From positions 2,232,001 through 2,296,000 of the forward strand of contig NZ_CP058552.1 of NCBI RefSeq assembly GCF_013401555.1: 64,000 nt of DNA. Direction: 5' to 3'. Position numbers and translations under genes: made by a program. A model generated the notes under the pieces. It ran no database searches. It saw only the letters and a program-made list of their open reading frames with translations, and was not told the DNA's origin. How positions within the stretch are numbered: position 1 is the first letter of the stretch; each line of letters begins with the position of its first letter. Positions 1-64,000 of the stretch are shown here, piece by piece. Source of the DNA: Paenibacillus sp. E222. GTDB taxonomy: Bacteria; Bacillota; Bacilli; Paenibacillales; Paenibacillaceae.

Positions 1-12
1 ATCTTGTATAGG

Positions 13-71
13 ACAAAACACACATTGAATCTGTCCCTGACCACAGGAAGAACAGAATGATGTGTGTTTGT
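13..71. repeat. Imperfect inverted repeat downstream of the stalk-domain gene
   Basis: The arms ACAAAACACACAT (13-25) and ATGTGTGTTTGT (60-71) are nearly complementary, and the interior (about 27-56) is also partly self-complementary. It lies just past the stop of the minus-strand gene ending at 117, so it could act as a 3' stem-loop or terminator. There is no clear U-tract. Confidence 0.4.
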
Positions 72-116
72 TAGTTTTATGATTTTCAGTGTGTTTCTAT
101 GATTCTAGCTGCGAAA

Positions 117-1220
117 TTATTTCACTTTTTGTACAGATACAGCCATTTGCTCCAGCTGTGTATGAGTCAAAGCGTTATTTGTTGAGCTGAGGGTCACATA
201 GCGATCATCCAGTTTGAATGTCAGCATGTCGGTTTGATCCGGTGTGTACCATTTGGCGGTAACTCCGTTGGGCAATTTAACATTTTTGCCATCATAGCTG
301 AAGGAGAAGTCTTTAGGCGACACCGTGACATTCATGTGATTGAAGACAAAGTTTACACCATCGCCACCTGCAGCCACACTTTTGAATGAATCCCCGGCAA
401 TCATGTGTTGTGGTGCGTACGCAGTCTCAAATCCTTGGAATTTCGCAAAGGCTTTGCGGATGGCAGCTGATTGTTCTTGGGTATATTTCACATCAGCGAA
501 GCCCGTAACGCCTTGATCATTGCCTTGAACCTTTTGCACAGATACAGCCACTTGCTGCAACTGAGCCTGAGACAGCTTATGGTCAGGTGAGCTTATTGTG
601 ACGTAACGATCATCCAGTTTGAACGTGAGCATACCCGTTTGATCCGGTGTGTACCACTTGGCTGTGACGCCATTGGACAGTTTGACATCTTTGCCATTGT
701 AACCGTCCGAATAATCTCTTGGAGACACATCCACTTTCATATGATTAAATGTAAAGCTCACTCCATCGCCGCCAGCACCTACACTTTTGAACGTATCACC
801 TGCAATCATCTGCTCAGGAGCGTATGCTGTCTCGAAGCCATCGAACTGTGCAAATGCCTTTTGAATGGCTTCTTTTTGCGCTGCGCTATAGGTTACATTG
901 TTCAATGTGGAAGGATTGCTTATAGCTTCTCCGATGATCACCTGTCCTTTTTTACCGTCATACGATACAGGTACATGCAGCGCATCAGCAATGGCACGTA
1001 CAGGCAGATAAGTTGAATTATTGTAAGTGATTGGAGCCAGTTTGTTGCCATTGCCATCCGTTGGTGAGTACGCCGCACCGTCTACATTGAAGCTGATCCC
1101 ATGGTTGAGATATGCCGAGATTTTCTCCAGCTGAGTGCCTGCGAACACGCCCGTTGCTCCTGTTAATGTCATGCCCAGTACCATCATCGTTGCTGCGGAT
1201 TTCTTCAAGTTTTTCTTCAT
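117..1220 (-). CDS. Secreted stalk-domain protein with two ~124-aa repeats
   Basis: This is a 367-aa exported protein of unknown function. Residues 1-27 form a signal peptide ending VFA-G. Residues about 38-97 resemble the copper amine oxidase N-terminal (stalk) domain, with the typical YLPVRAIADAL stretch, which is common on Paenibacillus cell surfaces. Two homologous repeats follow, at about 109-231 and 244-367. They share FETAYAP, MIAGD.FKSV, GGDGV.F.FNHM and NGVTAKWYTPDQT, and they are so alike that the duplication looks recent. The start at 1220 is supported by AAAGGAGAG upstream. No enzymatic motif is visible, and the repeat does not match a family I can name. A wall-associated or binding role is inference only. 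Confidence 0.85.
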   Translation of the reverse strand: MKKNLKKSAATMMVLGMTLTGATGVFAGTQLEKISAYLNHGISFNVDGAAYSPTDGNGNKLAPITYNNSTYLPVRAIADALHVPVSYDGKKGQVIIGEAISNPSTLNNVTYSAAQKEAIQKAFAQFDGFETAYAPEQMIAGDTFKSVGAGGDGVSFTFNHMKVDVSPRDYSDGYNGKDVKLSNGVTAKWYTPDQTGMLTFKLDDRYVTISSPDHKLSQAQLQQVAVSVQKVQGNDQGVTGFADVKYTQEQSAAIRKAFAKFQGFETAYAPQHMIAGDSFKSVAAGGDGVNFVFNHMNVTVSPKDFSFSYDGKNVKLPNGVTAKWYTPDQTDMLTFKLDDRYVTLSSTNNALTHTQLEQMAVSVQKVK

Positions 1221-1270
1221 GTGTATAACTCTCCTTTAAATTGTGTTTTTTATAATGGCTTGCTGTCCTT

Positions 1271-1645
1271 ATGGCTTTATATTACCCGCGGAACATATCC
1301 AGAATAATTCTGAATTATCTCGAACTTGTAAACATGTGTAAGGATTTTTCATTTGGAATTTGTTGTTTAGAGGAGAGCATTCACATTATTGATGTTGGAG
1401 AAGCAAGGAGAGGGGATATTCATTTCGATCAGGCAGCCGCGCTGACTTCCTTCATTCCCACATCTGTTACAGAGAGAGAACTGTCAGAGATTGCAGCTGA
1501 TTTTGAGCAGGGATATACACAGGAAGGTAATTCTTTCAGCAGGAAAAGTCTTTATGAACAAATGCATATGTGGGTGATACGTGGACTCTTGGCCATCCTA
1601 AGAGAGAAGGGAATGGTTCGCCACACCATCCCATATGTACAATGA
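1271..1645 (+). CDS. Hypothetical protein, start uncertain, possibly a remnant
   Basis: The frame is open for up to 124 codons. The C-terminal two thirds (from about residue 45, with EIAADFEQGYTQEGNSF and MHMWVIRGLLAI) looks like a genuine amphipathic protein sequence. However, no Shine-Dalgarno sequence precedes the ATG at 1271 or the in-frame ATG near 1334. AGGAGAG occurs inside the frame near 1370 and 1406 without a good start codon after it. It may be a 5'-degraded gene, or a gene with an unusual start. I do not recognise the family. Confidence 0.35.
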   Translation: MALYYPRNISRIILNYLELVNMCKDFSFGICCLEESIHIIDVGEARRGDIHFDQAAALTSFIPTSVTERELSEIAADFEQGYTQEGNSFSRKSLYEQMHMWVIRGLLAILREKGMVRHTIPYVQ

Positions 1646-1705
1646 AACCTTAAATTACTCGAAAAGTTCAGACATGTACTTTACTTTGCTGAGATTAAGG
1701 GCTCT

Positions 1706-1912
1706 TCAATTCACTAAATACAGGATGAAACCGCCTATACCGAGAACGATGGCACCAACGTATACATAGGTAAGTTTGCTCAGATTTTGCCTGGTCCTGC
1801 GATCATACTCGGGGTTGCTGGTCTGATTCGCTTTTGAATTCCCGATGATCATGGTAGCAATTCCACCGAATAGGGCAATGCCAACAATTAAAATATAGGG
1901 CAGCAATGTCAT
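1706..1912 (-). CDS. Small two-helix membrane protein
   Basis: This 68-aa hypothetical protein has two hydrophobic helices (about 4-23 and 47-66) joined by a polar, charged loop (SKANQTSNPEYDRRTRQN). I chose the start at 1912 because a perfect GAAGGAGGTC lies 5 bases upstream. The longer reading from 1951 would put that Shine-Dalgarno sequence inside the gene. It stands alone on the minus strand. Function unknown. Confidence 0.7.
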   Translation of the reverse strand: MTLLPYILIVGIALFGGIATMIIGNSKANQTSNPEYDRRTRQNLSKLTYVYVGAIVLGIGGFILYLVN

Positions 1913-1951
1913 GCGATGACCTCCTTCATTGAAATCAATCGTTCTTTTCAT

Positions 1952-2239
1952 TGTACTTCAAGTTTACCTTGGATGTAAGTTTTTATTGATAAATAAAGGA
2001 AAATAAAGTCCTTCTCTTACAGTATGTATGCGGTGCTAAATGGAGCGGATCACTATAATTTTAAAATTTTAAATTTGAGATAAACCTTGTTGTGACGCGT
2101 ATTTGCGGCTTTCCTGAGCGGAGGCTGCAATTTTTTTTGCCCAGAGAGTGATCCAGATTGAAGAACCCTGCGTTATACCCTATGAAGACGACGACGAGGA
2201 AACAAAGGATAAACAAAACTAACCGAGGAGTGACACGTA
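1952..2239. other. Intergenic region with inverted repeat and stem-loop
   Basis: GGATCACT (2047-2054) and AGTGATCC (2147-2154) are perfectly complementary. Between them lies a terminator-like hairpin, TGCGGCTTTCC (2104-2114) with GGAGGCTGCA (2120-2129), followed by eight T (2131-2138). A TATAAT occurs at 2054-2059 without a recognisable -35. The hairpin may be a terminator ahead of the next gene or part of its leader. Confidence 0.4.
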
Positions 2240-3874
2240 ATGAAAATGAAAATGAAGAAATTTATCGCACCGATGCTGAGCTTGACGTTATTAATGCCGG
2301 GAATCGCCGGGGCTGCTGCAGCACCACAGACACCAATGACTACAATGAAGGCAAGTGTCAATACACCTGCTGCTGACCTGAGAGCGAGCCTGGATCACCT
2401 GTTATCCGAACACTTTGCACTCGCAGTAACCGCAATGGCGAAGGCATATGACGGAGCAAAAGATGCAGACGCAGCTTACAAAGCACTCGACCAAAATGCA
2501 TTGGACATGCAGCCGGCAATCGCTTCCCTTTACGGTGATGCAGGAGCCAAAGAATTCGAACGTATCTTCCGCGCTCATAACAAATATACAGATGATCTTG
2601 TGAAAGCAACTAAGATGGGTAACCAGGCTGGAATCAAACAGGCTCAGAATAATATCAACGGTTTTGTAGAAGAATTCTCTACATTCCTCAGCACCGCAAC
2701 GGAAGGCAAATTGCCAAAAGAAGCAGCCAAAAATGCTTTGAAAGTACATGAAGATCTCGTGCAAAAAGTATTTGATGAATATGTAGCAGGTGACTACACC
2801 GATGCATACAAAGCTTACCGTAAAGGTTTCAAAGAAATGTTCGACGTGAGTAAAGCACTTTCCACAGCAATCACAACACAAATGCCTGAGAAATTCGAGA
2901 ACAGCAAAGCGGATACACCAGCAGCTAATCTGAGATCTGCACTGAACCACTTGGCTTCCGAGCACTTCGCTCTGTCGGCTCTGCAAATGCAAGAGCAATA
3001 CGATGGCCGCACAGCAGCATCCAATGCACTGGTTACAGCTGAAGCTGGAAACACAGCGGATTTCAAGGCAGCGATTGCTTCCATTTACGGTAATGACGGT
3101 GCCAATGCGTTCGAGAAAATTTGGGTAACCAACCACGTGAATGCACAAAGCGACTATGTAACAGCGGTTAAAAACAATGATGCAACAGCTCGTGCAGCTG
3201 TGGAGAAACGTATTGACGGATTTACAACGGAGTTCGCGACGTTCCTGGATTCCGCTACAGCGGGTAACCTGCCAAAAGCTGCCGGACAACAAGCATTGAC
3301 GACACATGAGAAGCAAGTACAACAAGTATTGGATCAATACGCTGCGGCTAACTACGAAGGTTCGTACACGACTAACCGTGAAGGATTCAAAGTTATGTTT
3401 GGTGTAGGTCAAGCCCTGGGTAATGCAATTGTGACTCAATTCAATGATAAATTCCAAGAGCAACCCACTACACCGACAATGCCCGAAACAAGTACAACAA
3501 CTGTATGGATGCAGCTGAACAGCAAAACGCTGAAAATCAATGACAAAACAACCAACATGGACACCAAGCCAATGCTTTGGAAAAACACAACCTATATTCC
3601 ACTGCGCTTCCTGAGCGAAGGAATTGGTGCAACCGTGAAATGGGATAAAAAAGCACAACAAGTAACGGTAATGGCTGGCAATGATACATTGAAGTTCTGG
3701 GTGAACAACAACGTTATGGAAGTGAACGGCATGAAGAAAAATGTGGGTGCAACGGTCTTTGTTAACAAAGATGGACGTACACAAGTGCCACTGCGTTTCA
3801 TCGCTGAGCTTCTTGGGTGGGATGTAAAATGGACTCAAAAAGACGGCTCCATCACATTAACTAAATCCATGTAA
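2240..3874 (+). CDS. Secreted protein: two helical repeats plus C-terminal stalk domain
   Basis: This 544-aa protein has a signal peptide (1 to about 27). Two homologous, mostly helical repeats follow, at about 42-222 and 226-410. Each has a TPAA.LR..L.HL.SEHFAL entry, a central F..I...H segment, an EF.TFL..AT..LP patch and a late HE..V..V helix ending GF..MF. Residues about 421-544 form a copper-amine-oxidase-like stalk domain (two YIPLRFL/VPLRFI-type motifs). The conserved histidines and acidic residues in the helices could bind a metal or ligand, but that is inference. The start is supported by GAGGAG upstream, and a terminator follows. Function unknown; export and probable cell-wall association fit the domains. 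Confidence 0.88.
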   Translation: MKMKMKKFIAPMLSLTLLMPGIAGAAAAPQTPMTTMKASVNTPAADLRASLDHLLSEHFALAVTAMAKAYDGAKDADAAYKALDQNALDMQPAIASLYGDAGAKEFERIFRAHNKYTDDLVKATKMGNQAGIKQAQNNINGFVEEFSTFLSTATEGKLPKEAAKNALKVHEDLVQKVFDEYVAGDYTDAYKAYRKGFKEMFDVSKALSTAITTQMPEKFENSKADTPAANLRSALNHLASEHFALSALQMQEQYDGRTAASNALVTAEAGNTADFKAAIASIYGNDGANAFEKIWVTNHVNAQSDYVTAVKNNDATARAAVEKRIDGFTTEFATFLDSATAGNLPKAAGQQALTTHEKQVQQVLDQYAAANYEGSYTTNREGFKVMFGVGQALGNAIVTQFNDKFQEQPTTPTMPETSTTTVWMQLNSKTLKINDKTTNMDTKPMLWKNTTYIPLRFLSEGIGATVKWDKKAQQVTVMAGNDTLKFWVNNNVMEVNGMKKNVGATVFVNKDGRTQVPLRFIAELLGWDVKWTQKDGSITLTKSM

Positions 3875-3889
3875 TTACTATCTATAAAA

Positions 3890-3937
3890 GAAAAATGAAA
3901 AGAGCTGCCCCATACGGCAGCTTTTTTCATTTTCATT
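3890..3937 (+). terminator. Rho-independent terminator, probably bidirectional
   Basis: The stem AGCTGCC (3903-3909) / GGCAGCT (3916-3922) is followed by a run of T. The flanks AAAATGAAA and TTTCATTTT extend the pairing. It lies 28 bases after the stalk-domain gene. Confidence 0.85.
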
Positions 3938-3950
3938 TTAGTGTGTATTC

Positions 3951-3975
3951 CTTATCTTATCTTATCTTATCTTAC
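3951..3975. repeat. Short tandem repeat (CTTAT)n
   Basis: Four copies of CTTAT are followed by CTTAC, in the 320-base gap between the stalk gene and bdbC. I see nothing else in that gap apart from the terminator. A slippage-prone pentamer this close to a gene could vary between strains. Confidence 0.8.
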
Positions 3976-4194
3976 TTTGGGAATCAGCAATCCAATCTGT
4001 ATTACATGGACGCAAAAAGGCCACATCAAAATATTCAAATATTTGGTATAATCAAGGCAGTCAGCAACCTCGACACGTGTTTTTGCTCACGGTACGGTGG
4101 TGGACTGTACATAATTGTATTCATTAGCCCGTTGGAGTCATGTATGTTGTATTATTATTCGGTATGATCAAACAAGAAAAGGGGGTTCAAGCGG

Positions 4195-4647
4195 ATGGAC
4201 ACAGCTTCAAAGCCTGAGCGACGGGCAAAACATATTGATACCCGTCTGTTTATTGCCTGGGCCGTATCAGTCATTGCGACTGGAGGCAGCCTTTATTTTA
4301 GTGAGATTAAGGGATACATCCCCTGTGATCTGTGCTGGTTCCAACGGATCTTCATGTATCCGTTAACGATTCTACTCGGCATTGCCTACTTCAAGGATGA
4401 CGTGGGCATTACCAAATATGTTCTTCCGCTTAGTTTCATCGGAGGTGGAATCTCGTTATACCATGTAACAATTCAGCGTATCTACTCGGCTACAGGAAGT
4501 TCAGTGGCATGCGGACAAATTCCGTGTTATACCGATTATTTGAACTGGTTTGGTTTTATCACCATTCCGTTACTTGCACTGATCGCATTTATCATCATTA
4601 TTGTTATGCTGTGGGGAATTGGCAAAACACCAAAATCTTCTTCATAA
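4195..4647 (+). CDS. bdbC: DsbB/BdbC-type disulfide bond formation protein
   Basis: This 150-aa protein has four membrane helices. It carries the DsbB-family redox pairs: CDLC (C44/C47, in PCDLCWFQR after the first helix) and CGQIPC (C106/C111) in the second external loop. BdbC proteins reoxidise a thioredoxin-like partner (BdbD) outside the membrane and pass electrons to quinone. No BdbD gene lies next to it. The lipoprotein gene 17 bases downstream is probably cotranscribed. AAAAGGGGG lies upstream of the start. The family is clear; the exact substrate is inferred. Confidence 0.9.
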   Translation: MDTASKPERRAKHIDTRLFIAWAVSVIATGGSLYFSEIKGYIPCDLCWFQRIFMYPLTILLGIAYFKDDVGITKYVLPLSFIGGGISLYHVTIQRIYSATGSSVACGQIPCYTDYLNWFGFITIPLLALIAFIIIIVMLWGIGKTPKSSS

Positions 4648-4664
4648 GAAAGGACAGATCATTG

Positions 4665-5108
4665 ATGAGCGGACAAGTCCGTTGGTTCATGCCCTTCATC
4701 ATTCTGACCCTCCTGATTGCGGGATGTTCGGAACAGAAGCAGTCCCAGTCAGGTGAGATGCCGGAGATGATTAAGGTGAAGCTCATGGTCCCTGACAAGG
4801 CTTCCCTCCATAAGCCCGTGACCTTGCAGGTGAAGCTCACTCAGGGTGATGTCCCGGTAAGCAATGCGGATCAAGTTCAATTCCAGATCTGGGATGAGCT
4901 TGAGGATGCCCCAGCAGTCTCGCCTGAATTAGGAATGATGACTGAGGAGAAGCTGGAGGAACAAGGCGCTTTGAAGGCAAGCGAGGTTGAGAATGGTCTG
5001 TATGAGGTGCAGTATACTTTTGAGCAGCCAGGTACGTATGTGGTGCAGGCCCATGTGACACAAGGGGCTATGCACAGTATGCCCAGAGCGAAGATCCAGG
5101 CGAAGTAA
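4665..5108 (+). CDS. YtkA/FixH-like lipoprotein
   Basis: This 147-aa lipoprotein has a hydrophobic signal with lipobox LIAGC (C21). A beta-rich domain follows: VKLMVPDKASLHKPVTLQVK, then a Y.V.Y.F..PGTYVV.AHV block typical of YtkA-like/FixH domains, with a final H.MP motif. Members of this family are associated with metal or oxidase maturation. Coupling to BdbC next door is inference. I chose the start at 4665, with AAGAAAGG upstream, because an earlier start would overlap bdbC in another frame. Confidence 0.8.
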   Translation: MSGQVRWFMPFIILTLLIAGCSEQKQSQSGEMPEMIKVKLMVPDKASLHKPVTLQVKLTQGDVPVSNADQVQFQIWDELEDAPAVSPELGMMTEEKLEEQGALKASEVENGLYEVQYTFEQPGTYVVQAHVTQGAMHSMPRAKIQAK

Positions 5109-5128
5109 AGCGAAGACGGGCGTGGGGA

Positions 5129-5158
5129 TTGGTTCCGGGCTGGAAATACGTATATAAT
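5129..5158 (+). promoter_or_regulatory. Promoter of the LacI regulator gene
   Basis: TTGGTT (5129-5134), an 18-base spacer and TATAAT (5153-5158), 39 bases before the chosen ATG at 5198. Read by eye. Confidence 0.6.
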
Positions 5159-5197
5159 CATTAAGATATGAAGAATGTTGTAGGAAAAGAGGTTGTT

Positions 5198-6178
5198 ATG
5201 GCAACAATTCATGATGTTGCACTCAAAGCAGGCGTTTCCGTAACTACCGTCTCGCGTGTATTAAACAATCGGGGTTACATCAGTCAGAAGACCCGGGATA
5301 AAGTGTATCAGACCATGAACGAACTGAATTATCGTCCCAATGAAATTGCCCGTTCTCTGCTGCGTAAGCAGTCCAATGTCATCGGCTTGATTATTCCTGA
5401 TGTGTCACATCCGTTTTTTGGTGAACTGGCGAATTATATTGAGTTTCATGCATACCGGAACGGGTTAAAAATGATGCTGTGCAACTCACACATGGACCCT
5501 TCCAAAGAGCGAGAGTATGTGGAAATGCTCAAGGGTAACCGGGTCGACGGAATTATTATGGGAAGCCATACGCTCGAAGTGGATGAGTACATGAATCTGC
5601 ATTCTCCCATTGTTACATTGGACCGGCAGATTGGTACCGACATCCCGTTCATCTCATCTGATAATTATCAGGGCGGGGTTATGGCAGCCGAATTACTGCT
5701 CTCCAAAGGCAGACGACACGTTGCGCATATCTGCGGCAATCTAGGGCTGCAAATGCTGTCCAATCGCAGAACGACAGGTTTCACGGACACACTGAAGGCA
5801 CATGGAATCCAGCCGGTCATGATTCATGAAACCGACCTTAATGTGTTCAGTCAGCATCAGTACACTGAATTGGTCGGAAAACTGCTTGCTGAGCATCCCG
5901 AAGTGGATGGACTGTTCGTCACCAGTGATCTGATGGCCATTCATGCCTTGAAGCAGATCGTGCTTCAGGGTCGCAAAGTTCCCGAGGATATCGCAATTGT
6001 TGGTTATGACGACATCCAGGCGGCGGGTTATGCGATGCCAGGCATTACAACCATAAGGCAGCCAATGGAGGCCATGGCTGAGCTTGCAGTCGAATTGATC
6101 CGAAGTCAGATCGCTGAGGAAGAGATCGGGATGGAGCATATTTTACCAGTCACACTGGTGGAGAGGGAGACGACCTGA
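5198..6178 (+). CDS. LacI-family regulator, probable sucrose-operon repressor
   Basis: This 326-aa protein has an N-terminal LacI helix-turn-helix (IHDVALKAGVSVTTVSRVLN, residues 3-22), a hinge (YRPNEIARSL) and a periplasmic-binding-like effector domain to the end (VDGIIMGS, IVGYDDIQAAGYAMPGITTIRQP). The length is normal. I chose the ATG at 5198 (MATIHDV) because AAGAGG precedes it and the family starts there; an ATG at 5168 would add ten unlikely residues. It sits just upstream of, and in the same direction as, the transporter/GH32 operon. Two LacI-type operators lie in that operon's promoter, so repression relieved by a sucrose-type inducer is the obvious inference. Confidence 0.9.
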   Translation: MATIHDVALKAGVSVTTVSRVLNNRGYISQKTRDKVYQTMNELNYRPNEIARSLLRKQSNVIGLIIPDVSHPFFGELANYIEFHAYRNGLKMMLCNSHMDPSKEREYVEMLKGNRVDGIIMGSHTLEVDEYMNLHSPIVTLDRQIGTDIPFISSDNYQGGVMAAELLLSKGRRHVAHICGNLGLQMLSNRRTTGFTDTLKAHGIQPVMIHETDLNVFSQHQYTELVGKLLAEHPEVDGLFVTSDLMAIHALKQIVLQGRKVPEDIAIVGYDDIQAAGYAMPGITTIRQPMEAMAELAVELIRSQIAEEEIGMEHILPVTLVERETT

Positions 6179-6195
6179 GCAAGGTCGTTTTTTTT
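6170..6195 (+). terminator. Terminator overlapping the lacI-family stop codon
   Basis: The stem ACGACCT (6170-6176) / AGGTCGT (6182-6188) is followed by eight T. The stop codon TGA lies at the start of the loop, so the terminator begins inside the coding sequence. It separates regulator and operon transcription. Confidence 0.9.
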
Positions 6196-6258
6196 GCATT
6201 CTTTGATTCGTCTAAAATATTGTAAAAATCAATAGGGAAGGAAACTTGTTTATTTTTA

Positions 6259-6297
6259 TGTCAAACGATTGACATGTCAAACCTTTGACATTATAAT
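6259..6297 (+). promoter_or_regulatory. Consensus promoter with two abutting 16-bp LacI-type operators
   Basis: TTGACA (6269-6274), exactly 17 bases, then TATAAT (6292-6297) make a full sigma-A consensus. Operator 1, TGTCAAACGATTGACA (6259-6274), ends on the -35 box. Operator 2, TGTCAAACCTTTGACA (6275-6290), abuts it and fills the spacer. Both are near-perfect palindromes. Binding by the upstream LacI protein would block RNA polymerase directly. Confidence 0.85.
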
Positions 6298-6303
6298 CTG
6301 TTT

Positions 6304-6317
6304 TGTAAGCGTTTCCT
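6304..6317 (+). promoter_or_regulatory. cre-like site at the transcription start
   Basis: TGTAAGCGTTTCCT matches the CcpA consensus TGWAANCGNTNWCA at 12 of 14 positions and lies 7 bases after the -10 box. It suggests catabolite repression of the sucrose operon. Confidence 0.6.
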
Positions 6318-6346
6318 TTTATATTAATGAACGGGGGCCATGACAG

Positions 6347-7666
6347 ATGAAAAGAGAGCAGAAATGGATGAAATTATCGGTATTATCTTTAATTATGGTT
6401 GTGATGTTATCCGCATGTGGCGGTGCGAAGACAGAAACAGGCTCAGGATCATCCTCATCGGACGGTGAGGTCAAAATCACGCTTCTGAATTCCAAAGCGG
6501 AGATTAACAGTCAGTTGGAACAGGCAGCCAAGGATTTTCAGTCCGAGAATCCCGGTATTACGCTGGAGATTGTGCCTGTAGGCAACGGTCAATCCCCATT
6601 TGAGAAAGCCTCGGCGCTGTATGCATCCGGTAACCCGACAACGATGATGATGCTGGATACAGGGGATGTTGAGAAATTCAAGGATCGCGTTCTGGATCTC
6701 ACTTCAGAGAAGTGGATGAAGGATGCTGTCGAGAACAGCACATCAGCTACCACATTTGATGGCAAAAACTATGCATTTCCTTTCTCCATTGAGGGATACG
6801 GTTTCATCTACAATCAGCAAGTGCTGGATCAGGCTGTAGGTGGCACATTTGATCCTCAATCCGTACAGACCACTGATCAGCTTGAGCAGCTGTTCCAAAA
6901 GATTGCAGCCACTGGAAAGTCACCTTTGATCGTCTCTCCGATGGATTGGTCGCTCGGTGCCCACTACCTTGGGCTTGCGTACGGTGGACAGTCCCCGGAT
7001 CGCGCCAAGGTTGATCAATTCATTAGTGACCTCAAGGCAGGCAAGGTGGATTTGGCTTCCAACACCGTCTTCAATGGCCTGATGGATACGTTTGACCTGA
7101 TGAAGACTTATAACATCGACAAAGCTTCCCCGTTATCCGGGACGTATGAGCGTGGACCCGAAGTGCTGGGCAAAGGGGAGGTTGGCATCTGGTTCCAGGG
7201 GAACTGGGCTTGGCCTCAAATTCACAGCTTTGATACAGCGGATGGAAAATATGGCTTCCTGCCGGTTCCTGTGAGCAACAATCCGGACGATTTTGGCAAC
7301 ACGCAAATTTCGGCAGCCGTATCCAAACGCATTCTGATCGACAAGGAAAAGAGCACACCTGCGCAGCAGGAAGCTGCCAAGAAATTTCTGGACTGGATTG
7401 TCTATGAGGCCAAAGGGCAGGATTTCCTGGTGAATCAGGCGACCATTATTCCGGCATTTAGCAATATCACTCTAGAACCGGCTGATCCGCTCGGCAAGTC
7501 GATTGGCGATTACATTAAGGCAGGTAAAATCGAGGAATCAATGAGCACACTTCCAGCCGACCATTGGTCCAAACTGGGTGCTTCCATGCAGAAATATTTG
7601 GCTGATGTTATTGATCGGGGCGGACTTGCCAAGGAAATTCAAGACTATTGGACCAAGGTAAAATAA
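6347..7666 (+). CDS. Family 1 solute-binding lipoprotein of the sucrose/fructan ABC importer
   Basis: This 439-aa lipoprotein has lipobox MLSAC (C24) and a Ser/Gly-rich linker. A bacterial extracellular binding protein fold follows (VKITLLNSKAEINSQ..., the VGIWFQGNWAWPQI stretch, and C-terminal DYIKAGKIEESMS). It captures the sugar outside the cell and hands it to the two permeases downstream. It is the first gene behind the operator-bearing promoter. The gene order of binding protein, permease, permease and GH32 points to sucrose or fructo-oligosaccharides (inference). A start at 6347 is consistent with GGGGG upstream. Confidence 0.9.
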   Translation: MKREQKWMKLSVLSLIMVVMLSACGGAKTETGSGSSSSDGEVKITLLNSKAEINSQLEQAAKDFQSENPGITLEIVPVGNGQSPFEKASALYASGNPTTMMMLDTGDVEKFKDRVLDLTSEKWMKDAVENSTSATTFDGKNYAFPFSIEGYGFIYNQQVLDQAVGGTFDPQSVQTTDQLEQLFQKIAATGKSPLIVSPMDWSLGAHYLGLAYGGQSPDRAKVDQFISDLKAGKVDLASNTVFNGLMDTFDLMKTYNIDKASPLSGTYERGPEVLGKGEVGIWFQGNWAWPQIHSFDTADGKYGFLPVPVSNNPDDFGNTQISAAVSKRILIDKEKSTPAQQEAAKKFLDWIVYEAKGQDFLVNQATIIPAFSNITLEPADPLGKSIGDYIKAGKIEESMSTLPADHWSKLGASMQKYLADVIDRGGLAKEIQDYWTKVK

Positions 7667-7697
7667 ATTCAACGTCAAAATAAACCAGAGTAGCTCA

Positions 7698-7732
7698 GGG
7701 CACAGGCGAGGAACATTTCTTACCTGCTGCCC
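7698..7732 (+). promoter_or_regulatory. Hairpin between binding-protein and permease genes
   Basis: GGGCACAGG (7698-7706) pairs with CCTGCTGCCC (7723-7732) with one bulge and has no U-tract. It lies within a 197-base gap. Such stems often protect the binding-protein part of the mRNA and lower downstream expression; that role is inferred. Confidence 0.5.
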
Positions 7733-7869
7733 TCCGGGCTTCTGTTGTTGCACATAGAGAATGGATGGTATGCCGGGAACAAGAGGTGGGGCGATGAGGA
7801 TTTTCGAACTGCCATTCCCGTCTACGGCTAACCGGCAGTCAATACAGTTGGACAGAGTGGAGGATGACA

Positions 7870-8754
7870 ATGCTGACCGAAAAAGGATTATGGACCCGTC
7901 TACGTACCCGACTGATTTTTACCGGACCGACGCTGTTTGCGTTCGCTACCGTCATGATTATTCCGTTTTTGTACGGCATCTATTTGACGTTTACGAACTG
8001 GGATGGCATTGCTGTGGAGCAAAGTCTTGTGGGTTGGGACAATTATGTCGGCGTGTTCAAGGACACCGTGTTCTGGACATCATTCGGGATGACGCTGGAA
8101 TACGTATTTATTACGGTAGTACTAACCAATGCGGTTGCATTCCTGCTTGCCTACGCGGTAACACGGGGCATGAAGGCGCAGGGCTGGTTCCGAGCGGGCT
8201 TCTTCCTGCCTAATCTCGTCGGTGGAATTGTGCTCGGCTTTATATGGCAGTTTATTTTTAATCAGGTGCTGGTATTTGCCGGACAGAAAATGAACATCCC
8301 GTTGTTCGCAGCCTCATGGCTGTCAGACCCCGACAAAGCTTTCTGGGCCCTGATCGTCGTTACCGTATGGCAATATGCCGGGTATATGATGGTCATATAT
8401 ATTGCAGGGCTGATGAATGTGCCCAAGGATGTGATGGAAGCGGCCAGTATTGACGGGGCAAGCAACCGCAAGATGCTCGCACGGATTGTATTGCCGCTGA
8501 TGGTGCCTTCGTTTATCGTGTGCGTGTTCCTGTCACTCCAGCGGGGCTTTATGGTCTATGATCTCAACGTCTCTCTAACCAGCGGCGGACCGTTCAAAAG
8601 CACGGAAATGGTGTCCATGCATGTATATGAACAGGCTTTTCTGGCTCGTGATTACGGGCTTGGCCAAGCAGAGGCGTTTGTCCTGTTTATCCTGGTGGCC
8701 ACCATAACACTGCTCCAGGTGTATTTCAGCAAAAAACTGGAGGTGGAGGCATAA
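7870..8754 (+). CDS. Sugar ABC transporter permease (MalF type)
   Basis: This 294-aa inner-membrane permease has about six helices and the EAA loop EAASIDGASNRKMLARIVLP, which docks the ATPase. The first helix begins near residue 17 (TLFAFATVMIIPFLYGIYL). An in-frame ATG at 7864 exists, but the GGAGG touches it directly. The ATG at 7870 has proper spacing, so I prefer it. The stop overlaps the start of the next permease by one base (TAATG), indicating translational coupling. There is no ATPase gene in the operon. Confidence 0.9.
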   Translation: MLTEKGLWTRLRTRLIFTGPTLFAFATVMIIPFLYGIYLTFTNWDGIAVEQSLVGWDNYVGVFKDTVFWTSFGMTLEYVFITVVLTNAVAFLLAYAVTRGMKAQGWFRAGFFLPNLVGGIVLGFIWQFIFNQVLVFAGQKMNIPLFAASWLSDPDKAFWALIVVTVWQYAGYMMVIYIAGLMNVPKDVMEAASIDGASNRKMLARIVLPLMVPSFIVCVFLSLQRGFMVYDLNVSLTSGGPFKSTEMVSMHVYEQAFLARDYGLGQAEAFVLFILVATITLLQVYFSKKLEVEA

Positions 8755-9581
8755 TGGCTGGACAATCTCGAATTTTTGGATGGGCTAAGCTGCTTTCATT
8801 AATGGTAGCGCTCGTGTTGTTCATTTTTCCGTTTTTGCTGCTCATCACGAATTCGTTCAAGGCCAATCAAGCCATCACATCGGACCCACTAGGTCTTCCA
8901 GCGTCCTTTCAATGGGATAACTACGTTAGCGCCTTTGATAAAATGGGATATATATCGGCATTCGGGAATTCGTTGCTGATTACAGTGGCAGGTGTACTGC
9001 TGATCGCCCTGCTCGCAGCGATGACGGCTCATTATTTTGTACGGCATAACAGCAAACTGAACCAATATCTTTTTTTCCTGATGGTAGCGGCCATGATTAT
9101 TCCTTTTCAAGCCATTATGATCCCATTGGTGAAAATATACGGTTCACTCGGTCTGCTGGATAACAAATGGTCGCTCATTTATATGTACATCGGCTTTGGC
9201 AGTCCACTGGCTGTATTCATCTATCATGGCTTTATCAAGAGCATCCCGCTGGAGTTGGAAGAAGCAGCATTAATGGACGGCTGCGGCAGAGTGCAGACCT
9301 TCTTTCGCATCGTATTGCCAGTGCTGCTGCCTACAAGCGTGACGATAGCCGTGCTAAACGTCCTGTGGATCTGGAATGATTTCTTGCTTCCTTCCCTGGT
9401 ATTGACTTCTTCCGAGCAGCGTACGCTCCCGTTATCCACCTTTTATTTCTATGGGACCTATACGGTCGATTACGGCCCATTGATGGCTGGTCTCGTGCTG
9501 ACCCTGCTGCCTGTGCTGGTGGTGTATCTGTTCGCGCAAAAGTATATCATTCAGGGTGTGATGCAAGGGTCCATTAAATAA
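8754..9581 (+). CDS. Sugar ABC transporter permease (MalG type)
   Basis: This 275-aa permease has six predicted helices and the EAA motif EAALMDGCGRVQTFFRIVLP. It ends with the LFAQKYIIQGVMQGSIK tail typical of carbohydrate-uptake MalG-like subunits. It pairs with the preceding permease to form the channel and is translationally coupled to it. The GH32 gene follows after 45 bases. Substrate by context: sucrose or short fructans. Confidence 0.92.
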   Translation: MAGQSRIFGWAKLLSLMVALVLFIFPFLLLITNSFKANQAITSDPLGLPASFQWDNYVSAFDKMGYISAFGNSLLITVAGVLLIALLAAMTAHYFVRHNSKLNQYLFFLMVAAMIIPFQAIMIPLVKIYGSLGLLDNKWSLIYMYIGFGSPLAVFIYHGFIKSIPLELEEAALMDGCGRVQTFFRIVLPVLLPTSVTIAVLNVLWIWNDFLLPSLVLTSSEQRTLPLSTFYFYGTYTVDYGPLMAGLVLTLLPVLVVYLFAQKYIIQGVMQGSIK

Positions 9582-9626
9582 TCGGTTTGAGGCAAATTGC
9601 GGTAGAGAGACAGGAGTGATAGACAT

Positions 9627-11246
9627 ATGAATCAGGAACCGAACGTAAGACAGGAAACAAACATAAAAAAGCATTCAGACATAAACAAGGGTTCACAAAT
9701 TAAAACGGATTTAGACCTCAAACAAAAGTCAAATTACGAACAAGAGTCAGACGGCGCATTGCCAGATACACAGCCTCAGACGCAGGAAAGCTATACACTT
9801 GCCCGGGCGGATGTTTACATCCAGGAACACCGGAAACAGGTTAATCCGACCTATCGAATGGCGTATCATTTGATGCCTGAAGTAGGCTGGATGAACGATC
9901 CGAACGGTTTTGTATACTACAACGGAATGTACCACATGTTCTATCAGCATTATCCCTATGCCCCGGTATGGGGGCCCATGCACTGGGGGCATGCCGTCAG
10001 TCATGATCTGGTCACGTGGTCGTATCTTCCGGTCGCACTCGCACCGGATCAGAGCTACGACAGCGGAGGATGTTTCTCTGGCAGTGCGATTGTTCAGGAT
10101 GGCAAGCTGCTGCTCATGTACACGGGACATGTCGTGACGGGACCGGACAAGGAGAACGATTACCGACAGACGCAGAATATTGCTGCTTCGGACAATGGGG
10201 TGGATTTTGTCAAAAGTGCCCTGAACCCGGTCATCCGTCTGGATCAGATTCCGGAACACACGAGTCCGAAGGACTTCCGGGATCCCAAGGTGTTTGAGCG
10301 CAATGGCGTCTACTATTGTGTACTGGGTTCCAATGATACGGAAGGCGGTGGCTTAATCCTTCTATATCGTTCGACCAATCTGCAGCAGTGGAGCTATGTT
10401 AATATACTCGCTCAAAGTGACGGCACACTCGGGGACAACTGGGAATGTCCGGATTTGTTTTCTCTCGGCGGCCGGGATATTCTGATCATGTCTCCGCAGC
10501 GAATGCCAGCCCAGATGGACAACTATCGCAATTTGCACTCCACCGTTTACATGATTGGCACACTGGATGAATCGCGGGGCATATTGGAATATGAGCAATA
10601 TCATCCGCTGGATTACGGATTTGATTTTTATGCGCCACAGACAACGGATGATGAGCAGGGACGCCGTATTATGGTAGCGTGGATGGAGACATGGGAGACG
10701 GATATCCCAACCCAACAGGGTCACCACTGGGCAGGGGCGATGACGTTGCCGCGCGAGATTGTTCTGAAGGGGGAGCGATTGTTCTTCCTGCCAGTCCCAG
10801 AGCTGGAGCAATATCGTTCGAATGAGGTTGAACAACATGACATCCGCTTGAACGGCACACGGGACTTGGGGATGGAAGGAGATCGATACGAACTGTTTGC
10901 CGTCTTTGAAGCAGATCGGGCAGACCAATTCGGACTGAAGCTGCGTACAGGAGAAGGCGAAGAGACAGTCATCTCCTATCAAGTAGGGGAGCGCAGACTT
11001 TGTCTCAATCGGGATCATGCAGGAGCCGGGCCCGGGGGTGAACGTGCTGCTGAAGTGCAGCTGCATGACGGTAGACTGGAGCTGCGAATTTTTGTGGACG
11101 TCTCGTCGATTGAAGTATTTATTCAAGGTGGGGAGAAGGTCATGACAGCTCGTATTTATCCAGGGCCGGAATCCACCGGGATCACAGCGTTTTCCTCAGG
11201 AGAGTGTACCTTGACTGAAGTTCGCAAGTGGGATCTGAAGGTATAG
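9627..11246 (+). CDS. GH32 beta-fructofuranosidase (sucrose or fructan hydrolase)
   Basis: This 539-aa glycoside hydrolase has the three GH32 signatures: WMNDPNG with nucleophile D91, FRDPKVF with D219, and WECPDLF with acid/base E273. A C-terminal beta-sandwich ends VFIQGGEKVMTARIYP. It cleaves terminal fructose from sucrose, sucrose-6-phosphate or fructo-oligosaccharides. No signal peptide is seen, so it probably acts in the cytoplasm on imported sugar. The first ~55 residues are unusually polar (repeated NxxxE/K/Q segments) and precede the usual start of the domain near residue 72. GACAGGAG lies upstream of the ATG. Last gene of the operon; a terminator follows. Confidence 0.93.
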   Translation: MNQEPNVRQETNIKKHSDINKGSQIKTDLDLKQKSNYEQESDGALPDTQPQTQESYTLARADVYIQEHRKQVNPTYRMAYHLMPEVGWMNDPNGFVYYNGMYHMFYQHYPYAPVWGPMHWGHAVSHDLVTWSYLPVALAPDQSYDSGGCFSGSAIVQDGKLLLMYTGHVVTGPDKENDYRQTQNIAASDNGVDFVKSALNPVIRLDQIPEHTSPKDFRDPKVFERNGVYYCVLGSNDTEGGGLILLYRSTNLQQWSYVNILAQSDGTLGDNWECPDLFSLGGRDILIMSPQRMPAQMDNYRNLHSTVYMIGTLDESRGILEYEQYHPLDYGFDFYAPQTTDDEQGRRIMVAWMETWETDIPTQQGHHWAGAMTLPREIVLKGERLFFLPVPELEQYRSNEVEQHDIRLNGTRDLGMEGDRYELFAVFEADRADQFGLKLRTGEGEETVISYQVGERRLCLNRDHAGAGPGGERAAEVQLHDGRLELRIFVDVSSIEVFIQGGEKVMTARIYPGPESTGITAFSSGECTLTEVRKWDLKV

Positions 11247-11290
11247 CATTTTTCGAGCTCTGTAGAGATGCTTGCTTAAATTGTATTAGA

Positions 11291-11337
11291 AAGAACTGTT
11301 TAACGTGGATGTATTCGATCCAAAACAGTTCTTTTTG
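11291..11337 (+). terminator. Terminator of the sucrose operon
   Basis: AAGAACTGTT (11291-11300) pairs with AACAGTTCTT (11324-11333), followed by T residues, 44 bases after the GH32 stop. Confidence 0.8.
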
Positions 11338-11398
11338 ATTTAAACGAAATTTGTTTAAGATATTGTTTGATTTATCGAAATTCAGATCAAAATATACC

Positions 11399-11430
11399 TT
11401 GACCTTGAAGTATACTTCAAGGTTTATCCT
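11399..11430 (+). promoter_or_regulatory. MerR-type promoter with perfect 22-bp palindrome
   Basis: TTGACC (11399-11404) and TATCCT (11425-11430) are separated by about 20 bases, the over-long spacer typical of MerR-activated promoters. The spacer is occupied by a perfect 22-bp palindrome at 11402-11423, centred on GAAGTATACTTC. It drives the hydrolase gene and probably the merR gene behind it. Confidence 0.8.
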
Positions 11431-11462
11431 TGTTGTATTACAACAAGTTGGAGGTAAAATCA

Positions 11463-12944
11463 ATGAGAATTTTGGAATGGATGTTGGTCATTGTGACGGT
11501 TATTAGCGCAGTAGTCATGTTAAGTTCACCCAAACGCCGGGCAGTGAAAGTGGGTACGTTGTCGGCACTGGCACTGGTTGTCCTATTGCATGGGGTAATC
11601 GATCATTTTCGTGTGCAGCTGCTGCCCACCTATATCGTAGTCCTTGTTTTACTGATTGTATTGGCTTTTCAACTGTGGAAGTCCGGACGCCGTATGCAGA
11701 ACATACAAAAACCGAAACGTCGTTCGTGGTTTAAAACCATCTTGGCATCCATTCTGGTGCTAGCTCTCAGTGCAGGTTCAATGGTGCTCACGTCGCTTTT
11801 CCCTGCATTTACGATGCCTAAACCGACAGGTTCATTCGCCATAGGCACCTATTCGCAGCAGCTAACGGATGAATCCCGCGAAGAAACCAAGACGGCTGAA
11901 GCGGGCGACAAGCGGGAACTTATGATTAATGTCTGGTATCCTGTAGATCAGGAAACAGCCAAAGGATTACCGCTGGAGCATTATCCTGCCGAGTTGGGAG
12001 AGGCGATCAGTCTCGTATTTGGCATTCCACCAGTGGTGTTCAGTTACCTTGATACGATTCCCACGCATGTGGTTAAAGGCGCTGAGGTGTCTGCCGCACA
12101 GAGCAAGTATCCAGTGTTGCTGTTCTCACCTGGCGTACGCTCAGCACGCTTTCAAAGTATGACCGCGATTGAGGAACTGGTAAGCCACGGCTACATTGTT
12201 GTTGGGATCGACCATCCGTATACTTCTGCTCAAGTGACATTCCCGGATGGACATGTTGCTTCGTATGAGCCGGATCCTGACTATCCAACGTCAGAGGAAT
12301 TATATCAACATAATATTGAAGGTGTTGGCATTCGTGCAGCTGACGCAAGCTTTGTACTGGATACGCTCACCCGGTGGAATTCACATGATCCGAATCAATT
12401 GCTCGCAGGCAAGCTTGATCTGGATCATGTCGGTATCTTTGGTCACTCCTACGGAGGTGCGACAACAGCGGAAGCGCTGGCACAGGATAGCCGTTTCAAA
12501 GCAGGACTCAGTTTGGAAGGCGGATTCTGGGGGACCGTATCCACGACAGCCTTGAAACAGCCGTTTATGTATATCATGTCAGGTGAAACAGCCAAAAGTA
12601 TGGACCCGAACGCCACGGAGAAGGATAAAGTATTCTATCCCGAGTTTGAACCGGATTTGGACCGGGTGATGACAAGCAGTCTCAACGACACGTATTATCT
12701 GACCGTGGATGGCTTCTTCCATCAGAGTTTTACCGATATTTCCTTAATCTCACCCAAGATGTTTGCCAAGGGTATAACACCAGAGCATAATGTGGACATT
12801 ACCAGATCATATACATTGGCATTCTTTGACCGTTATTTGAAGGGAGAAGAGCAGCAGCCTTTGCTGGAAGGGCCGTCAGACCGTTTTTCCGAGGCAACTT
12901 ATGACACCAAGTATACCAAGCTGCGGAGCAATCAGGCAGAATAA
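11463..12944 (+). CDS. Membrane-anchored alpha/beta hydrolase
   Basis: This 493-aa protein has N-terminal hydrophobic segments (about 3-20, 25-45, 48-67 and 91-115). An alpha/beta hydrolase domain resembling dienelactone/platelet-activating-factor acetylhydrolase families follows. It has VLLFSPGVRS, HGYIVVGIDHPYTSA and the nucleophile elbow GHSYGG (Ser near residue 326), with a late VDGFFHQSF histidine. It is probably an esterase at the membrane surface; the substrate is unknown. I chose the ATG at 11463, with GGAGGT upstream. An ATG at 11430 would start at the promoter. It is probably cotranscribed with the merR gene 24 bases downstream. Confidence 0.88.
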   Translation: MRILEWMLVIVTVISAVVMLSSPKRRAVKVGTLSALALVVLLHGVIDHFRVQLLPTYIVVLVLLIVLAFQLWKSGRRMQNIQKPKRRSWFKTILASILVLALSAGSMVLTSLFPAFTMPKPTGSFAIGTYSQQLTDESREETKTAEAGDKRELMINVWYPVDQETAKGLPLEHYPAELGEAISLVFGIPPVVFSYLDTIPTHVVKGAEVSAAQSKYPVLLFSPGVRSARFQSMTAIEELVSHGYIVVGIDHPYTSAQVTFPDGHVASYEPDPDYPTSEELYQHNIEGVGIRAADASFVLDTLTRWNSHDPNQLLAGKLDLDHVGIFGHSYGGATTAEALAQDSRFKAGLSLEGGFWGTVSTTALKQPFMYIMSGETAKSMDPNATEKDKVFYPEFEPDLDRVMTSSLNDTYYLTVDGFFHQSFTDISLISPKMFAKGITPEHNVDITRSYTLAFFDRYLKGEEQQPLLEGPSDRFSEATYDTKYTKLRSNQAE

Positions 12945-12968
12945 CGCGGAGATGGATGGAGGCGTAGC

Positions 12969-13373
12969 ATGAAAACCATGACAAGAGGAGAGTTAGCCAA
13001 ACGTACAGGGGTGAGCATGGCAACGCTCCGGTATTACGAGGACAGTGGAATTCTGCCTGTTCCTCGTCGTTCGTCTAACGGATACCGTGTGTATACCGAG
13101 GACTATCTCGTTAAGGTCAAATTCATTAAGGATGCTCAATCGCTGGGATATTCCTTAAAGGAAATACAGGCTACATTGCAACTGCTCAGTCAGGAGGACA
13201 TGGAAAGTGAAGCGCTAAAAACACTTGTACGTGACCGAATTGAAGAGATTCAGCTGCATATTGATAACTTGCAGCGGATGCAGACTCTTCTTGCCGGGTT
13301 GCTCCTGACGCCAGAGAACGATATTCACAATTACATTGAATCTTTCCGAATCAACAATCAAGATGGCAATTGA
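12969..13373 (+). CDS. MerR-family transcriptional regulator
   Basis: This 134-aa protein has a winged helix at residues 5-70 (GELAKRTGVSMATLRYYEDS, then SSNGYRVY). A coiled-coil dimer helix lies at about 85-120. There is no cysteine cluster, so metal sensing is unlikely; it resembles regulators of stress or small-molecule response. GATGGAGG precedes the ATG. It probably binds the palindrome at 11402-11423 and activates its own operon, including the hydrolase. Confidence 0.9.
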   Translation: MKTMTRGELAKRTGVSMATLRYYEDSGILPVPRRSSNGYRVYTEDYLVKVKFIKDAQSLGYSLKEIQATLQLLSQEDMESEALKTLVRDRIEEIQLHIDNLQRMQTLLAGLLLTPENDIHNYIESFRINNQDGN

Positions 13374-13396
13374 TAAGATAACCCTTTAACCAATAA

Positions 13397-13458
13397 ACAC
13401 CTTCCAAGATCATCCCTGACGCGTTTGGCGTGAGAGATATCTTTGAAGGTGTCTTTTA
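13397..13458. terminator. Terminator between convergent genes
   Basis: ACACCTTC (13397-13404) pairs with GAAGGTGT (13445-13452), followed by CTTTTAT. The loop is long. It probably serves the merR transcript on the plus strand. Confidence 0.65.
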
Positions 13459-13491
13459 TGTTTCCGCCTGTTCATAACGATTCAAAGCAAT

Positions 13492-14169
13492 TCATAGCAA
13501 TCCTGCTTCGCGCAGGAAATAGTTCACAATTTCCGTCTGATACTTGATCCGGTCTGATCGGTTCAGACTCCAGCAGGTCTCTACGGTAACCGAGCAGGCT
13601 TGAAGCAGGCGGGCTGCGGCTGTTCGTGCTGAACCGGGTAACTCATGCTGCTTCAGATTGAAGTGCCTGTCACGAATGGGAATCGAACGGTTCATTCGCC
13701 CTATAATTCGTTTGCATACCGGTACAGCCTTGCTGCCTGGATTGGTAATCAAGGTTTGCCCCAGTACCTGTGAGCTGCGTTGGGATAATCCGTTGGCTTC
13801 ATGGAGGTCCAGCCACCAGGCAGGTCCATATTGACGGGCAAGCCGAAAGACAGCGGAAGCAAGCGGATGTTTGGCTTTGCCAGAAATATGCCGCGGGAAC
13901 GTGCGATTTAAATCAGGTTTTCCTCGGCTTTTGTTTCGGTATGCGTTCTGATTCACTCGTGGAATAATAATGAGGAGTCCACGAACCACGTGTCGACGCC
14001 CTGCCATGCAGTCATTAGCCAGCTTCTGCGCAGCGGCCATGCTGGCGGTTTCATTTCCGTGAACGCCCGATGTAATCATGATGACGGGTCCGGGCTTCGT
14101 TCCTCGAATGAGGTAATAGGGAGTGGCGTGTGCACTAGATGCAGCAAGTGTATGTTTGGTAACAAGCAT
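13492..14169 (-). CDS. M14-like zinc hydrolase (succinylglutamate desuccinylase/aspartoacylase family)
   Basis: This 225-aa protein has the zinc motif SGVHGNET (H38, E41), DLNRTFP, WWLDLHEA (third zinc ligand) and a late VTVETC glutamate. These match the carboxypeptidase-like deacylase family. It is shorter than the 300-plus residues of well-known members, which fits the compact Bacillota versions. No signal peptide. It probably hydrolyses an amide or N-acyl bond; the substrate is unknown. An AGGTG ribosome binding site lies upstream. It lies downstream of the ABC exporter operon and may be cotranscribed (95-base gap). Confidence 0.82.
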   Translation of the reverse strand: MLVTKHTLAASSAHATPYYLIRGTKPGPVIMITSGVHGNETASMAAAQKLANDCMAGRRHVVRGLLIIIPRVNQNAYRNKSRGKPDLNRTFPRHISGKAKHPLASAVFRLARQYGPAWWLDLHEANGLSQRSSQVLGQTLITNPGSKAVPVCKRIIGRMNRSIPIRDRHFNLKQHELPGSARTAAARLLQACSVTVETCWSLNRSDRIKYQTEIVNYFLREAGLL

Positions 14170-14264
14170 GACACTTCACCTCCGCTATTACAGTACGTCA
14201 TGTCCTTCCCGCATGTAACAACATTCGAACAGGCCCTCATCCAGTTCTGAATAAAATAGGCCAG

Positions 14265-15239
14265 TCAGTACACGCGATGAATAATATCCTCGAAATCCGG
14301 TTCTTTCATCTCGACATCCTCAATCTCGCCCCATTGTTCGAGCTGCTTCAGAATGTCCATCGTGCTCCACTCTTTTCGATTGACCTCCACAGTGACGATC
14401 TGGCTCTCTGCCCCTGTGATCTGAATGGCGGAGGATATAGCATCCGGGATGTGATATGAACCGCGATACGTAACGCGAATAAGTGTTGGCAGACCGATGG
14501 TGTCACGCAGAGATGGGATGGAGCCGTCATACGTAAGTTGACCATGATTGATCACCATCACCCGACTGCATAGCTGCTCAATGTCGTCCATGTCATGGGT
14601 GGTTAGCAAAATCGTTTTGCCAAACTCTTCATTTAATGTACGAAGGAATTGACGAATGTTCCGCTTCGCGTTCACATCCAGTCCAATCGTCGGTTCATCG
14701 AGAAAAAGCAGTTCCGGGTCATGCAGCATGGAAGCTGCCAGATCAGCACGCATCCGCTGTCCAAGCGAGAGCTTACGGACAGGCGTAGCCCAGAATGATT
14801 CTAGATCCAGCAGCTCGGCGAACTGGGCTAATCGTTTCGTTTTGTCCTCGGCCGGAACTCCGTACATCTCGGCCAAAATATCATACGAATCCTTCACGGG
14901 CAGATCCCACCAGAGCTGGCTGCGCTGTCCAAACACGACACCGAGGCGTCCAACTGTGCGCCGTCTTTCCTGGTGTGGATTCATACCACCGAGCAATACC
15001 TCACCTGAGGTCGGATGAAGGATACCCGTCAGCATTTTGATCGTGGTGGATTTGCCAGCCCCATTGGGGCCGATATATCCAACAAATTCTCCTTTGCCAA
15101 TATCAAAGCTAATGTCTCGAACCGCTTCCTTGGACAGATACTCACGTGAAAACAAGGTACGAAGCCCGGAGAACCGGCCCTCACGTACCACAGGGGTTTT
15201 GAACTCCTTTTGCAGATGCCGCGCTGTAATCATAGTCAT
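14265..15239 (-). CDS. ABC-2 transporter ATP-binding protein
   Basis: This 324-aa ATPase has Walker A GPNGAGKST (57-65), signature LSLGQRMRADLA, Walker B LLFLDEP and the H-loop LLTTHDM. A C-terminal domain of ~80 residues (MDILKQLEQWGEIEDVEMKE) is typical of exporter ATPases of the CcmA/NatA group. It powers the two permeases encoded just upstream in the transcript. AAGGAGGAG sits 8 bases before the ATG at 15239. The substrate is unknown; export of a drug, lipid or polymer is the usual guess for this type. Confidence 0.92.
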   Translation of the reverse strand: MTMITARHLQKEFKTPVVREGRFSGLRTLFSREYLSKEAVRDISFDIGKGEFVGYIGPNGAGKSTTIKMLTGILHPTSGEVLLGGMNPHQERRRTVGRLGVVFGQRSQLWWDLPVKDSYDILAEMYGVPAEDKTKRLAQFAELLDLESFWATPVRKLSLGQRMRADLAASMLHDPELLFLDEPTIGLDVNAKRNIRQFLRTLNEEFGKTILLTTHDMDDIEQLCSRVMVINHGQLTYDGSIPSLRDTIGLPTLIRVTYRGSYHIPDAISSAIQITGAESQIVTVEVNRKEWSTMDILKQLEQWGEIEDVEMKEPDFEDIIHRVY

Positions 15240-15255
15240 GTCGATATTCTCCTCC

Positions 15256-16056
15256 TTAGCTACCTGTACTTTGATATTTGGTTAACCCGAATTTCCAGAA
15301 ACGCAGACTTGCGGCCAGACTCAGGACGGCCACAACGACAATGGCACCAAGAACCCATGCACCTAATTCGCCGCGAAGCAGATAGAGTGACGGAACATAG
15401 TTAACGAAACCCACCGGGGTTACGGTCAGCAGAATGCCAGACATCCATTTGGGATACAACGTCAGCGGATATTGGGCAGCTGTTCGCGCCGCATCCTCGG
15501 TGATGGTCTGCAGTTCCTCAATACGTGTGGTCCAGAATCCAAGCGTTGCCGTGGCAAGCCCGATTGAAAATAGAATAATGGCTCCGGTCAGGATAACGAG
15601 CAGAGAGAAGGGGATGACAGTCCAGCCGATCTGTCCGCTATGCATCATGCCTGCCAGAGACCAACAGAGAATAAACCCGCCTTGCAAAACTTCACCAGCC
15701 ATGATGCGGAAATTTTGTGGCAGTAAGGCCAGCAATACGGGCATCGGACGGGTTAACAGTTGATCGAGTTCGCCGCCGACCAGATATTTTTCGAGATGAT
15801 GCACTTCGTTGCCAAACGATCGATATAGTGTCTTGGATAGGGTCATGATCGCGAAGAGGTAACCGATTTCATGAAGGGACCAGCCTTGAATGGCTCCGAA
15901 TTTGTGCAGCACCAGAGCAACCATCAGAAACTCGGAAATTTGAATCAATGCGGCCAGAACGGAGGCCATGACGAAATTGAACTTGTATTGCATCCGACTG
16001 CGGATGCTTGTTCGAATGAGCATTTTATATAAAGTGAACCAGGAAGTTGTTTTCAT
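15256..16056 (-). CDS. ABC-2 type permease
   Basis: This 266-aa membrane protein has six hydrophobic segments and belongs to the ABC-2 permease group I associate with the former DUF990 family (recollection, not searched). It starts MKTTSWFTLYKMLIRTSIRSRMQYK and has the conserved LYRSFGNEVHHLEKYLVGGELDQLLTRP-type amphipathic loop. It overlaps the preceding permease gene by four bases (ATGA) and is followed after 16 bases by the ATPase gene, so the three form one operon. Confidence 0.88.
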   Translation of the reverse strand: MKTTSWFTLYKMLIRTSIRSRMQYKFNFVMASVLAALIQISEFLMVALVLHKFGAIQGWSLHEIGYLFAIMTLSKTLYRSFGNEVHHLEKYLVGGELDQLLTRPMPVLLALLPQNFRIMAGEVLQGGFILCWSLAGMMHSGQIGWTVIPFSLLVILTGAIILFSIGLATATLGFWTTRIEELQTITEDAARTAAQYPLTLYPKWMSGILLTVTPVGFVNYVPSLYLLRGELGAWVLGAIVVVAVLSLAASLRFWKFGLTKYQSTGS

Positions 16057-16829
16057 CCGCCCTGCACCTCCACTTTACGGCGCAGTACCTGGGTGATCGC
16101 CAGACAGACGAATGTCATGAGGACGCACCAAATCAAGGTTCCCCATAATAAGGAGCCATTTTCATAACCCAGATAGATTCGGGTCGGAACATAGAGCAGG
16201 AAAGGATAGGGAGATAGCCAGGCGATTCGTTCCAACCAGTCTGGCAGCCATTCCAGCGGAATGAAGAAACCAGCGAGCAGATTCATCATGGCGTGATTGC
16301 CCCAATGCAGCCAGGAGGACTCCGTCGTCCACATCGCGGTGGCGCCAATAATGTAATTCATACAGATGGATAAATAGGATGCGCCGGCAAGACCAATTGC
16401 GGCAAATAACAGGGTTGAAGCTTCTGAGGGCCATTGCAGAGAAAATACGATGGAGAAGAGCAGGTAAATCGGAATGCTTTTGTACACGAACTGGTAGGCA
16501 ATCTGCCCCCATTCACGTGCCATCAGGTGGGTGAACAGATGAACCGGCCTCATGAGATCAAGCGCGATCTGCCCTGTCCTGACCGTAAGTGGAATACCAA
16601 GTCCATTGGTGAGAAAACCCGAGATCCAGAGCGAGGATTGCGTAAACGCAATGTAACTGATCATCCCCTGTGTCCCGTATTCTCCGAGAGAGTGATCGGC
16701 CCCGATGCCAATCCAGAGACAGGCATACATGTAACCGAACATGGCGCTTGCCAGGTTATGTACCATGTGGGCCCCGCGGTATTGCAGGTTCCGGGAGTAG
16801 GCTTTGGAAGCCAGAGTGAAATAAAGCAT
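16053..16829 (-). CDS. ABC-2 type permease, first gene of the exporter operon
   Basis: This 258-aa protein has six predicted helices and is a distant paralogue of the following permease (shared QIALDLMRPVHLFTHLMARE region). The start at 16829 is fixed by GGAGGTG 7 bases upstream. The frame is open to 16913 but lacks a ribosome binding site there. The two permeases probably form a heterodimeric channel with a homodimeric ATPase. Confidence 0.87.
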   Translation of the reverse strand: MLYFTLASKAYSRNLQYRGAHMVHNLASAMFGYMYACLWIGIGADHSLGEYGTQGMISYIAFTQSSLWISGFLTNGLGIPLTVRTGQIALDLMRPVHLFTHLMAREWGQIAYQFVYKSIPIYLLFSIVFSLQWPSEASTLLFAAIGLAGASYLSICMNYIIGATAMWTTESSWLHWGNHAMMNLLAGFFIPLEWLPDWLERIAWLSPYPFLLYVPTRIYLGYENGSLLWGTLIWCVLMTFVCLAITQVLRRKVEVQGG

Positions 16830-17134
16830 GTGACACCTCCGATAAGTTGGTTGAACGGCGTTTCCGTTCACTTCAGTCAAGGCGAAAAAGAGAGAAGGAC
16901 AACAGCATACCAATATATTCCTTCACAGGCAAGACATTTTTTTGGCATATACCGGAAGAAATGAGGCTGTTCAACAATGCGCCACAAGACAGCGGTTTGT
17001 CCGTTCCTTTATAATTGGGGAGCAAGAACGCAAACGTTTACAATATAAACTATTCAAATTTTAAATAATCCGCCGGGCATGTGCCTGACGATTGAGGATA
17101 CAGCTTCAACAATCCGGCAAGAGAGAAGGTTGGA
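16830..17134. other. Divergent intergenic region
   Basis: This 305-base gap lies between the minus-strand exporter operon and degV. It holds a cre-like CGCAAACGTTTACA (17029-17042, 12 of 14 matches) and AT-rich DNA at 17040-17070. I cannot assign a confident promoter in either direction. Confidence 0.4.
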
Positions 17135-17977
17135 ATGAGGAAAATTGCATGGGTCACGGACAGTACGAGCACACTCGATCCGCTATTTGCTGAGCAGAAT
17201 CATGTGTACATTGTACCTCTGCGCATCGTTTTTGGAGAGGAATGTTATCGGGAGACAGAAGACATCTCGTCGGAATTGTTCTATGAGAAACTTGAGGGGT
17301 CTTCACGTGCAAGCAGTTCACAGCCGCCGATTGGTGAATTTATTGAACTGTATGAGTCGTTGAAAGGCCAGTACGATGAGATCATTACCATTCATTGCTC
17401 CACTGCGCTTAGCGGTACGCTGCACACATCAATGCAGGCTGCAGAGATCGCAGGGGTGACGGTTACCGCCATTGATTCCAGAGCAGGCGCGTATCCGCTG
17501 CGGGAGATGATTTTGCAAGGACTGGAATGGCAGAAGAAAGGCCATACAGCCGCCGAAATCAAACTTCACATCGAACAGATAATTGATAACATGTCCTTTT
17601 ACCTCATCCCGGCCAGTCTTCAGCATTTGCACCGCAGTGGGCGGGTGTCGGGGACCCAGCTTATTCTTAGCCAATTGTTGAAAATTCATCTGCTGCTTCG
17701 ATTCGAAGAGGGCAAAGTGGTTGTGAATGAGAAAATTCGTACGTTTAAACGGGCCAAACAGCGCATGCTGGATGTGCTCAAGGTGGATATGGGGAAAGTG
17801 AAGCATGTATGCATCATGCATGCGAACAATCAGGAAGAAGCCGTTACGATCAAACAGCAGATTGCAGATCTGCTTCCCCGCTTGAAGACGGAAATTATGC
17901 CTTTTATCCCTGTGGTAGGCATTCATGCAGGGGCGGGAACGATTGGGCTGTGCTGGATACGAAGCGAGACGGTATAA
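17135..17977 (+). CDS. DegV family fatty-acid-binding protein
   Basis: This 280-aa protein begins KIAWVTDSTSTLD, with the family's DS.S core. It has the SQPPIGEF motif, the HCSTALSGT lipid head-group-binding loop and a C-terminal VVGIHAGAGTIGLCW. DegV/FakB proteins bind a fatty acid and present it to the kinase FakA; that role is inferred from the family. AGAGAAGG precedes the ATG. It is a single-gene unit with its own terminator. Confidence 0.92.
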   Translation: MRKIAWVTDSTSTLDPLFAEQNHVYIVPLRIVFGEECYRETEDISSELFYEKLEGSSRASSSQPPIGEFIELYESLKGQYDEIITIHCSTALSGTLHTSMQAAEIAGVTVTAIDSRAGAYPLREMILQGLEWQKKGHTAAEIKLHIEQIIDNMSFYLIPASLQHLHRSGRVSGTQLILSQLLKIHLLLRFEEGKVVVNEKIRTFKRAKQRMLDVLKVDMGKVKHVCIMHANNQEEAVTIKQQIADLLPRLKTEIMPFIPVVGIHAGAGTIGLCWIRSETV

Positions 17978-17990
17978 GGTTGTACATGAG

Positions 17991-18043
17991 ACCTGGCAGG
18001 AGGTTCACTTTGAAACATGAAGTGGCGATCCTGCCGGGTTTTT
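17991..18043 (+). terminator. Terminator of the degV gene
   Basis: ACCTGGCAGGA (17991-18001) pairs with TCCTGCCGGGT (18029-18039), followed by T residues. An inner TTCACTT / AAGTGG stem adds stability. Confidence 0.85.
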
Positions 18044-18111
18044 CGTATTTCATTGCCAATTGATGCAAACTGTGAGGTAATAAAGGAAACGTTCAAGTTG
18101 GAGGGAATATC

Positions 18112-18831
18112 GTGTCAGGTTATCGCTTGCTGCTTGTTGAAGATGATCGCTCTATTAGTGAAATGGTAGGGCCTTATTTGGAAAAAGAGGGCTATGACGT
18201 CTCTTATGCATATGACGGATTAGAGGCGGAACGTCAATTCAGCCAATCACCGTCAGGTTATGACTTGGTCATTCTCGATCTGATGCTGCCACATAAAAAT
18301 GGGATGGAAGTGCTCCAGACCATCCGTGCCACCAGTCTGGTGCCAGTGCTCATCCTGTCTGCAAAGGACGGAGAGGTGGACAAAGCCCTCGGCCTTGGCT
18401 TCGGCGCGGATGATTACTTAAGCAAACCCTTCTCGCTGATCGAGCTGACCGCTCGGATCAAGGCGGCTATTCGTCGTGCCAACTATACCGCACAGCCTGC
18501 AGCTTCAACTACTCCGAAGGCACAGCGCATTCACATTGGCGGACTTGTGGTCGATATGGATACGTATGAGGTGGAGCGTGATGGCATATCTGTAAAGCTT
18601 ACTTCCAAGGAATTTGGCATTCTCAAAATGTTTGTCACCCACCCTGGCAAAGTATTTACCAAGGCTCAAATCTACGCTTCTGTCTGGAATGATCACTATT
18701 ACGGCGACGAAAATATCATTAATGTTCATATGCGCCGTCTGCGCGAGAAGCTGGAAGTTGACCCGTCCAATCCCCGGTATATCAAAACATTGTGGGGCAT
18801 CGGTTATAAGCTGGAGGTGGACCCGGCATGA
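18112..18831 (+). CDS. OmpR-family response regulator
   Basis: This 239-aa protein has a receiver domain (1-120; acidic pair E9/D10/D11, phospho-acceptor D56 in VILDLMLP, K in LSKPF) and a winged-helix DNA-binding domain (about 140-236, IKTLWGIGYKLE). The start is GTG at 18112, with TTGGAGGG upstream. It overlaps the kinase gene by four bases. With the downstream ABC exporter it has the same architecture and sizes as the B. subtilis ycbLMNO module (from memory). It probably activates that exporter. Confidence 0.92.
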   Translation: MSGYRLLLVEDDRSISEMVGPYLEKEGYDVSYAYDGLEAERQFSQSPSGYDLVILDLMLPHKNGMEVLQTIRATSLVPVLILSAKDGEVDKALGLGFGADDYLSKPFSLIELTARIKAAIRRANYTAQPAASTTPKAQRIHIGGLVVDMDTYEVERDGISVKLTSKEFGILKMFVTHPGKVFTKAQIYASVWNDHYYGDENIINVHMRRLREKLEVDPSNPRYIKTLWGIGYKLEVDPA

Positions 18832-19760
18832 CGTTGATCTTGGCCTGTTCTACCGGGATCTTGGCTCTCGTCGTCATTTTGTTGAGCGTAAGGCTGCATA
18901 AACGCAGTACCCATCTAACCTACATACATGAGAAATTGACCGCGATTATAGATAAAGGTACGTTTGAGCGGCTGCTTGTCTTCAACAGTGACCCCCAAAT
19001 CAGCCAGCTCCTTAAGGACATGAATCAGTTACTGGATCATGCACATCGGGCTAAGGCGGGTTATGCCAATCAGGAGAAGGAGATGCGCAACATGCTCTCC
19101 AATATCTCACATGATCTGAAGACGCCGCTTACGGTTGTGCTTGGTTATAGTGAAACGCTGCTGCACAGCACTTCCCTAACAGATCAGGAGCGCATGATTA
19201 TGACTGGCAAAATTCAGGATAAAGCGCAGGAGGTGCTACGTCTGATTCATTCCTTTTTTGATCTGGCAAAGCTGGAGTCGGGGGATATCGAGCTTGTATT
19301 GACCAGGGTCAATGTAAGCGAATTGTGTCGCTTGAAGATGATTTCTTTTTATGACATGTTAACGAATCTGGGGCTGCAAGTGGAGCTGTCCATTCCTGAA
19401 AGTGATGTCTTCGTGAAAGGCAATGAGGAAGCGCTGGACCGTGTGCTGGATAATCTGATTACTAATGCTATGAAATATGGAGCGGATGGTAAGGTACTTG
19501 GCCTTTCACTCGACTATTCAATAGGCGAACAAGTGACTCTTAGCATCTGGGATCGGGGCAAGGGCATTCCTGAACAGGAGCACAGCCGTGTATTTGAACG
19601 TATGTATACGCTGGAGGATTCTCGTAATCGTCTCTATCAGGGCAGCGGTCTGGGTCTGACCATTACGAAGCGGCTGGTGGAGCGGATGGGCGGAAGTATT
19701 GAGCTGCATAGCGTACCTTTTGTACGAACTGTATTTTCGGTTTCTTTAAAACCTTGTTAG
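18828..19760 (+). CDS. Sensor histidine kinase with minimal sensor
   Basis: This 310-aa kinase has one N-terminal hydrophobic helix (about 2-22) and almost no extracellular part. The HisKA motif SHDLKTPLTVV carries H95. The ATPase domain shows N-box DNLITNAMKYG, G1 DRGKGI and G2 GSGLGLTI. Kinases this small that neighbour ABC exporters often sense through the transporter rather than by themselves; that is inference. It is translationally coupled to the regulator. Confidence 0.92.
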   Translation: MTLILACSTGILALVVILLSVRLHKRSTHLTYIHEKLTAIIDKGTFERLLVFNSDPQISQLLKDMNQLLDHAHRAKAGYANQEKEMRNMLSNISHDLKTPLTVVLGYSETLLHSTSLTDQERMIMTGKIQDKAQEVLRLIHSFFDLAKLESGDIELVLTRVNVSELCRLKMISFYDMLTNLGLQVELSIPESDVFVKGNEEALDRVLDNLITNAMKYGADGKVLGLSLDYSIGEQVTLSIWDRGKGIPEQEHSRVFERMYTLEDSRNRLYQGSGLGLTITKRLVERMGGSIELHSVPFVRTVFSVSLKPC

Positions 19761-19888
19761 GTGCAATTTGTAACTTTCCCCGTAAGCTTAAGGATTTTGT
19801 AAGATTTGATTAATAAAAAAGAAGAATTTTCTCTTTACAATACAGATATAAGAACCCGTCAGGGACGAACGTAAAGGAGAATATCAAC
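19761..19888 (+). other. Gap before exporter genes, possible regulator site
   Basis: GTAAG occurs twice, 17 bases apart (in CCGTAAGCTTAAGG and TTTTGTAAGATTTG, near 19781-19806). A TACAAT -10-like box follows near 19837. Direct repeats in this position would suit an OmpR-type activator. Tentative. Confidence 0.35.
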
Positions 19889-20812
19889 ATGACCTATATT
19901 GCGCGGACGATAGGTGTGACCAAGACGTATGCAGGGACAGAGGTTGTATCAAACGTCAATATGAGTATCAAGCAAGGGGAGATTTACGGGTTTCTTGGTC
20001 CGAATGGAGCGGGGAAAACAACAATGATGAAGATGCTCACCAACCTGGTGAAGCCGACTGTAGGCGAGATTGAGTTGTTCGGTGAAAAGCTCACCCCTAC
20101 TTCTTATGAATTGCTGAAACGAATGGGCAGCATCATTGAATATCCTTTCTTCTACGATAAGTTGTCCGCCAGGGAAAATCTGGAGCTTCATTGTGAATAC
20201 ATGGGATTCTATAACAAAAAGATCATTGATAACATGATGGAGAATGTAGGTCTCAAGGACACAGGCAAGAAGCCAGTTCGCGACTTTTCGCTGGGGATGA
20301 AACAGCGTTTAGGCATTGCTCGTGCGCTTATCACAACACCGGAACTGCTTATTCTGGATGAACCGATCAACGGACTCGATCCCTTAGGCATCAAGGAGAT
20401 GCGTGATTTGTTCAAACGTCTCAGTTCCGAATATCGGATTACCTTGCTAATCTCCAGCCATATCCTTGGGGAAATTGAACAGGTAGCGGACACCGTTGGG
20501 GTCATTCGAAATGGGCGTCTGGTTGAAGAAATATCCATGGAGAGCATTCGCGGGAGCCACAGCGAGTATATTGAGCTGCAAACGATGGATTCGCGTAAAG
20601 CGACCTATGTAATGGAACATCAGCTGGGGTTGAAAAATTATAAATTGATCGATGACCATACCGTACGCATCTATGATCCAGGCGTTGCTCCATCGGAATT
20701 GACAGGCAAGCTGATCGGGCATGGCGTTGAGATTGAATCCATTTTCAAACGGGCACATTCATTGGAAGAACACTTCATGAACCTAATGAAAGGGGATGGG
20801 GACGTTGCTTAA
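19889..20812 (+). CDS. ABC transporter ATPase, BcrA/lantibiotic-protection type
   Basis: This 307-aa ATPase has Walker A GPNGAGKTT (near 38-46), signature DFSLGMKQRLGIARAL, Walker B LLILDEP and the H-loop LLISSHILGE. Residues 215-307 form the C-terminal domain usual in BcrA/NatA-like exporters. It works with the 235-aa permease that follows and overlaps it. Together with the upstream two-component pair it suggests a stress- or peptide-antibiotic-responsive exporter (inference). A good AAAGGAG lies before the start. Confidence 0.92.
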   Translation: MTYIARTIGVTKTYAGTEVVSNVNMSIKQGEIYGFLGPNGAGKTTMMKMLTNLVKPTVGEIELFGEKLTPTSYELLKRMGSIIEYPFFYDKLSARENLELHCEYMGFYNKKIIDNMMENVGLKDTGKKPVRDFSLGMKQRLGIARALITTPELLILDEPINGLDPLGIKEMRDLFKRLSSEYRITLLISSHILGEIEQVADTVGVIRNGRLVEEISMESIRGSHSEYIELQTMDSRKATYVMEHQLGLKNYKLIDDHTVRIYDPGVAPSELTGKLIGHGVEIESIFKRAHSLEEHFMNLMKGDGDVA

Positions 20813-21503
20813 ACTGATCCAGCTGGAACTGCGCAAACATCGGTTTGCCCGAAATTTCAGAGCGGTAGGAATTGCCAATCTCGTCCTCATCCTGTTTCTC
20901 ATCATGATTGGATTCACCGATCAGGGGGCAGAAGATTACGCTTTTGCAAATTACGATGTTTCCTTCATGTTAGTAGATACGTTTGCCAGAGCCGTATTCA
21001 TTATTTTTGGTGGTGCGCTGATAGGGAAACTGATTATCAGTGAGTATCGAAATAAAACAATGAACGTCATGTTTACCTATCCGATCAAGCGCCATAAAAT
21101 CATTGCAGCCAAACTGATCATCATCTTTGTTTTTACTTTCATGATGATTTTGTTTACCGATGTGCTGATGGGGGCATTGTTAGTTGTGGCAAACCACTTC
21201 TATGACTTCATTCCCGACACATTGACGATGCGTGAAGCATTGGTACTGTTGCTGAAGTACACCATTAGTTCCTTGTCCGCTGCGGGCATGGCCCTGATCC
21301 CTCTATTCTTTGGGATGCGCAAACATTCGGTCACGGCTACACTGGTATCATCCATTCTGCTTGTTTCTGTAGTATGTTCAGGATTCAACGGGCCAATGTT
21401 CTCCATCAATACACTTATTGTGCTTCCGCTGACCCTGGGGGCAATTGGACTGTGGATAGCTTCGCTGTCCATGATTCGTCTGGAGACAAAAGACGTGAAC
21501 TGA
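20796..21503 (+). CDS. ABC-2 permease of the two-component-linked exporter
   Basis: This 235-aa protein has six hydrophobic segments, starting LIQLELRKHRFARNFRAVGIANLVLILFL-like, with the conserved EYRNKTMNVMFTYPIKR cytoplasmic loop. The ATG at 20796 overlaps the ATPase gene by 17 bases. A TTG at 20805 has better spacing to AGGGG and is an alternative start, three residues shorter. It forms the membrane part of the exporter with the preceding ATPase. Confidence 0.88.
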   Translation: MGTLLKLIQLELRKHRFARNFRAVGIANLVLILFLIMIGFTDQGAEDYAFANYDVSFMLVDTFARAVFIIFGGALIGKLIISEYRNKTMNVMFTYPIKRHKIIAAKLIIIFVFTFMMILFTDVLMGALLVVANHFYDFIPDTLTMREALVLLLKYTISSLSAAGMALIPLFFGMRKHSVTATLVSSILLVSVVCSGFNGPMFSINTLIVLPLTLGAIGLWIASLSMIRLETKDVN

Positions 21504-21607
21504 TTCCTTTGGAATCCATACTCCGTATGGCTTCACATGGCATTGACATCTGCTCTTACAAGGGATAGGATAATGTCAACTGAAGGACGAAGGAGAATGC
21601 AACTACC

Positions 21608-22420
21608 ATGACGATTCCAAAAACATTAACAATCGCTGGTTCGGATACGAGCGGCGGTGCCGGGATTCAAGCAGATTTGAAAACTTTTCAGGAGCTTGGT
21701 GTGTATGGCATGACTGTGCTGACCACTGTTGTGGCTATGGAGCCTGACACGTGGGATCACCAGGTCTTTCCTGTGGAATTAAATGTAGTCGAGGCTCAAC
21801 TGCGCACCGTTCTGGATGGCATCGGTTTTGATGCAATGAAGACGGGGATGCTGGGTTCTGTAGACATCATTGAATTGGTTGCGAAGCACATCCGCCGGAG
21901 CGGGCTGCCACAGATCGTTATCGATCCGGTAATGGTCTGCAAAGGTACGGACGAAGTGCTGCAACCTGAAAATACAGAAGCAATGATTGAATTCCTGTTG
22001 CCGGGTGCTGATCTGGTTACCCCGAACCTGTTTGAAGCTTCGCAGCTCGCGAAAAGTGGACTGATCCGCTCCAAGGAGCAGATGGAAGCTGCAGCAGCTG
22101 TCATTCACGATCATGGGGCGAAACATGTCCTGATCAAGGACAGAGGCGTGATTAACCCGGGCAAAGCGATGGATCTTCTCTATGACGGAACGAACTACGA
22201 ATGGTTTGAAGCCGATGTTGTTGGCTCCGGATATACACACGGTGCAGGCTGCACCACATCTGCGGCAATTACCGCAGGTTTGGCGCGCGGTCTTACCGTG
22301 AAAGAGGCTGTTCGTGAAGGTAAAGCCTTCGTGACCAAAGCGATTGCTGGCGGATTCCCGCTCAACCGCTTTGTTGGCCCGACGTTGCATGTAGCACACC
22401 GACTGGAGAACCAACGCTGA
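21608..22420 (+). CDS. pdxK: Pyridoxine/pyridoxal kinase (PdxK/ThiD-type)
   Basis: This 270-aa kinase has the ribokinase-like ThiD fold: LTIAGSDTSGGAGIQADLKTF at the N-terminus, GMKTGM-type substrate loop (DAMKTGML), IDPVMVCKG and the catalytic GAGCTTSAAI anion hole. It resembles B. subtilis PdxK (271 aa) throughout, including NHQVFP/DHQVFP and FPLNRFVGPT, as I recall that sequence. It phosphorylates pyridoxine or pyridoxal to the PLP pathway intermediate; a hydroxymethylpyrimidine side activity is possible. AAGGAG precedes the ATG. Monocistronic, with a terminator. Confidence 0.9.
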   Translation: MTIPKTLTIAGSDTSGGAGIQADLKTFQELGVYGMTVLTTVVAMEPDTWDHQVFPVELNVVEAQLRTVLDGIGFDAMKTGMLGSVDIIELVAKHIRRSGLPQIVIDPVMVCKGTDEVLQPENTEAMIEFLLPGADLVTPNLFEASQLAKSGLIRSKEQMEAAAAVIHDHGAKHVLIKDRGVINPGKAMDLLYDGTNYEWFEADVVGSGYTHGAGCTTSAAITAGLARGLTVKEAVREGKAFVTKAIAGGFPLNRFVGPTLHVAHRLENQR

Positions 22421-22481
22421 GCGGTGCGCACATGTAGTGTGTAATCGCGGAGATATAACGTGGTCTCAGCCGAAAGTAGCT

Positions 22482-22521
22482 GTCAATGAGCAGGGGATTG
22501 CTCGTTGGCGGCTTCTTTTTT
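22482..22521 (+). terminator. Terminator after pdxK
   Basis: GTCAATGAGCA (22482-22492) pairs with TGCTCGTTGGC (22499-22509) using G-U pairs, followed by TTCTTTTTT. Confidence 0.75.
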
Positions 22522-22663
22522 GTGCGAAAATGTATGGAATTTAGTAACTTCTGGTATATATTAATCGTATATAAGATGGAGTTCATTCCAGAACATGGCT
22601 GGACACACGGACGACACACGGAATCGTTATGTTAACAACAGAAAGCTAAAAGGAGAGTCGGCC

Positions 22664-23344
22664 ATGGTCAGAACAGTGCTTCTGGTGGAAGACGAAAGCC
22701 GCATTCGTGAGATTGTGGCCGATTATTTCATAAAAGAACAATGGAACGTCATTGAAGCAGAACATGGGGTGGAGGCACTGGAATTGCTGGAACTGCATGA
22801 AGTGGATCTGGTCATTCTGGATGTGCTGATGCCGGAAATGGACGGATGGACCCTCTGTGGGCATATTCGTTCCCAGTCGACCGTACCTATTATAATGCTG
22901 ACTGCGCGATCGGAAGATGATGACAAGATCCATGGCTTTCAGCTCGGCGTGGATGATTATGTAACGAAGCCATTCAGTCCTCGTGTGCTAGTGGCACGTG
23001 CAGAGACATTAATGAAGCGGGTGGAGGGTGCCGTTAGCAAGGAGCAGACCGTGATTCGGTTTGGAGGCGCAACACTCGATCCCTGGGCGCGGCGGCTTGA
23101 GAAGGATGGAGTCGAAGTGGAGCTTGCTCCCAAAGAATACGACCTGCTGCTGTATCTAACTCGCAATCAGGGAATTGTGCTGTCCCGCGATGCCATTCTT
23201 AACCGGGTGTGGGGATACGACTTTGAGGGCGACTCGCGTGTGGTCGATACCCATATCAAAAAGCTTCGCAGCAAGCTTGGAGATGAAGCCAAGTGTATCC
23301 GAACCGTTATCGGTACGGGTTATCGATTCGAGGCCGAGACATGA
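22664..23344 (+). CDS. OmpR-family response regulator
   Basis: This 226-aa regulator has a receiver (acidic EDE at 9-11, phospho-acceptor D53 in VILDVLMPEMDG, K in VTKPF) and a winged helix ending VIGTGYRFE. I chose the start at 22664 (MVRTVLLVEDE), with AAAAGGAGAG upstream; the frame stays open to 22595 with no ribosome binding site. It overlaps the kinase start by ATGA. Targets are unknown; pssA lies just downstream of the pair. Confidence 0.92.
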   Translation: MVRTVLLVEDESRIREIVADYFIKEQWNVIEAEHGVEALELLELHEVDLVILDVLMPEMDGWTLCGHIRSQSTVPIIMLTARSEDDDKIHGFQLGVDDYVTKPFSPRVLVARAETLMKRVEGAVSKEQTVIRFGGATLDPWARRLEKDGVEVELAPKEYDLLLYLTRNQGIVLSRDAILNRVWGYDFEGDSRVVDTHIKKLRSKLGDEAKCIRTVIGTGYRFEAET

Positions 23345-25098
23345 GACGTAACGGTGTAACGATGAAACTGTTTCTGGTCATGGCTGGATTTCTGCTTCTT
23401 CTATATGGAACAACCGTGATTGCCCAACTGGTCTGGTTCCCTGACTTTTACCAGCATCAGAAGATCAGCAGCATTAAGAAGAAATTAACGAAGTTTGAAC
23501 AACAATACTCCGCTGGACATTGGAATGATGTGCAGTTGGCCAAGGAAACCGGGAAGTTCATGCGGCAGAATCAGTCGCATCTGGTTATCCTGACGAATAC
23601 AGGCAAGCTGGTTAATGATCCATTTCACATTGTTCTTCTGCAAGAAGATGGCAAGCAGGTAAATATATCGCTGTCGTTGTTTATCAACAGCGAGAACGCA
23701 GGATGGCTTGCTTCACACTTGAAGTATGGTCAGCAATTGACCGTTACAGGCTCGGCAAGTGGCATGAATGATCCTATGGTCTATCCGCTCAAGATAAAGG
23801 ATCAGAGCTCTGTGGTCAGCGGAACAGAAGATTTTCAGGAGTTAACGGAGCCGGTAGAAGAATGGTCAGGTACATTGCAGGACGTTGTTCTTCCCAACCT
23901 GGGAACATGGAGCCAGAGACAGGGTTTGCTTGTGCAGGCCTTGGATAGCCGCTTCCCACTATCTACGGAAGACCAGCTCCGTCTCGCCAATGGAAAAATG
24001 ATTAATGAGGAATGGACCGACAGCTGGAGCGGTGTACGAAATGTGCTTACCATTGCTCCGGTGCACAGCGCCGGCCCCCAGCAGCAGCTCATTTTTTCCC
24101 TGACGTCTCTGCAGGAGATGAGGGAGGCGAGTGAAGCTACACAGCTATTTTATGCGTATTTTGGTATTGCAGCATTTGTGCTGATTGTGTTCCTTTCACT
24201 GCTTCTGTCCCGAATCGTCACCAAGCCGTTGCTTGCCCTGAACCATGTTGCCAAAAAGATGTCGACCCTTGATTTTACAGTGAAATCGCCCATCCGCCGC
24301 AATGACGAGATTGGCAGTCTATCCAACAGTCTCAACGCGCTGTCAACGACACTGGGTCAGACTTTGGAAGAACTAAGGCAGGCGAACAGTCAGATGCGTA
24401 CCGATATGGAGATGAAGCAGCGAATTGAACAGCGTCAGCGGGAGTTTTTTGCCGATGCATCCCATGAACTCAAGACACCTATCAGCATCATCAAAGGGTA
24501 CTCCGAAGGGTTGAAAGATGGAGTCAGTGAGAGTAAACGTGAGCGTTACATCGAGATCATTGCCGATGAAGCGGTCAAAATGGAAACGATGGTCGAAGAG
24601 ATGCTGGATCTGGTACGGCTGGAATCCCAAGCGATTAAGCTGAACACCGATGCGGTGGCTCTTGGAGATATGATTGAAGATATTGCCGGTCGTCTGGGAC
24701 CACAACTGAAGGAAAAGGAACTGGAGGTTGTACTGGTTTCCACCACAGAGCAGACCGTTGAGGGAGACCGCAGCAAGTTGGAGCAAGTCATCTATAATAT
24801 GATGATGAATGCTATACGTCATGCTGTTCCTAAGACCGATATTGTGATTGAGATCAGCAGGCCGGAAGGGCAGGTTCGAATCTCCATCGAGAATCAGGGT
24901 GAGCAGATTTCGGAAGCGGAGCGCCAGTACATCTGGGAAAGATTCTACCGTGTGGAACGCTCGCGTAATCGCAAAATGGGGGGAACCGGTCTCGGCCTGG
25001 CCATCGCGAAGCAGATTCTCGATTTGCATGGATGCAGTTATGGTGTGGAGAACACGCCGGACGGAGTCCGTTTTTATATTATTTTTCCTAATGCTTAG
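23341..25098 (+). CDS. Sensor histidine kinase with extracellular sensor and HAMP
   Basis: This 585-aa kinase has TM1 (about 8-29), an extracytoplasmic domain (about 30-258) and TM2 (about 262-284). HAMP follows (about 285-340, RIVTKPLLALNHVAKKM), then HisKA with H375 in SHELKTPISIIKGYSEG, and HATPase (N-box NMMMNAIRHA, G2 GTGLGLAIAK). The ATG at 23341 overlaps the regulator stop (ATGA). This is the general WalK/PhoR-like layout, but the sensor domain is not one I recognise. Confidence 0.92.
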   Translation: MRRNGVTMKLFLVMAGFLLLLYGTTVIAQLVWFPDFYQHQKISSIKKKLTKFEQQYSAGHWNDVQLAKETGKFMRQNQSHLVILTNTGKLVNDPFHIVLLQEDGKQVNISLSLFINSENAGWLASHLKYGQQLTVTGSASGMNDPMVYPLKIKDQSSVVSGTEDFQELTEPVEEWSGTLQDVVLPNLGTWSQRQGLLVQALDSRFPLSTEDQLRLANGKMINEEWTDSWSGVRNVLTIAPVHSAGPQQQLIFSLTSLQEMREASEATQLFYAYFGIAAFVLIVFLSLLLSRIVTKPLLALNHVAKKMSTLDFTVKSPIRRNDEIGSLSNSLNALSTTLGQTLEELRQANSQMRTDMEMKQRIEQRQREFFADASHELKTPISIIKGYSEGLKDGVSESKRERYIEIIADEAVKMETMVEEMLDLVRLESQAIKLNTDAVALGDMIEDIAGRLGPQLKEKELEVVLVSTTEQTVEGDRSKLEQVIYNMMMNAIRHAVPKTDIVIEISRPEGQVRISIENQGEQISEAERQYIWERFYRVERSRNRKMGGTGLGLAIAKQILDLHGCSYGVENTPDGVRFYIIFPNA

Positions 25099-25118
25099 TA
25101 CGAAGGGGAGTCAAGTTT

Positions 25119-25664
25119 ATGAAATCTTTACCGTCCATTCTAACGTTGGGCAACTTAACTTCAGGCATGCTGGCTGTGATTATGGCTATCCATGGCGAAT
25201 TTGCACTGGCCGTGACGATGATCTGGGTAGCCATGTTCTTTGATCTGTTTGACGGGTTTGCAGCCCGCAAGCTGCATTGTGAGGGTGAATTCGGGAAGGC
25301 GCTGGATTCACTGGCTGACGTTGTGTCCTTCGGGACAGCACCCGTGCTGATCCTGTATTTGAACTCCATGAACGAGGTAAATGCGCTGGGTATGGCACTG
25401 ACGGCATTATTCCCGGTTTGTGGTGCATTGCGTCTTGCCCGTTACAATTGCCAGAAGACAGCAAGCCATGGCTTTGTGGGCATGCCGATTACGTTTGCAG
25501 GTGGTCTTATGTCCTTTTTCGCGCTCTGGAGTCCTTATTTTACTCATGGTGTAGCCTATCTTGTCATTATCGTATTATCCGGTCTAATGGTTAGCCAAAT
25601 CCGATTCCCGTCTCTAAAACAAGTGCTAGCCCCCCATGAGAAGGATATTGTGGAACCGAAATAA
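25119..25664 (+). CDS. pssA: CDP-diacylglycerol-serine O-phosphatidyltransferase
   Basis: This 181-aa membrane enzyme carries the CDP-alcohol phosphotransferase motif DG-x2-AR-x8-G-x3-D-x3-D (DGFAARKLHCEGEFGKALD, then SLAD). It has the N-terminal LPSILTLGNLTSGM typical of PssA. It makes phosphatidylserine, the precursor of phosphatidylethanolamine. The length equals that of Bacillus PssA. GAAGGGGAG lies upstream. No decarboxylase gene (psd) follows; a DedA gene does, 13 bases on. Confidence 0.9.
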   Translation: MKSLPSILTLGNLTSGMLAVIMAIHGEFALAVTMIWVAMFFDLFDGFAARKLHCEGEFGKALDSLADVVSFGTAPVLILYLNSMNEVNALGMALTALFPVCGALRLARYNCQKTASHGFVGMPITFAGGLMSFFALWSPYFTHGVAYLVIIVLSGLMVSQIRFPSLKQVLAPHEKDIVEPK

Positions 25665-25677
25665 GGAGCGAGTCAGT

Positions 25678-26163
25678 ATGGAATTTGCAAGAGAATTTAT
25701 TGGTCAATACGGTTATTTCGCAATTTACGGACTGCTGGCTCTTGGCGTGATTGGCATGCCCATTCCGGATGAGGTGATGATGACCTTTGTCGGTTATCTC
25801 GCCTCCATCTCGGTGCTGAATTATTCGGTGTCCATCGTTGTCAGTTTTGGTGGAGCGTTTACTGGTGGTCTTCTGAGTTACACCATTGGCAAGAAGGCCG
25901 GTCGGCCACTGGTTGAGAAGTATGGTAAATGGGTTGGGGTCAACGCCAAACGGCTGGGCAGGGTGGAGTCCTGGTTTTTGAAATACGGGTACTGGTCTAT
26001 CATACTGGGCTACTTCATTCCAGGCATTCGTCATCTGATGTGCTGCTTCTCCGGCATCAGCCGCATGGCCATAGGACGATACGTGCTTGTCTCCAGCATT
26101 GGCGCGTTTATATGGTGTGTTGTCTTTATATCGATCGGCTTTTACGTAGGTGTGTTAACTTAA
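25678..26163 (+). CDS. DedA-family membrane protein
   Basis: This 161-aa protein of the DedA/SNARE-associated (VTT) family has GVIGMPIPDEV near the N-terminus, the GGLLSYTIGKKAG stretch and the re-entrant-loop signature GYFIPGIRHLMCCFSG. Family members are linked to lipid scrambling, notably of undecaprenyl phosphate or phosphatidylethanolamine. It is on the short side for the family (about 200 aa). The start at 25678 follows AAGGAG. Pairing with pssA suggests a membrane-lipid role (inference). Confidence 0.88.
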   Translation: MEFAREFIGQYGYFAIYGLLALGVIGMPIPDEVMMTFVGYLASISVLNYSVSIVVSFGGAFTGGLLSYTIGKKAGRPLVEKYGKWVGVNAKRLGRVESWFLKYGYWSIILGYFIPGIRHLMCCFSGISRMAIGRYVLVSSIGAFIWCVVFISIGFYVGVLT

Positions 26164-26172
26164 AATGGGACA

Positions 26173-26231
26173 GCCTGTTATGAACAGGCAAGGATAAAGA
26201 CCTCTTGTATATGGAGCGGTCTTTTTTTGTT
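26173..26231 (+). terminator. Hairpin and terminator after the dedA-like gene
   Basis: A perfect GCCTGTT (26173-26179) / AACAGGC (26183-26189) hairpin is followed by AGACC / GGTCT and seven T. It probably terminates the pssA-dedA transcript. Confidence 0.65.
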
Positions 26232-26256
26232 TGTGTATTCATTGACTCCATTAAAA

Positions 26257-26289
26257 ACGAAAAGCCCACCGCAATATGCACGGTGAGCT
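26257..26289 (-). terminator. Terminator of the antiporter gene
   Basis: On the minus strand AGCTCACCG pairs with CGGTGGGCT (positions 26281-26289 and 26263-26271), followed by TTTTCGTTTTT. Confidence 0.75.
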
Positions 26290-26304
26290 GATTATAAATT
26301 TTGT

Positions 26305-27495
26305 TTACCCGCTTAGATGGGATTCCTCAATCCCTTTTTCAACACGAGTTTCCCCTTTTTTGCGTGCAAAGGTGATTTTGAGCAAAGGTGGCGTAACCAG
26401 CGTTGTAACGATAACCATAATGACCACACTGGTGAAATACTCAGCATCGAGCAAGCCGGAAGCAAGTCCGGTAGAAGCGATAATAAGAGCAACCTCCCCC
26501 CGGGAGATCATCCCCGAACCAATAGCCAGAGAGGATGTCCGATCGAATCCAGTCAGTCGAGCACCCGCTCCGCCACCCAGAAGCTTGGTTACAATGGCAA
26601 TGAGACTGATGACGATAATGAACCAGATCTGTGAACCCACGCCGTCAAAAGTTACATTCAAGCCGATGCTTACAAAGAAGACTGGGACAAAAATCCCGTA
26701 CGCGATCGGCTCAAGCTTGGTTTCGACCTCATGTTTGAAGTTCGTTTGGGAGATGGCGATACCTGCCGCAAAAGCCCCGATAATGCCTGCAACCCCCATC
26801 CACTCGGCAAAGTACGAAAAGCCAAAACAAATGATTAATCCGGCCGTAATAACGGTCTCCGTGACCTTCAGCGGTGCCATCCACTTCATGATGCGTGGAA
26901 CAAGGAACCAGCTGGCAGCGATAATCACTACAAAGAATAGCAGCTTCTTGCCAATAAGCAGCGAGATTGAAGTATCGGTTGCGCCTGTTCCGAGCAAACT
27001 CATCATGACTGCGAGGATGACCACAACGAGTACATCATCGACGACAGCTGCTCCAAGAATCGTTGTACCCTCACGAGAGCTGAGCTGATTCATGTCTTTG
27101 AGCGTTTGGACCGAGATGCTGACCGAAGTGGCACAGAACAACAGTCCAAAGAATAAAGCGTGTGTCTGCGACATGCCGAAAGCAGCGGCAGCTCCATATC
27201 CCCCGATGAATGGTAAAATGATACCACCCACGGCAACAGCAAAGGCTGCCTTCCAATTTTTCTTCAATTGTTCCAGATCCGTTTCGAGTCCGGCAATGAA
27301 CATAAGCAGCAGTACTCCGATTTCAGCCATGTAATGGATGAAATCACTTTGTTGTACCCAACCGAGCAGAGCGGGGCCAAGAATAACACCAACAATCAAT
27401 TTGCCCAGAACCGACGGCTGACCAAGTCTTACGGACAAATCACCAGCCAGCTTGGTGAAAATCAAAATAAGTGCAAGAACCAAAATAAATTCCAT
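26305..27495 (-). CDS. CPA2-type cation:proton antiporter
   Basis: This 396-aa membrane protein has about twelve helices and belongs to the monovalent cation:proton antiporter-2 family (NapA/GerN-like). Visible family features are LGQPSVLGKLIVGVILGP, LFIAGLETDL-type text (MFIAGLETDLEQL), the VVDDVLVVVILA Asp-Asp pair in the ion-binding helix and GMISRGEVALI near the C-terminus. The Asp-Asp pair argues for electrogenic Na+/H+ exchange. There is no C-terminal TrkA domain. GAGAGGAG precedes the ATG. A promoter and two tandem hairpins with U-tracts precede it, which suggests regulated read-through. Confidence 0.9.
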   Translation of the reverse strand: MEFILVLALILIFTKLAGDLSVRLGQPSVLGKLIVGVILGPALLGWVQQSDFIHYMAEIGVLLLMFIAGLETDLEQLKKNWKAAFAVAVGGIILPFIGGYGAAAAFGMSQTHALFFGLLFCATSVSISVQTLKDMNQLSSREGTTILGAAVVDDVLVVVILAVMMSLLGTGATDTSISLLIGKKLLFFVVIIAASWFLVPRIMKWMAPLKVTETVITAGLIICFGFSYFAEWMGVAGIIGAFAAGIAISQTNFKHEVETKLEPIAYGIFVPVFFVSIGLNVTFDGVGSQIWFIIVISLIAIVTKLLGGGAGARLTGFDRTSSLAIGSGMISRGEVALIIASTGLASGLLDAEYFTSVVIMVIVTTLVTPPLLKITFARKKGETRVEKGIEESHLSG

Positions 27496-27571
27496 AGGTG
27501 TACTCCTCTCCAGCAGTAGCGTTTATAGGATTACCAGTCCAAGGGCGCATCATTCCAGGCCTCAAGAACAG

Positions 27572-27691
27572 AAAAAAGGCATAAAACGGCGCTTGTAATA
27601 GTGCCGCTTTATGCCTTAAAAAAGACAAGGAGGGCCCTTGGTGACAGGCTCCTCCAGTTCAACGCGTATTTGATTAATTGCATTAATTATA
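27572..27691 (-). promoter_or_regulatory. Attenuator-like leader of the antiporter gene
   Basis: On the minus strand, TATAAT at 27686-27691 (TTTACC at 27709-27714, 17-base spacer, extended TGG) predicts a start near 27679. The ~184-nt leader holds hairpin 1 (GGAGGAGCC with GGCCCTCC, 27629-27655, U-run 27618-27623). Directly after it comes hairpin 2 (27577-27617, arms ending AAGGCATAA / TTATGCCTT, U-run 27572-27577). Both look like intrinsic terminators between promoter and gene. I recognise no known aptamer. Confidence 0.65.
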
Positions 27692-27708
27692 CCACAAATA
27701 CAGGATGG

Positions 27709-27714
27709 GGTAAA
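27709..27714 (-). promoter_or_regulatory. -35 box of the antiporter promoter
   Basis: TTTACC on the minus strand, 17 bases before the TATAAT at 27686-27691. Confidence 0.6.
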
Positions 27715-27801
27715 CCAGTGAAGGTGTGCTTTTAATGAAATTGGCCTTATGTGGGCATTTTAAGGGTACCTGACGAGGCTTTTTGTTCAGAGTGTTGTCA
27801 C

Positions 27802-27830
27802 TTAACAGTCGAGAAATGGCAAGATATAAT
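27802..27830 (+). promoter_or_regulatory. Promoter of the ctaM-like gene
   Basis: TTAACA (27802-27807), a 17-base spacer and TATAAT (27825-27830), 41 bases before the TTG start. Confidence 0.7.
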
Positions 27831-27871
27831 GAGATAGAACATAGAAGTTAGGATATGAGGAGGATTTTTCA

Positions 27872-28456
27872 TTGGGCAAACAGGACAAAGGGGAACGAAA
27901 CATTCAATCCAATCAGATTGCCCCGACCAGTAATAAAAATTTTGCAGGTCTTATTATTACCATTTCCATTATCGCCAATGTCATTATTTTATTGTTGTTC
28001 TTTGCACCGTCGATCGGATACAAAGGCGATGTGGCCTTTGACATTACCGTGCTGCCGCGGTTTAACGCCGTGTTCAACAGCTTCACCTTCATCTTCCTGC
28101 TTGCGGCCTTGATTGCCATTATCAAGCGGAATGTAAAATTGCACAAACGTTTCATTCTTGCTGCATTTTCAACGACCCTGTTATTTCTCGTTACGTATCT
28201 GTCGTTCCACTATTTGTCTCCGGAAACGTCCAAATACGGCGGAGAAGGCATCATTCGTTCCATCTATTTCTTCATTCTGATTACACACAGCATACTGGCA
28301 GCCATTATTGTTCCGCTTGCTTTGTTCACTCTGGTATGGGGCTGGACGAATCAATTGAAGAAACACCGTAAAATTGCTCGTTGGACGATGCCAATCTGGC
28401 TCTACGTGAGTTCAACGGGTGTAGTTGTATATCTGATGATGGCACCTTACTATTGA
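27872..28456 (+). CDS. ctaM: DUF420 membrane protein, CtaM-like oxidase assembly factor
   Basis: This 194-aa protein has five predicted membrane helices after a polar N-terminus. Conserved histidines lie at helix edges: LHKRFIL, LSFHYL, THSILA and KHRKIARW. This matches the DUF420 family, whose member CtaM (YozB in Bacillus) is needed to mature haem-A oxidases. The start is TTG at 27872, with GAGGAGG upstream. An aa3-type quinol oxidase operon in the same window (56-60 kb) would be a natural client. The symbol is given by family resemblance. Confidence 0.8.
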   Translation: MGKQDKGERNIQSNQIAPTSNKNFAGLIITISIIANVIILLLFFAPSIGYKGDVAFDITVLPRFNAVFNSFTFIFLLAALIAIIKRNVKLHKRFILAAFSTTLLFLVTYLSFHYLSPETSKYGGEGIIRSIYFFILITHSILAAIIVPLALFTLVWGWTNQLKKHRKIARWTMPIWLYVSSTGVVVYLMMAPYY

Positions 28457-28528
28457 TAATTTCAAAAATCATGGGCATATCCGGCTCGCCTTGCGGGTAA
28501 TGGTTTCATGGAAGGAGGATTCACGCTT

Positions 28529-29272
28529 ATGTACAGAGTCGTATTGATTCGCCATGGACAGAGTATGTGGAACGTGGAGAACCGTTTTACCGGTTGGACG
28601 GATGTGGATCTGACGACCGATGGATACGGAGAAGCGCGTAAAGCGGGAAAAATCCTGAAGGAACAGGGTTTTGATTTTGACTACGCTTATGCTTCGGTAC
28701 TTAAACGCTCCATTCGAACACTGGATATTGCACTTGATGAGATGGACCGGATGTGGATTCCGATCACGAAGACGTGGAAGCTGAACGAACGTCATTATGG
28801 TGCACTGCAAGGACTGAACAAACAGCAGACTGCGCTGAAGTACGGTGAGGAGCAGGTGAAGGAGTGGAGACGCTCCGTTAGCGTATCTCCCCCGGCCCTG
28901 GACGAAACAGATGAGCGTTATGTTCAGGATCAAGACAAGTATGAGCGGCTGGGCTGCACCATCCCGCGTACCGAGAATTTGATGGATACATCGAAGCGGG
29001 TCCTGGAGTATTGGAATGCAGAGATCAAACCGGTTGTGTCAGCAGGCAAAAGGGTACTGATCTCCGCGCACGGCAATACGCTCCGTTCACTTGTCATGCA
29101 TCTGGACCAAATGTCAGAAGCAGACGTAATGGCGCTTAATATCCCGACAGGCATTCCGTTGGTCTATGAACTGGATGAAGATCTGCATCCGATCGGGCAT
29201 TTCTACTTGACTGCCGATGGCTCCACATACAAACATGAGGAAATGACTCACGTCGCACCACCGTCCGATTGA
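28529..29272 (+). CDS. gpmA: 2,3-bisphosphoglycerate-dependent phosphoglycerate mutase
   Basis: This 247-aa enzyme has the phosphohistidine motif [10 protein letters not shown] (H9), [24 protein letters not shown] and the second histidine in [11 protein letters not shown]. The length fits dPGM (about 249 aa). It interconverts 3- and 2-phosphoglycerate in glycolysis. I chose the ATG at 28529, with AAGGAGG upstream; the ATG at 28508 would include that ribosome binding site. Monocistronic. Confidence 0.93.
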
Positions 29273-29355
29273 TCGGATAATAGTGATCGGAAGATCGTTC
29301 TGACCGCGAAGGTTTATACTCGTAACGATTAGTTCAACGTACACAGTATGTTAAG

Positions 29356-29395
29356 AGATGGCTCCTGAATTCTCATTCTCAGGGGCCATCTTTTT
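29356..29395 (+). terminator. Terminator after gpmA
   Basis: AGATGGCTCCTGA (29356-29368) pairs with TCAGGGGCCATCT (29379-29391), followed by T5. Confidence 0.88.
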
Positions 29396-29517
29396 ACGCT
29401 TTAATAGGCCGTTTTCTAATTTTAGCGTTTAGCGTTCCATCTGACGTTTCGTTTTTCTCCTACAGGGTAATCTCAAGCAAGACACGATGTACATTAATCC
29501 TGAAGGAGGAACAACAT

Positions 29518-29691
29518 ATGTCTAAAAAAAGTGGAATTATTGTAACAGCTATTGGAGCAGGCGTGACTTACTTGATGAGGAACAAACAAGCAAGGGATAA
29601 GCTGTTCAGTACGGTATCAGGACTGATGAAAAATTCAAGTTCATCTTCAAAACCGTCTTATGGAAGCAAAAAAGGTTCACGAGTGATTTAA
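29518..29691 (+). CDS. Small 57-aa hypothetical protein
   Basis: It starts MSKKSGIIVTAIGAGVTYLM, giving one short hydrophobic helix (about 6-20). A basic segment RNKQARDKLF and a Ser-rich, Lys-rich tail (SSSSSKPSYGSKKGSR) follow. A perfect GAAGGAGG sits 8 bases before the ATG, and a terminator follows. This is strong support for a real gene despite its size. It resembles small membrane-associated YtxH-like proteins in layout only. Function unknown. Confidence 0.72.
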   Translation: MSKKSGIIVTAIGAGVTYLMRNKQARDKLFSTVSGLMKNSSSSSKPSYGSKKGSRVI

Positions 29692-29725
29692 AATAGATGT
29701 TGATATAGGAGTCAATTAGCATGAG

Positions 29726-29756
29726 AAGCCCGGAGCTGGTATAGTCCCGGGTTTTT
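29726..29756 (+). terminator. Terminator after the small gene
   Basis: GCCCGGA (29728-29734) faces TCCCGGGT (29745-29752) with a T5 tail. Confidence 0.75.
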
Positions 29757-29844
29757 GTGTGCGCGCATATGTCATATGCGATTTTTGCCAGCAAGAATGA
29801 TACAATGGAAACTTGCAGAACGTATGGAAGGGGATGTACAACAT

Positions 29845-30753
29845 ATGAAGAAAAATCGTCTGGGTTCATCCGAACTCATGGTTGGTGAAATTGGGTTAGG
29901 CTGCATGTCACTTGGAACTGAAGTGAAATCTGCTGTAGCCTTGATTCATGAAGCATTGGATCGTGGCGTTAATCTTCTGGATACCGCTGACCTGTATGAT
30001 GCAGGATTAAACGAAGAAATCGTGGGCCAGGCCATCCAGGGACGCCGGGATCAGGTCATTGTGGCAACCAAGGTTGGTAATCGTCGCATACCGGGAAAAG
30101 AAGGCTGGTCATGGGACCCGTCCAAAGTCTATATCAAACAAGCTGTACGAGACAGCCTGAAACGGCTGCAGACGGATTATATTGATCTATATCAGCTGCA
30201 TGGCGGCACTCTGGATGATCCAATCGAAGAGACAATTGAAGCTTTTGAGGAACTGAAGCAGGAAGGTCTTATCCGGTATTACGGTATATCCTCCATCCGG
30301 CCGAATGTGATTCGTGAATATGTACAAAGGGCTTCCATTGTCAGTGTAATGAATCAATACAGTGTTGCAGATCGCAGGGCCGAAGAGGAAGTATTGCCTT
30401 TATTGGAGCAAAAGGGTATTAGTGTTATTGCTCGTGGACCTGTGGCAAGTGGAGTTCTCGCTGATTCTGGTGCTGCCAAGGCAGATAAGGGTTATCTGGA
30501 TTATTCACCTGAGGAGTTGCACATCATACGCGAAGGCTTGAGCCGTTTGGTTACGAACAATCGCAGCATGGCTCAAACGGCCATTCGTTATGCTTTGGCG
30601 CATCCGGCTGTTGCCGCTGTTGTGCCAGGTGCAAGTTCGAGAGAGCAGTTGTTGCATAATATTGCTGCTTCGGAATCCGCATCCCTTACGGCTGCGGAGA
30701 TTAACGAAATACGGGATCTCAGCCCGGCCAATCTGTACAAGCAGCACCGTTAA
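29845..30753 (+). CDS. Aldo/keto reductase
   Basis: This 302-aa (alpha/beta)8 oxidoreductase has GLGCMSLGTE, the catalytic Asp and Tyr in LDTADLYDAG, Lys in VIVATKVG and His in YQLHGG. The NADPH-binding C-terminus shows VVPGASSREQL. It reduces aldehydes or ketones with NADPH; the substrate is unknown. I chose the start at 29845 (MKKNRLGSS), with GGAAGGGG upstream. The upstream open frame begins inside the previous terminator. Confidence 0.9.
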   Translation: MKKNRLGSSELMVGEIGLGCMSLGTEVKSAVALIHEALDRGVNLLDTADLYDAGLNEEIVGQAIQGRRDQVIVATKVGNRRIPGKEGWSWDPSKVYIKQAVRDSLKRLQTDYIDLYQLHGGTLDDPIEETIEAFEELKQEGLIRYYGISSIRPNVIREYVQRASIVSVMNQYSVADRRAEEEVLPLLEQKGISVIARGPVASGVLADSGAAKADKGYLDYSPEELHIIREGLSRLVTNNRSMAQTAIRYALAHPAVAAVVPGASSREQLLHNIAASESASLTAAEINEIRDLSPANLYKQHR

Positions 30754-30838
30754 ACGTTAGCAGCCTATTTTCAATTGTAACTATACGAGGTACAATGAAG
30801 GTCAACCATAAAGAAGTGAATAAGGGAGAGAAGAACAT

Positions 30839-31165
30839 ATGGAAAGAATTCAAAGTGAACAACAATATCGCGATACAATCAATTCTGACGGCCTGACCGT
30901 CATTAAATTTGATACAACCTGGTGTCCGGATTGCAAAAACCTGGATCGCTTTATCGGGGACGTTATCGACCAGCATGCGGATAAAACCTTCTATGCCCTG
31001 GATGCAGAAGAGTTCCTGCCGTTTGCTGAAGAGAACGGTGTACGCGGCATTCCAAGCCTGCTCGTATTCCAGAACGGTAAGAAAATTGCACATCTGCACA
31101 GCAAATGGGCAAAAACGCCTGCACAAATCTCGGAGTACCTGCAAACTTTGGAGTCCAAGGTATAA
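30839..31165 (+). CDS. Thioredoxin-like protein
   Basis: This 108-aa cytosolic thioredoxin-fold protein has active site WCPDC (C29/C32) and cis-proline RGIPSLLVF. CPDC replaces the usual CGPC, and the sequence is typical of the YtpP-like thioredoxin family. It probably acts as a disulfide reductase. GGGAGAGAAG precedes the ATG. Alone in its transcript, with a terminator. Confidence 0.9.
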   Translation: MERIQSEQQYRDTINSDGLTVIKFDTTWCPDCKNLDRFIGDVIDQHADKTFYALDAEEFLPFAEENGVRGIPSLLVFQNGKKIAHLHSKWAKTPAQISEYLQTLESKV

Positions 31166-31205
31166 CCGGAATCAGTTTGTATGAATCGCATTCGTTATAC
31201 GAAAC

Positions 31206-31238
31206 AAACGCCTCCTATCGGTGATAGGTGGCGTTTTT
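31206..31238 (+). terminator. Terminator after the thioredoxin-like gene
   Basis: AACGCC-T-CCTATC (31207-31219) pairs with GATAGG-T-GGCGTT (31223-31235), followed by T residues. Confidence 0.88.
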
Positions 31239-31356
31239 GCTATTGGGGCAAGGAGAATGCGCTGTTCACAAATGAAATCGAATTGTTGAGAGTTTGTTAA
31301 GTACGCCCTCGTATAATGTTCAGGATAAACTAAATATTGGGGTGACAGAGACGGAT

Positions 31357-31539
31357 ATGAGCAATACGATTCTTAAAGAAATGCACCAATTAAGCCATGA
31401 GGATGAACTGAGATACCTTTTATTGATGAGAGGTGTGAAGCAACTGTTGGAAGAAAGAAAGCGTAATAGAAATCATCTTATCAAAAGAATTGGGCATTTA
31501 AAGAAATTAAACAAAATTCAGGCAAGAAAGTGGTCCTGA
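31357..31539 (+). CDS. Small hypothetical protein
   Basis: This 60-aa, Lys/Arg-rich, probably helical protein (MSNTILKEMHQLSHEDELRY...) has no membrane segment. The ribosome binding site is weak (GACGG). A GTG at 31342 is another possible start. A TATAAT at 31311-31316 and a strong terminator behind it support a transcribed gene. Function unknown. Confidence 0.55.
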   Translation: MSNTILKEMHQLSHEDELRYLLLMRGVKQLLEERKRNRNHLIKRIGHLKKLNKIQARKWS

Positions 31540-31557
31540 TTTAGTCTAGTACATAAA

Positions 31558-31602
31558 AATGGCGACCCGTTTCCGAAAGGAACAGGTCGCCATTGGTTTT
31601 TT
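31558..31602. terminator. Bidirectional-looking terminator between convergent genes
   Basis: AATGGCGACC (31558-31567) pairs with GGTCGCCATT (31585-31594), followed by GGTTTTTT. The inner GTTTCC-GAAA-GGAAC forms a tetraloop hairpin. Confidence 0.85.
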
Positions 31603-31625
31603 GGTTACATGACTTGAAGATAGGG

Positions 31626-32438
31626 TTACATCATTAAAATGATAAAGAATACGGCTGCCAGCACGAAGCGATACACTGCAAAGACGGTCAGACTCAGTTT
31701 TTTCAAAATGGACAAGAACGTCTTAATTGCAAGCATGGCTACGATAAATGCGGCAATGAATCCAATCGCGAAAATGGGGAAATCGCTGGTATTCAGATGA
31801 TCGATACTTTTGTATAGATCATATCCAGTGGCTCCAATCATAATCGGCACAGATACCAGGAATGTAAATTCCGCTGCTGCAACCCGGCTTACCCCTGCGA
31901 ACAGTCCACCGGAGATCGTCGAACCGGAACGGGAGAAGCCTGGCCATAATGCGAGAATCTGAAAAAGACCCACTACAAATGCCTGTTTATACGTAATATC
32001 GTCTACATCATGGGTTGTAATGCGCTCGCTGCGGTGGCTCCAACGTTCAGCGACAATCATCAGAATACCACCAATGACAAGACTGTACAGCACCGTTTGT
32101 GCTCCAAACAGATGCGCCTTAATCCAGTCCCGGAATACAAGTCCAATGACCACGGCTGGAACCATCGCCAAAAAGATATGTATGAGGTTCAGACGGGAGG
32201 TGTAGCTCCTTTTGCCTCCGGTGAAGCGGAACATATCAATGAATTTGTTCCAGTACAGCACAACGACAGCAAGTACAGCTCCGAGTTGCACAACCACCTC
32301 AAACGTTTTGACTGACTCGTTGTCCTCCGATAATCCCAGCAAGTGGGCAGTCAGAATCATGTGTCCGGTCGAGGACACGGGCAAAAACTCAGTCAAACCT
32401 TCGATGATGCCCATAATAATCGATGATATAAAGTCCAA
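31626..32438 (-). CDS. uppP: Undecaprenyl-diphosphatase UppP/BacA
   Basis: This 270-aa membrane enzyme has the active-site boxes [17 protein letters not shown] near the N-terminus and [13 protein letters not shown] in the second half. It dephosphorylates undecaprenyl pyrophosphate for cell-wall lipid carrier recycling and confers bacitracin tolerance. I read the start as TTG at 32438 (MDFISS), with CAAGGAGG upstream. The ATG at 32492 would place that ribosome binding site inside the gene and add 18 atypical residues. Confidence 0.93.
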
Positions 32439-32582
32439 TTCTCTTCCTCCTTGAAATGCAGATGACAGCATACAGGCTGTCCTGCGTGACAATGCCCGCT
32501 CATTAGAACAAGGCTATCATCTATTATGATCACAAATGCGCTCAACTTCAACTTATGCTGTAATGAATTGTTTAAAACTATA

Positions 32583-32611
32583 TTGACAAAAACCTAGTTA
32601 TCCAATAGGAT
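32583..32611 (+). promoter_or_regulatory. Promoter of the tetR gene
   Basis: TTGACA (32583-32588), 17 bases, TAGGAT (32606-32611). ACTGACTGACTGATCA follows downstream near 32620-32635 and may be an autoregulatory operator. Confidence 0.55.
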
Positions 32612-32652
32612 ATACATTAACTGACTGACTGATCAATCGGGAGGATGGGCAA

Positions 32653-33285
32653 ATGTCTAAAAACAATCATTTGGAACCCGGAGAAGAACGCCGGGACCAA
32701 ATTATACGCATAGCGATGGAGCGTTTTGCCACTCAGGGCTACCATCAGACGAAAATTTCCGATATCGTCCGGGAAGCCGGCGTCGCGCAAGGCACTTTTT
32801 ACTGGCACTTCAAAAGTAAGGAAGCCATTGCCTCGGAGATTGTGGTAACCGGCAGAGAGGAGCTGCTTGAAGCTATCGGGCAAGGCTACCGCAAGGATGC
32901 CGGATCGGTTGAGGATATGGTGAGAGCTTCGGAACGGCTGTTTACCGATTTATTCTCCTTTGCAGCGGACAATCGTTATTTTATGGAGTTGCTGCTTAAA
33001 GGCATCGTGTCAGAGGATTCGGTACGCCGTCTGGTCGAAGAGACACGGGGTGCGGTTGAGCAGGCGTTTCGCCACAACATGCAACGGGCTATTGAACTGG
33101 GAATGCTTCCGGATTCCATGAATGTACCGCTCCGTGCTGCGCTGCTGGTTAGCATGATTGAAGGCATGATTACGCGCTGGCTGTTTGGCTCGGAGGAGCT
33201 GCACAGCGAGTTCTCGTCAATGACAGCAACAACGCTGGCTGCGGAGGCGGCAAGCTTTGAGTTTTACGGACTGCTCGGCACATAA
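32653..33285 (+). CDS. TetR-family regulator
   Basis: This 210-aa protein has an N-terminal HTH of TetR type (IIRIAMERFATQGYHQTKIS, then VREAGVAQGTFYWHFKSKEA) and a helical ligand-binding part. GGGAGG precedes the ATG. It lies 160 bases upstream of, and in line with, the amino-acid importer. Whether it controls that importer or something else is not clear. Confidence 0.9.
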   Translation: MSKNNHLEPGEERRDQIIRIAMERFATQGYHQTKISDIVREAGVAQGTFYWHFKSKEAIASEIVVTGREELLEAIGQGYRKDAGSVEDMVRASERLFTDLFSFAADNRYFMELLLKGIVSEDSVRRLVEETRGAVEQAFRHNMQRAIELGMLPDSMNVPLRAALLVSMIEGMITRWLFGSEELHSEFSSMTATTLAAEAASFEFYGLLGT

Positions 33286-33444
33286 AGATGTGCTGGCCCC
33301 ACAGTTCTATTTTTCAACAACTGGATTAAATATTCACATGATTAAGCCAGCAGCAGGGAATAATGGGTACAACTGCGGTAGAGGAAGACAGGAAACAGAA
33401 GTTTCAACAAGACATGACTACATGGATGAGAGGAAGTTAATGAC

Positions 33445-34296
33445 ATGAACAAAACATATGGAATGAAATCTCGCAAAGGCTGGACTTTAACGGCTCTGCT
33501 GCTAATGACCGTGCTGGTACTCAGCGCTTGTGGCAGTAAAGCTACGGACAATGGAAGCAGCAATGGAGCACAGGCGAACAATGAACTGGAACAGATCAAG
33601 TCTGCTGGTACTATGAAAGTCGGAATGATGGGGACCTATCCTCCATACAACTTCCTGAATGACAAGAAAGAAATGGATGGCTTCGATGCCGATATCGCTC
33701 GTGAGGTTGCCAAACGCCTTGGGGTTAAGGTTGAATTTGTATCCCAGGAGTTCTCCGGCCTGACACCAAGTCTGCAATCCAAAAAGCTGGATGCCATCGT
33801 CAGCCAGATGACGATTACCGATGATCGCAAAAAAGTATTGGATTTCAGTGATCCCTATATTACGAACGACGTGAAAATCATTGTGAAAAAAGATAACAAT
33901 GACATTACCAAGCTGGAAGATTTCAAAGGAAAAACGATCGGTGTAGGTCTGGGTACGAATGATGAAACGTACTTGCGTAACGAAGTACTGCCTAAAGTCG
34001 GCGATTTCACCATCAAGACCTATGACGATGTCATCACATCATTGAAAGATCTGGACGCTGGACGGATCGATGCAACGATCAACAACCTATACGCGCTGAA
34101 ACCGATTGTAGATGCCAACGGCTTCAACATCAAAGCCGTAGGTGAACCGATTAAGAGTGACCAGGCAGGTATTGCTGTGCGCAAAGACAACCCGGAACTT
34201 GTAGCAGCACTGAATGAGGCATTGAAAGGCATGAAGGATGACGGTACGTACAATACCATCTTCAAAAAATGGTTCGGTGAAGAGCCTGCGCAATAA
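33445..34296 (+). CDS. Polar amino-acid ABC transporter binding lipoprotein
   Basis: This 283-aa family 3 solute-binding lipoprotein has lipobox VLSAC (C29). The domain begins IKSAGTMKVGMMGTYPPYNF and DGFDADIAREVAKRLG, with DAIVSQMTITDDRKKVLDFSDPY. It delivers a polar amino acid or cystine/glutamine-type ligand to the permease encoded next. Start at 33445 with GAGGAAG upstream. Confidence 0.92.
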   Translation: MNKTYGMKSRKGWTLTALLLMTVLVLSACGSKATDNGSSNGAQANNELEQIKSAGTMKVGMMGTYPPYNFLNDKKEMDGFDADIAREVAKRLGVKVEFVSQEFSGLTPSLQSKKLDAIVSQMTITDDRKKVLDFSDPYITNDVKIIVKKDNNDITKLEDFKGKTIGVGLGTNDETYLRNEVLPKVGDFTIKTYDDVITSLKDLDAGRIDATINNLYALKPIVDANGFNIKAVGEPIKSDQAGIAVRKDNPELVAALNEALKGMKDDGTYNTIFKKWFGEEPAQ

Positions 34297-34327
34297 TGAA
34301 CCGGCAGGGCGAAGGGAAGTTTGATCC

Positions 34328-34972
34328 ATGGAACTGGTATTTGAAAATATCCCCTTCTTTCTGAAGGGGGCTTACTATACGCTGTATGTAACTGTGATCT
34401 CCATGTTTTTTGCCTTTATCATCGGAGTGCTCGTCGCGATCGCGCGTCTGAAAGGACCGATGTGGCTTAGAATGATCGCAAGGTTTTATGTATCCATCAT
34501 GCGGGGGACCCCGCTGCTGGTGCAATTATTCGTTATTTATTATGGGCTGGTCGATTATGGCGTAACCTTGGGCTCGCTCACCGCAGCCTGTCTCGGGCTT
34601 AGTCTGAATGCTGGTGCATTTCTGTCCGAAACGTTCCGTGGAGCGATCCAGGCAGTACCAAAAGGGCAGACGGAAGCTGCATACGCAACGGGAATGACAC
34701 CGGCTCAAGCGATGAGACGGATTATCTTCCCCCAAGCGGTGAGAATTGCGATTCCTCCGATGGGCAACACGTTTATCGGGATGCTGAAAGAAACATCACT
34801 TGTGGCAGCCCTCGGGGTTACGGAATTGCTTCGCTCGGCACAGCTGCTGGTCGCGCAATATTACGTTAATATGCCGTTTTATCTGGCGATTGGCGTGATC
34901 TACTGGATTATGAGTATCGGATTCTCGGCCATTCTGGAACAAGTGGAGCGCCGGCTGGCCCGGGCTTACTGA
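34328..34972 (+). CDS. Amino-acid ABC transporter permease
   Basis: This 214-aa HisM-type permease has five or so helices: FLKGAYYTLYVTVISMFFAF, RGTPLLVQLFVIYYGL and the EAA loop EAAYATGMTPAQAMRRIIFP. It probably homodimerises. It lies 31 bases after the binding protein and 16 bases before the ATPase gene: a complete three-gene importer. Confidence 0.93.
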   Translation: MELVFENIPFFLKGAYYTLYVTVISMFFAFIIGVLVAIARLKGPMWLRMIARFYVSIMRGTPLLVQLFVIYYGLVDYGVTLGSLTAACLGLSLNAGAFLSETFRGAIQAVPKGQTEAAYATGMTPAQAMRRIIFPQAVRIAIPPMGNTFIGMLKETSLVAALGVTELLRSAQLLVAQYYVNMPFYLAIGVIYWIMSIGFSAILEQVERRLARAY

Positions 34973-34988
34973 TAGGAGGGGAGAACCG

Positions 34989-35735
34989 GTGATTACAACA
35001 ACAGGACTGACGAAGCATTTTGGGAAAAATGAAGTTCTTACAAATATAGATCTGCATGTCGATGAGAAAGATATTGTTGTTCTACTGGGACCCAGTGGAT
35101 CAGGCAAAAGTACGCTGCTGCGCTGTCTGAACGGTCTGGAAGAGCTCTCTGGCGGCAAGATTGAAGTGAATGGTGTTGTGGTAGACAGTGCCGACTCGCA
35201 GCGAATCCAGCGGGCACGGGTACTGGAAATTCGTCGGCAGACCGGTATGGTATTCCAGCAGTTCAATCTGTATCCGCACAAGACGGTGCTCGGCAATGTG
35301 ATGGAAGGGCTCGTGACTGTGAAAAAAATCAAGCGGGATGAAGCGGCCGAACGCGGCCGGATTCTGCTGGATCGAGTCGGCCTATCGGACAAGCAGGATG
35401 CATATCCATCTCGTTTGTCCGGTGGACAGCAGCAGCGCGTAGCGATTGCGCGCGCACTTGCGATGGAGCCTGAAGTGATGCTGTTTGACGAGCCTACCTC
35501 AGCCCTTGATCCCGAACTGGTGGGAGAGGTACTTTCTGTTATGAAGGAGCTGGCACAGGAAGGTATGACGATGCTGGTCGTTACGCATGAATTGAAGTTT
35601 GCCCGGAATGTGGCGAACAAAATTGTCTTTATGGCGGATGGATCGATTGTGGAAGAAGCAAGTCCACAGGCCTTTTTTGAACACCCGACTCAAGAGCGGA
35701 CACGTCGTTTCTTGCAGCAAATTACTGAATTCTAA
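34989..35735 (+). CDS. Amino-acid ABC transporter ATPase
   Basis: This 248-aa GlnQ-type ATPase has Walker A GPSGSGKST, Q-loop VFQQFNLYPHKT, signature LSGGQQQRVAIARAL, Walker B VMLFDEPTSALD and the H-loop VVTHEL. The start is GTG at 34989, with AGGAGGGG upstream. It completes the importer operon; the osmC-like gene follows after 18 bases. Confidence 0.94.
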   Translation: MITTTGLTKHFGKNEVLTNIDLHVDEKDIVVLLGPSGSGKSTLLRCLNGLEELSGGKIEVNGVVVDSADSQRIQRARVLEIRRQTGMVFQQFNLYPHKTVLGNVMEGLVTVKKIKRDEAAERGRILLDRVGLSDKQDAYPSRLSGGQQQRVAIARALAMEPEVMLFDEPTSALDPELVGEVLSVMKELAQEGMTMLVVTHELKFARNVANKIVFMADGSIVEEASPQAFFEHPTQERTRRFLQQITEF

Positions 35736-35753
35736 GAAAGAAGGATAAACATC

Positions 35754-36176
35754 ATGAATGTAACAACGGTATGGAAAGGCAAACGCGCATTTACTTCCGA
35801 AGGACCTTCTGGCTATGCGGTTGGCATGGATGCCACAGCAGCCTATGGTGGTGACAGCAAGGGTGCTACACCCATGGAATTGTTACTGGCAGGTCTCGGA
35901 GGTTGTATGGGGATCGATATCACGATGATTCTGGACGCTTTCCTGGACAAAATTACTGGCATCGAGATTGAAGCACAAGGTACACGCAGTGAAGGTATGC
36001 CAAAAGGTTTTACTTCCATTGACCTGATCTTCAAGGTGGACGGCGATATCCCCGATTACCGGATCTGGAAAGCCATTCAAATGGCTGAAGAGAAGTACTG
36101 CGCAGTTTCCGCTTCGCTAAGCGCAGATATTCATCCCAAACTGATTCTGAACGGGGTAGACACACCACGTCCATAA
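35754..36176 (+). CDS. OsmC-family protein
   Basis: This 140-aa protein has the two family cysteines, C51 (GGCMGID) and C116 (EEKYCAVSASL). The fold typically forms a dimeric thiol peroxidase acting on organic hydroperoxides. The closest flavour is the YhfA-like subgroup. It is probably cotranscribed with the amino-acid importer, which would fit a thiol or cystine-related role (inference). AAAGGA precedes the ATG. Confidence 0.9.
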   Translation: MNVTTVWKGKRAFTSEGPSGYAVGMDATAAYGGDSKGATPMELLLAGLGGCMGIDITMILDAFLDKITGIEIEAQGTRSEGMPKGFTSIDLIFKVDGDIPDYRIWKAIQMAEEKYCAVSASLSADIHPKLILNGVDTPRP

Positions 36177-36204
36177 CGGCACATGGGTAAATGATATATT
36201 GAAG

Positions 36205-36234
36205 AGGCACTTCCAATTAGGGAGTGCCTTTTTT
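36205..36234 (+). terminator. Terminator after the osmC-like gene
   Basis: AGGCACT (36205-36211) pairs with AGTGCCT (36223-36229), then T6. Confidence 0.88.
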
Positions 36235-36269
36235 GGCTGTTCTAACATTTCAACCATTAGGAGGTAAGG

Positions 36270-36881
36270 TCAAGCTGGTTGTTGAGCAAGGTCCCAGATG
36301 CCCATGATTTCCGTGATAGCCTGATCAAGCGTTGCATAAGGAACGCCGTCCCGGGCTTGTGTAGAAATACCCTGCATAAAGGTATCAAATACAGTGGTCA
36401 GCATCGAGACATTCGTGGAGGCGGGCAGATGCCCGATTTCCACAGCACGCTGGATGCAAGCCTGCAGGCGGTTGCGAGTAAGCTTTCTTTTTTCGGCGGT
36501 AATGTCACGGATATGATTGTTTTTGGAAGAACATGTGCTGGCTGACAGCACAATTAAACAACCCGATGGATGCGTGCTGTCTGTTTGCATTTTGGCAGTA
36601 CTTCTTAGAGTTGTTTCAATCGCTTCTCTTGGAGACAGCGTAAGATCCGAGAAGCTTTCCGTAACGCGTCCAAACGAACCCATATATCGTTCTACCGCTT
36701 CTTTATAAAGAGCTTCTTTGGATTCAAAGGCTGCATAGAAGCTGGCTGCTGAAATATCCCCCATAACCGCTCGAAGTTGAAGCAATGAGGTGGCTTCGAA
36801 TCCTTGTTCCCAAAAGAGCATCATTGCCTGCAACAGGGCTTCATCCCGATCAAAAATGCGTGGACGTCCCGTTCTTGCCAT
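36270..36881 (-). CDS. TetR-family regulator of the divergent efflux gene
   Basis: This 203-aa protein has the HTH region MARTGRPRIFDRDEALLQAM, FEATSLLQLRAVMG and SAASFYAAFESKEAL near residues 1-60. A helical C-terminal domain has THPSGCLIV, typical of the AcrR/TetR_C_33-like group. It is divergent from the MFS gene across 143 bases that contain two direct-repeat operators. It probably represses both genes. Confidence 0.9.
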   Translation of the reverse strand: MARTGRPRIFDRDEALLQAMMLFWEQGFEATSLLQLRAVMGDISAASFYAAFESKEALYKEAVERYMGSFGRVTESFSDLTLSPREAIETTLRSTAKMQTDSTHPSGCLIVLSASTCSSKNNHIRDITAEKRKLTRNRLQACIQRAVEIGHLPASTNVSMLTTVFDTFMQGISTQARDGVPYATLDQAITEIMGIWDLAQQPA

Positions 36882-36917
36882 AAGAGATTCCCCCTCGTTT
36901 TTCTTAATTATATACTA

Positions 36918-36979
36918 ATCGATCCAAAAGTCGTTGACAAGGTGGGAGAGGGTGGATAATATAAGGAATGATCGATCCA
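36918..36979 (+). promoter_or_regulatory. Promoter flanked by repeated ATCGATCCA sites
   Basis: TTGACA (36934-36939), 17 bases and TAATAT (36957-36962) drive the MFS gene. ATCGATCCA occurs at 36918-36926, before the -35, and at 36971-36979, after the -10: likely TetR operators. Confidence 0.7.
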
Positions 36980-37024
36980 TAATTCGGTTATTCGTTATAT
37001 ATTATCTAAAAAGGAGCTGCAACG

Positions 37025-38203
37025 ATGTCCGATAAATCTTCTCAACGTTTCCCATGGTTGGGGCTGCTGGCCTTGGCTATGGCTGGTTTTATAGCTATTA
37101 TGACTGAAACTCTTCCCGCGGGGTTGCTGCCGCAAATCAAGGAAGGACTGCAGGTCTCTGAGGCAGGGGCAGGGCAGCTTGTTACATTTTATGCAGTAGG
37201 TTCTCTGATTGCTGCCATACCTGAGGCTGTGCTGACAAGGGGCTGGCGACGCCGTCCGCTTTTACTTCTGGCGATTATCGGTTTTCTGGTCTTCAACACC
37301 ATTACTGCCCTCTCTTCAAACTATGTACTTACACTTGTCGCTCGGTTTTTTGCCGGTGTTGCAGCCGGTGTCTCCTGGGGCCTCATTGGTAGTTATGCAC
37401 TACGGATGGTGCCTGATCATCTCAAGGGCAGGGGCATGGCTGTTGCGATGATCGGTACACCGATTGCCTTATCATTCGGTGTTCCTGCAGGTACGCTGCT
37501 GGGTTCCTTTATGGGCTGGCGTTCGGTATTCTGGCTGATGTCGCTGCTGGCGTTTGTACTGATTTTCTGGGTGCTCTGGAAAGTTTCTGATTACCCGGGG
37601 CAGTCCGCTGATCAGCGGATTTCTTCGATAAAAGTTCTGCTCACCCCTGGCGTCATTCCCATTCTGGCTGTCGTTCTGGCCTGGATGTTGGCTCATAATA
37701 TTTTGTACACCTATATCGCCCCTTTCCTCGCCAATGTCGGTCTGGAATCAAAGGTTGGACTTATGTTACTCGTGTTTGGGGTGATGGCATTGGTGGGCAT
37801 CTGGATTACAGGTATTCTTATTGATCGTTGGTTGCGTATGCTGGTTCTCATCAGTCTTGCGGGCTTTGCTTTGATCTCTCTGGTATTGGGTCTTTGGAGC
37901 GAGCATGTTGCCGTTGTCTTTGGTTCAGTTGCGCTGTGGGGTCTGACCTTTGGTGGTGCGGCTACACTGTTGCAGACCGCCCTTGCCCAAGCTGCGGGGG
38001 AGCAGGGTGTGGATATCGTTATGCCGATTAATACGACCGTGTGGAATCTCGCTATTGCCATTGGTGGATTGGTGGGAGGTGTGCTTCTGAATCAATGGGG
38101 AGCATCGTCCTTTACCTGGGCCATCCTGCTCCTATCACTTGTAGCTCTGATTGTTGCGCTGCGTGCCAAAGGACATGGTTTCCGCTCAGCACGCAGTCGT
38201 TAA
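37025..38203 (+). CDS. MFS efflux transporter
   Basis: This 392-aa protein has 12 predicted helices and belongs to the DHA1-like family. It has GFIAIMTETLPAGLLPQI in helix 1, RFFAGVAAGVSWGL in helix 4 and GTPIALSFGVPAGT in helix 5 (motif C-like). It resembles arabinose/purine or drug exporters such as PbuE/YdhL-type proteins. AAAAGGAG lies before the ATG. Control by the divergent TetR protein suggests inducible efflux of a toxic compound. Confidence 0.9.
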   Translation: MSDKSSQRFPWLGLLALAMAGFIAIMTETLPAGLLPQIKEGLQVSEAGAGQLVTFYAVGSLIAAIPEAVLTRGWRRRPLLLLAIIGFLVFNTITALSSNYVLTLVARFFAGVAAGVSWGLIGSYALRMVPDHLKGRGMAVAMIGTPIALSFGVPAGTLLGSFMGWRSVFWLMSLLAFVLIFWVLWKVSDYPGQSADQRISSIKVLLTPGVIPILAVVLAWMLAHNILYTYIAPFLANVGLESKVGLMLLVFGVMALVGIWITGILIDRWLRMLVLISLAGFALISLVLGLWSEHVAVVFGSVALWGLTFGGAATLLQTALAQAAGEQGVDIVMPINTTVWNLAIAIGGLVGGVLLNQWGASSFTWAILLLSLVALIVALRAKGHGFRSARSR

Positions 38204-38249
38204 GCCATCTGTTTTTCTTTTTTCTTGTCAGCAAGTAAAATCTATCTAT

Positions 38250-38675
38250 TTATCTCCTCTCGTCGTTCTCAGGTTCAAGCCTCAGTGCGGCACCAAACCA
38301 CTGGGATGCGATGGTGAAACAGATCCAGGCACACAGCTCGCTGAGCTGTGCATCAGAAAAATGTTCCCGTAGAACAGGGAAGACGGCAGAGTCCACATTG
38401 CCGCCCGTCTGCAAAAATAATTCCGCAAGTCCGGTCGCCATACTAATGGCGGCCTCTTCCGGTTTGGGGTCAGGCTGTCCCTTGGCCCGGCAATACATGC
38501 ATCCGTTTCGCTGAGCAAGGGTGCGTCTGACTTCTTCTTTCAGCCGAGCTGATAAAAGGCTGTCACCAGCAAGAGCATCGCCTAAAGCATTCCAGTGCTG
38601 CATCAGGGAAGGCTGATGGCCGAGCAGACGTTGGAATGGGGTTTTCCCATGAGTTGAAAATGAAATGATGGGCAT
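38250..38675 (-). CDS. Carboxymuconolactone decarboxylase/AhpD-like protein
   Basis: This 141-aa all-helical protein has the CxxC motif CMYC (NGCMYCRAKG) and a trailing ALRLEP. The CMD/AhpD fold supports peroxidase-reductase or decarboxylase activity. AAGGAG precedes the start. It is divergent from the Lrp-type gene, whose product may control it. Confidence 0.85.
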   Translation of the reverse strand: MPIISFSTHGKTPFQRLLGHQPSLMQHWNALGDALAGDSLLSARLKEEVRRTLAQRNGCMYCRAKGQPDPKPEEAAISMATGLAELFLQTGGNVDSAVFPVLREHFSDAQLSELCAWICFTIASQWFGAALRLEPENDERR

Positions 38676-38816
38676 CGTGGTTTACTCCTTCTGAGGGATA
38701 TGGAATCTGATACAACCAATTCTATCTAAATCATCCGCTTGACCTCCACTGCAAATGAATTAAATTGTATGCTAATCTAAAACATATGCGCTGAAAAAAG
38801 GAGTCTGGGAAGACAA

Positions 38817-39275
38817 ATGAATCTGGATCGAACGGATTATCATATTTTGAGACTGTTACACGACGATGCCCGTCTGTCCATGCGTGAATTGGCCCGGCAG
38901 GTAAACCTCTCGCCGTCATCGGTCAGTGAAAGAGTACGCAAGCTGGAAGATACGGGAATAATACGTGGATACCGGGCAGACATTGCTCGCTCCAAGCTGG
39001 GCTGTGGGGTTCGATGTATGATCGAGGTGACTTTGCGAAATGGGGAGCATGAACGTTTTGCTAATTATATCCGTCAATTGCCTTGGGCGGAATTTGCTTA
39101 TCGTGTAGCAGGCAAGGCCTGTTTTATGGTGATGCTGTCAGCACCGGGGATGTCTGAAATCGAATCTTGTATTACCGAGTTGACCCCGTATGCAATGACA
39201 GTAACTCATGTTGTTTTTTCACAGGTAGATCTGCCAATGCTTATTTTAGATCCCAATGATCAGCCAGAGATATAG
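38817..39275 (+). CDS. Lrp/AsnC-family regulator
   Basis: This 152-aa protein has an N-terminal HTH (LDRTDYHILRLLHDDARLSM, then LARQVNLSPSSVSERVRKLE) and an RAM ligand domain (about 65-140). The intergenic 141 bases shared with the AhpD-like gene are its likely binding target. The ligand, an amino acid or related metabolite, is unknown. A GGGAAG ribosome binding site is present. Confidence 0.92.
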   Translation: MNLDRTDYHILRLLHDDARLSMRELARQVNLSPSSVSERVRKLEDTGIIRGYRADIARSKLGCGVRCMIEVTLRNGEHERFANYIRQLPWAEFAYRVAGKACFMVMLSAPGMSEIESCITELTPYAMTVTHVVFSQVDLPMLILDPNDQPEI

Positions 39276-39323
39276 AGCATTTCAGTCCCTTGTCCACTGT
39301 TCATATCTGCCCTCTTTTTCCGC

Positions 39324-39342
39324 GCCCTCTTGCAGGGCTTTT
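39324..39342 (+). terminator. Terminator after the lrp gene
   Basis: GCCCT (39324-39328) and AGGGC (39334-39338) form a short stem followed by T4. Weak but well placed. Confidence 0.55.
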
Positions 39343-39399
39343 GCTGTTATGTGGTATGATGAATTGGAAGGGCAGGCGTAATATGTACTGACCTTTATA

Positions 39400-39413
39400 T
39401 GTAAGCGCTTATA
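39400..39413 (+). promoter_or_regulatory. cre site before the YesM-type kinase gene
   Basis: TGTAAGCGCTTATA matches the CcpA consensus at 13 of 14 positions and lies within a longer palindrome, 21 bases before the ATG. Catabolite repression of the whole sugar-uptake locus through its sensor is likely. Confidence 0.7.
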
Positions 39414-39433
39414 AGCGGGCGGAAGGTGCAGAT

Positions 39434-41224
39434 ATGTTTAGAAGGCTCATACGAACATCCAACAATCTTAAATTAAAGCATAAATTGCTCATATCCTATG
39501 TACTTGTCGTCATGATTCCGGTACTGATTATTGGACTTGCTGTAACCGGATACTTTCGGAAGCAGGCGCTGGACAATGCCATTGGACAGACGATCAACAA
39601 CGTGGATAAAGTCAAAAGCCAGACCGCCACACTGCTGCGTGTACCCACAGATATTTCCAACATTCTGATGTTCAACAATGAACTGAAGGAAATTGTGAAC
39701 AAGCGTTATCAAAGCGTTGTGGAGCTTACCTCAGCTTACCTCGCATACAAAGATTTTCAGGAATATAAGCGTCTGTATCGTGAGGTTGCGGGCATCCGGT
39801 TTTACTCGACCAATCCAACGCTGATCAACAATCTGGAGTTCATTCCGGTGGATAAGCAGACCGAGGAGAGCTACTGGTACCAGAAAGCGCTGCAAACGAC
39901 GAGCATCGGTTGGTTCTACATTCCTGACAAGGGAGATAATCCGGTGCACAAGCTTAGTCTGGTTCGCAAAGTGCCTTTTGCCGAATATCGGACTGAGGGT
40001 GTACTGATGATTGAAATCAATCAGGATGAGCTGAATGGATTGTTACGTCAGGAACCGTTCGAGACGTTGATTACGGACGAACAGGGTTATGTGGTTGCTG
40101 CCAAGAATACCGAACTTGTGGGCAAGACGCTGAACGAGCTTGATTTTGGTGTAGATCTGCAAAACCAGGCCAAAGGTACACTTGAAGCTGATTTTCAGGG
40201 TGAGCCATCCAACATTATCATTGATGAGATCAGTCCTGGATCGAGCATGAATAGGCTGAAAATCATATCCGTTTTTGCCACCAAAAATATCGTCAAGGAC
40301 GCCAATACCATCAGCATGATCGGTATGCTTTTTATTACGCTTGTGCTGGTTATTGCATTGTTGCTTGTATATATCATTTCATTTCTCACGTCGAACCGAT
40401 TGTTACGCCTTAGCAAACACCTGAATAAGCTCGCACTGGGTGATCTGAATGTCACCTCCCGCATTGACGGGAATGATGAGATCGGGCAACTGTCGAGGCA
40501 GTTCAATTACATGGTGAAGAGCATTAATGAACTGATGACCCAGGTCGTGGAGGCAACGGAACAGAACAATCAATTGGAAATCGCGCAGAAAGAGATTAAA
40601 CTGAAAATGATGGCCAGCCAGATCAATCCTCATTTTTTGTTTAATGCGCTGGAGTCGATCCGCATGAAAGCCCATATCAAAGGTGAGGCGGAGATTGCCA
40701 ATATCGTCAGGCTGCTGGGCAAACTGATGCGCAAGAGCCTTGAGATTGGCAGCGGCAAAACGACGTTCAGAGCCGAACTGGAGATGGTACGTTCTTATCT
40801 GGAAATCCAGAAATTCCGTTACGGCGACCGACTTGCTTTCCAGATCCATATCGATCCGGAGGTGGAGAAGATGTACATCCCTCCTTTGATCATTCAGCCT
40901 CTGGTTGAGAATGCGATTGTGCATGGTTTGGAAAATAAAGAGGGCACAGTCCGTGTGAATATAAATATTCATTTGGTGAAGGATGTTGTCCAGGTGTGTG
41001 TGGATGACGATGGGGCAGGCATTACGCCGGAGCGTCTGGCTGAAGTGATGCAGTTCATCTGTGGACCGGAAGAACAGGAGAAGAGCCGGATTGGCATGCG
41101 TAACGTACATCAACGTTTAACGTTGACTTACGGCGAGCCATACGGATTACAGATTAAGAGTGTGTATGGGGAAGGAACAGAGGTTTCTTTCACCTTGCCA
41201 GCAGGAGGAGACCAGCATGTATAA
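39434..41224 (+). CDS. YesM-type sensor histidine kinase
   Basis: This 596-aa membrane kinase has TM1 (about 19-40), an extracytoplasmic sensor domain (about 41-292), TM2 (about 295-317) and HAMP (about 318-370). The His_kinase domain has H400 in QINPHFLFNALESI, and an ATPase domain shows PPLIIQPLVENAIVHG. GGAAGG precedes the ATG. The family senses extracellular carbohydrate, often with the cognate binding protein, and pairs with YesN-type regulators. Here it overlaps its regulator gene by 8 bases and sits directly upstream of the sugar transporter genes. Confidence 0.94.
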   Translation: MFRRLIRTSNNLKLKHKLLISYVLVVMIPVLIIGLAVTGYFRKQALDNAIGQTINNVDKVKSQTATLLRVPTDISNILMFNNELKEIVNKRYQSVVELTSAYLAYKDFQEYKRLYREVAGIRFYSTNPTLINNLEFIPVDKQTEESYWYQKALQTTSIGWFYIPDKGDNPVHKLSLVRKVPFAEYRTEGVLMIEINQDELNGLLRQEPFETLITDEQGYVVAAKNTELVGKTLNELDFGVDLQNQAKGTLEADFQGEPSNIIIDEISPGSSMNRLKIISVFATKNIVKDANTISMIGMLFITLVLVIALLLVYIISFLTSNRLLRLSKHLNKLALGDLNVTSRIDGNDEIGQLSRQFNYMVKSINELMTQVVEATEQNNQLEIAQKEIKLKMMASQINPHFLFNALESIRMKAHIKGEAEIANIVRLLGKLMRKSLEIGSGKTTFRAELEMVRSYLEIQKFRYGDRLAFQIHIDPEVEKMYIPPLIIQPLVENAIVHGLENKEGTVRVNINIHLVKDVVQVCVDDDGAGITPERLAEVMQFICGPEEQEKSRIGMRNVHQRLTLTYGEPYGLQIKSVYGEGTEVSFTLPAGGDQHV

Positions 41225-42821
41225 AGTGTTATTGGTAGATGATGAACCGAGCATACGTGAAGGACTGACAACAATCATTGATTGGGAAAAATACGGCTTT
41301 CAGGTGTTTGGTACAGCTGCGAGCGGGCGAGAGGCCATCACCCGCTTCGAAGAACTGGAACCGGACCTGACAATCATCGATATTCGTATGCCCGGCATGA
41401 CCGGACTGGATGTCATTGAGGAAGTGCGGCAGCACCATCCGGGTTCGCACTTTCTAATTCTGAGCGGGTACGCCGATTTTGATTATGCCAAGAAAGCTAT
41501 TAGCTTTGGCGTGGATGGGTATCTGCTCAAGCCGGTGGATGAAGAGGAGATTATCAGTGAGCTAGAGCGGATCTCTGTGATGCTGACACGGGAACGGGAG
41601 ACACTGGCCCGTCATGCTGGTGAGGATACAGCCTACCGGGAGCACCAGATTGAAGCGTTGCTTTTGGATAGCCTGGAAGGTACGGAAACAATGGAAGCAA
41701 ATGCGCTAGGATTGAATTGGTCGCAGTATCAGGTTGTGCTGCTGGAGATGCATGCCGAACCTGATTTACAGCGTGGCAGTGTGGTGAAACGCAGACTGGC
41801 GGAAGCTTTTGACCAGAAAGATCGGGGCATTGTGTTTTCGTTCCATTCCGGACTTGGACTGTTATGTAAAGACCCTATTCTGACTGTACAATCTGCGCAG
41901 CGTTTATATGATGAGTTGGAAGGGCTGCTGGGAGAATGGAATATTCATATGTACGCGGCAGCAGGTCAACCTGTAAACTCCACCGCAGACATCGCCCAAT
42001 CCTATAACCAGGCCAACGGTGTACTGGGCGGACGTTTCCTGTTTGCGGAACAACGTGTGATGTTATGGAACGAAGGCGAAAAGAGCAAAAGTGCTTCAGA
42101 ACCTGTTATTGCGATGGAGGAAGAAAGTGGTGAACCGGATGAAGCAGAACTGGCGGACAAGCTGTATTATGCGCTCGATATTCGGAGCAGCGAGTCCGTG
42201 ATGCGTGTGTTGACCGAGATGGAGGAACGCCTGATTCTTCATCATCAGACAGAACAGGCGATTAAAACGGCGTTCTCCCAAGTGTTTTCATTGGCGATTA
42301 ACAAACTTGCGGCAGCCAATCAGCATATGCAATCCATTATGCAGGAGCATTCCGTTCTCATTACAGAGGTTTATCATCAATTAACGTTGATGGATCTCAA
42401 AGTGATGGCCGCTGAACACCTGAACCGGCTTATTCAACGCATGGGTGGAGGCAGCAAGGATACGGTACTGAAACAGATGATTGAATTTATCCGTCGTAAT
42501 CCGGGCGAAAATCTCAAGCTGGAGGTACTCGCTGAGGTATTTAACTACAATAGCAGTTATCTGGGCAAGCTGTTCAAGAATCATACCGGGGAATATTTCA
42601 ATGCATTTCTCGATAAGGTTCGAATGGAGAAGGCGAAGGAACTGCTTGATGAAGGCTTAAAGGTACATCAGGTTGCCGCAAGAGTAGGGTATGCCAACGT
42701 GGATTACTTCCACGGCAAATTCAAAAAGTATGTAGGGGAATCACCTTCCGCTTACAAACATGCGAGAGAGCTTGCCAGATCACAGTCCAAGGATTCTTCA
42801 GGAGAGCCCGAACGGGAGTAG
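41217..42821 (+). CDS. YesN-type response regulator with AraC DNA-binding domain
   Basis: This 534-aa protein has a receiver domain (1-120; DDE at 8-10, phospho-acceptor D55 in IIDIRMPGM, K near 105), a long helical linker and an AraC-type double HTH at about 430-530 (LAEVFNYNSSYLGKLFKNHTG, AARVGYANVDYFHGKFKKYVG). The start at 41217 follows CAGGAGGAG. It is expected to activate the downstream permease and binding-protein promoters. The -35 of the permease promoter is poor, consistent with activator dependence. Confidence 0.94.
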   Translation: MYKVLLVDDEPSIREGLTTIIDWEKYGFQVFGTAASGREAITRFEELEPDLTIIDIRMPGMTGLDVIEEVRQHHPGSHFLILSGYADFDYAKKAISFGVDGYLLKPVDEEEIISELERISVMLTRERETLARHAGEDTAYREHQIEALLLDSLEGTETMEANALGLNWSQYQVVLLEMHAEPDLQRGSVVKRRLAEAFDQKDRGIVFSFHSGLGLLCKDPILTVQSAQRLYDELEGLLGEWNIHMYAAAGQPVNSTADIAQSYNQANGVLGGRFLFAEQRVMLWNEGEKSKSASEPVIAMEEESGEPDEAELADKLYYALDIRSSESVMRVLTEMEERLILHHQTEQAIKTAFSQVFSLAINKLAAANQHMQSIMQEHSVLITEVYHQLTLMDLKVMAAEHLNRLIQRMGGGSKDTVLKQMIEFIRRNPGENLKLEVLAEVFNYNSSYLGKLFKNHTGEYFNAFLDKVRMEKAKELLDEGLKVHQVAARVGYANVDYFHGKFKKYVGESPSAYKHARELARSQSKDSSGEPERE

Positions 42822-42881
42822 CCCATAGTTCAGAGGGGGTTACTTCATCGTGTGGCATTTCTCCTGTTTTAACATTATTAT

Positions 42882-42891
42882 AAAACGTTTT
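42882..42891. promoter_or_regulatory. AAAACGTTTT palindrome (site 1)
   Basis: A perfect 10-bp palindrome in TATAAAACGTTTTCGGA context, upstream of the yesN terminator. The core is identical to five others in this locus. Confidence 0.6.
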
Positions 42892-42910
42892 CGGACTTGT
42901 CGTTTATTTA

Positions 42911-42934
42911 AAGGACCCTTGAGGTCCTTTTTTT
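42911..42934 (+). terminator. Terminator after the yesN-type gene
   Basis: AAGGACC (42911-42917) pairs with GGTCCTT (42923-42929), followed by T residues. Confidence 0.85.
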
Positions 42935-42962
42935 AATTTTAGATGAAGTAAACGGTTTCTAT

Positions 42963-42972
42963 AAAACGTTTT
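42963..42972. promoter_or_regulatory. AAAACGTTTT palindrome (site 2)
   Basis: In ATAAAACGTTTTCGAAAA, about 90 bases upstream of the permease -10 box; a good position for an activator or a LacI-type regulator. Confidence 0.6.
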
Positions 42973-43179
42973 CGAAAATTACCATTTTCAAATTAAATTC
43001 CCTTTTAATTTCATTAATTAATAATAGACAGCGTCATTATCACTAATTTTATAGATATAATATCGGATTTTATAAGGGTATATCTAATTTTTATATGATT
43101 TTCTCTAAAATCCAGATGGTATTTTGAAAACGCTCTATCAGGTATGATTATTTTATAAATCAGAGGAGGGGGAACGGAG

Positions 43180-44163
43180 ATGGAAACGCTAACAGAAAAA
43201 TCCGCTTCCGCGAAAAAAGGCAGTGACCCCAATCCGTCAACACAAAAACGGCGGAACAGAGTTTGGGACAGTATGAAACAGCAAAAGTATCTCTATCTCA
43301 TGTCATTGCCATTCGTAGCTTGGGTTTTTGTATTTAACTATCTGCCACTATGGGGATGGACGATGGCTTTTCAAAACTATAAACCGGCCAGATCGTTCGG
43401 CGATCAACAGTGGGTTGGTTTTAAACACTTTGCAGAGCTGTTCAGCGATGATCGCTTCTATCTGGTACTTCGAAATACGCTCGCAATGAGCTTGATGGGA
43501 CTGGTTGTCGGTTTTATCGTGCCGATTTTCTTTGCGATTCTCTTGAATGAGATGAGAGGCATGTTCTTTAAGCGCGCCGTGCAAACGGTATCATATCTGC
43601 CTCACTTTGTATCCTGGGTCGTTGTGGCAGGGATTATTACCAAGATGCTCTCCACCGATGGCGGGATTATCAATGATCTTTTGGTAAACCTAAACATTAT
43701 CGATCAGCCGATCCAGTTCATGGCGAAGGGGAACTTGTTCTGGTACATTGTAACCGCTTCAGATATGTGGAAGGAAACCGGTTGGAATGCGATCATCTAT
43801 TTGGCGGCCATTACTGGTATTGACCAGGAGCTTTACGAAGCATCCCGTGTAGACGGAGCAAACCGCTGGAGACAGATGTGGCACATTACACTGCCAGGCA
43901 TACGGACCACGATTTCCGTACTTTTCATCATGTCGATCGGGCATCTGATCAGTATCGGTTTTGAGAAGCAATTTTTGCTGCAAAACAGTCTGGTGCTAGA
44001 TTACTCTGAAGTCCTTGATCTATACGCGCTCAATTATGGTTTAAATATGGGACGATTCTCGTATGGTACAGCCATAGGCATATTCAACTCCGTTGTCAGT
44101 ATTATCCTTCTGTTTACAGCGAACGGATTGTTCAAAAAATTCACCAAAGAAAGCATCATGTAG
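43180..44163 (+). CDS. Carbohydrate ABC permease, LplB/YteP type
   Basis: This 327-aa permease has a polar Lys-rich N-terminus (1-35), six helices and the EAA loop EASRVDGANRWRQM. It belongs to the Paenibacillus/Bacillus group associated with complex oligosaccharide uptake (LplB, YteP, YtcP partners). GAGGAGGGGG upstream of the ATG predicts strong translation. It forms the membrane channel with the next gene; the ATPase must come from elsewhere. Confidence 0.93.
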   Translation: METLTEKSASAKKGSDPNPSTQKRRNRVWDSMKQQKYLYLMSLPFVAWVFVFNYLPLWGWTMAFQNYKPARSFGDQQWVGFKHFAELFSDDRFYLVLRNTLAMSLMGLVVGFIVPIFFAILLNEMRGMFFKRAVQTVSYLPHFVSWVVVAGIITKMLSTDGGIINDLLVNLNIIDQPIQFMAKGNLFWYIVTASDMWKETGWNAIIYLAAITGIDQELYEASRVDGANRWRQMWHITLPGIRTTISVLFIMSIGHLISIGFEKQFLLQNSLVLDYSEVLDLYALNYGLNMGRFSYGTAIGIFNSVVSIILLFTANGLFKKFTKESIM

Positions 44164-44178
44164 GGAGGGGACGACATT

Positions 44179-45081
44179 ATGGCGAACAAAGCATTCAATG
44201 CTACTCGGGGCGATAAGCTGTTCGATATATTCAACATCCTCGCGATGACCCTGGTGCTGATTGTAACACTGTATCCATTCCTGAACGTACTGGCTATCTC
44301 ACTCAATAACTCGACAGATACCGTACGTGGTGGAATTTACTTGTGGCCTCGTGATTTCACATTGCAGAACTACAAAACGATTTTCCAATACGATGGATTG
44401 CTGCAAGGTTTGCAGGTATCCATTCTACGTACCATTGTAGGTACCGTGCTCGGTTTGATCAGTTCCTCAATGATCGCATTTACACTGAGTCGTCCTGACT
44501 TTAAGTTGAGAAAGTTTGTTTCTACTGCACTTGCACTCACGATGTATTTCTCCGGTGGTCTGATTCCGGTGTACATCCTGATGCGTGACCTGAACCTGAT
44601 CGGTACATTCTGGGTGTATGTATTGCCAGGTATGATCAGTGCGTTTAACGTGTTCATTATCCGTTCCTTCATTGATGGCCTGCCGTATGCCTTGCAGGAA
44701 TCAGCGAAGCTGGATGGTGCGAATGACTTTAAGATCTATTACAAAATCATTTTGCCGCTCTGTAAACCGGTACTTGCAACCATCGCGTTGTTCCTGGCTG
44801 TAGGCCAGTGGAATGCCTGGTTCGATACGTACCTGTATAATGGTTCGAAGGCTCATCTGACAACGCTACAGTACGAGCTGATGAAAGTACTGCAAAGTAC
44901 ACAGCAAGGCTCGGGAGCCGGACGTAACGCCAATGACATGGCACAGCAAATGACACAGATTTCACCAGAATCCATCAAAATGGCGATCACGATCGTTGTT
45001 ACGGTTCCAATCCTGATTGTGTATCCATTCCTGCAAAAGTATTTTGTAGGTGGTATGACACTGGGTGCAGTAAAAGCTTAA
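44179..45081 (+). CDS. Carbohydrate ABC permease, LplC/YtcP type
   Basis: This 300-aa permease has six helices, an EAA-like loop (ESAKLDGANDFKIYYKIILP) and the long NDMAQQMTQISPESIKMA segment before the last helix. The ending YFVGGMTLGAVKA is typical of this subfamily. GGGAGGGG precedes the ATG. It lies 15 bases after the partner permease. Confidence 0.93.
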   Translation: MANKAFNATRGDKLFDIFNILAMTLVLIVTLYPFLNVLAISLNNSTDTVRGGIYLWPRDFTLQNYKTIFQYDGLLQGLQVSILRTIVGTVLGLISSSMIAFTLSRPDFKLRKFVSTALALTMYFSGGLIPVYILMRDLNLIGTFWVYVLPGMISAFNVFIIRSFIDGLPYALQESAKLDGANDFKIYYKIILPLCKPVLATIALFLAVGQWNAWFDTYLYNGSKAHLTTLQYELMKVLQSTQQGSGAGRNANDMAQQMTQISPESIKMAITIVVTVPILIVYPFLQKYFVGGMTLGAVKA

Positions 45082-45094
45082 GCAAGTTTATACA

Positions 45095-45231
45095 GGCCGC
45101 CACATAGATAGAGCGGCCGTATAATAAAAGAAGCATCAGGATGCCCGAAGCGCAGCCCATTTGGCCTGCGCTTCACCGTATAGGGCTGCGGAGTGGCATT
45201 CATGAAGCTATAGACAGGGACAAAAAGTCCC
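45095..45231 (+). promoter_or_regulatory. Structured spacer between permease and first binding-protein gene
   Basis: Hairpin A is GGCCGC (45095-45100) / GCGGCC (45113-45118). Hairpin B is GAAGCGCAG (45147-45155) / CTGCGCTTC (45166-45174). An alternative pairing joins CGCAGCCC (45151-45158) to GGGCTGCG (45183-45190) and excludes B. Hairpin C is GGGAC (45217-45221) / GTCCC (45227-45231). There is no U-tract and no promoter, so this RNA is probably read through and stabilises or tunes the binding-protein message. Confidence 0.6.
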
Positions 45232-45267
45232 GAATAGACAGACATATGAAACGGGAGGATTACCATT

Positions 45268-46956
45268 ATGGCAAGAAACAAAATGAAGATTGCACTGGCT
45301 CCAGTGCTTGCGATGTCTTTGCTCGCAGGTTGCGGTGGAGGAAACAGCGGCGATACGTCGTTTAAGGACACAAGCGGTGATACATCTCCGATTACTTTCG
45401 ACTTTTTTAGTGTAGATCCAAGTCCGAACTGGAACGGTATGAAGGATGAAGTGGGTAAAGTCCTTACAGAGAAAACAGGAGTAACCCTAAACGGTGAATT
45501 TGCCGTCAGTGGTGGTCAGGATAAAGTATCTTTGATGGCAGCAAGCGGAGAGTATCCGGATATCGTGTCACCCAAAGGAGAGCTGAGCAAGCTCGTGGAT
45601 GCTGGGGCAATGGTCGATCTGACTGATCTGATCGAGCAATATGCTCCCAATCTGAAGAAGCTGTATGGTAATTACATGGACCGGCTGAAATATAGCAACG
45701 AAGATCAAGGGATTTATGTACTGCCTACGTATTATGCGGTAGACCAGAAGTATTTTGATGCAGGCGGCGGATTTGGGATTCAGCAGCGTGTATTGAAAGA
45801 GCTTGGATACCCTGAAGTGCGTACGCTCCAGGATTACGAAAATGTATTGAAGGCATATAAGGAGAAACATCCAACGATTGACGGACAGCCAACAATTCCG
45901 TTATCCCTGGACGCAGATGACTGGAGAATCATGATTACCGTAACGAATCCGGCCTTCTTCGCAACAGGCGCTCCGGATGATGGCGAGTACTATATTGATC
46001 CTGAGACCTATGAGGCAAGTCTGCATTACAAACGTCCGGAAGAGAAAGAGTATTTCCGTTGGTTGAACCACATGTATGCGGAAGGACTGCTTGATCAGGA
46101 TAGCTTCGTACAGAAAACGGATCAATACAAATCCAAAATCGCAAGTGGACGTGTACTGGGCGTCATTGACCAGGATTGGGGTTATTCCGATGCCGAGAAT
46201 GCATTGAAAGCAGCGGGCAAAGATGAAGCGACCTATTCACACTTCCCGGTAACTCTGTCTAAAGATATCAAGGATCATTCCTTCCAGGACCCTGGTTTTG
46301 TATCTGGATGGGGTGTAGGGATTACAACATCGAATCCGGACCCGGTTCGTACCATTAAATTCTTTGATTACCTGGCTTCGGATGAAGGTCAAGTGCTGAT
46401 GAACTGGGGTATTGAAGGCAAGCAGTACGAAGTGAAAGATGGCAAACGTGTGATTCCTGCTGATGTGCTGGACCAAAAAACGAATAATGCTGCCGTATTC
46501 CAGAAAGAAACAGGTATTGGCCTCTATACCAATATGTCTGGTCACTATGGAGATGGTGTTAAAGATTCTACAGATAACTATTACACAACGAATTTCCCTG
46601 AACAGATTGTAGCGGCCTATTCCGATGCGGAGAAAGAGACACTCAAAGCATACGGCGCAACAACATGGAAAGATCTGTTCCCAAGTGAAGATGAGTTCCC
46701 GGTTAAACCATGGGGAGCAGCGTACAATATGCCGACTCCAGGTGACTCGAATTACAATGTTATTTTCCAAAAAACACAGGATATTATCCGTAAACGGATT
46801 CCAGAAGCGATCCTCAGTTCCCCTGAAAAATTTGATTCCATTTATGATGGGATGATTGCCGAGCTGAACAAAGCCGGAGCAGAGGACATGGAAAAACAAT
46901 ACACTGAGCTGGTGCAAAGCCGTGTTCAATTGTGGAGCGGTGAAGAGAGCAAGTAA
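45268..46956 (+). CDS. Oligosaccharide-binding lipoprotein 1 (LplA/YtcQ type)
   Basis: This 562-aa lipoprotein has lipobox SLLAGC (C22) and a large family 1 binding domain (DFFSVDPSPNWNGM through the C-terminal EKQYTELVQSRVQLW). It is clearly paralogous to the next two genes but less similar to them than they are to each other. It differs in likely pocket stretches, for example TYYAVDQKYFDAGG where the others have TNMGVDNVAFDATGG. GGGAGG precedes the ATG. It is read from the permease transcript, so it is probably the core binding protein of the importer. Confidence 0.93.
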   Translation: MARNKMKIALAPVLAMSLLAGCGGGNSGDTSFKDTSGDTSPITFDFFSVDPSPNWNGMKDEVGKVLTEKTGVTLNGEFAVSGGQDKVSLMAASGEYPDIVSPKGELSKLVDAGAMVDLTDLIEQYAPNLKKLYGNYMDRLKYSNEDQGIYVLPTYYAVDQKYFDAGGGFGIQQRVLKELGYPEVRTLQDYENVLKAYKEKHPTIDGQPTIPLSLDADDWRIMITVTNPAFFATGAPDDGEYYIDPETYEASLHYKRPEEKEYFRWLNHMYAEGLLDQDSFVQKTDQYKSKIASGRVLGVIDQDWGYSDAENALKAAGKDEATYSHFPVTLSKDIKDHSFQDPGFVSGWGVGITTSNPDPVRTIKFFDYLASDEGQVLMNWGIEGKQYEVKDGKRVIPADVLDQKTNNAAVFQKETGIGLYTNMSGHYGDGVKDSTDNYYTTNFPEQIVAAYSDAEKETLKAYGATTWKDLFPSEDEFPVKPWGAAYNMPTPGDSNYNVIFQKTQDIIRKRIPEAILSSPEKFDSIYDGMIAELNKAGAEDMEKQYTELVQSRVQLWSGEESK

Positions 46957-46986
46957 TACGTTTCAGCAGACTATTTTTTCAAAAAA

Positions 46987-47014
46987 AAGGGCCCGGGAAA
47001 CTGGGTTCTTTTTT
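46987..47014 (+). terminator. Terminator after binding protein 1
   Basis: GGGCCCGG faces CTGGGTTC around a GAAA loop with G-U pairs, followed by T6. Confidence 0.6.
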
Positions 47015-47020
47015 ATACCT

Positions 47021-47044
47021 AAAACGTTTTCCAAAAAACGTTTT
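47021..47044. promoter_or_regulatory. Paired AAAACGTTTT palindromes (sites 3 and 4)
   Basis: Two perfect copies, at 47021-47030 and 47035-47044, lie 20 bases upstream of the -35 box of the binding protein 2 promoter. Confidence 0.65.
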
Positions 47045-47063
47045 CAATTTTGTGAATTCACTA

Positions 47064-47113
47064 TTGACAAGGACTTTTAGAGGGATTATTATTCAAATAT
47101 GAAAGCACTTTCA
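47064..47113 (+). promoter_or_regulatory. Promoter with cre at +1 (binding protein 2)
   Basis: TTGACA (47064-47069), 17 bases, TATTAT (47087-47092), then TGAAAGCACTTTCA (47100-47113), one mismatch from the cre consensus. CcpA bound there would block initiation. Confidence 0.8.
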
Positions 47114-47333
47114 TTACTGGTTTATCAAGGTATGTACACGAATCTATCCAGTCATAAGGAGTACAGATCTATTGCTCGAAATCTGAGAAGAGAGAGTGTT
47201 TTTCACTTCATTTAGAAAACGCTTTTTATGTTATAAAATCAAACGTTTTACAATGAGCCACCCGATCACGGTATGTGCAGGTAAGCCTGTTCTACAATAG
47301 ATAGCTTCATTTTATCCATAAGGGGGATTACAC

Positions 47334-49037
47334 ATGAAGGGCAAAACACCAAAAACATTCGCAATGCTTCTGTTAGCCAGCGCTCTTGCCATTACAGCAG
47401 GATGCAGCGGTAGCGGAGGAGGAAATACGGCTTCAGACACTCCAAAGGACACAGGGGATACGACCAGTCCAATCACCTTTACGTTCTTTGGTGCTGACGC
47501 AAGTCCAAACTGGAACAACATGAAGGACGCAGTCGGCCAAGAAATTACGAAACAGACAGGTGTTACAATTGAAGCCGAGTATGATGTGAATAATGGTGGC
47601 GACCAAAAGATACCTTTGATGGCTGCCAGCGGTGAATACCCTGATATTATCTATCCTAAAGGTAACTTGTCTAAGCTTGTGGATGCAGATGCGATGCTTG
47701 ACCTGACAGATCTGATTGACAAATACGCACCAAACCTGAAAAAGATCTATGGGGACCAAATGAACCGTCTGAAATATAGTTTGGAAGATCAGTCCATTTA
47801 CACGATCCCAACGAACATGGGTGTAGATAATGTTGCGTTTGATGCTACAGGCGGATTCGAGATTCAGCAAAAGGTATTGAAAGAACTCGGCTACCCAGAA
47901 GTGAAAACACTTGAGGATTACGAGAAAGTTCTGAAAGAATATTATGCTAAACATCCAACCATTGACGGACAGCCAACCATTCCGCTGACGCTGAATGCGG
48001 ATGACTGGAAGATTATGATTACGGTAACGAATCCAGCCTTCCAGGCAACAGGTGGACCGGATGACGGTGAATATTACATTAACCCTGAAACGTATGAAGC
48101 TGTGCTGCACTACAAACGTCCAGAGGAGAAAGAATATTTCCGCTGGTTGAACAAAATGTACAATGAAGGCATTCTGGACAAAGATACTTTTGTGCAGAAG
48201 GACGATCAATACAAATCCAAAATCGCAAGCGGTCGGGTACTGGGGCTGATTGACCAGGAATGGAACTATGGTGAAGCTGAGAATGCTTTGAAATCAGTTA
48301 ACAATGGCGAGAATACGTACGCTCACTTCTCTGTATCCCTCAACAAGGATATTGTGGATCATACGTTCCAACCAACGGGCTTCGATGGATATGGCATCGG
48401 AATTTCGAAAACGGCAAAAGACCCTGTACGTATTATCAAATTCATGGATTGGCTCGCTTCGGATGAAGGTCAGGTGCTGAGAAACTGGGGGATTGAAGGC
48501 CAACACTACAACGTTGAAAATGGCAAACGTGTCATCCCTGCTGATGTGCAGGACCGCAAAGTCAATGATAACTCGGCGTTTACCAAAGAAACTGGTATCG
48601 GAATGTACAACATTTTCAGCGCTAGATATGGCGATGGTGTCAAAGATTCCACAGGTAATTACTACACAACGAACTTCCCTGAGCAGATCCAAGCAGGATA
48701 TACTGCGGCAGAGAAGGAGACATTGAAAGCCTATGGCATTACAACGTGGAAAGATTTTTATCCTTCTGAAGACGACTTGAAGCTGAAAGATTGGGGCGCA
48801 GCATATAACATGCCTGTACCTTCGGATACGGATTATAACGTAACGTTCCAGAAAACACAGGACATTATCCGTAAACGTATTCCTGAAGCCGTCCTTGCCA
48901 AACCTGAGAAATTCGACCAAGTGTATGATGGTCTCTTGGCTGAGCTTGATAAAGCAGGTGCTGTAGAGATGGAGAAACAATATACCGTTTGGATCAAGGA
49001 ACGTGTATCTCTCTGGACAGGTAAAGACGTGAAATAA
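47334..49037 (+). CDS. Oligosaccharide-binding lipoprotein 2
   Basis: This 567-aa paralogue of the preceding gene has lipobox ITAGC (C24) and a Gly/Thr-rich linker. The same large binding domain follows, with FTFFGADASPNWNN, EAEYDVNNGGDQK and IASGRVLGLIDQEW. By eye it is roughly nine-tenths identical to binding protein 3 over most of the mature domain. It is monocistronic, between its own promoter and terminator, with AAGGGGG before the ATG. It probably feeds the permeases at 43.2-45.1 kb with a related ligand. Confidence 0.93.
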   Translation: MKGKTPKTFAMLLLASALAITAGCSGSGGGNTASDTPKDTGDTTSPITFTFFGADASPNWNNMKDAVGQEITKQTGVTIEAEYDVNNGGDQKIPLMAASGEYPDIIYPKGNLSKLVDADAMLDLTDLIDKYAPNLKKIYGDQMNRLKYSLEDQSIYTIPTNMGVDNVAFDATGGFEIQQKVLKELGYPEVKTLEDYEKVLKEYYAKHPTIDGQPTIPLTLNADDWKIMITVTNPAFQATGGPDDGEYYINPETYEAVLHYKRPEEKEYFRWLNKMYNEGILDKDTFVQKDDQYKSKIASGRVLGLIDQEWNYGEAENALKSVNNGENTYAHFSVSLNKDIVDHTFQPTGFDGYGIGISKTAKDPVRIIKFMDWLASDEGQVLRNWGIEGQHYNVENGKRVIPADVQDRKVNDNSAFTKETGIGMYNIFSARYGDGVKDSTGNYYTTNFPEQIQAGYTAAEKETLKAYGITTWKDFYPSEDDLKLKDWGAAYNMPVPSDTDYNVTFQKTQDIIRKRIPEAVLAKPEKFDQVYDGLLAELDKAGAVEMEKQYTVWIKERVSLWTGKDVK

Positions 49038-49081
49038 TATTGAAAATAAGGCATGATAAACGATCATTTTCAATGCAAAAT

Positions 49082-49106
49082 AGGTCCCTTGAGAGGGGCC
49101 TTTTTT
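49082..49106 (+). terminator. Terminator after binding protein 2
   Basis: AGGTCCC (49082-49088) pairs with GGGGCCT (49095-49101), followed by T6. Confidence 0.82.
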
Positions 49107-49110
49107 GTTG

Positions 49111-49159
49111 TTGACGAAAGGGTAAGGATAGCATATAATCTTTAATGTAAGCACTTTCA
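49111..49159 (+). promoter_or_regulatory. Promoter with cre at +1 (binding protein 3)
   Basis: TTGACG (49111-49116), 17 bases, TATAAT (49134-49139), then TGTAAGCACTTTCA (49146-49159), one mismatch from cre. Same arrangement as for binding protein 2. Confidence 0.82.
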
Positions 49160-49184
49160 GTAAGCGTTTTTATATTATTTTACG

Positions 49185-49194
49185 AAAACGTTTT
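49185..49194. promoter_or_regulatory. AAAACGTTTT palindrome (site 5)
   Basis: About 38 bases after the predicted start of the binding protein 3 transcript; a downstream roadblock position. Confidence 0.6.
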
Positions 49195-49355
49195 ATGTAA
49201 GCTGAGGAAAGTGTTCATGATTTTCGCCTTTGATAAAAAAATAGTACAAATTTAATTTTTGGTAAGCGCATACAGAAATGTGTCTTACAGCGGTATCCTC
49301 AGGCCTAAAGCCTGTTATACAGATAAAACCTTCATAATAATAGGGGGACTAGACA
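49195..49355 (+). other. Long leader of binding protein 3
   Basis: The leader contains CAGGC-CTAAA-GCCTG (49300-49314) about 40 bases before the start. It then shares a CCTGTT.TACA..ATA block and AGGGGGA with the leader of binding protein 2. No open reading frame of note. Confidence 0.5.
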
Positions 49356-51053
49356 ATGAGAGGCAAAATGAAAGGCAATACACCCAAGACGTTTGCAATG
49401 TTGATGCTCGCAAGTGCAATGCTGGTTACAGCTGGCTGCGGAAATTCGGGAAGCAAAGAAGCCTCGGAGTCCAGTGGAACCGATCCGGTTACTTTTACAT
49501 TCTTTGGTGCGGATGCGAGTCCAACCTGGAACAAGATGCAGGATGCAGTTGGTAAAGAGATCACCAAGCAAACAGGCGTTACGATTGAAGCTGAGTATGA
49601 TGTTAACAATGGTGGAGACCAGAAAATTGCACTTATGGCTGCTAGCGGCGAGTTTCCCGATATCGTTTTCCCAAAAGGTAACTTGTCTAAGCTAGTAGAT
49701 GCAGGGGCAATGCTTGACCTGACGGAACTGATTGAGGAGCATGCTCCAAACCTGAAAAAAATATATGGTGACCAGATGAACCGGCTGAAATACAGTTCGG
49801 AGGATCAGGCCATTTATACAATCCCAACGAATATGGGTGTTGATAATGTAGCGTTTGACGCAACAGGCGGATTTGAAATTCAGCAAAAAGTACTGAAAGA
49901 GCTCGGATACCCTGAAGTAAAAACACTTGAGGATTACGAGAATGTATTGAAAGAATATGTGAAAAAACACCCAACCATTGACGGACAGCCGACCATTCCA
50001 TTGACGCTGAATGCAGATGATTGGAAAATTATGATTACCGTAACGAACCCGGCCTTCCAGGCAACTGGAGCACCGGATGATGGAGAATATTATATCGATC
50101 CTGAGACCTATGAAGCTACGCTCCATTACAAACGTCCAGAGGAGAAAGAATATTTCCGCTGGTTGAATCATATGTACAATGAAGGACTGCTGGACAAAGA
50201 TACATTTGTCCAAAAGGATGATCAATATAAATCCAAAATCGCAAGTGGTCGTGTACTTGGTCTGATTGACCAAGAGTGGAATTATCAAGAAGCGGAGAAT
50301 GCACTCAAATCAGCGGGCAAAGATGACAGCACATATGCTCACTTCTCTGTATCCCTGAACAAGGACATTGTGGACCATACATTCCAGCCAACCGGATTTG
50401 ACGGATATGGCATCGGGATCACAACTTCTGCCAAAGATCCAGTTCGCATTATCAAATTCATGGACTGGCTCGCTTCGGACGAAGGTCAGGTGCTGAGAAA
50501 CTGGGGGATTGAGGGCGAACACTACAATGTAGAGGATGGTCAACGGGTGATCCCTGAAGACATCCAGGATCGTAAAACCAATGACAACTCTAACTTCACC
50601 AAAGAAACAGGAATCGGTCTGTATAATGTGTTTAGTGCGCGATATGGTGATGGTGTGAAAGATTCCACGGATAACTATTATACAACGAACTTCCCTGAGC
50701 AGATCCAGGCTGGTTATACTGCGGCAGAGAAAGAAACGTTGAAAGCATATGGCATTACAACATGGAAAGACTTCTATCCTTCAGAGGATGATTTGAAGCT
50801 GAAAGACTGGGGCGCAGCATACAACATGCCAGTACCTTCAGGTACAGATTATGAAGTAACGTTCCGAAAAACACAGGATATCGTGCGCAAACGTATTCCT
50901 GAAGCTGTTCTGACTTCAGCTGCGAACTTTGATAAAGTGTACGATGATTTCCTCGCTGAGTTGGACAAAGCCGGCGCAGTTGAGATGGAGAAACAGTACA
51001 CGGTTTGGGTTAAGGATCGTGTTTCCCTGTGGACAGGTAAGGACGTAAAATAA
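49356..51053 (+). CDS. Oligosaccharide-binding lipoprotein 3
   Basis: This 565-aa lipoprotein has lipobox LVTAGC (C28) and is the closest paralogue of binding protein 2, from FTFFGADASPTWNK to the identical WTGKDVK ending. Differences from protein 2 are scattered and conservative. Its own promoter and terminator flank it, so the duplication seems to have carried the regulatory region with it. GGGGGAC precedes the ATG. Role as for the other two. Confidence 0.93.
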   Translation: MRGKMKGNTPKTFAMLMLASAMLVTAGCGNSGSKEASESSGTDPVTFTFFGADASPTWNKMQDAVGKEITKQTGVTIEAEYDVNNGGDQKIALMAASGEFPDIVFPKGNLSKLVDAGAMLDLTELIEEHAPNLKKIYGDQMNRLKYSSEDQAIYTIPTNMGVDNVAFDATGGFEIQQKVLKELGYPEVKTLEDYENVLKEYVKKHPTIDGQPTIPLTLNADDWKIMITVTNPAFQATGAPDDGEYYIDPETYEATLHYKRPEEKEYFRWLNHMYNEGLLDKDTFVQKDDQYKSKIASGRVLGLIDQEWNYQEAENALKSAGKDDSTYAHFSVSLNKDIVDHTFQPTGFDGYGIGITTSAKDPVRIIKFMDWLASDEGQVLRNWGIEGEHYNVEDGQRVIPEDIQDRKTNDNSNFTKETGIGLYNVFSARYGDGVKDSTDNYYTTNFPEQIQAGYTAAEKETLKAYGITTWKDFYPSEDDLKLKDWGAAYNMPVPSGTDYEVTFRKTQDIVRKRIPEAVLTSAANFDKVYDDFLAELDKAGAVEMEKQYTVWVKDRVSLWTGKDVK

Positions 51054-51088
51054 CTTAGTTTTAATGGAATAGGTGGATATACAAAAAA

Positions 51089-51113
51089 AGGCCCTGAGCA
51101 AGGGTCTTTTTTT
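51089..51113 (+). terminator. Terminator after binding protein 3
   Basis: GGCCCT (51090-51095) pairs with AGGGTC (51101-51106), followed by T7. Confidence 0.8.
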
Positions 51114-51135
51114 GCTGACGATGTGATGTTTAACA

Positions 51136-51186
51136 TTGACGCAAATTTCGAAATCAAATATAATTTTCTTACTGTAAGCACTTTCA
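51136..51186 (+). promoter_or_regulatory. Promoter with cre at +1 (GH95-GH1 operon)
   Basis: TTGACG (51136-51141), 17 bases, TATAAT (51159-51164), then TGTAAGCACTTTCA (51173-51186). It matches the binding protein 3 control region in boxes, spacing and cre. Confidence 0.82.
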
Positions 51187-51266
51187 GATAAACGACGATT
51201 TAGCCTTGTGGGGAAGCGATTAGGAACAAGTAAAACAGTATAAGTAGTGGTTATTTAGTTACTTCG

Positions 51267-51276
51267 AAAACGTTTT
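51267..51276. promoter_or_regulatory. AAAACGTTTT palindrome (site 6)
   Basis: In TTCGAAAACGTTTTAG, about 43 bases before the GH95 start codon and 95 after the predicted transcript start. Confidence 0.6.
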
Positions 51277-51318
51277 AGTAATTATTGAAAATAGCTGATC
51301 CAGGAACAGGAGTTATCT

Positions 51319-53700
51319 ATGTCCCCATTTAATGAGAGAACAAAAGAAAACCGTCTGTGGTATCGTCAGCCCGCTAGTCGCTGGGAAGAGGCATTGCCTA
51401 TCGGTAATGGTCGCCTTGGCGCTATGGTGTACGGCGGAGCAGCGGATGAACAAATCCAGCTAAATGAAGATACATTGTGGTCCGGATTTCCACGTGACAC
51501 CATCCAGTACAGTAGTCAGCGATACCTGAAGCAGACCCGGGAACTGATCATGTCCGGGCAATACAGCGAAGCTGAACAATTGCTGAATCGCGAAATGCTG
51601 GGACGTGATGTGGAAGCTTACCAGCCGATGGGTCACTTTAAGTTGCAGCACACTGAACTGGATGGGATTCCGTACGATGAATTTGAGCGGGAGCTTAATC
51701 TCCACACCGGGATTACAACGACGAAGTATTCATATAAAGGGATTCGTTATGTACGTGAGGTGTATGCTAGTGCACCGGATGATCTCATGGTCTGTACCAT
51801 CACTGCTGATCGTGAGGGATCTGTAAACGTAAGCGTTACGTTGGACAGTCCACATCCTTATAACGTTCAGGCTTCGGGCGATGCACTTACCTTGTTCAGT
51901 CGTTGTCCAAGTCATGTTGAATCGAATTATTTCAGGGATCATCCGGAGTCCGTCATTTACGAAGAAGATCGGGGAACGGCTTATGCTGTGCGACTGGCCA
52001 CAACTGTGACAGGTAAGAATGCCGAAGTATCGGATATGAACGGGAAGCTTCATATTCAGGGAGCAGACCAGGTTATTTTTTATTTGACAGCAGCGACTGC
52101 CTTTGAAGGCTATGATGTGACTCCTGTTAAAGATGGTGTGCTTCTGGATCAGGAGTGCAGCGAGGTAATCACTAAAGCGATGGCCCATGGCATGAAGGCT
52201 CTTCAAGAGCGGCATGTGATGGATCATGAGGCTTTATTTTCAAGAGTATCTATTCATCTCGGCGTGTCTACCAATGAAGCTTTGCCTACCGATGAACGGC
52301 TGCAAGCTTACCAGGCTGGAGCCGATGATCCCGGCCTAGAGGCACTCTATTTTCAGTATGGCAGATATCTGTTAATGGGTAGTTCACGTGAAGGGAGCCA
52401 GCCAGCCAATCTGCAGGGAATCTGGAACCATCAGGTGGAGCCGCCCTGGCACAGTGATTACACGATTAACATCAATACCGAGATGAATTACTGGCCGGCA
52501 GAAGTATGCAACCTGAGTGAATGCCATGAGCCGCTGTTTGGTTTGTTGAAGGATCTAAGCGATACCGGGAGAAGGACGGCACGCATTTTGTACGGAGCGC
52601 GCGGCTGGGCAGCCCATCATAATGTGGATATATGGCGGACATCCACGCCTACAGGCGGAGACGCAAGTTGGGCGTTCTGGCCAATGGGCGGTGTGTGGCT
52701 GACTTCACATTTATGGGAGCATTATCTGTTTACCCGTGATCAGCAATTCCTCGCGGAACGTGCGTATCCAATCATGAAGGAAGCGGCACTCTTCTGTCTG
52801 GACTGGCTGATGGAGGGACCGGACGGATATTTGGTTACCGCTCCATCAACCTCTCCAGAGAACAAGTTTCTCACCGAGGAAGGTGAAGCTCGCAGCATCT
52901 CCATGGCTTCGACGATGGATATGACATTGATTCGTGAGTTGTTCGATCGATGCATTGAGGCAACCAAACAGCTGGATGTGGATCAGCAGCTGGCGAAGGA
53001 ATGGAGCGAGGCACGCAGCAAGCTCTATCCATTCAAGATCGGAAGCGAAGGGCAGCTGCAGGAATGGTTTAAGGATTTTGCCGAATCCGAACCAGGGCAT
53101 CGTCACGTCTCCCATCTGTATGGTCTGTATCCGGGGGAGCAGATCAATCGATTGGATACGCCGGAACTTGTGGAAGCAGCACGAGTGTCACTTGAACGTC
53201 GCATCACACAAGGTGGCGGGCATACAGGTTGGAGCTGTGCTTGGCTGATCAATCTGTATGCGAGGCTGCTGGATAGCAAGCTGGCACACCAGTTTGTCCG
53301 TACGTTGCTGGCTCGATCCACACATCCCAATCTGTTCGATGATCATCCGCCGTTCCAGATCGATGGCAATTTTGGTGGCACTGCCGGTATTGCCGAGATG
53401 CTATTACAAAGCCATTTGGGTGAATTACATCTGCTGCCAGCGCTGCCTGAGCACTGGGCCAGTGGCAGTGTAAAGGGACTTCGGGCACGAGGGGCATATA
53501 CAGTGGCAATCGATTGGACAGACGGTAGACTCACACACGCCGAAATAAAGGCTGATCACGCCGGTTCAATAACCATTCGGAGTGCATGCCCACTCCGTGT
53601 GGAAGGAAAAGATCAGGTCAAGGCGCAGCTTACACTTCAGGGTGATTATGTAGTTATTTTAACCATGACCGCAGGACAGATGATCCGCGTGTCATCATGA
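51319..53700 (+). CDS. GH95-family glycosidase (alpha-L-fucosidase type)
   Basis: This 793-aa enzyme has the GH95 layout: an N-terminal beta-domain opening LWYRQPASRWEEALPIGNGR and NEDTLWSG, then an (alpha/alpha)6 barrel. The barrel carries NLQGIWNH, the NINTEMNYWPAE asparagine motif, a SPENKFLT glutamate and PPFQIDGNFGGTAGIAEML, whose Asp is a family catalytic residue. It removes alpha-L-fucose or, in some members, alpha-L-galactose by inversion. No signal peptide, so it acts on imported oligosaccharide. AGGAG precedes the ATG. First gene of a pair with GH1. Confidence 0.92.
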   Translation: MSPFNERTKENRLWYRQPASRWEEALPIGNGRLGAMVYGGAADEQIQLNEDTLWSGFPRDTIQYSSQRYLKQTRELIMSGQYSEAEQLLNREMLGRDVEAYQPMGHFKLQHTELDGIPYDEFERELNLHTGITTTKYSYKGIRYVREVYASAPDDLMVCTITADREGSVNVSVTLDSPHPYNVQASGDALTLFSRCPSHVESNYFRDHPESVIYEEDRGTAYAVRLATTVTGKNAEVSDMNGKLHIQGADQVIFYLTAATAFEGYDVTPVKDGVLLDQECSEVITKAMAHGMKALQERHVMDHEALFSRVSIHLGVSTNEALPTDERLQAYQAGADDPGLEALYFQYGRYLLMGSSREGSQPANLQGIWNHQVEPPWHSDYTININTEMNYWPAEVCNLSECHEPLFGLLKDLSDTGRRTARILYGARGWAAHHNVDIWRTSTPTGGDASWAFWPMGGVWLTSHLWEHYLFTRDQQFLAERAYPIMKEAALFCLDWLMEGPDGYLVTAPSTSPENKFLTEEGEARSISMASTMDMTLIRELFDRCIEATKQLDVDQQLAKEWSEARSKLYPFKIGSEGQLQEWFKDFAESEPGHRHVSHLYGLYPGEQINRLDTPELVEAARVSLERRITQGGGHTGWSCAWLINLYARLLDSKLAHQFVRTLLARSTHPNLFDDHPPFQIDGNFGGTAGIAEMLLQSHLGELHLLPALPEHWASGSVKGLRARGAYTVAIDWTDGRLTHAEIKADHAGSITIRSACPLRVEGKDQVKAQLTLQGDYVVILTMTAGQMIRVSS

Positions 53701-53716
53701 GACGGAGGAGTAAACG

Positions 53717-55063
53717 ATGACGATTTTTCAATTTCCACAAGATTTCCGCTGGGGAACAGCAACAGCTTCCTATCAGATAGAAGGGGCAGCGCAGGAAGGC
53801 GGACGCGGGGTATCCATCTGGGATACGTTTGCCCGCACGCCCGGCAAAGTATTCAATGGAGACAATGGTGATGTGGCTTGTGACAGTTACCACCGTTACG
53901 AGGAAGACATCGAGCTGATGAAAAAGCTTGGCATCAACACCTACCGATTCTCGATCGCCTGGCCACGTATTATTCCTGATGGAGATGGCGAGATCAATCG
54001 GGAAGGATTGGACTTCTATCATCGATTCGTGGATAAGCTGCTTGAAGCGGGAATCGAACCATTCTGTACGCTGTATCACTGGGACCTGCCTCAGACGTTG
54101 GAGGATATCGGAGGTTGGGGCAATCGCAGAACGGTGGATGCATTTGTAAAATATGCTGAAGTCATCTTCAAGGAGTTTTCCGGTAAAATTAACTTTTGGC
54201 TGACTTTCAATGAACCATGGTGTATTGCGTTTCTGTCCAACCTGCTTGGTATTCATGCGCCAGGAAATAAGGACCTGCAAACATCCATTAATGTTGCACA
54301 CGGACTGCTCGTTGCTCACGGTAAAGCTGTTCAATCATTCCGTCGCTTGGGTACAACAGGACAGATTGGTATTGCACCCAATGTATGCTGGGCTGAGCCT
54401 TACAGCAAATCTCCTGAAGATCAGGCAGCCTGCGACCGTTCCATTGCACTTAATACCGATTGGTTCCTTGATCCGATCTACAAAGGAGCTTATCCACAAT
54501 TTATGGTGGACTGGTTCGCAGAAGCTGGCGCGACCGTACCTATTCAGGAAGGCGATATGGAGATCATCTCGCAACCCATTGATTTGCTGGGCATCAACTA
54601 TTACACCATGGGAATTAATCGTTATAATCCAGAGGCGGGTGTATTGCAATCTGAAGAGGTGGATATGGGACTTACCAAGACTGACATCGGCTGGCCTGTG
54701 GAATCACGAGGACTGTATGAGTTCATGCATTATTTGCAAAAATACGGAAATGTGGATGTCTACATCACAGAAAATGGTGCTTGCATCAATGATGATTTGG
54801 AAAATGGCAAAATCAATGATGACCGCCGTATTGCCTACTATGAGCAGCATTTGGCTCAAATTCATCGGATTATCAACGACGGCATTAATTTGAAAGGCTA
54901 CATGGCGTGGTCTTTGATGGATAACTTTGAGTGGGCGGAGGGTTACCGTATGCGCTTTGGTCTTGTGCATGTCGATTACCGTTCGCTGGTCAGAACACCT
55001 AAAGAGAGCTTTTATTGGTATCAGAATGTCATCAAAAATAATTGGTTGGAGACACGAATTTAA
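53717..55063 (+). CDS. GH1 beta-glycosidase
   Basis: This 448-aa retaining glycosidase has acid/base E166 in TFNEPWC, nucleophile E352 in YITENGA, the N-terminal FRWGTATASYQIEGA and the GYMAWSLMDNFEWAEGY aglycone region. It lacks the phosphate-binding loop of 6-phospho-glycosidases as far as I can tell, so it is a beta-glucosidase or beta-galactosidase type. It is cytoplasmic, 16 bases after GH95 with GGAGG, and likely finishes degradation of the imported oligosaccharide. Confidence 0.93.
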   Translation: MTIFQFPQDFRWGTATASYQIEGAAQEGGRGVSIWDTFARTPGKVFNGDNGDVACDSYHRYEEDIELMKKLGINTYRFSIAWPRIIPDGDGEINREGLDFYHRFVDKLLEAGIEPFCTLYHWDLPQTLEDIGGWGNRRTVDAFVKYAEVIFKEFSGKINFWLTFNEPWCIAFLSNLLGIHAPGNKDLQTSINVAHGLLVAHGKAVQSFRRLGTTGQIGIAPNVCWAEPYSKSPEDQAACDRSIALNTDWFLDPIYKGAYPQFMVDWFAEAGATVPIQEGDMEIISQPIDLLGINYYTMGINRYNPEAGVLQSEEVDMGLTKTDIGWPVESRGLYEFMHYLQKYGNVDVYITENGACINDDLENGKINDDRRIAYYEQHLAQIHRIINDGINLKGYMAWSLMDNFEWAEGYRMRFGLVHVDYRSLVRTPKESFYWYQNVIKNNWLETRI

Positions 55064-55166
55064 GGCTGTAATTCAATGTTCAGGGAGAAGTGTCATGTAC
55101 CTGATCTAAATAAGCAATAACGTTAGTTCAATTGTTAAATGCAGGGACATATATGCTGAATCAGAA

Positions 55167-55208
55167 AAGACGGTGGCGTCGGAAATCCGATGCCACCATC
55201 TTTTTTTG
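55167..55208 (+). terminator. Terminator of the GH95-GH1 operon
   Basis: AAGACGGTGGCGTCGGA pairs with TCCGATGCCACCATCTT around AA, followed by T7: a very stable stem. Confidence 0.92.
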
Positions 55209-55384
55209 TAATTTAATTTTGGTCAAGACTCACAAGTTCATGAAGGTTTCATAAGGTCTAAGCTGGTTCATGTTATGAGAAGAGCTTTTTTGGGTTATAA
55301 GAAGTAAGAAGAAGTGAATTGGTTCTTGTCAACAGTTAAAATATAAATAAAGTGTCCAAATTGCGAAATAAATTTGAACATTTG

Positions 55385-55436
55385 TTGACTAAAAATCATA
55401 CTGATGTGGTATATTGGTATAAGGAAAGCACTTACA
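55385..55436 (+). promoter_or_regulatory. Promoter and cre-like site of the small membrane protein gene
   Basis: TTGACT (55385-55390), 19 bases, extended TGG-TATATT (55410-55415). GGAAAGCACTTACA (55423-55436) matches cre at 12 of 14 positions. Confidence 0.55.
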
Positions 55437-55460
55437 AAAAGGGAAAAGGAAGTGTTTACT

Positions 55461-55724
55461 ATGGCATCGAAGACAGCAATGGTAAGCCAATTGGAGCGCA
55501 AAGATAAAAATATGCGGCGTGCAGTGTTAACGATGACAGTTCTGGCTTGGATTGCCCTCATTACGGGAGTAGTCATGTGCCTGATCAACCTGAATGATTT
55601 TAATGATCGCAACCTCGGATTAATGGTGGGTATCGGTTTCTTGGTGGGTAGTGTATTTATTTATGTAATTGCCAAATCGATTGGACTAGTTCATACACGC
55701 CGGGAAGACGAAGGCGCCGATTAA
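55461..55724 (+). CDS. Small two-helix membrane protein
   Basis: This 87-aa hypothetical protein has a charged N-terminus (MASKTAMVSQLERKDKNMRR) and two hydrophobic helices (about 20-42 and 53-73, the latter MVGIGFLVGSVFIYVIAKSI). A charged tail ends HTRREDEGAD. I chose the ATG at 55461, with AAAAGGAAG upstream. Its position just before the quinol oxidase operon, and a cre-like site in its promoter, hint at a link with carbon or respiration control. I do not recognise the family. Confidence 0.75.
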   Translation: MASKTAMVSQLERKDKNMRRAVLTMTVLAWIALITGVVMCLINLNDFNDRNLGLMVGIGFLVGSVFIYVIAKSIGLVHTRREDEGAD

Positions 55725-56041
55725 ATAATCTTGCGTTAATTCGTTCATAATAAGACTGGATGAGCACCCGGAATCCCAGTCAATAAAGCCCTTTGCGGAT
55801 TCGTTGATCATGTTCAACGGGACTGCAAAGGGTTTTATTTTGTGACTTGAAGTGTAAAGATTACAATGAAGAAATATCAAGTGTGCAAGCGATTTGTGAG
55901 AAAAAATTCACACATTTAAGGTGTAAAATCGACAAATTTGTTAACATGAACAAAAAAGTTGCTCATTTCTGATATCTTTAGAAGGAAGAGAGTAGTATAC
56001 TGTTTTTTCAGTATGAGCGAATTTAAGGAGAGGGGATCAAG
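55725..56041 (+). other. Gap before the quinol oxidase operon
   Basis: After the terminator (55784-55842) come an inverted repeat TGTGA-N8-TCACA (55895-55912) and an ATACTG-T6-CAGTAT hairpin (55997-56014) near the qoxA ribosome binding site. No clear promoter boxes. Confidence 0.5.
55784..55842 (+). terminator. Terminator after the small membrane protein gene
   Basis: AAAGCCCTTTGC (55785-55796) pairs with GCAAAGGGTTTT (55824-55835), followed by ATTTTG. Confidence 0.8.
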
Positions 56042-56995
56042 ATGAACAAGAAACCTAGGTCGCTAATTCGGATAATCATTCCGGTTGTCCTGACGTTGGT
56101 TACAATTGCATTGATTGTCTGGCCAATGCTGGCAGGCGGGCAGTACGTTGTTCTGGATCCGAAAGGGCCTATTGGCGCTTCGCAGAGAGATTTGATTGTC
56201 ATTTCGACAATTCTGTGTGCAGTCGTTATTGTGCCTGTATTGATTTTGTCTGCTGTAATTGTATGGCGTTACCGCGACAAACCGGACAATAAATCTGCAT
56301 ATGAGCCTAACTGGTCTCATAGCACTAAAGCGGAGGCTATCTGGTGGACCGTTCCAATTATCATTATTGGTTTGCTGGCGATTGTAACCATTCGCTACAC
56401 CTATGATCTGGAACCTTCGAAGCCAATGGCTTCCGAGAAAGCACCGGTGACCATTCAAGTATCTTCACTGGACTGGAAATGGTTGTTTATGTATCCGGAG
56501 CAAGGGATTGCAACGGTCAACACGCTGAATATCCCGGCAGACCGGCCCGTAAAATTTGAGCTCACCGCGGATTCACCGATGAACTCGTTCTGGATTCCGC
56601 AGCTTGGTGGACAGATTTATACAATGTCGGGTATGGCGATGACCTTGTACTTGCAAGCTGATCATGAAGGTCAATATTGGGGCTCAGGTGCCAACTTTAC
56701 CGGGGAACACTTCGCCCAAATGCGTTTTGATGTCAATGCTACATCAGAAGAAGATTTCGACAAATGGGTGAATGAAGTGAAGCAACAATCCCAACCGCTG
56801 ACGCAAGAAATGTATAAAACACTGGCAGAACCGGGAACAAGCAATGTAGCTTATTATTCTTCCTTCCCTGAAGGATTGTTCCAGGACATCGTGACCAAGT
56901 ATGTTGTTGATGGTCAAAGTGCCCACAGCAAGCACGGTGAAGCTTCAGGTGCCAAAGAAATTACTACGAACGATGTGGACAAGAGTGCTAACTAA
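56042..56995 (+). CDS. qoxA: Quinol oxidase subunit II, without lipobox cysteine
   Basis: This 317-aa subunit has an N-terminal hydrophobic segment (about 11-30), then VLDPKGPIGASQRDLIVIST, two membrane helices (about 45-67 and 95-117) and a cupredoxin-like domain (VSSLDWKWLFMYPEQGI, IPQLGGQIYTMSGM). The CuA ligands (CxxxC...H) are absent, so it belongs to a quinol rather than cytochrome c oxidase. Bacillus QoxA and E. coli CyoA carry a lipobox Cys just before the LDPKG segment (recollection); here the text is MLAGGQYVVLDPKG with no cysteine. AAGGAGAGGGG precedes the ATG. First of four cotranscribed genes. Confidence 0.93.
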   Translation: MNKKPRSLIRIIIPVVLTLVTIALIVWPMLAGGQYVVLDPKGPIGASQRDLIVISTILCAVVIVPVLILSAVIVWRYRDKPDNKSAYEPNWSHSTKAEAIWWTVPIIIIGLLAIVTIRYTYDLEPSKPMASEKAPVTIQVSSLDWKWLFMYPEQGIATVNTLNIPADRPVKFELTADSPMNSFWIPQLGGQIYTMSGMAMTLYLQADHEGQYWGSGANFTGEHFAQMRFDVNATSEEDFDKWVNEVKQQSQPLTQEMYKTLAEPGTSNVAYYSSFPEGLFQDIVTKYVVDGQSAHSKHGEASGAKEITTNDVDKSAN

Positions 56996-57016
56996 AGATT
57001 CGAAAGGAGGCCCCCA

Positions 57017-58987
57017 ATGTTAGAGAGACTTAAGGAGTTTGCATCGGAGTTTTTCGTTACCGGTGATCCGCTGATTTATGGTGCGGACGTGGCGATCGGA
57101 ATTACGATGATTACCATCGTAGCGGTGCTGACTTATTTCAAAAAATGGGGCTGGCTCTGGCGTAACTGGTTAACTACCGTCGATCATAAAAAGATCGGTA
57201 TTATGTATATTATTGCTTCCATTATCATGCTCTTCCGTGGTGGTGTGGATGCACTGATGATGCGTCTTCAGCTAGCTATGCCTAACATGGATTTCTTACA
57301 TCCCGAGCATTATAATCAGGTCTTTACGACTCACGGTACGATCATGATTCTATTCATGGCGATGCCATTTATGTTCGGTTTATTTAATGTAATTGTACCG
57401 CTTCAAATCGGGGCAAGGGACGTTGCGTTCCCATTCCTGAATGCACTAAGTTTCTGGTTATTTTTCCTGGGAGCAATGCTGTTCAACCTGTCCTTCGTTA
57501 TCGGTGGTTCACCGGACGCAGGTTGGCTCAGTTATCCGCCTTTATCGGAGCTATCGCATAGCCCGGGGGTGGGACAAAACTTCTATATATGGGGTATTCA
57601 GATTTCGGGTATCGGTTCCCTGGCTACCGGGATCAACTTCCTGGTTACCATCATTAAAATGCGTGCGCCAGGCATGAAATGGATGAAAATGCCGATGTTT
57701 ACATGGTCGGTATTCTCCACTTGTATTATCATTCTGTTTGCATTCCCAATCTTGACTGTGACACTTGCTTTGCTCTTCCTCGACAGGTTTGCGGGGGCGC
57801 ATTTCTTCACACTTGATCTGGGCGGTAATCCGATGATGTATATCAACTTGATCTGGATGTGGGGTCACCCTGAGGTATATATCGTTGTCTTGCCGGCATT
57901 CGGTGTGTTCTCCGAGATTGTAAGTACATTCTCGAAGAAAAAATTGTTTGGTTACAAATCAATGGTATTTGCGATGCTAATCATTAGCTTCCTGTCCTTC
58001 TTTACATGGGCGCATCACTTCTTCACGATGGGCTCGGGAGCAGACGTTAATGCATTCTTCGCCGTTACCACGATGTTGATTGCCATACCAACAGGGGTTA
58101 AGATATTTAACTGGCTGTTTACAATGTTCCGGGGAAGGATACGCATGGATACCCCGATGCTATGGACAATAGCATTTATACCATGCTTTATCGTCGGGGG
58201 GATGACGGGGGTTATGTTGTCCGTTGCACCTGCTGACTTCCAGTTCCACAACAGTTACTTCCTGATTGCCCACTTCCACCAAGTATTGATTGGTGGTGTA
58301 GTATTCGGATACTTTGCAGGTCTGTACTACTGGTGGCCTAAAATGTTTGGATTCCAACTGCCTGAAAAACTGGGTAAATGGGCTTTCTGGACTTGGAATA
58401 TCGGTTTCTATGTCTGCTTCATGCCGCAGTACGCTGTCGGTTTGATGGGTATGACACGTCGTCTGAGCACCTACGGCTGGGATACTGGCTGGTGGGAACT
58501 GAACTTTGTATCCACAATCGGGGCATTCCTGATGGGTGTCGGATTCTTGTTCCAGGTTGCACAAATTGCAGACGGCATTCGGAAATACAAAACACTCAAA
58601 GCTTCTGGCGACCCTTGGGGTGGTCGTACGCTCGAGTGGTCGATTCCTTCACCTGCTCCTGAATATAACTTCGCCATTACACCGCGCGGAGATGATGTTG
58701 ATGAGTGGTGGGAAGAGAAAGAACGTCGTGCCAAAGGAATTTATCCACCTGAACAGCCACTTGAGCCGATTCATATGCCTAAGAATTCCGCGATTCCGTT
58801 CATCATGTCTATATTCTGGTTCATCGCCGGTTTCGGCTTTGTATTCGGATGGCTGTGGATGGCGATTCTTGGACTCGCTGGCGTAGGAATTTGCATGATC
58901 GCTCGTTCATTCTCATACGATACGGATTATTATATTCCGGTTGACGAAATTAAGCGTACCGAAGCGTCGTTAAGGGGGTCGGTATAA
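57017..58987 (+). CDS. qoxB: Quinol oxidase subunit I
   Basis: This 656-aa haem-copper oxidase core has 14 or so helices. It has the haem ligand region FTTHGTIMILFMAMPF, WMWGHPEVYIVVLPAFG with the His-Tyr pair, FTWAHHFFTMG for CuB and HFHQVLIGGVVFGYFAG near the haem ligands. It reduces oxygen to water and pumps protons, using menaquinol. Length and order match QoxB. GAAAGGAGG lies 21 bases after qoxA. Confidence 0.96.
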   Translation: MLERLKEFASEFFVTGDPLIYGADVAIGITMITIVAVLTYFKKWGWLWRNWLTTVDHKKIGIMYIIASIIMLFRGGVDALMMRLQLAMPNMDFLHPEHYNQVFTTHGTIMILFMAMPFMFGLFNVIVPLQIGARDVAFPFLNALSFWLFFLGAMLFNLSFVIGGSPDAGWLSYPPLSELSHSPGVGQNFYIWGIQISGIGSLATGINFLVTIIKMRAPGMKWMKMPMFTWSVFSTCIIILFAFPILTVTLALLFLDRFAGAHFFTLDLGGNPMMYINLIWMWGHPEVYIVVLPAFGVFSEIVSTFSKKKLFGYKSMVFAMLIISFLSFFTWAHHFFTMGSGADVNAFFAVTTMLIAIPTGVKIFNWLFTMFRGRIRMDTPMLWTIAFIPCFIVGGMTGVMLSVAPADFQFHNSYFLIAHFHQVLIGGVVFGYFAGLYYWWPKMFGFQLPEKLGKWAFWTWNIGFYVCFMPQYAVGLMGMTRRLSTYGWDTGWWELNFVSTIGAFLMGVGFLFQVAQIADGIRKYKTLKASGDPWGGRTLEWSIPSPAPEYNFAITPRGDDVDEWWEEKERRAKGIYPPEQPLEPIHMPKNSAIPFIMSIFWFIAGFGFVFGWLWMAILGLAGVGICMIARSFSYDTDYYIPVDEIKRTEASLRGSV

Positions 58988-59608
58988 ATGGCTCAAGCAG
59001 CCGCGAAGCACGGTCATGACCATGCACATGATCATGACCATGGTCACCATGACCCGCAAGAATTGAAAATACTCGGATTCTGGTTCTTCCTGATTTCCGA
59101 CGTTATCCTGTTCTCCGTATTGTTCGCAACCTTTATTGTGTTGCGTGACAATACGGCGGGCGGACCTGTGTTGTCTGAATTGATCAAAATGCCTGGCGTT
59201 ATTGCCGAAACATTTATCTTGCTCACAAGTTCATTTACAAGTGGACTTGCGGTTCTTGCCATGAATCAGGGCAAGGTGAAGCAATTGATCAGCTGGCTGG
59301 CAGTTACTGCTGTTCTGGGTGCGAGCTTTATCGTCCTGGAAGTAACGGAGTTTATTGAGTTGATTCATGAAGGGTTCAGTTATACAACGAGTGCAGCTTC
59401 TGGTGCATTCTTCACCCTTGTGGGTACTCACGGACTTCACGTATCGCTCGGTCTGATCTGGATGATCGGATTGATGCTGCAACTGAAAAAACGTGGAATT
59501 ACCGATGTAACTCGCGGTAAAATCAACGTAATCAGCTTGTACTGGCACTTCTTGGACGTCGTCTGGATTTTCCTCCTGTCGGTCGTCTATCTGATGGGGG
59601 TGATGTAG
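58988..59608 (+). CDS. qoxC: Quinol oxidase subunit III
   Basis: This 206-aa membrane subunit starts right after the qoxB stop (TAAATG). The N-terminus is His/Asp-rich (HGHDHAHDHDHGHHDPQE), then five helices follow with FWFFLISDVILFSVLFATF and GTHGLHVSLGLIWM. The His-rich tail is longer than usual and could bind metal (inference). Confidence 0.95.
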   Translation: MAQAAAKHGHDHAHDHDHGHHDPQELKILGFWFFLISDVILFSVLFATFIVLRDNTAGGPVLSELIKMPGVIAETFILLTSSFTSGLAVLAMNQGKVKQLISWLAVTAVLGASFIVLEVTEFIELIHEGFSYTTSAASGAFFTLVGTHGLHVSLGLIWMIGLMLQLKKRGITDVTRGKINVISLYWHFLDVVWIFLLSVVYLMGVM

Positions 59609-59938
59609 ATGGCAGAACATAACTCACATGAATCCCATGGCCACGAGCAGCATGGTTCACTCAAGTCCTATGTCATCGGCTTCATTCTGTCCGTCGTCCT
59701 CACAATCATCCCACTTGTGGTGGTTCTGAATGATATGATGGGCAGAACAGCTACACTGGCTGTTGTTTTGGTAACAGCTGCACTTCAGTTCGTGGTTCAG
59801 CTCTTCTTCTTCATGCATATCCGTGAATCGGAGAAGCCACGCTGGAATGTAATGGCTCTGATTTTTGGTCTATTGATCATGCTGACCATCGTCATTGGTT
59901 CTGTCTGGATCATGTTGAACAATACAGTTGCACATTAA
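59609..59938 (+). CDS. qoxD: Quinol oxidase subunit IV
   Basis: This 109-aa subunit has three helices, a His-rich N-terminus (HNSHESHGHEQHG) and LQFVVQLFFFMHI, typical of QoxD/CyoD. It starts immediately after qoxC (TAGATG), ending the operon. Confidence 0.94.
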   Translation: MAEHNSHESHGHEQHGSLKSYVIGFILSVVLTIIPLVVVLNDMMGRTATLAVVLVTAALQFVVQLFFFMHIRESEKPRWNVMALIFGLLIMLTIVIGSVWIMLNNTVAH

Positions 59939-59957
59939 GTTTTATGCGATAGCTTAA

Positions 59958-59999
59958 GGGATCTCCCGACTTTATTAAAAGGTCGGGAGATCTTTTTTT
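59958..59999 (+). terminator. Terminator of the qox operon
   Basis: GATCTCCCGAC (59960-59970) pairs with GTCGGGAGATC (59982-59992), followed by T7. Confidence 0.92.
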
Positions 60000-60085
60000 A
60001 CCTATTGGATTGCACGGAATGCGGGTAGAATAAGGGAAGGGACAAATGAATTCCAATAAGGCGAGAATATTGTCGAAAAAAGTTC

Positions 60086-60144
60086 TTGATTTTTTTTCTC
60101 GAATCCGTATACTCAGACATATAAGTAATCCGAAACGTTTTGGA
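60086..60144 (+). promoter_or_regulatory. Promoter and self-operator of the second LacI gene
   Basis: TTGATT (60086-60091), 16 bases, TATACT (60108-60113). The operator TCCGAAACGTTTTGGA (60129-60144) includes the TGGA of the Shine-Dalgarno TTTGGAGG, so the regulator probably shuts off its own transcription. Confidence 0.72.
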
Positions 60145-60153
60145 GGAAAGCAA

Positions 60154-61170
60154 TTGGCTACAATTAAAGACATATCACAAATGACGGGATTTTCGATAAC
60201 GACCGTATCCAGAGCTCTGAATGGGTACTCGGACGTCAGCGATAGTACGCGCAAACGGATTAAAGAAGCCGCCGAAACTCTGAATTATAGTCCAAATGGT
60301 CTAGCGAGAGGCCTGGTCATGAAGGAAACCAAAACGCTGGGGTTGCTTGTATCAGGCATGACGTACAAAAACATCGATAACAACTTTGTTTTCGAAGTGC
60401 TTTGCGGTATTAATGATAGCGCTGCCAATTCGGACTATGATCTGATTTTGTTCAGCACGAATACAGCGAAGCAAAAGATGAAAACGTACACACAGCTGTG
60501 CAGGGAACGAAAGGTGGATGGCGTCATTCTACAGGGTGTAAAGACGGATGATCCGTATTTGCAGGAAGTATTGGATAGTGATATTCCTTGTGTATTAATT
60601 GATATCCCCATTCACAGTGAGTATGTTGGTTTTGTATCAACGAATCACAAACAAAGTGCACAAACTGCTGTAGAGCACCTTATTGGTTTGGGTCATCAGC
60701 AGATCGCCATGGTCAACGGTTACCCGGAGGCTTTTGTTTCCAAGGAGCGCTATGAAGGATATTCCGATGCCATGCGAAATGCAGGATTGAGTTTGAAGCC
60801 TGAATGGATCGTAAACGGGAATTTCACGGAAGAAGAAGCACAGCAGCAAGCTTCAGAGTTGTTGAGGGCTTATCCGGAAATTACCGCAATCTTTTGTGCA
60901 AGCGACATGATGGCTTTGGGTGTAATGAAAGCTGCGAATGAATTAGGTATTTCTATACCAGATGAATTGTCTGTAGTGGGATTTGACGACATTCCAACAG
61001 CCGCTTATTTTCAACCACCACTCACCACCATCGGACAGAACATGTATCAGTTGGGACATGAAGCTGCAAACCTGCTGATGGGCATGCTGAGATCGGAAGA
61101 CAGCCCCAAATTTATTATTTTGCAAAATGAATTGGTTTTGAGATCCTCGACAGCCCAACCAGGTCGCTGA
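60154..61170 (+). CDS. LacI-family regulator of the GH65 operon
   Basis: This 338-aa protein has the LacI HTH ([20 protein letters not shown]), hinge [10 protein letters not shown] and a sugar-binding domain ([44 protein letters not shown]). I take TTG at 60154 as the start: TTTGGAGG precedes it and the HTH begins at residue 3. The upstream ATG at 60046 lies before the promoter. It likely binds TCCRAAACGTTTYGGA sites at its own gene and before GH65, with a disaccharide or product as inducer. Confidence 0.9.
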
Positions 61171-61236
61171 GTTTAGCTGAGAATACGGTTCACGAGGAAT
61201 TGCAAAATGAACGAGATGAAGAGAGCACCGAAATGT

Positions 61237-61293
61237 TTTATGAAATCCGAAACGTTTCGGTATTATTTTCAATCAAATCCAAAACGTTTCGGA
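61237..61293 (+). promoter_or_regulatory. GH65 promoter with two operators
   Basis: TTTATG (61237-61242), 18 bases, TATTAT (61261-61266). TCCGAAACGTTTCGGT (61246-61261) fills the spacer and TCCAAAACGTTTCGGA (61278-61293) covers the region after +1. The two centres are 32 bases apart, about three helical turns. Confidence 0.75.
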
Positions 61294-61326
61294 TACAACA
61301 TAAGATAGACATAGGGGGAATACACA

Positions 61327-63657
61327 TTGCTGAAATACGATGCAGGACAAGGAGAATGGAGTAACTGGCTGGTAACTGAAACCGGGTTTGATCCGGCTCA
61401 TCAAGGGAAAGGCGAAGCTGTTCTCTCACTTGGAAACGGCTACATGGGACTTCGCTCTGCAACGGACGAGAATTATGTTGGACAGGTGCGGAACTGGTTC
61501 GTAGCTGGAACCTTCAATAAGTTTGATGAACATGAAGTAACAGAACTCCCAAATGCAGCAGATGTGACGGAGCTTTCAATTACCCTGAACGGGGAAAACT
61601 TCAGCTTGGAAAAAGGAAGAACGATCAGCTACAGTCGTCAACTGAATCTCAAAAACGGTGAGCTCACCCGTAACGTGGTCTGGCAGAGCCCAACAGGAGA
61701 AAGCTTTGAACTTCAATTCCGTCGTTTTGTTTCCTTGAGCAACCGTCATCTGGTTGGTTCATCGGTAAGCATCAAGCCACTGGATGGTCAGGCACGTGTT
61801 CACATTGCATCCGGTATTAATGGACAATGGACGAACTCGGGTGCACAGCATTTCACGGAAGGCGAAAAACGGATATTTGAAAAGACTTATATTCAAATGA
61901 CGTCAACGACGACACAATCGGCTATTGATTTTGTAACCAATACAGTGCATCAATGGCAGCTGAATGGTGAAAAGGTTGAGCCGGAATTGCGTCAAACGAT
62001 GGGACGCCGCAAGGTTGGCATCGAAGGCACAGTAACCGTGGAAGCCGGACAATCGGTAACACTGGAGAAAATCTCGAATGTGCATACCAGCCGCGATCTG
62101 GTGTACAGCAACGGTGGATATTCACTGGAGCAAATTCGTGAATCTGCACTGACAGAACTGAAGCAAGAGTCGCAAAAAGGGTATGATCAGCTATTTCGTG
62201 AAAGCGCTAACGCTTGGGCGGATACCTGGTCCACGTACAACATTGAAGTGGACAGCACAAGTGGATATGACCAGCTTGCCATCCGTTTCGCCATCTATCA
62301 TCTCGTCATTATGACACCTGCGCATGATAATCGCATGGGAATCGGGGCGAAAGGATTAAGTGGTGAAGGGTACAAGGGACATTCCTTTTGGGATACGGAA
62401 ATCTTCATCCTTCCATTCTTCATCTACAGCAATCCCAAAATCGCAAGATCCTTGCTGGAATATCGATATCAGGGGTTGGATGGAGCTAGAAGCAAGGCCA
62501 AGGAGAATGGATTCGAAGGAGCCATGTATCCGTGGGAAGCAGCCTGGATCGAAGATGGCGAAGTTACACCGGTATGGGGAGATGTAGATATCGTAACCGG
62601 AGAGCAGACGAAGATCTGGTCCGGCTTTATTGAACAGCATATTACCTCTGACATCGCTTATGCCGTTTGGCATTATGTCCAGTCTACAGGCGATGAGGCG
62701 TTCATGGATGAATATGGCTACGAGATCATTTTTGATACAGCAACGTTCTGGGCCAGCCGCTTGGAGTGGGATGAGGCCAAAGGACGTTATCACATCAATG
62801 AGGTTGTTGGACCGGATGAGTATAAGGAGCATGTGGACAACAATGCATTCACCAATCATATGGCTCACTTCAATATGGAGCTGGCCATTCAATATTATGA
62901 AAAGCTTCAGCAGGAGAAACCTGAATTGCTCAAAGCATTGTCTGCGAAGCTTAACCTGACATCTGCTCGGGAAACGTGGAACAAGCTGGATCAAATGTAT
63001 CTGCCAGGGCCGAATGAACAAGGACTTATTCCACAAGATGATACTTACTTGCAGAAGAAAGTCATTGATCTTACCCCTTATAAAAATCAGACCAAAGTGG
63101 CCAGCATCTTCAATGACTACAACCTGGATCAGGTTGGTGAAATGCAAATTTCGAAGCAGGCTGACATCATGATGCTGTTCTTCCTGCTTGAGAATAAATT
63201 CGAACCGGATATCAAACGCGCCAACTACGACTACTATGAGGAGAAAACTTTGCATGATTCCTCATTATCCCTGTCGACGCACAGTATCCTTGCCAGTGAC
63301 TTCGGAGATCGCCCACTTGCTTATGATCTGTTCCGTCGGGCTTCCGAGATTGATCTGGGACCGCATATGCATTCTTCGGATGCAGGCATCCACTCCGCTT
63401 CGCTGGGCGGAATATGGGAATGTGTCGTGATGGGATTTGCCGGAGTTCGCATGTTGGATGGCAAGCTTCATCTCGATCCGAAGCTGCCTGAATCCTGGAG
63501 CAGTCTGAAATTCCCGCTCTACTGGCAGAATCAGCTGCTGCATATCACAATCACTTCCGAGGGTATTCTAATCGAGAGTGATGCAGAGGAAGAAATTTCT
63601 CTACTTCTGTCCGGTCAGCAAGTTACTTTCAGCAAACGGTTTCAAACCTTGGTTTAA
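61327..63657 (+). CDS. GH65 disaccharide phosphorylase
   Basis: This 776-aa enzyme has an N-terminal beta-sandwich and an (alpha/alpha)6 barrel of GH65. It has GHSFWDTEIFILPFF, AMYPWEAAW, HITSDIAYAVWHYV, catalytic acid E498 in VVGPDEYKEHVDNNAF and the phosphate-loop region HSSDAGIHSASLGGIWE. As I recall, maltose phosphorylases read GPNEYENNVNNNWYT there. The GPDEY.EHVDNNAF version is nearer kojibiose, nigerose or trehalose phosphorylases. It splits an alpha-glucobiose with phosphate into beta-glucose 1-phosphate and glucose. The start is TTG at 61327, with AGGGGGA upstream. It is followed by a binding-protein gene. Confidence 0.9.
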   Translation: MLKYDAGQGEWSNWLVTETGFDPAHQGKGEAVLSLGNGYMGLRSATDENYVGQVRNWFVAGTFNKFDEHEVTELPNAADVTELSITLNGENFSLEKGRTISYSRQLNLKNGELTRNVVWQSPTGESFELQFRRFVSLSNRHLVGSSVSIKPLDGQARVHIASGINGQWTNSGAQHFTEGEKRIFEKTYIQMTSTTTQSAIDFVTNTVHQWQLNGEKVEPELRQTMGRRKVGIEGTVTVEAGQSVTLEKISNVHTSRDLVYSNGGYSLEQIRESALTELKQESQKGYDQLFRESANAWADTWSTYNIEVDSTSGYDQLAIRFAIYHLVIMTPAHDNRMGIGAKGLSGEGYKGHSFWDTEIFILPFFIYSNPKIARSLLEYRYQGLDGARSKAKENGFEGAMYPWEAAWIEDGEVTPVWGDVDIVTGEQTKIWSGFIEQHITSDIAYAVWHYVQSTGDEAFMDEYGYEIIFDTATFWASRLEWDEAKGRYHINEVVGPDEYKEHVDNNAFTNHMAHFNMELAIQYYEKLQQEKPELLKALSAKLNLTSARETWNKLDQMYLPGPNEQGLIPQDDTYLQKKVIDLTPYKNQTKVASIFNDYNLDQVGEMQISKQADIMMLFFLLENKFEPDIKRANYDYYEEKTLHDSSLSLSTHSILASDFGDRPLAYDLFRRASEIDLGPHMHSSDAGIHSASLGGIWECVVMGFAGVRMLDGKLHLDPKLPESWSSLKFPLYWQNQLLHITITSEGILIESDAEEEISLLLSGQQVTFSKRFQTLV

Positions 63658-63684
63658 TATAAATCCATGTGGGAGGTCATTCAA

Positions 63685-64000
63685 ATGAAAAAAGGGTCCG
63701 CAAGTTTGGTCATGATGCTGATTTTGGTATTCGTATTATCCGCGTGTTCTTCAGGTGGAAGCAACAGTGCAGAAGGTGGAAAAGGAGAAAAAGTAAAACT
63801 CACCTTCTCCGTATGGGGAGATGTCAACTCCGGTGCGGATGAAGTGAAGCTTGCGGAAGAGTTCAATGCTGCACACCCGGATATCGAAGTGAAGTTTGAG
63901 CCTATTCCAAGTGAAGGGTATGGAACTAAACTCACCACATCCCTGGCAGCAGGACAGGCACCAGACGTATTCCTGGTTGGTGAAGGCGACTACTACAAAT
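63685..64000 (+). CDS. Sugar-binding lipoprotein, truncated by the window edge
   Basis: The first 105 codons are visible: MKKGSASLVMMLILVFVLSAC (lipobox, C21), a Ser/Gly linker, then VKLTFSVWGDVNSGADEV, the start of a family 1 solute-binding domain. GGGAGGTC precedes the ATG, 28 bases after GH65. It likely delivers the disaccharide used by the phosphorylase; permeases are expected to follow outside the window. Confidence 0.88.
   Translation, partial: MKKGSASLVMMLILVFVLSACSSGGSNSAEGGKGEKVKLTFSVWGDVNSGADEVKLAEEFNAAHPDIEVKFEPIPSEGYGTKLTTSLAAGQAPDVFLVGEGDYYK

Follow-up and report, generated by a model that had tools for sequence, protein, structure and literature searches.

Three solute-binding lipoproteins of one family (SBP1, SBP2 and SBP3) lie behind a single LplB/LplC-type permease pair in the stretch of Paenibacillus sp. 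E222 DNA analyzed here (64,000 nucleotides, hereafter the window), which raises the question of what three capture proteins do for one channel. An earlier note had offered two answers, exchangeable specificity subunits or dosage of the capture protein, and the analysis points to both: SBP1 versus SBP2/SBP3 looks like two pocket classes, and SBP2 versus SBP3 looks like dosage or regulation with a common pocket. Judging from the sequence, we put at a little better than even the reading that this is a xyloglucan-type importer with one permease and two pocket classes, in which SBP1 represents one class and SBP2/SBP3 a dosage or regulatory pair of the other.

Layout of the locus and its relatives

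The layout is as the earlier note had described it, with ORF coordinates that match exactly and all genes on the plus strand (Table 1). Two BPD_transp_1 permeases and an SBP, scoring above the cut-offs for PF00528 and PF13416, identify a CUT1/LplBC-type importer. No MalK/MsmX-type ATPase was found among the nine locus genes scanned; the genome encodes two OB_MalK proteins. A GH31 alpha-xylosidase is likewise not in the locus: the genome has two GH31 matches, at 6200063 and 6276238, and one GH31 elsewhere adjoins a GH3 gene. The true start of the AraC-type response regulator is probably the ATG at 41217, which overlaps the end of the kinase gene.

Table 1. Features of the locus, in window positions
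Feature	Position	Strand	Basis or details
Sensor histidine kinase (HAMP, His_kinase, HATPase_c)	39434..41224	+	Pfam
AraC-type response regulator	41160..42821	+	Pfam; GTG start in ORF list
Two AAAACGTTTT palindromes upstream of LplB	42882..42972		At 42882 and 42963
LplB-type permease	43180..44163	+	PF00528
LplC-type permease	44179..45081	+	PF00528
SBP1, binding lipoprotein, pocket type 1 (Ser at Tyr109 position, PTY hinge)	45268..46956	+	PF13416
Hairpin and T-run after SBP1, terminator-like	46983..47014	+	Inverted repeats and manual reading
SBP2 control region	47021..47113	+	AAAACGTTTT at 47021 and 47035; promoter-like 47064-47092; cre-like GAAAGCACTTTCA 47101-47113
SBP2, binding lipoprotein, pocket type 2/3 (Tyr at Tyr109 position, PTN hinge)	47334..49037	+	PF13416
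Hairpin with T-run after SBP2, terminator-like	49082..49101	+	Terminator scan
SBP3 control region	49111..49194	+	Promoter-like 49111-49139; GTAAGCACTTTCA 49147-49159; AAAACGTTTT 49185-49194
SBP3, binding lipoprotein, pocket type 2/3 (Phe at Tyr109 position, PTN hinge)	49356..51053	+	PF13416
Hairpin after SBP3, terminator-like	51082..51114	+	Inverted repeats and manual reading
GH95 control region	51136..51276	+	Promoter-like 51136-51164; GTAAGCACTTTCA 51174-51186; AAAACGTTTT 51267-51276
GH95 glycoside hydrolase (family includes alpha-L-fucosidases)	51319..53700	+	Pfam; PDB relatives
GH1 beta-glucosidase	53717..55063	+	TIGR03356 above cut-off

Relatives were chosen automatically, one relative set being the best 80 of 119. 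The triple arrangement is present in 35 of 60 same-genus genomes and is therefore not a matter of chance; GH95 is absent from five triple loci (L066, L068, L082, L086 and L089). Thirteen same-genus loci combine LplBC with a type-1 SBP only, but each of their genomes has one or two more SBP matches elsewhere, at least some of them of type 2/3 (L105 and L147, for example, are both in genome G032), so these loci are no proof that a type-1 SBP is enough by itself. LplBC with a type-2/3 SBP only is found at L101 (G051), L102 (G018) and 23 further named loci. The PTY class precedes the PTN class in 45 of the 51 multi-SBP loci scored, with Saccharibacillus arrays of up to five copies included, G059 counted as a two-copy YN,YN locus, and 33 of the 45 belonging to a single closely related group. 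Forcing the Saccharibacillus first copies into the SBP1 clade gives a p-AU of 0.015, but for a group picked after the tree had been seen; because the choice was post hoc and the arrays may be mosaics, we claim neither kinship nor convergence for them.

Proposed pocket classes and signals of exchange between the copies

SBP2 and SBP3 are the closest pair, with 86.6% identity over the full length and 88.9% in the ordered domain, so that "nearly identical", as the earlier note had called their mature domains, is an overstatement. SBP1 is indeed more diverged, with identities of 68.4% and 70.8% (full length and ordered domain) to SBP2 and 68.8% and 71.5% to SBP3, and the divergence extends to the suspected pocket segment, where TYYAVDQKYF in SBP1 stands against TNMGVDNVAF in SBP2/SBP3. 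In the alignment this segment corresponds to residues 161-167 of Athe_2052, a hinge/contact region. A recent local duplication is ruled out by the clustering of copies 1, 2 and 3 by position across species over the full length (SBP ORFs with an identity of 50% or more and a length of >380 aa) and by a dS of 1.4 between SBP2 and SBP3.

Among solved structures, Athe_2052 (PDB 9PMY) comes nearest in sequence (E 2.6e-143 with SBP1). It is described as a binder of the xyloglucan oligosaccharide XXXG, and its contacts were modelled by docking and simulation that started from an apo structure. The 11 contacts checked are not conserved in full in SBP1-3. All three proteins retain Lys111, Trp226, Asn234 and Trp311 and share substitutions of Glu56 (Asp), Ile162 (Thr), Asn436 (Asp) and Trp494 (Tyr); Asp167 is replaced by Gln or Asn, Gln88 by a gap or Asn, and Tyr109 is retained in SBP2 alone, being Ser in SBP1 and Phe in SBP3. 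Among SBPs of >500 aa, a cut-off that removes G057 and G059 and so retains 33 triple genomes out of 35 (one alignment with this cut-off had 148 of 232 rows), the Tyr109 column is fully partitioned, with Ser in 54/54 type-1 proteins and Tyr or Phe in 102/102 in-place type-2/3 proteins scored, counts that omit the loci of Saccharibacillus, P. dauci, P. wulumuqiensis and P. nuruki, the outgroups and the genome's own fourth SBP. The last has Ser in this column, and the 15 Saccharibacillus rows have Phe (7), Met (5) or Tyr (3). The Gln/Asn split between types in the Asp167 column holds in triple genomes only.

The model of SBP1 (pLDDT 85.6) finds as its best Foldseek matches a Streptobacillus GAG-binding protein (5gx8), AlgQ2, AlgQ1 and FusA, with query TM values of 0.61-0.65, and 9PMY is absent among the 50 matches listed. 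This model, the only one compared, has the cluster G fold (AlgQ1/2, FusA, Smon0123), whose members are described as having an EF-hand-like calcium site (PMC5717064).

The strongest rival is that all three SBPs have one ligand, bound with similar affinity, and that the copies only raise the ratio of capture protein to permease, which we consider rather unlikely. It agrees with the purifying selection seen in the 12 pairs compared (dN/dS 0.03-0.12), with the sequence exchange between SBP2 and SBP3 described below, and with the sharing of contacts: 8 of the 11 modelled contact columns are common to all three groups, which is also compatible with one ligand for all. However, besides the partition of the Tyr109 column, there are 47 columns of fixed difference between SBP1 and SBP2/SBP3. 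Seven fall within the signal peptide, and those alignable to Athe_2052 cluster near the contacts. Eleven of 39 lie within two residues of a contact (expected 3.9, p=6e-4), and with windows of 3 and 5 the p values are 0.0025 and 0.0011; at exact contact columns the enrichment is not significant (2/39, p=0.19).

Exchange with SBP1 is also much less. In one closely related group of genomes, to which these tests apply, the same-codon fraction of SBP2 and SBP3 is 0.599 within genomes and 0.558 between genomes (p=0.0002), with no signal in the first 70 codons (p=0.21). SBP1 has a small overall within-genome excess with SBP2 (0.483 versus 0.478, p=0.049) and SBP3 (0.484 versus 0.476, p=0.001), reaching 0.02 in single segments and recurring in 20 non-redundant genomes over codons 70-556 (p=0.013 and 0.004), so SBP1 is not a clean exchange control. 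Segment trees pair the same-genome copies in 0-2 of 33 genomes, and the exchange is therefore partial or old. Clean vertical orthology of SBP2 and SBP3 is weakened as well, since, among the codon segments, they form reciprocal clades in 0-70 only.

That each copy has a specificity of its own appears unlikely. SBP2 and SBP3 form separate clades of 35 rows each in the full-length tree and differ in 11-13% of residues; however, only 8 differences between the two groups are fixed. Five of the 8 lie in the signal peptide or the N-terminal linker, no contact is affected, and the Tyr/Phe state varies within both groups.

Control regions and use of the permease

Separate transcription units had also been proposed for SBP2 and SBP3. 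The hairpins and promoter-like sites support this, the three best sites (11/12 matches) being those at 47064, 49111 and 51136, but they are not proof, as neither scan is above chance overall (22 promoter-like sites versus 18.7 +/- 3.7 in shuffles; 9 terminator-like hairpins versus 7.0 +/- 3.0). Across 32 triple loci, a set that leaves out L077 and L157, a strict promoter pattern lies upstream of SBP2 in 22/32, SBP3 in 27/32, GH95 in 21/27 and LplB in 0/32. The AAAACGTTTT palindrome, with 17 copies in the genome and 6 at the locus, is found upstream of LplB in 32/32, SBP2 in 32/32, SBP3 in 27/32 and GH95 in 24/27 of these loci, and upstream of SBP1 in 0/32; SBP1 probably belongs to the permease operon. 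The control regions of SBP2-SBP3 and SBP3-GH95 both align with a score of 11.0 (shuffle means 3.3 and 3.8, maxima 10.5 and 13.0). The SBP2-GH95 score of 4.0 does not stand out from its shuffle mean of 3.4, and common descent of all three was rejected.

A LacI gene flanked by the palindrome (G000:C1:5488629) is a candidate regulator only. Of 59 genomes, 22 have its orthologue; all 20 triple genomes of the set are among them and none of the 10 with a type-1-only locus is, but G005, G013, G018 and G021 have the palindrome without it.

It could also be supposed that one copy acts as a ligand-presenting sensor in the control of the locus and does not feed the permease, a role suggested for CuaD, the neighbour of CuaA, in Ruminiclostridium cellulolyticum (PMC12838199). 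The kinase/regulator pair at the head of the locus would suit this role, to which we give little credence: single-SBP loci occur with the kinase (L101, L102 and L111) or with none found within 3.5 kb upstream (L104-L110), and SBP copy number thus does not track the kinase.

It is very improbable that SBP2 and SBP3 serve another permease encoded elsewhere, for although orphan SBPs without an adjoining LplBC exist and the LplB family is large (97 matches among 150 scored of 168 candidates), type-2/3-only loci retain LplBC, the only strong SBP match of G051 and of G018 is of this type and adjoins it, and strong LplB and SBP matches occur together in 71 of 99 genomes, each being found without the other in a single genome. 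In the E222 genome, a separate pair of the kind that the earlier note had asked to be looked for is not close at hand: the next three LplB copies are 51-55% identical and each adjoins its own SBP, and of the matches scored no other LplB exceeds 55% identity. The single-type loci and this result suggest that more than one SBP may deliver to one permease here.

As to the orphans, no LplB/LplC match was found in 18 kb around 18 of 19 orphan loci (L139-L156, L158). At L148, another LplBC with its own SBP is two ORFs away; in G046, which has an orphan SBP, LplB matches at residues 23-263 only, and neither LplC nor an SBP was found next to it. The Asn234 contact is Asp in 12 of 27 orphan SBPs.

Proposed function and comparison with known systems

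On the two-class reading, the locus would encode an ABC importer for oligosaccharides in which three capture lipoproteins feed one permease. It would resemble xyloglucan importers in having a two-component system and LplB/LplC and in lacking an ATPase of its own. SBP1, of one pocket class, would be produced together with the permease; SBP2 and SBP3, of the second class, would have their own promoters and operators and be two genes paired for dosage or regulation, with binding domains that gene conversion may keep partly alike. All three probably hold a beta-1,4-glucan backbone with one common set of conserved contacts, and the classes probably differ in their hold on side-chain decorations or the non-reducing end.

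A wider and rather doubtful proposal is a recurrent two-slot receptor array: an SBP of the PTY/Ser-or-Met class in the permease operon and, behind it, one to four promoter-autonomous SBPs of the PTN/aromatic class, with binding domains homogenised by gene conversion and secretion signals and operators kept separate. Extra copies beside other hydrolase genes might use the same permease as a hub. Loci with one, two, three and five capture proteins per channel, together with those that have either class, offer a natural series for the study of how ABC importers can broaden their specificity while keeping one permease and of which contacts discriminate decorated from plain glucans. They also advise caution, since SBP copies in a locus are not necessarily independent specificities, and in this locus two of the three copies seem to represent a single specificity present twice.

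Several known systems are comparable. Athe_2052-2054 of Anaerocellum bescii also has a permease pair, with its ATPase encoded elsewhere (Athe_1803), but the description available names one SBP. SBP2458/TMD2456-2457 of R. cellulolyticum shares the two-component system, permease pair, SBP and cytoplasmic glycosidases, and a Kd of 3.65 nM for XXXG is given for SBP2458; its cluster, as described, has one SBP and GH31/GH42/GH3 in place of three SBPs and GH95/GH1. The cello-oligosaccharide importer Athe_0595-0598 also has more than one SBP at one locus, in this case two, with ligands G2-G5 and G2 only determined by experiment, whereas there are three copies here; the account available makes no mention of homogenisation.

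AlgQ1 and AlgQ2 of Sphingomonas sp. A1 share one permease. They are described as two homologous SBPs of the same structural cluster and are fold matches of the SBP1 model, but they bind alginate and have about 20% identity to SBP1. In Pseudomonas aeruginosa, DppA1-A5 are described as five SBPs with overlapping specificities that have one permease, DppBCDF, in common, although that system is Gram-negative and handles peptides. Several SBPs per permease are thus already known, and the pocket partition with partial homogenisation would be a variant of this arrangement.

Locus organization and its conservation

The anatomy of the locus is well supported. In the 7.5-Mb genome of Paenibacillus sp. 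E222, the genes follow the order histidine kinase, AraC-type regulator, LplB, LplC, SBP1, SBP2, SBP3, GH95, and GH1, in which LplB and LplC (LplBC) are the permease pair and SBP1 to SBP3 are solute-binding lipoproteins. Among the best 80 of 119 relatives, SBP2 is 97-98% identical to the SBP2 of Paenibacillus taichungensis, P. xylanivorans, and two further strains. None of the nine locus genes scanned encodes an ATPase, and this, together with two MalK OB domain proteins in the genome versus at least 97 LplB-like matches (150 of 168 candidates scored), makes it likely that an ATPase would be shared among importers.

Gene order was read around the LplB orthologue in 60 same-genus genomes, including that of E222. 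The SBP1-SBP2-SBP3 order occurs in 35; one genome (L094) has a different triple, 8 have two SBPs, and 15 have one, which is SBP1-like (type 1) in thirteen and SBP2/SBP3-like (type 2/3) in two. In the remaining genome (G046), the LplB match is partial and no SBP adjoins it. Each of the 13 type-1-only genomes carries one or two further strong SBP matches elsewhere. Named records also include type 2/3 loci with a single SBP and, in Saccharibacillus, arrays containing two, three, or five. The triple locus of the xylanexedens group appears as well in a record titled Paenibacillus polymyxa ISL-58 (L172), whose label may be wrong.

Related loci and features outside the triple locus (G000 denotes the E222 genome)
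Feature	Location	Observation
Fourth SBP relative (L054)	G000:C1:7232696-7234336	55% to SBP2; adjoins GH43 enzyme and AraC-type regulators
Distant SBP paralogue (L008)	G000:C1:6269920-6271524	33%; adjoins LplBC pair; one in-frame stop in match
LacI-family gene (L232)	G000:C1:5488547 and 5489671	AAAACGTTTT palindrome on both sides; adjoins another LplBC-SBP operon
Fructan- or sucrose-type locus, separate	window 5168-11246	LacI regulator, SBP, two ORFs with permease matches, GH32
LacI-family regulator, then GH65 enzyme	window 60046-63657
Saccharibacillus endophyticus array	L228 5055-14715	one LplBC pair, then five tandem SBPs

Proposed pocket classes and history of the copies

By sequence, the closest solved structure is 9PMY, that of Athe_2052, which binds the xyloglucan oligosaccharide XXXG at 14 nM and for which the accessible text names eleven contacts derived from docking and simulation (PMC12710961). 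When these were transferred by alignment, eight columns had one residue common to all three groups (Asp, Lys, Thr, Trp, Asn, Trp, Asp, and Tyr), apart from one Ser and one gap among the SBP1 rows. At the Tyr109 column, all 54 type-1 proteins have Ser; Tyr or Phe occurs there in all 102 in-place type-2/3 proteins scored (33 SBP2, 33 SBP3, 13 from one- or two-copy loci or L094, and 23 from named single loci), as well as in 27 of 27 orphans scored, which are SBPs without neighboring LplBC. In the Saccharibacillus rows, counted separately, the residue is Phe, Met, or Tyr. At the neighboring hinge position, 163, type-1 proteins carry Tyr and type-2/3 proteins Asn, and the Asp167 column is partitioned in triple genomes only. 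SBP1 is separated from SBP2 and SBP3 together by 47 columns at the 95% level, and SBP2 from SBP3 by 8, of which five fall within the signal peptide or the N-terminal linker.

In the full-length protein tree, SBP1 forms a clade of 56 rows (local support 0.91) and SBP2/3 one of 102 rows including orphans (0.76); the SBP2 and SBP3 of triple genomes each form one clade of 35 (0.98 and 1.0). Additional in-place duplications are found in L094, P. dauci/P. wulumuqiensis, and Saccharibacillus. The SBP of a record titled Neobacillus mesonae (L187) groups within Paenibacillus, reflecting transfer or a mislabelled record.

Among trees of eight codon segments, SBP2 and SBP3 are reciprocal clades in codons 0-70 only. 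Had divergence been the sole process after duplication, two copies sharing a genome should resemble each other no more than two from different genomes. Among residues that SBP2 and SBP3 share, the fraction encoded by the same codon was 0.599 within genomes versus 0.558 between them, a value reached by 0 of 5000 shuffles, and the excess appeared in every segment except the first 70 codons. It persisted in 20 non-redundant genomes (0.606 versus 0.557, codons 70-556). For SBP1 against SBP2 or SBP3, the overall excess was small and partly significant (0.005-0.010; up to 0.02 in single segments). The natural reading of the greater likeness of SBP2 and SBP3 within genomes would be partial gene conversion, chiefly between these two copies.

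The fourth relative in E222 has Ser at the Tyr109 column. No close LplBC occurs in the stretch examined around it, where the one related gene is LplC-like and distant (26%). The nearest tree rows of this SBP include some that in other genomes accompany a second LplBC pair. Neighbors were typed by Pfam in five orphan type-2/3 loci: GH43, GH2, AraC, or LacI genes adjoin the SBP in four (L142, L145, L147, and L150), and an MFS gene in L139.

Putative control regions

The palindrome AAAACGTTTT has 17 copies in the E222 genome, six of them at the locus; the reversed control has 58. In the triple loci examined, it lies upstream of LplB in 32/32, SBP1 in 0/32, SBP2 in 32/32, SBP3 in 27/32, and GH95 in 24/27; none was found in the nine type-1-only loci examined. 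In the window, a promoter-like TTGAC-17-TATWAT precedes each of SBP2, SBP3, and GH95, followed 7-9 bases past the -10 box by GWAAGCACTTTCA, which resembles the consensus of a catabolite (cre) site. Across triple loci, this cre-like pattern occurs upstream of SBP2 in 6/32, SBP3 in 26/32, and GH95 in 12/27. Since SBP1 lacks a promoter-like/GWAAGCACTTTCA region of this kind in the window and starts 186 bases after LplC, it is probably transcribed together with the permease.

Candidate ligand and known systems

The best PDB GH95 matches of the locus GH95 are BH0842 (2rdy) and 7kmq, followed by the alpha-L-fucosidase 8zbv, and GH1 exceeds the beta-glucosidase cut-off. The long ORF preceding LplB in the one relative tested (L067) is a GH2 enzyme. 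GH31 is required for xylose side chains, and the GH31 of E222 sits outside the locus, adjoining GH3. Taken as a set, GH95, GH1, the GH2 in one relative, the two-component system, and the homology of the SBPs resemble the xyloglucan cluster described in the available portion of PMC4780118. The odds that the ligand is a xyloglucan-type oligosaccharide are about even.

A literature search, with subscription journals mostly outside its coverage, found, among titles and the openings of abstracts, none on the locus or on gene conversion between SBP copies. Several SBPs per permease is an already known arrangement. AlgQ1 and AlgQ2 reportedly share one permease, and Athe_0597/0598 and DppA1-A5, in the accessible parts of their sources, are likewise cases of several SBPs on one permease.
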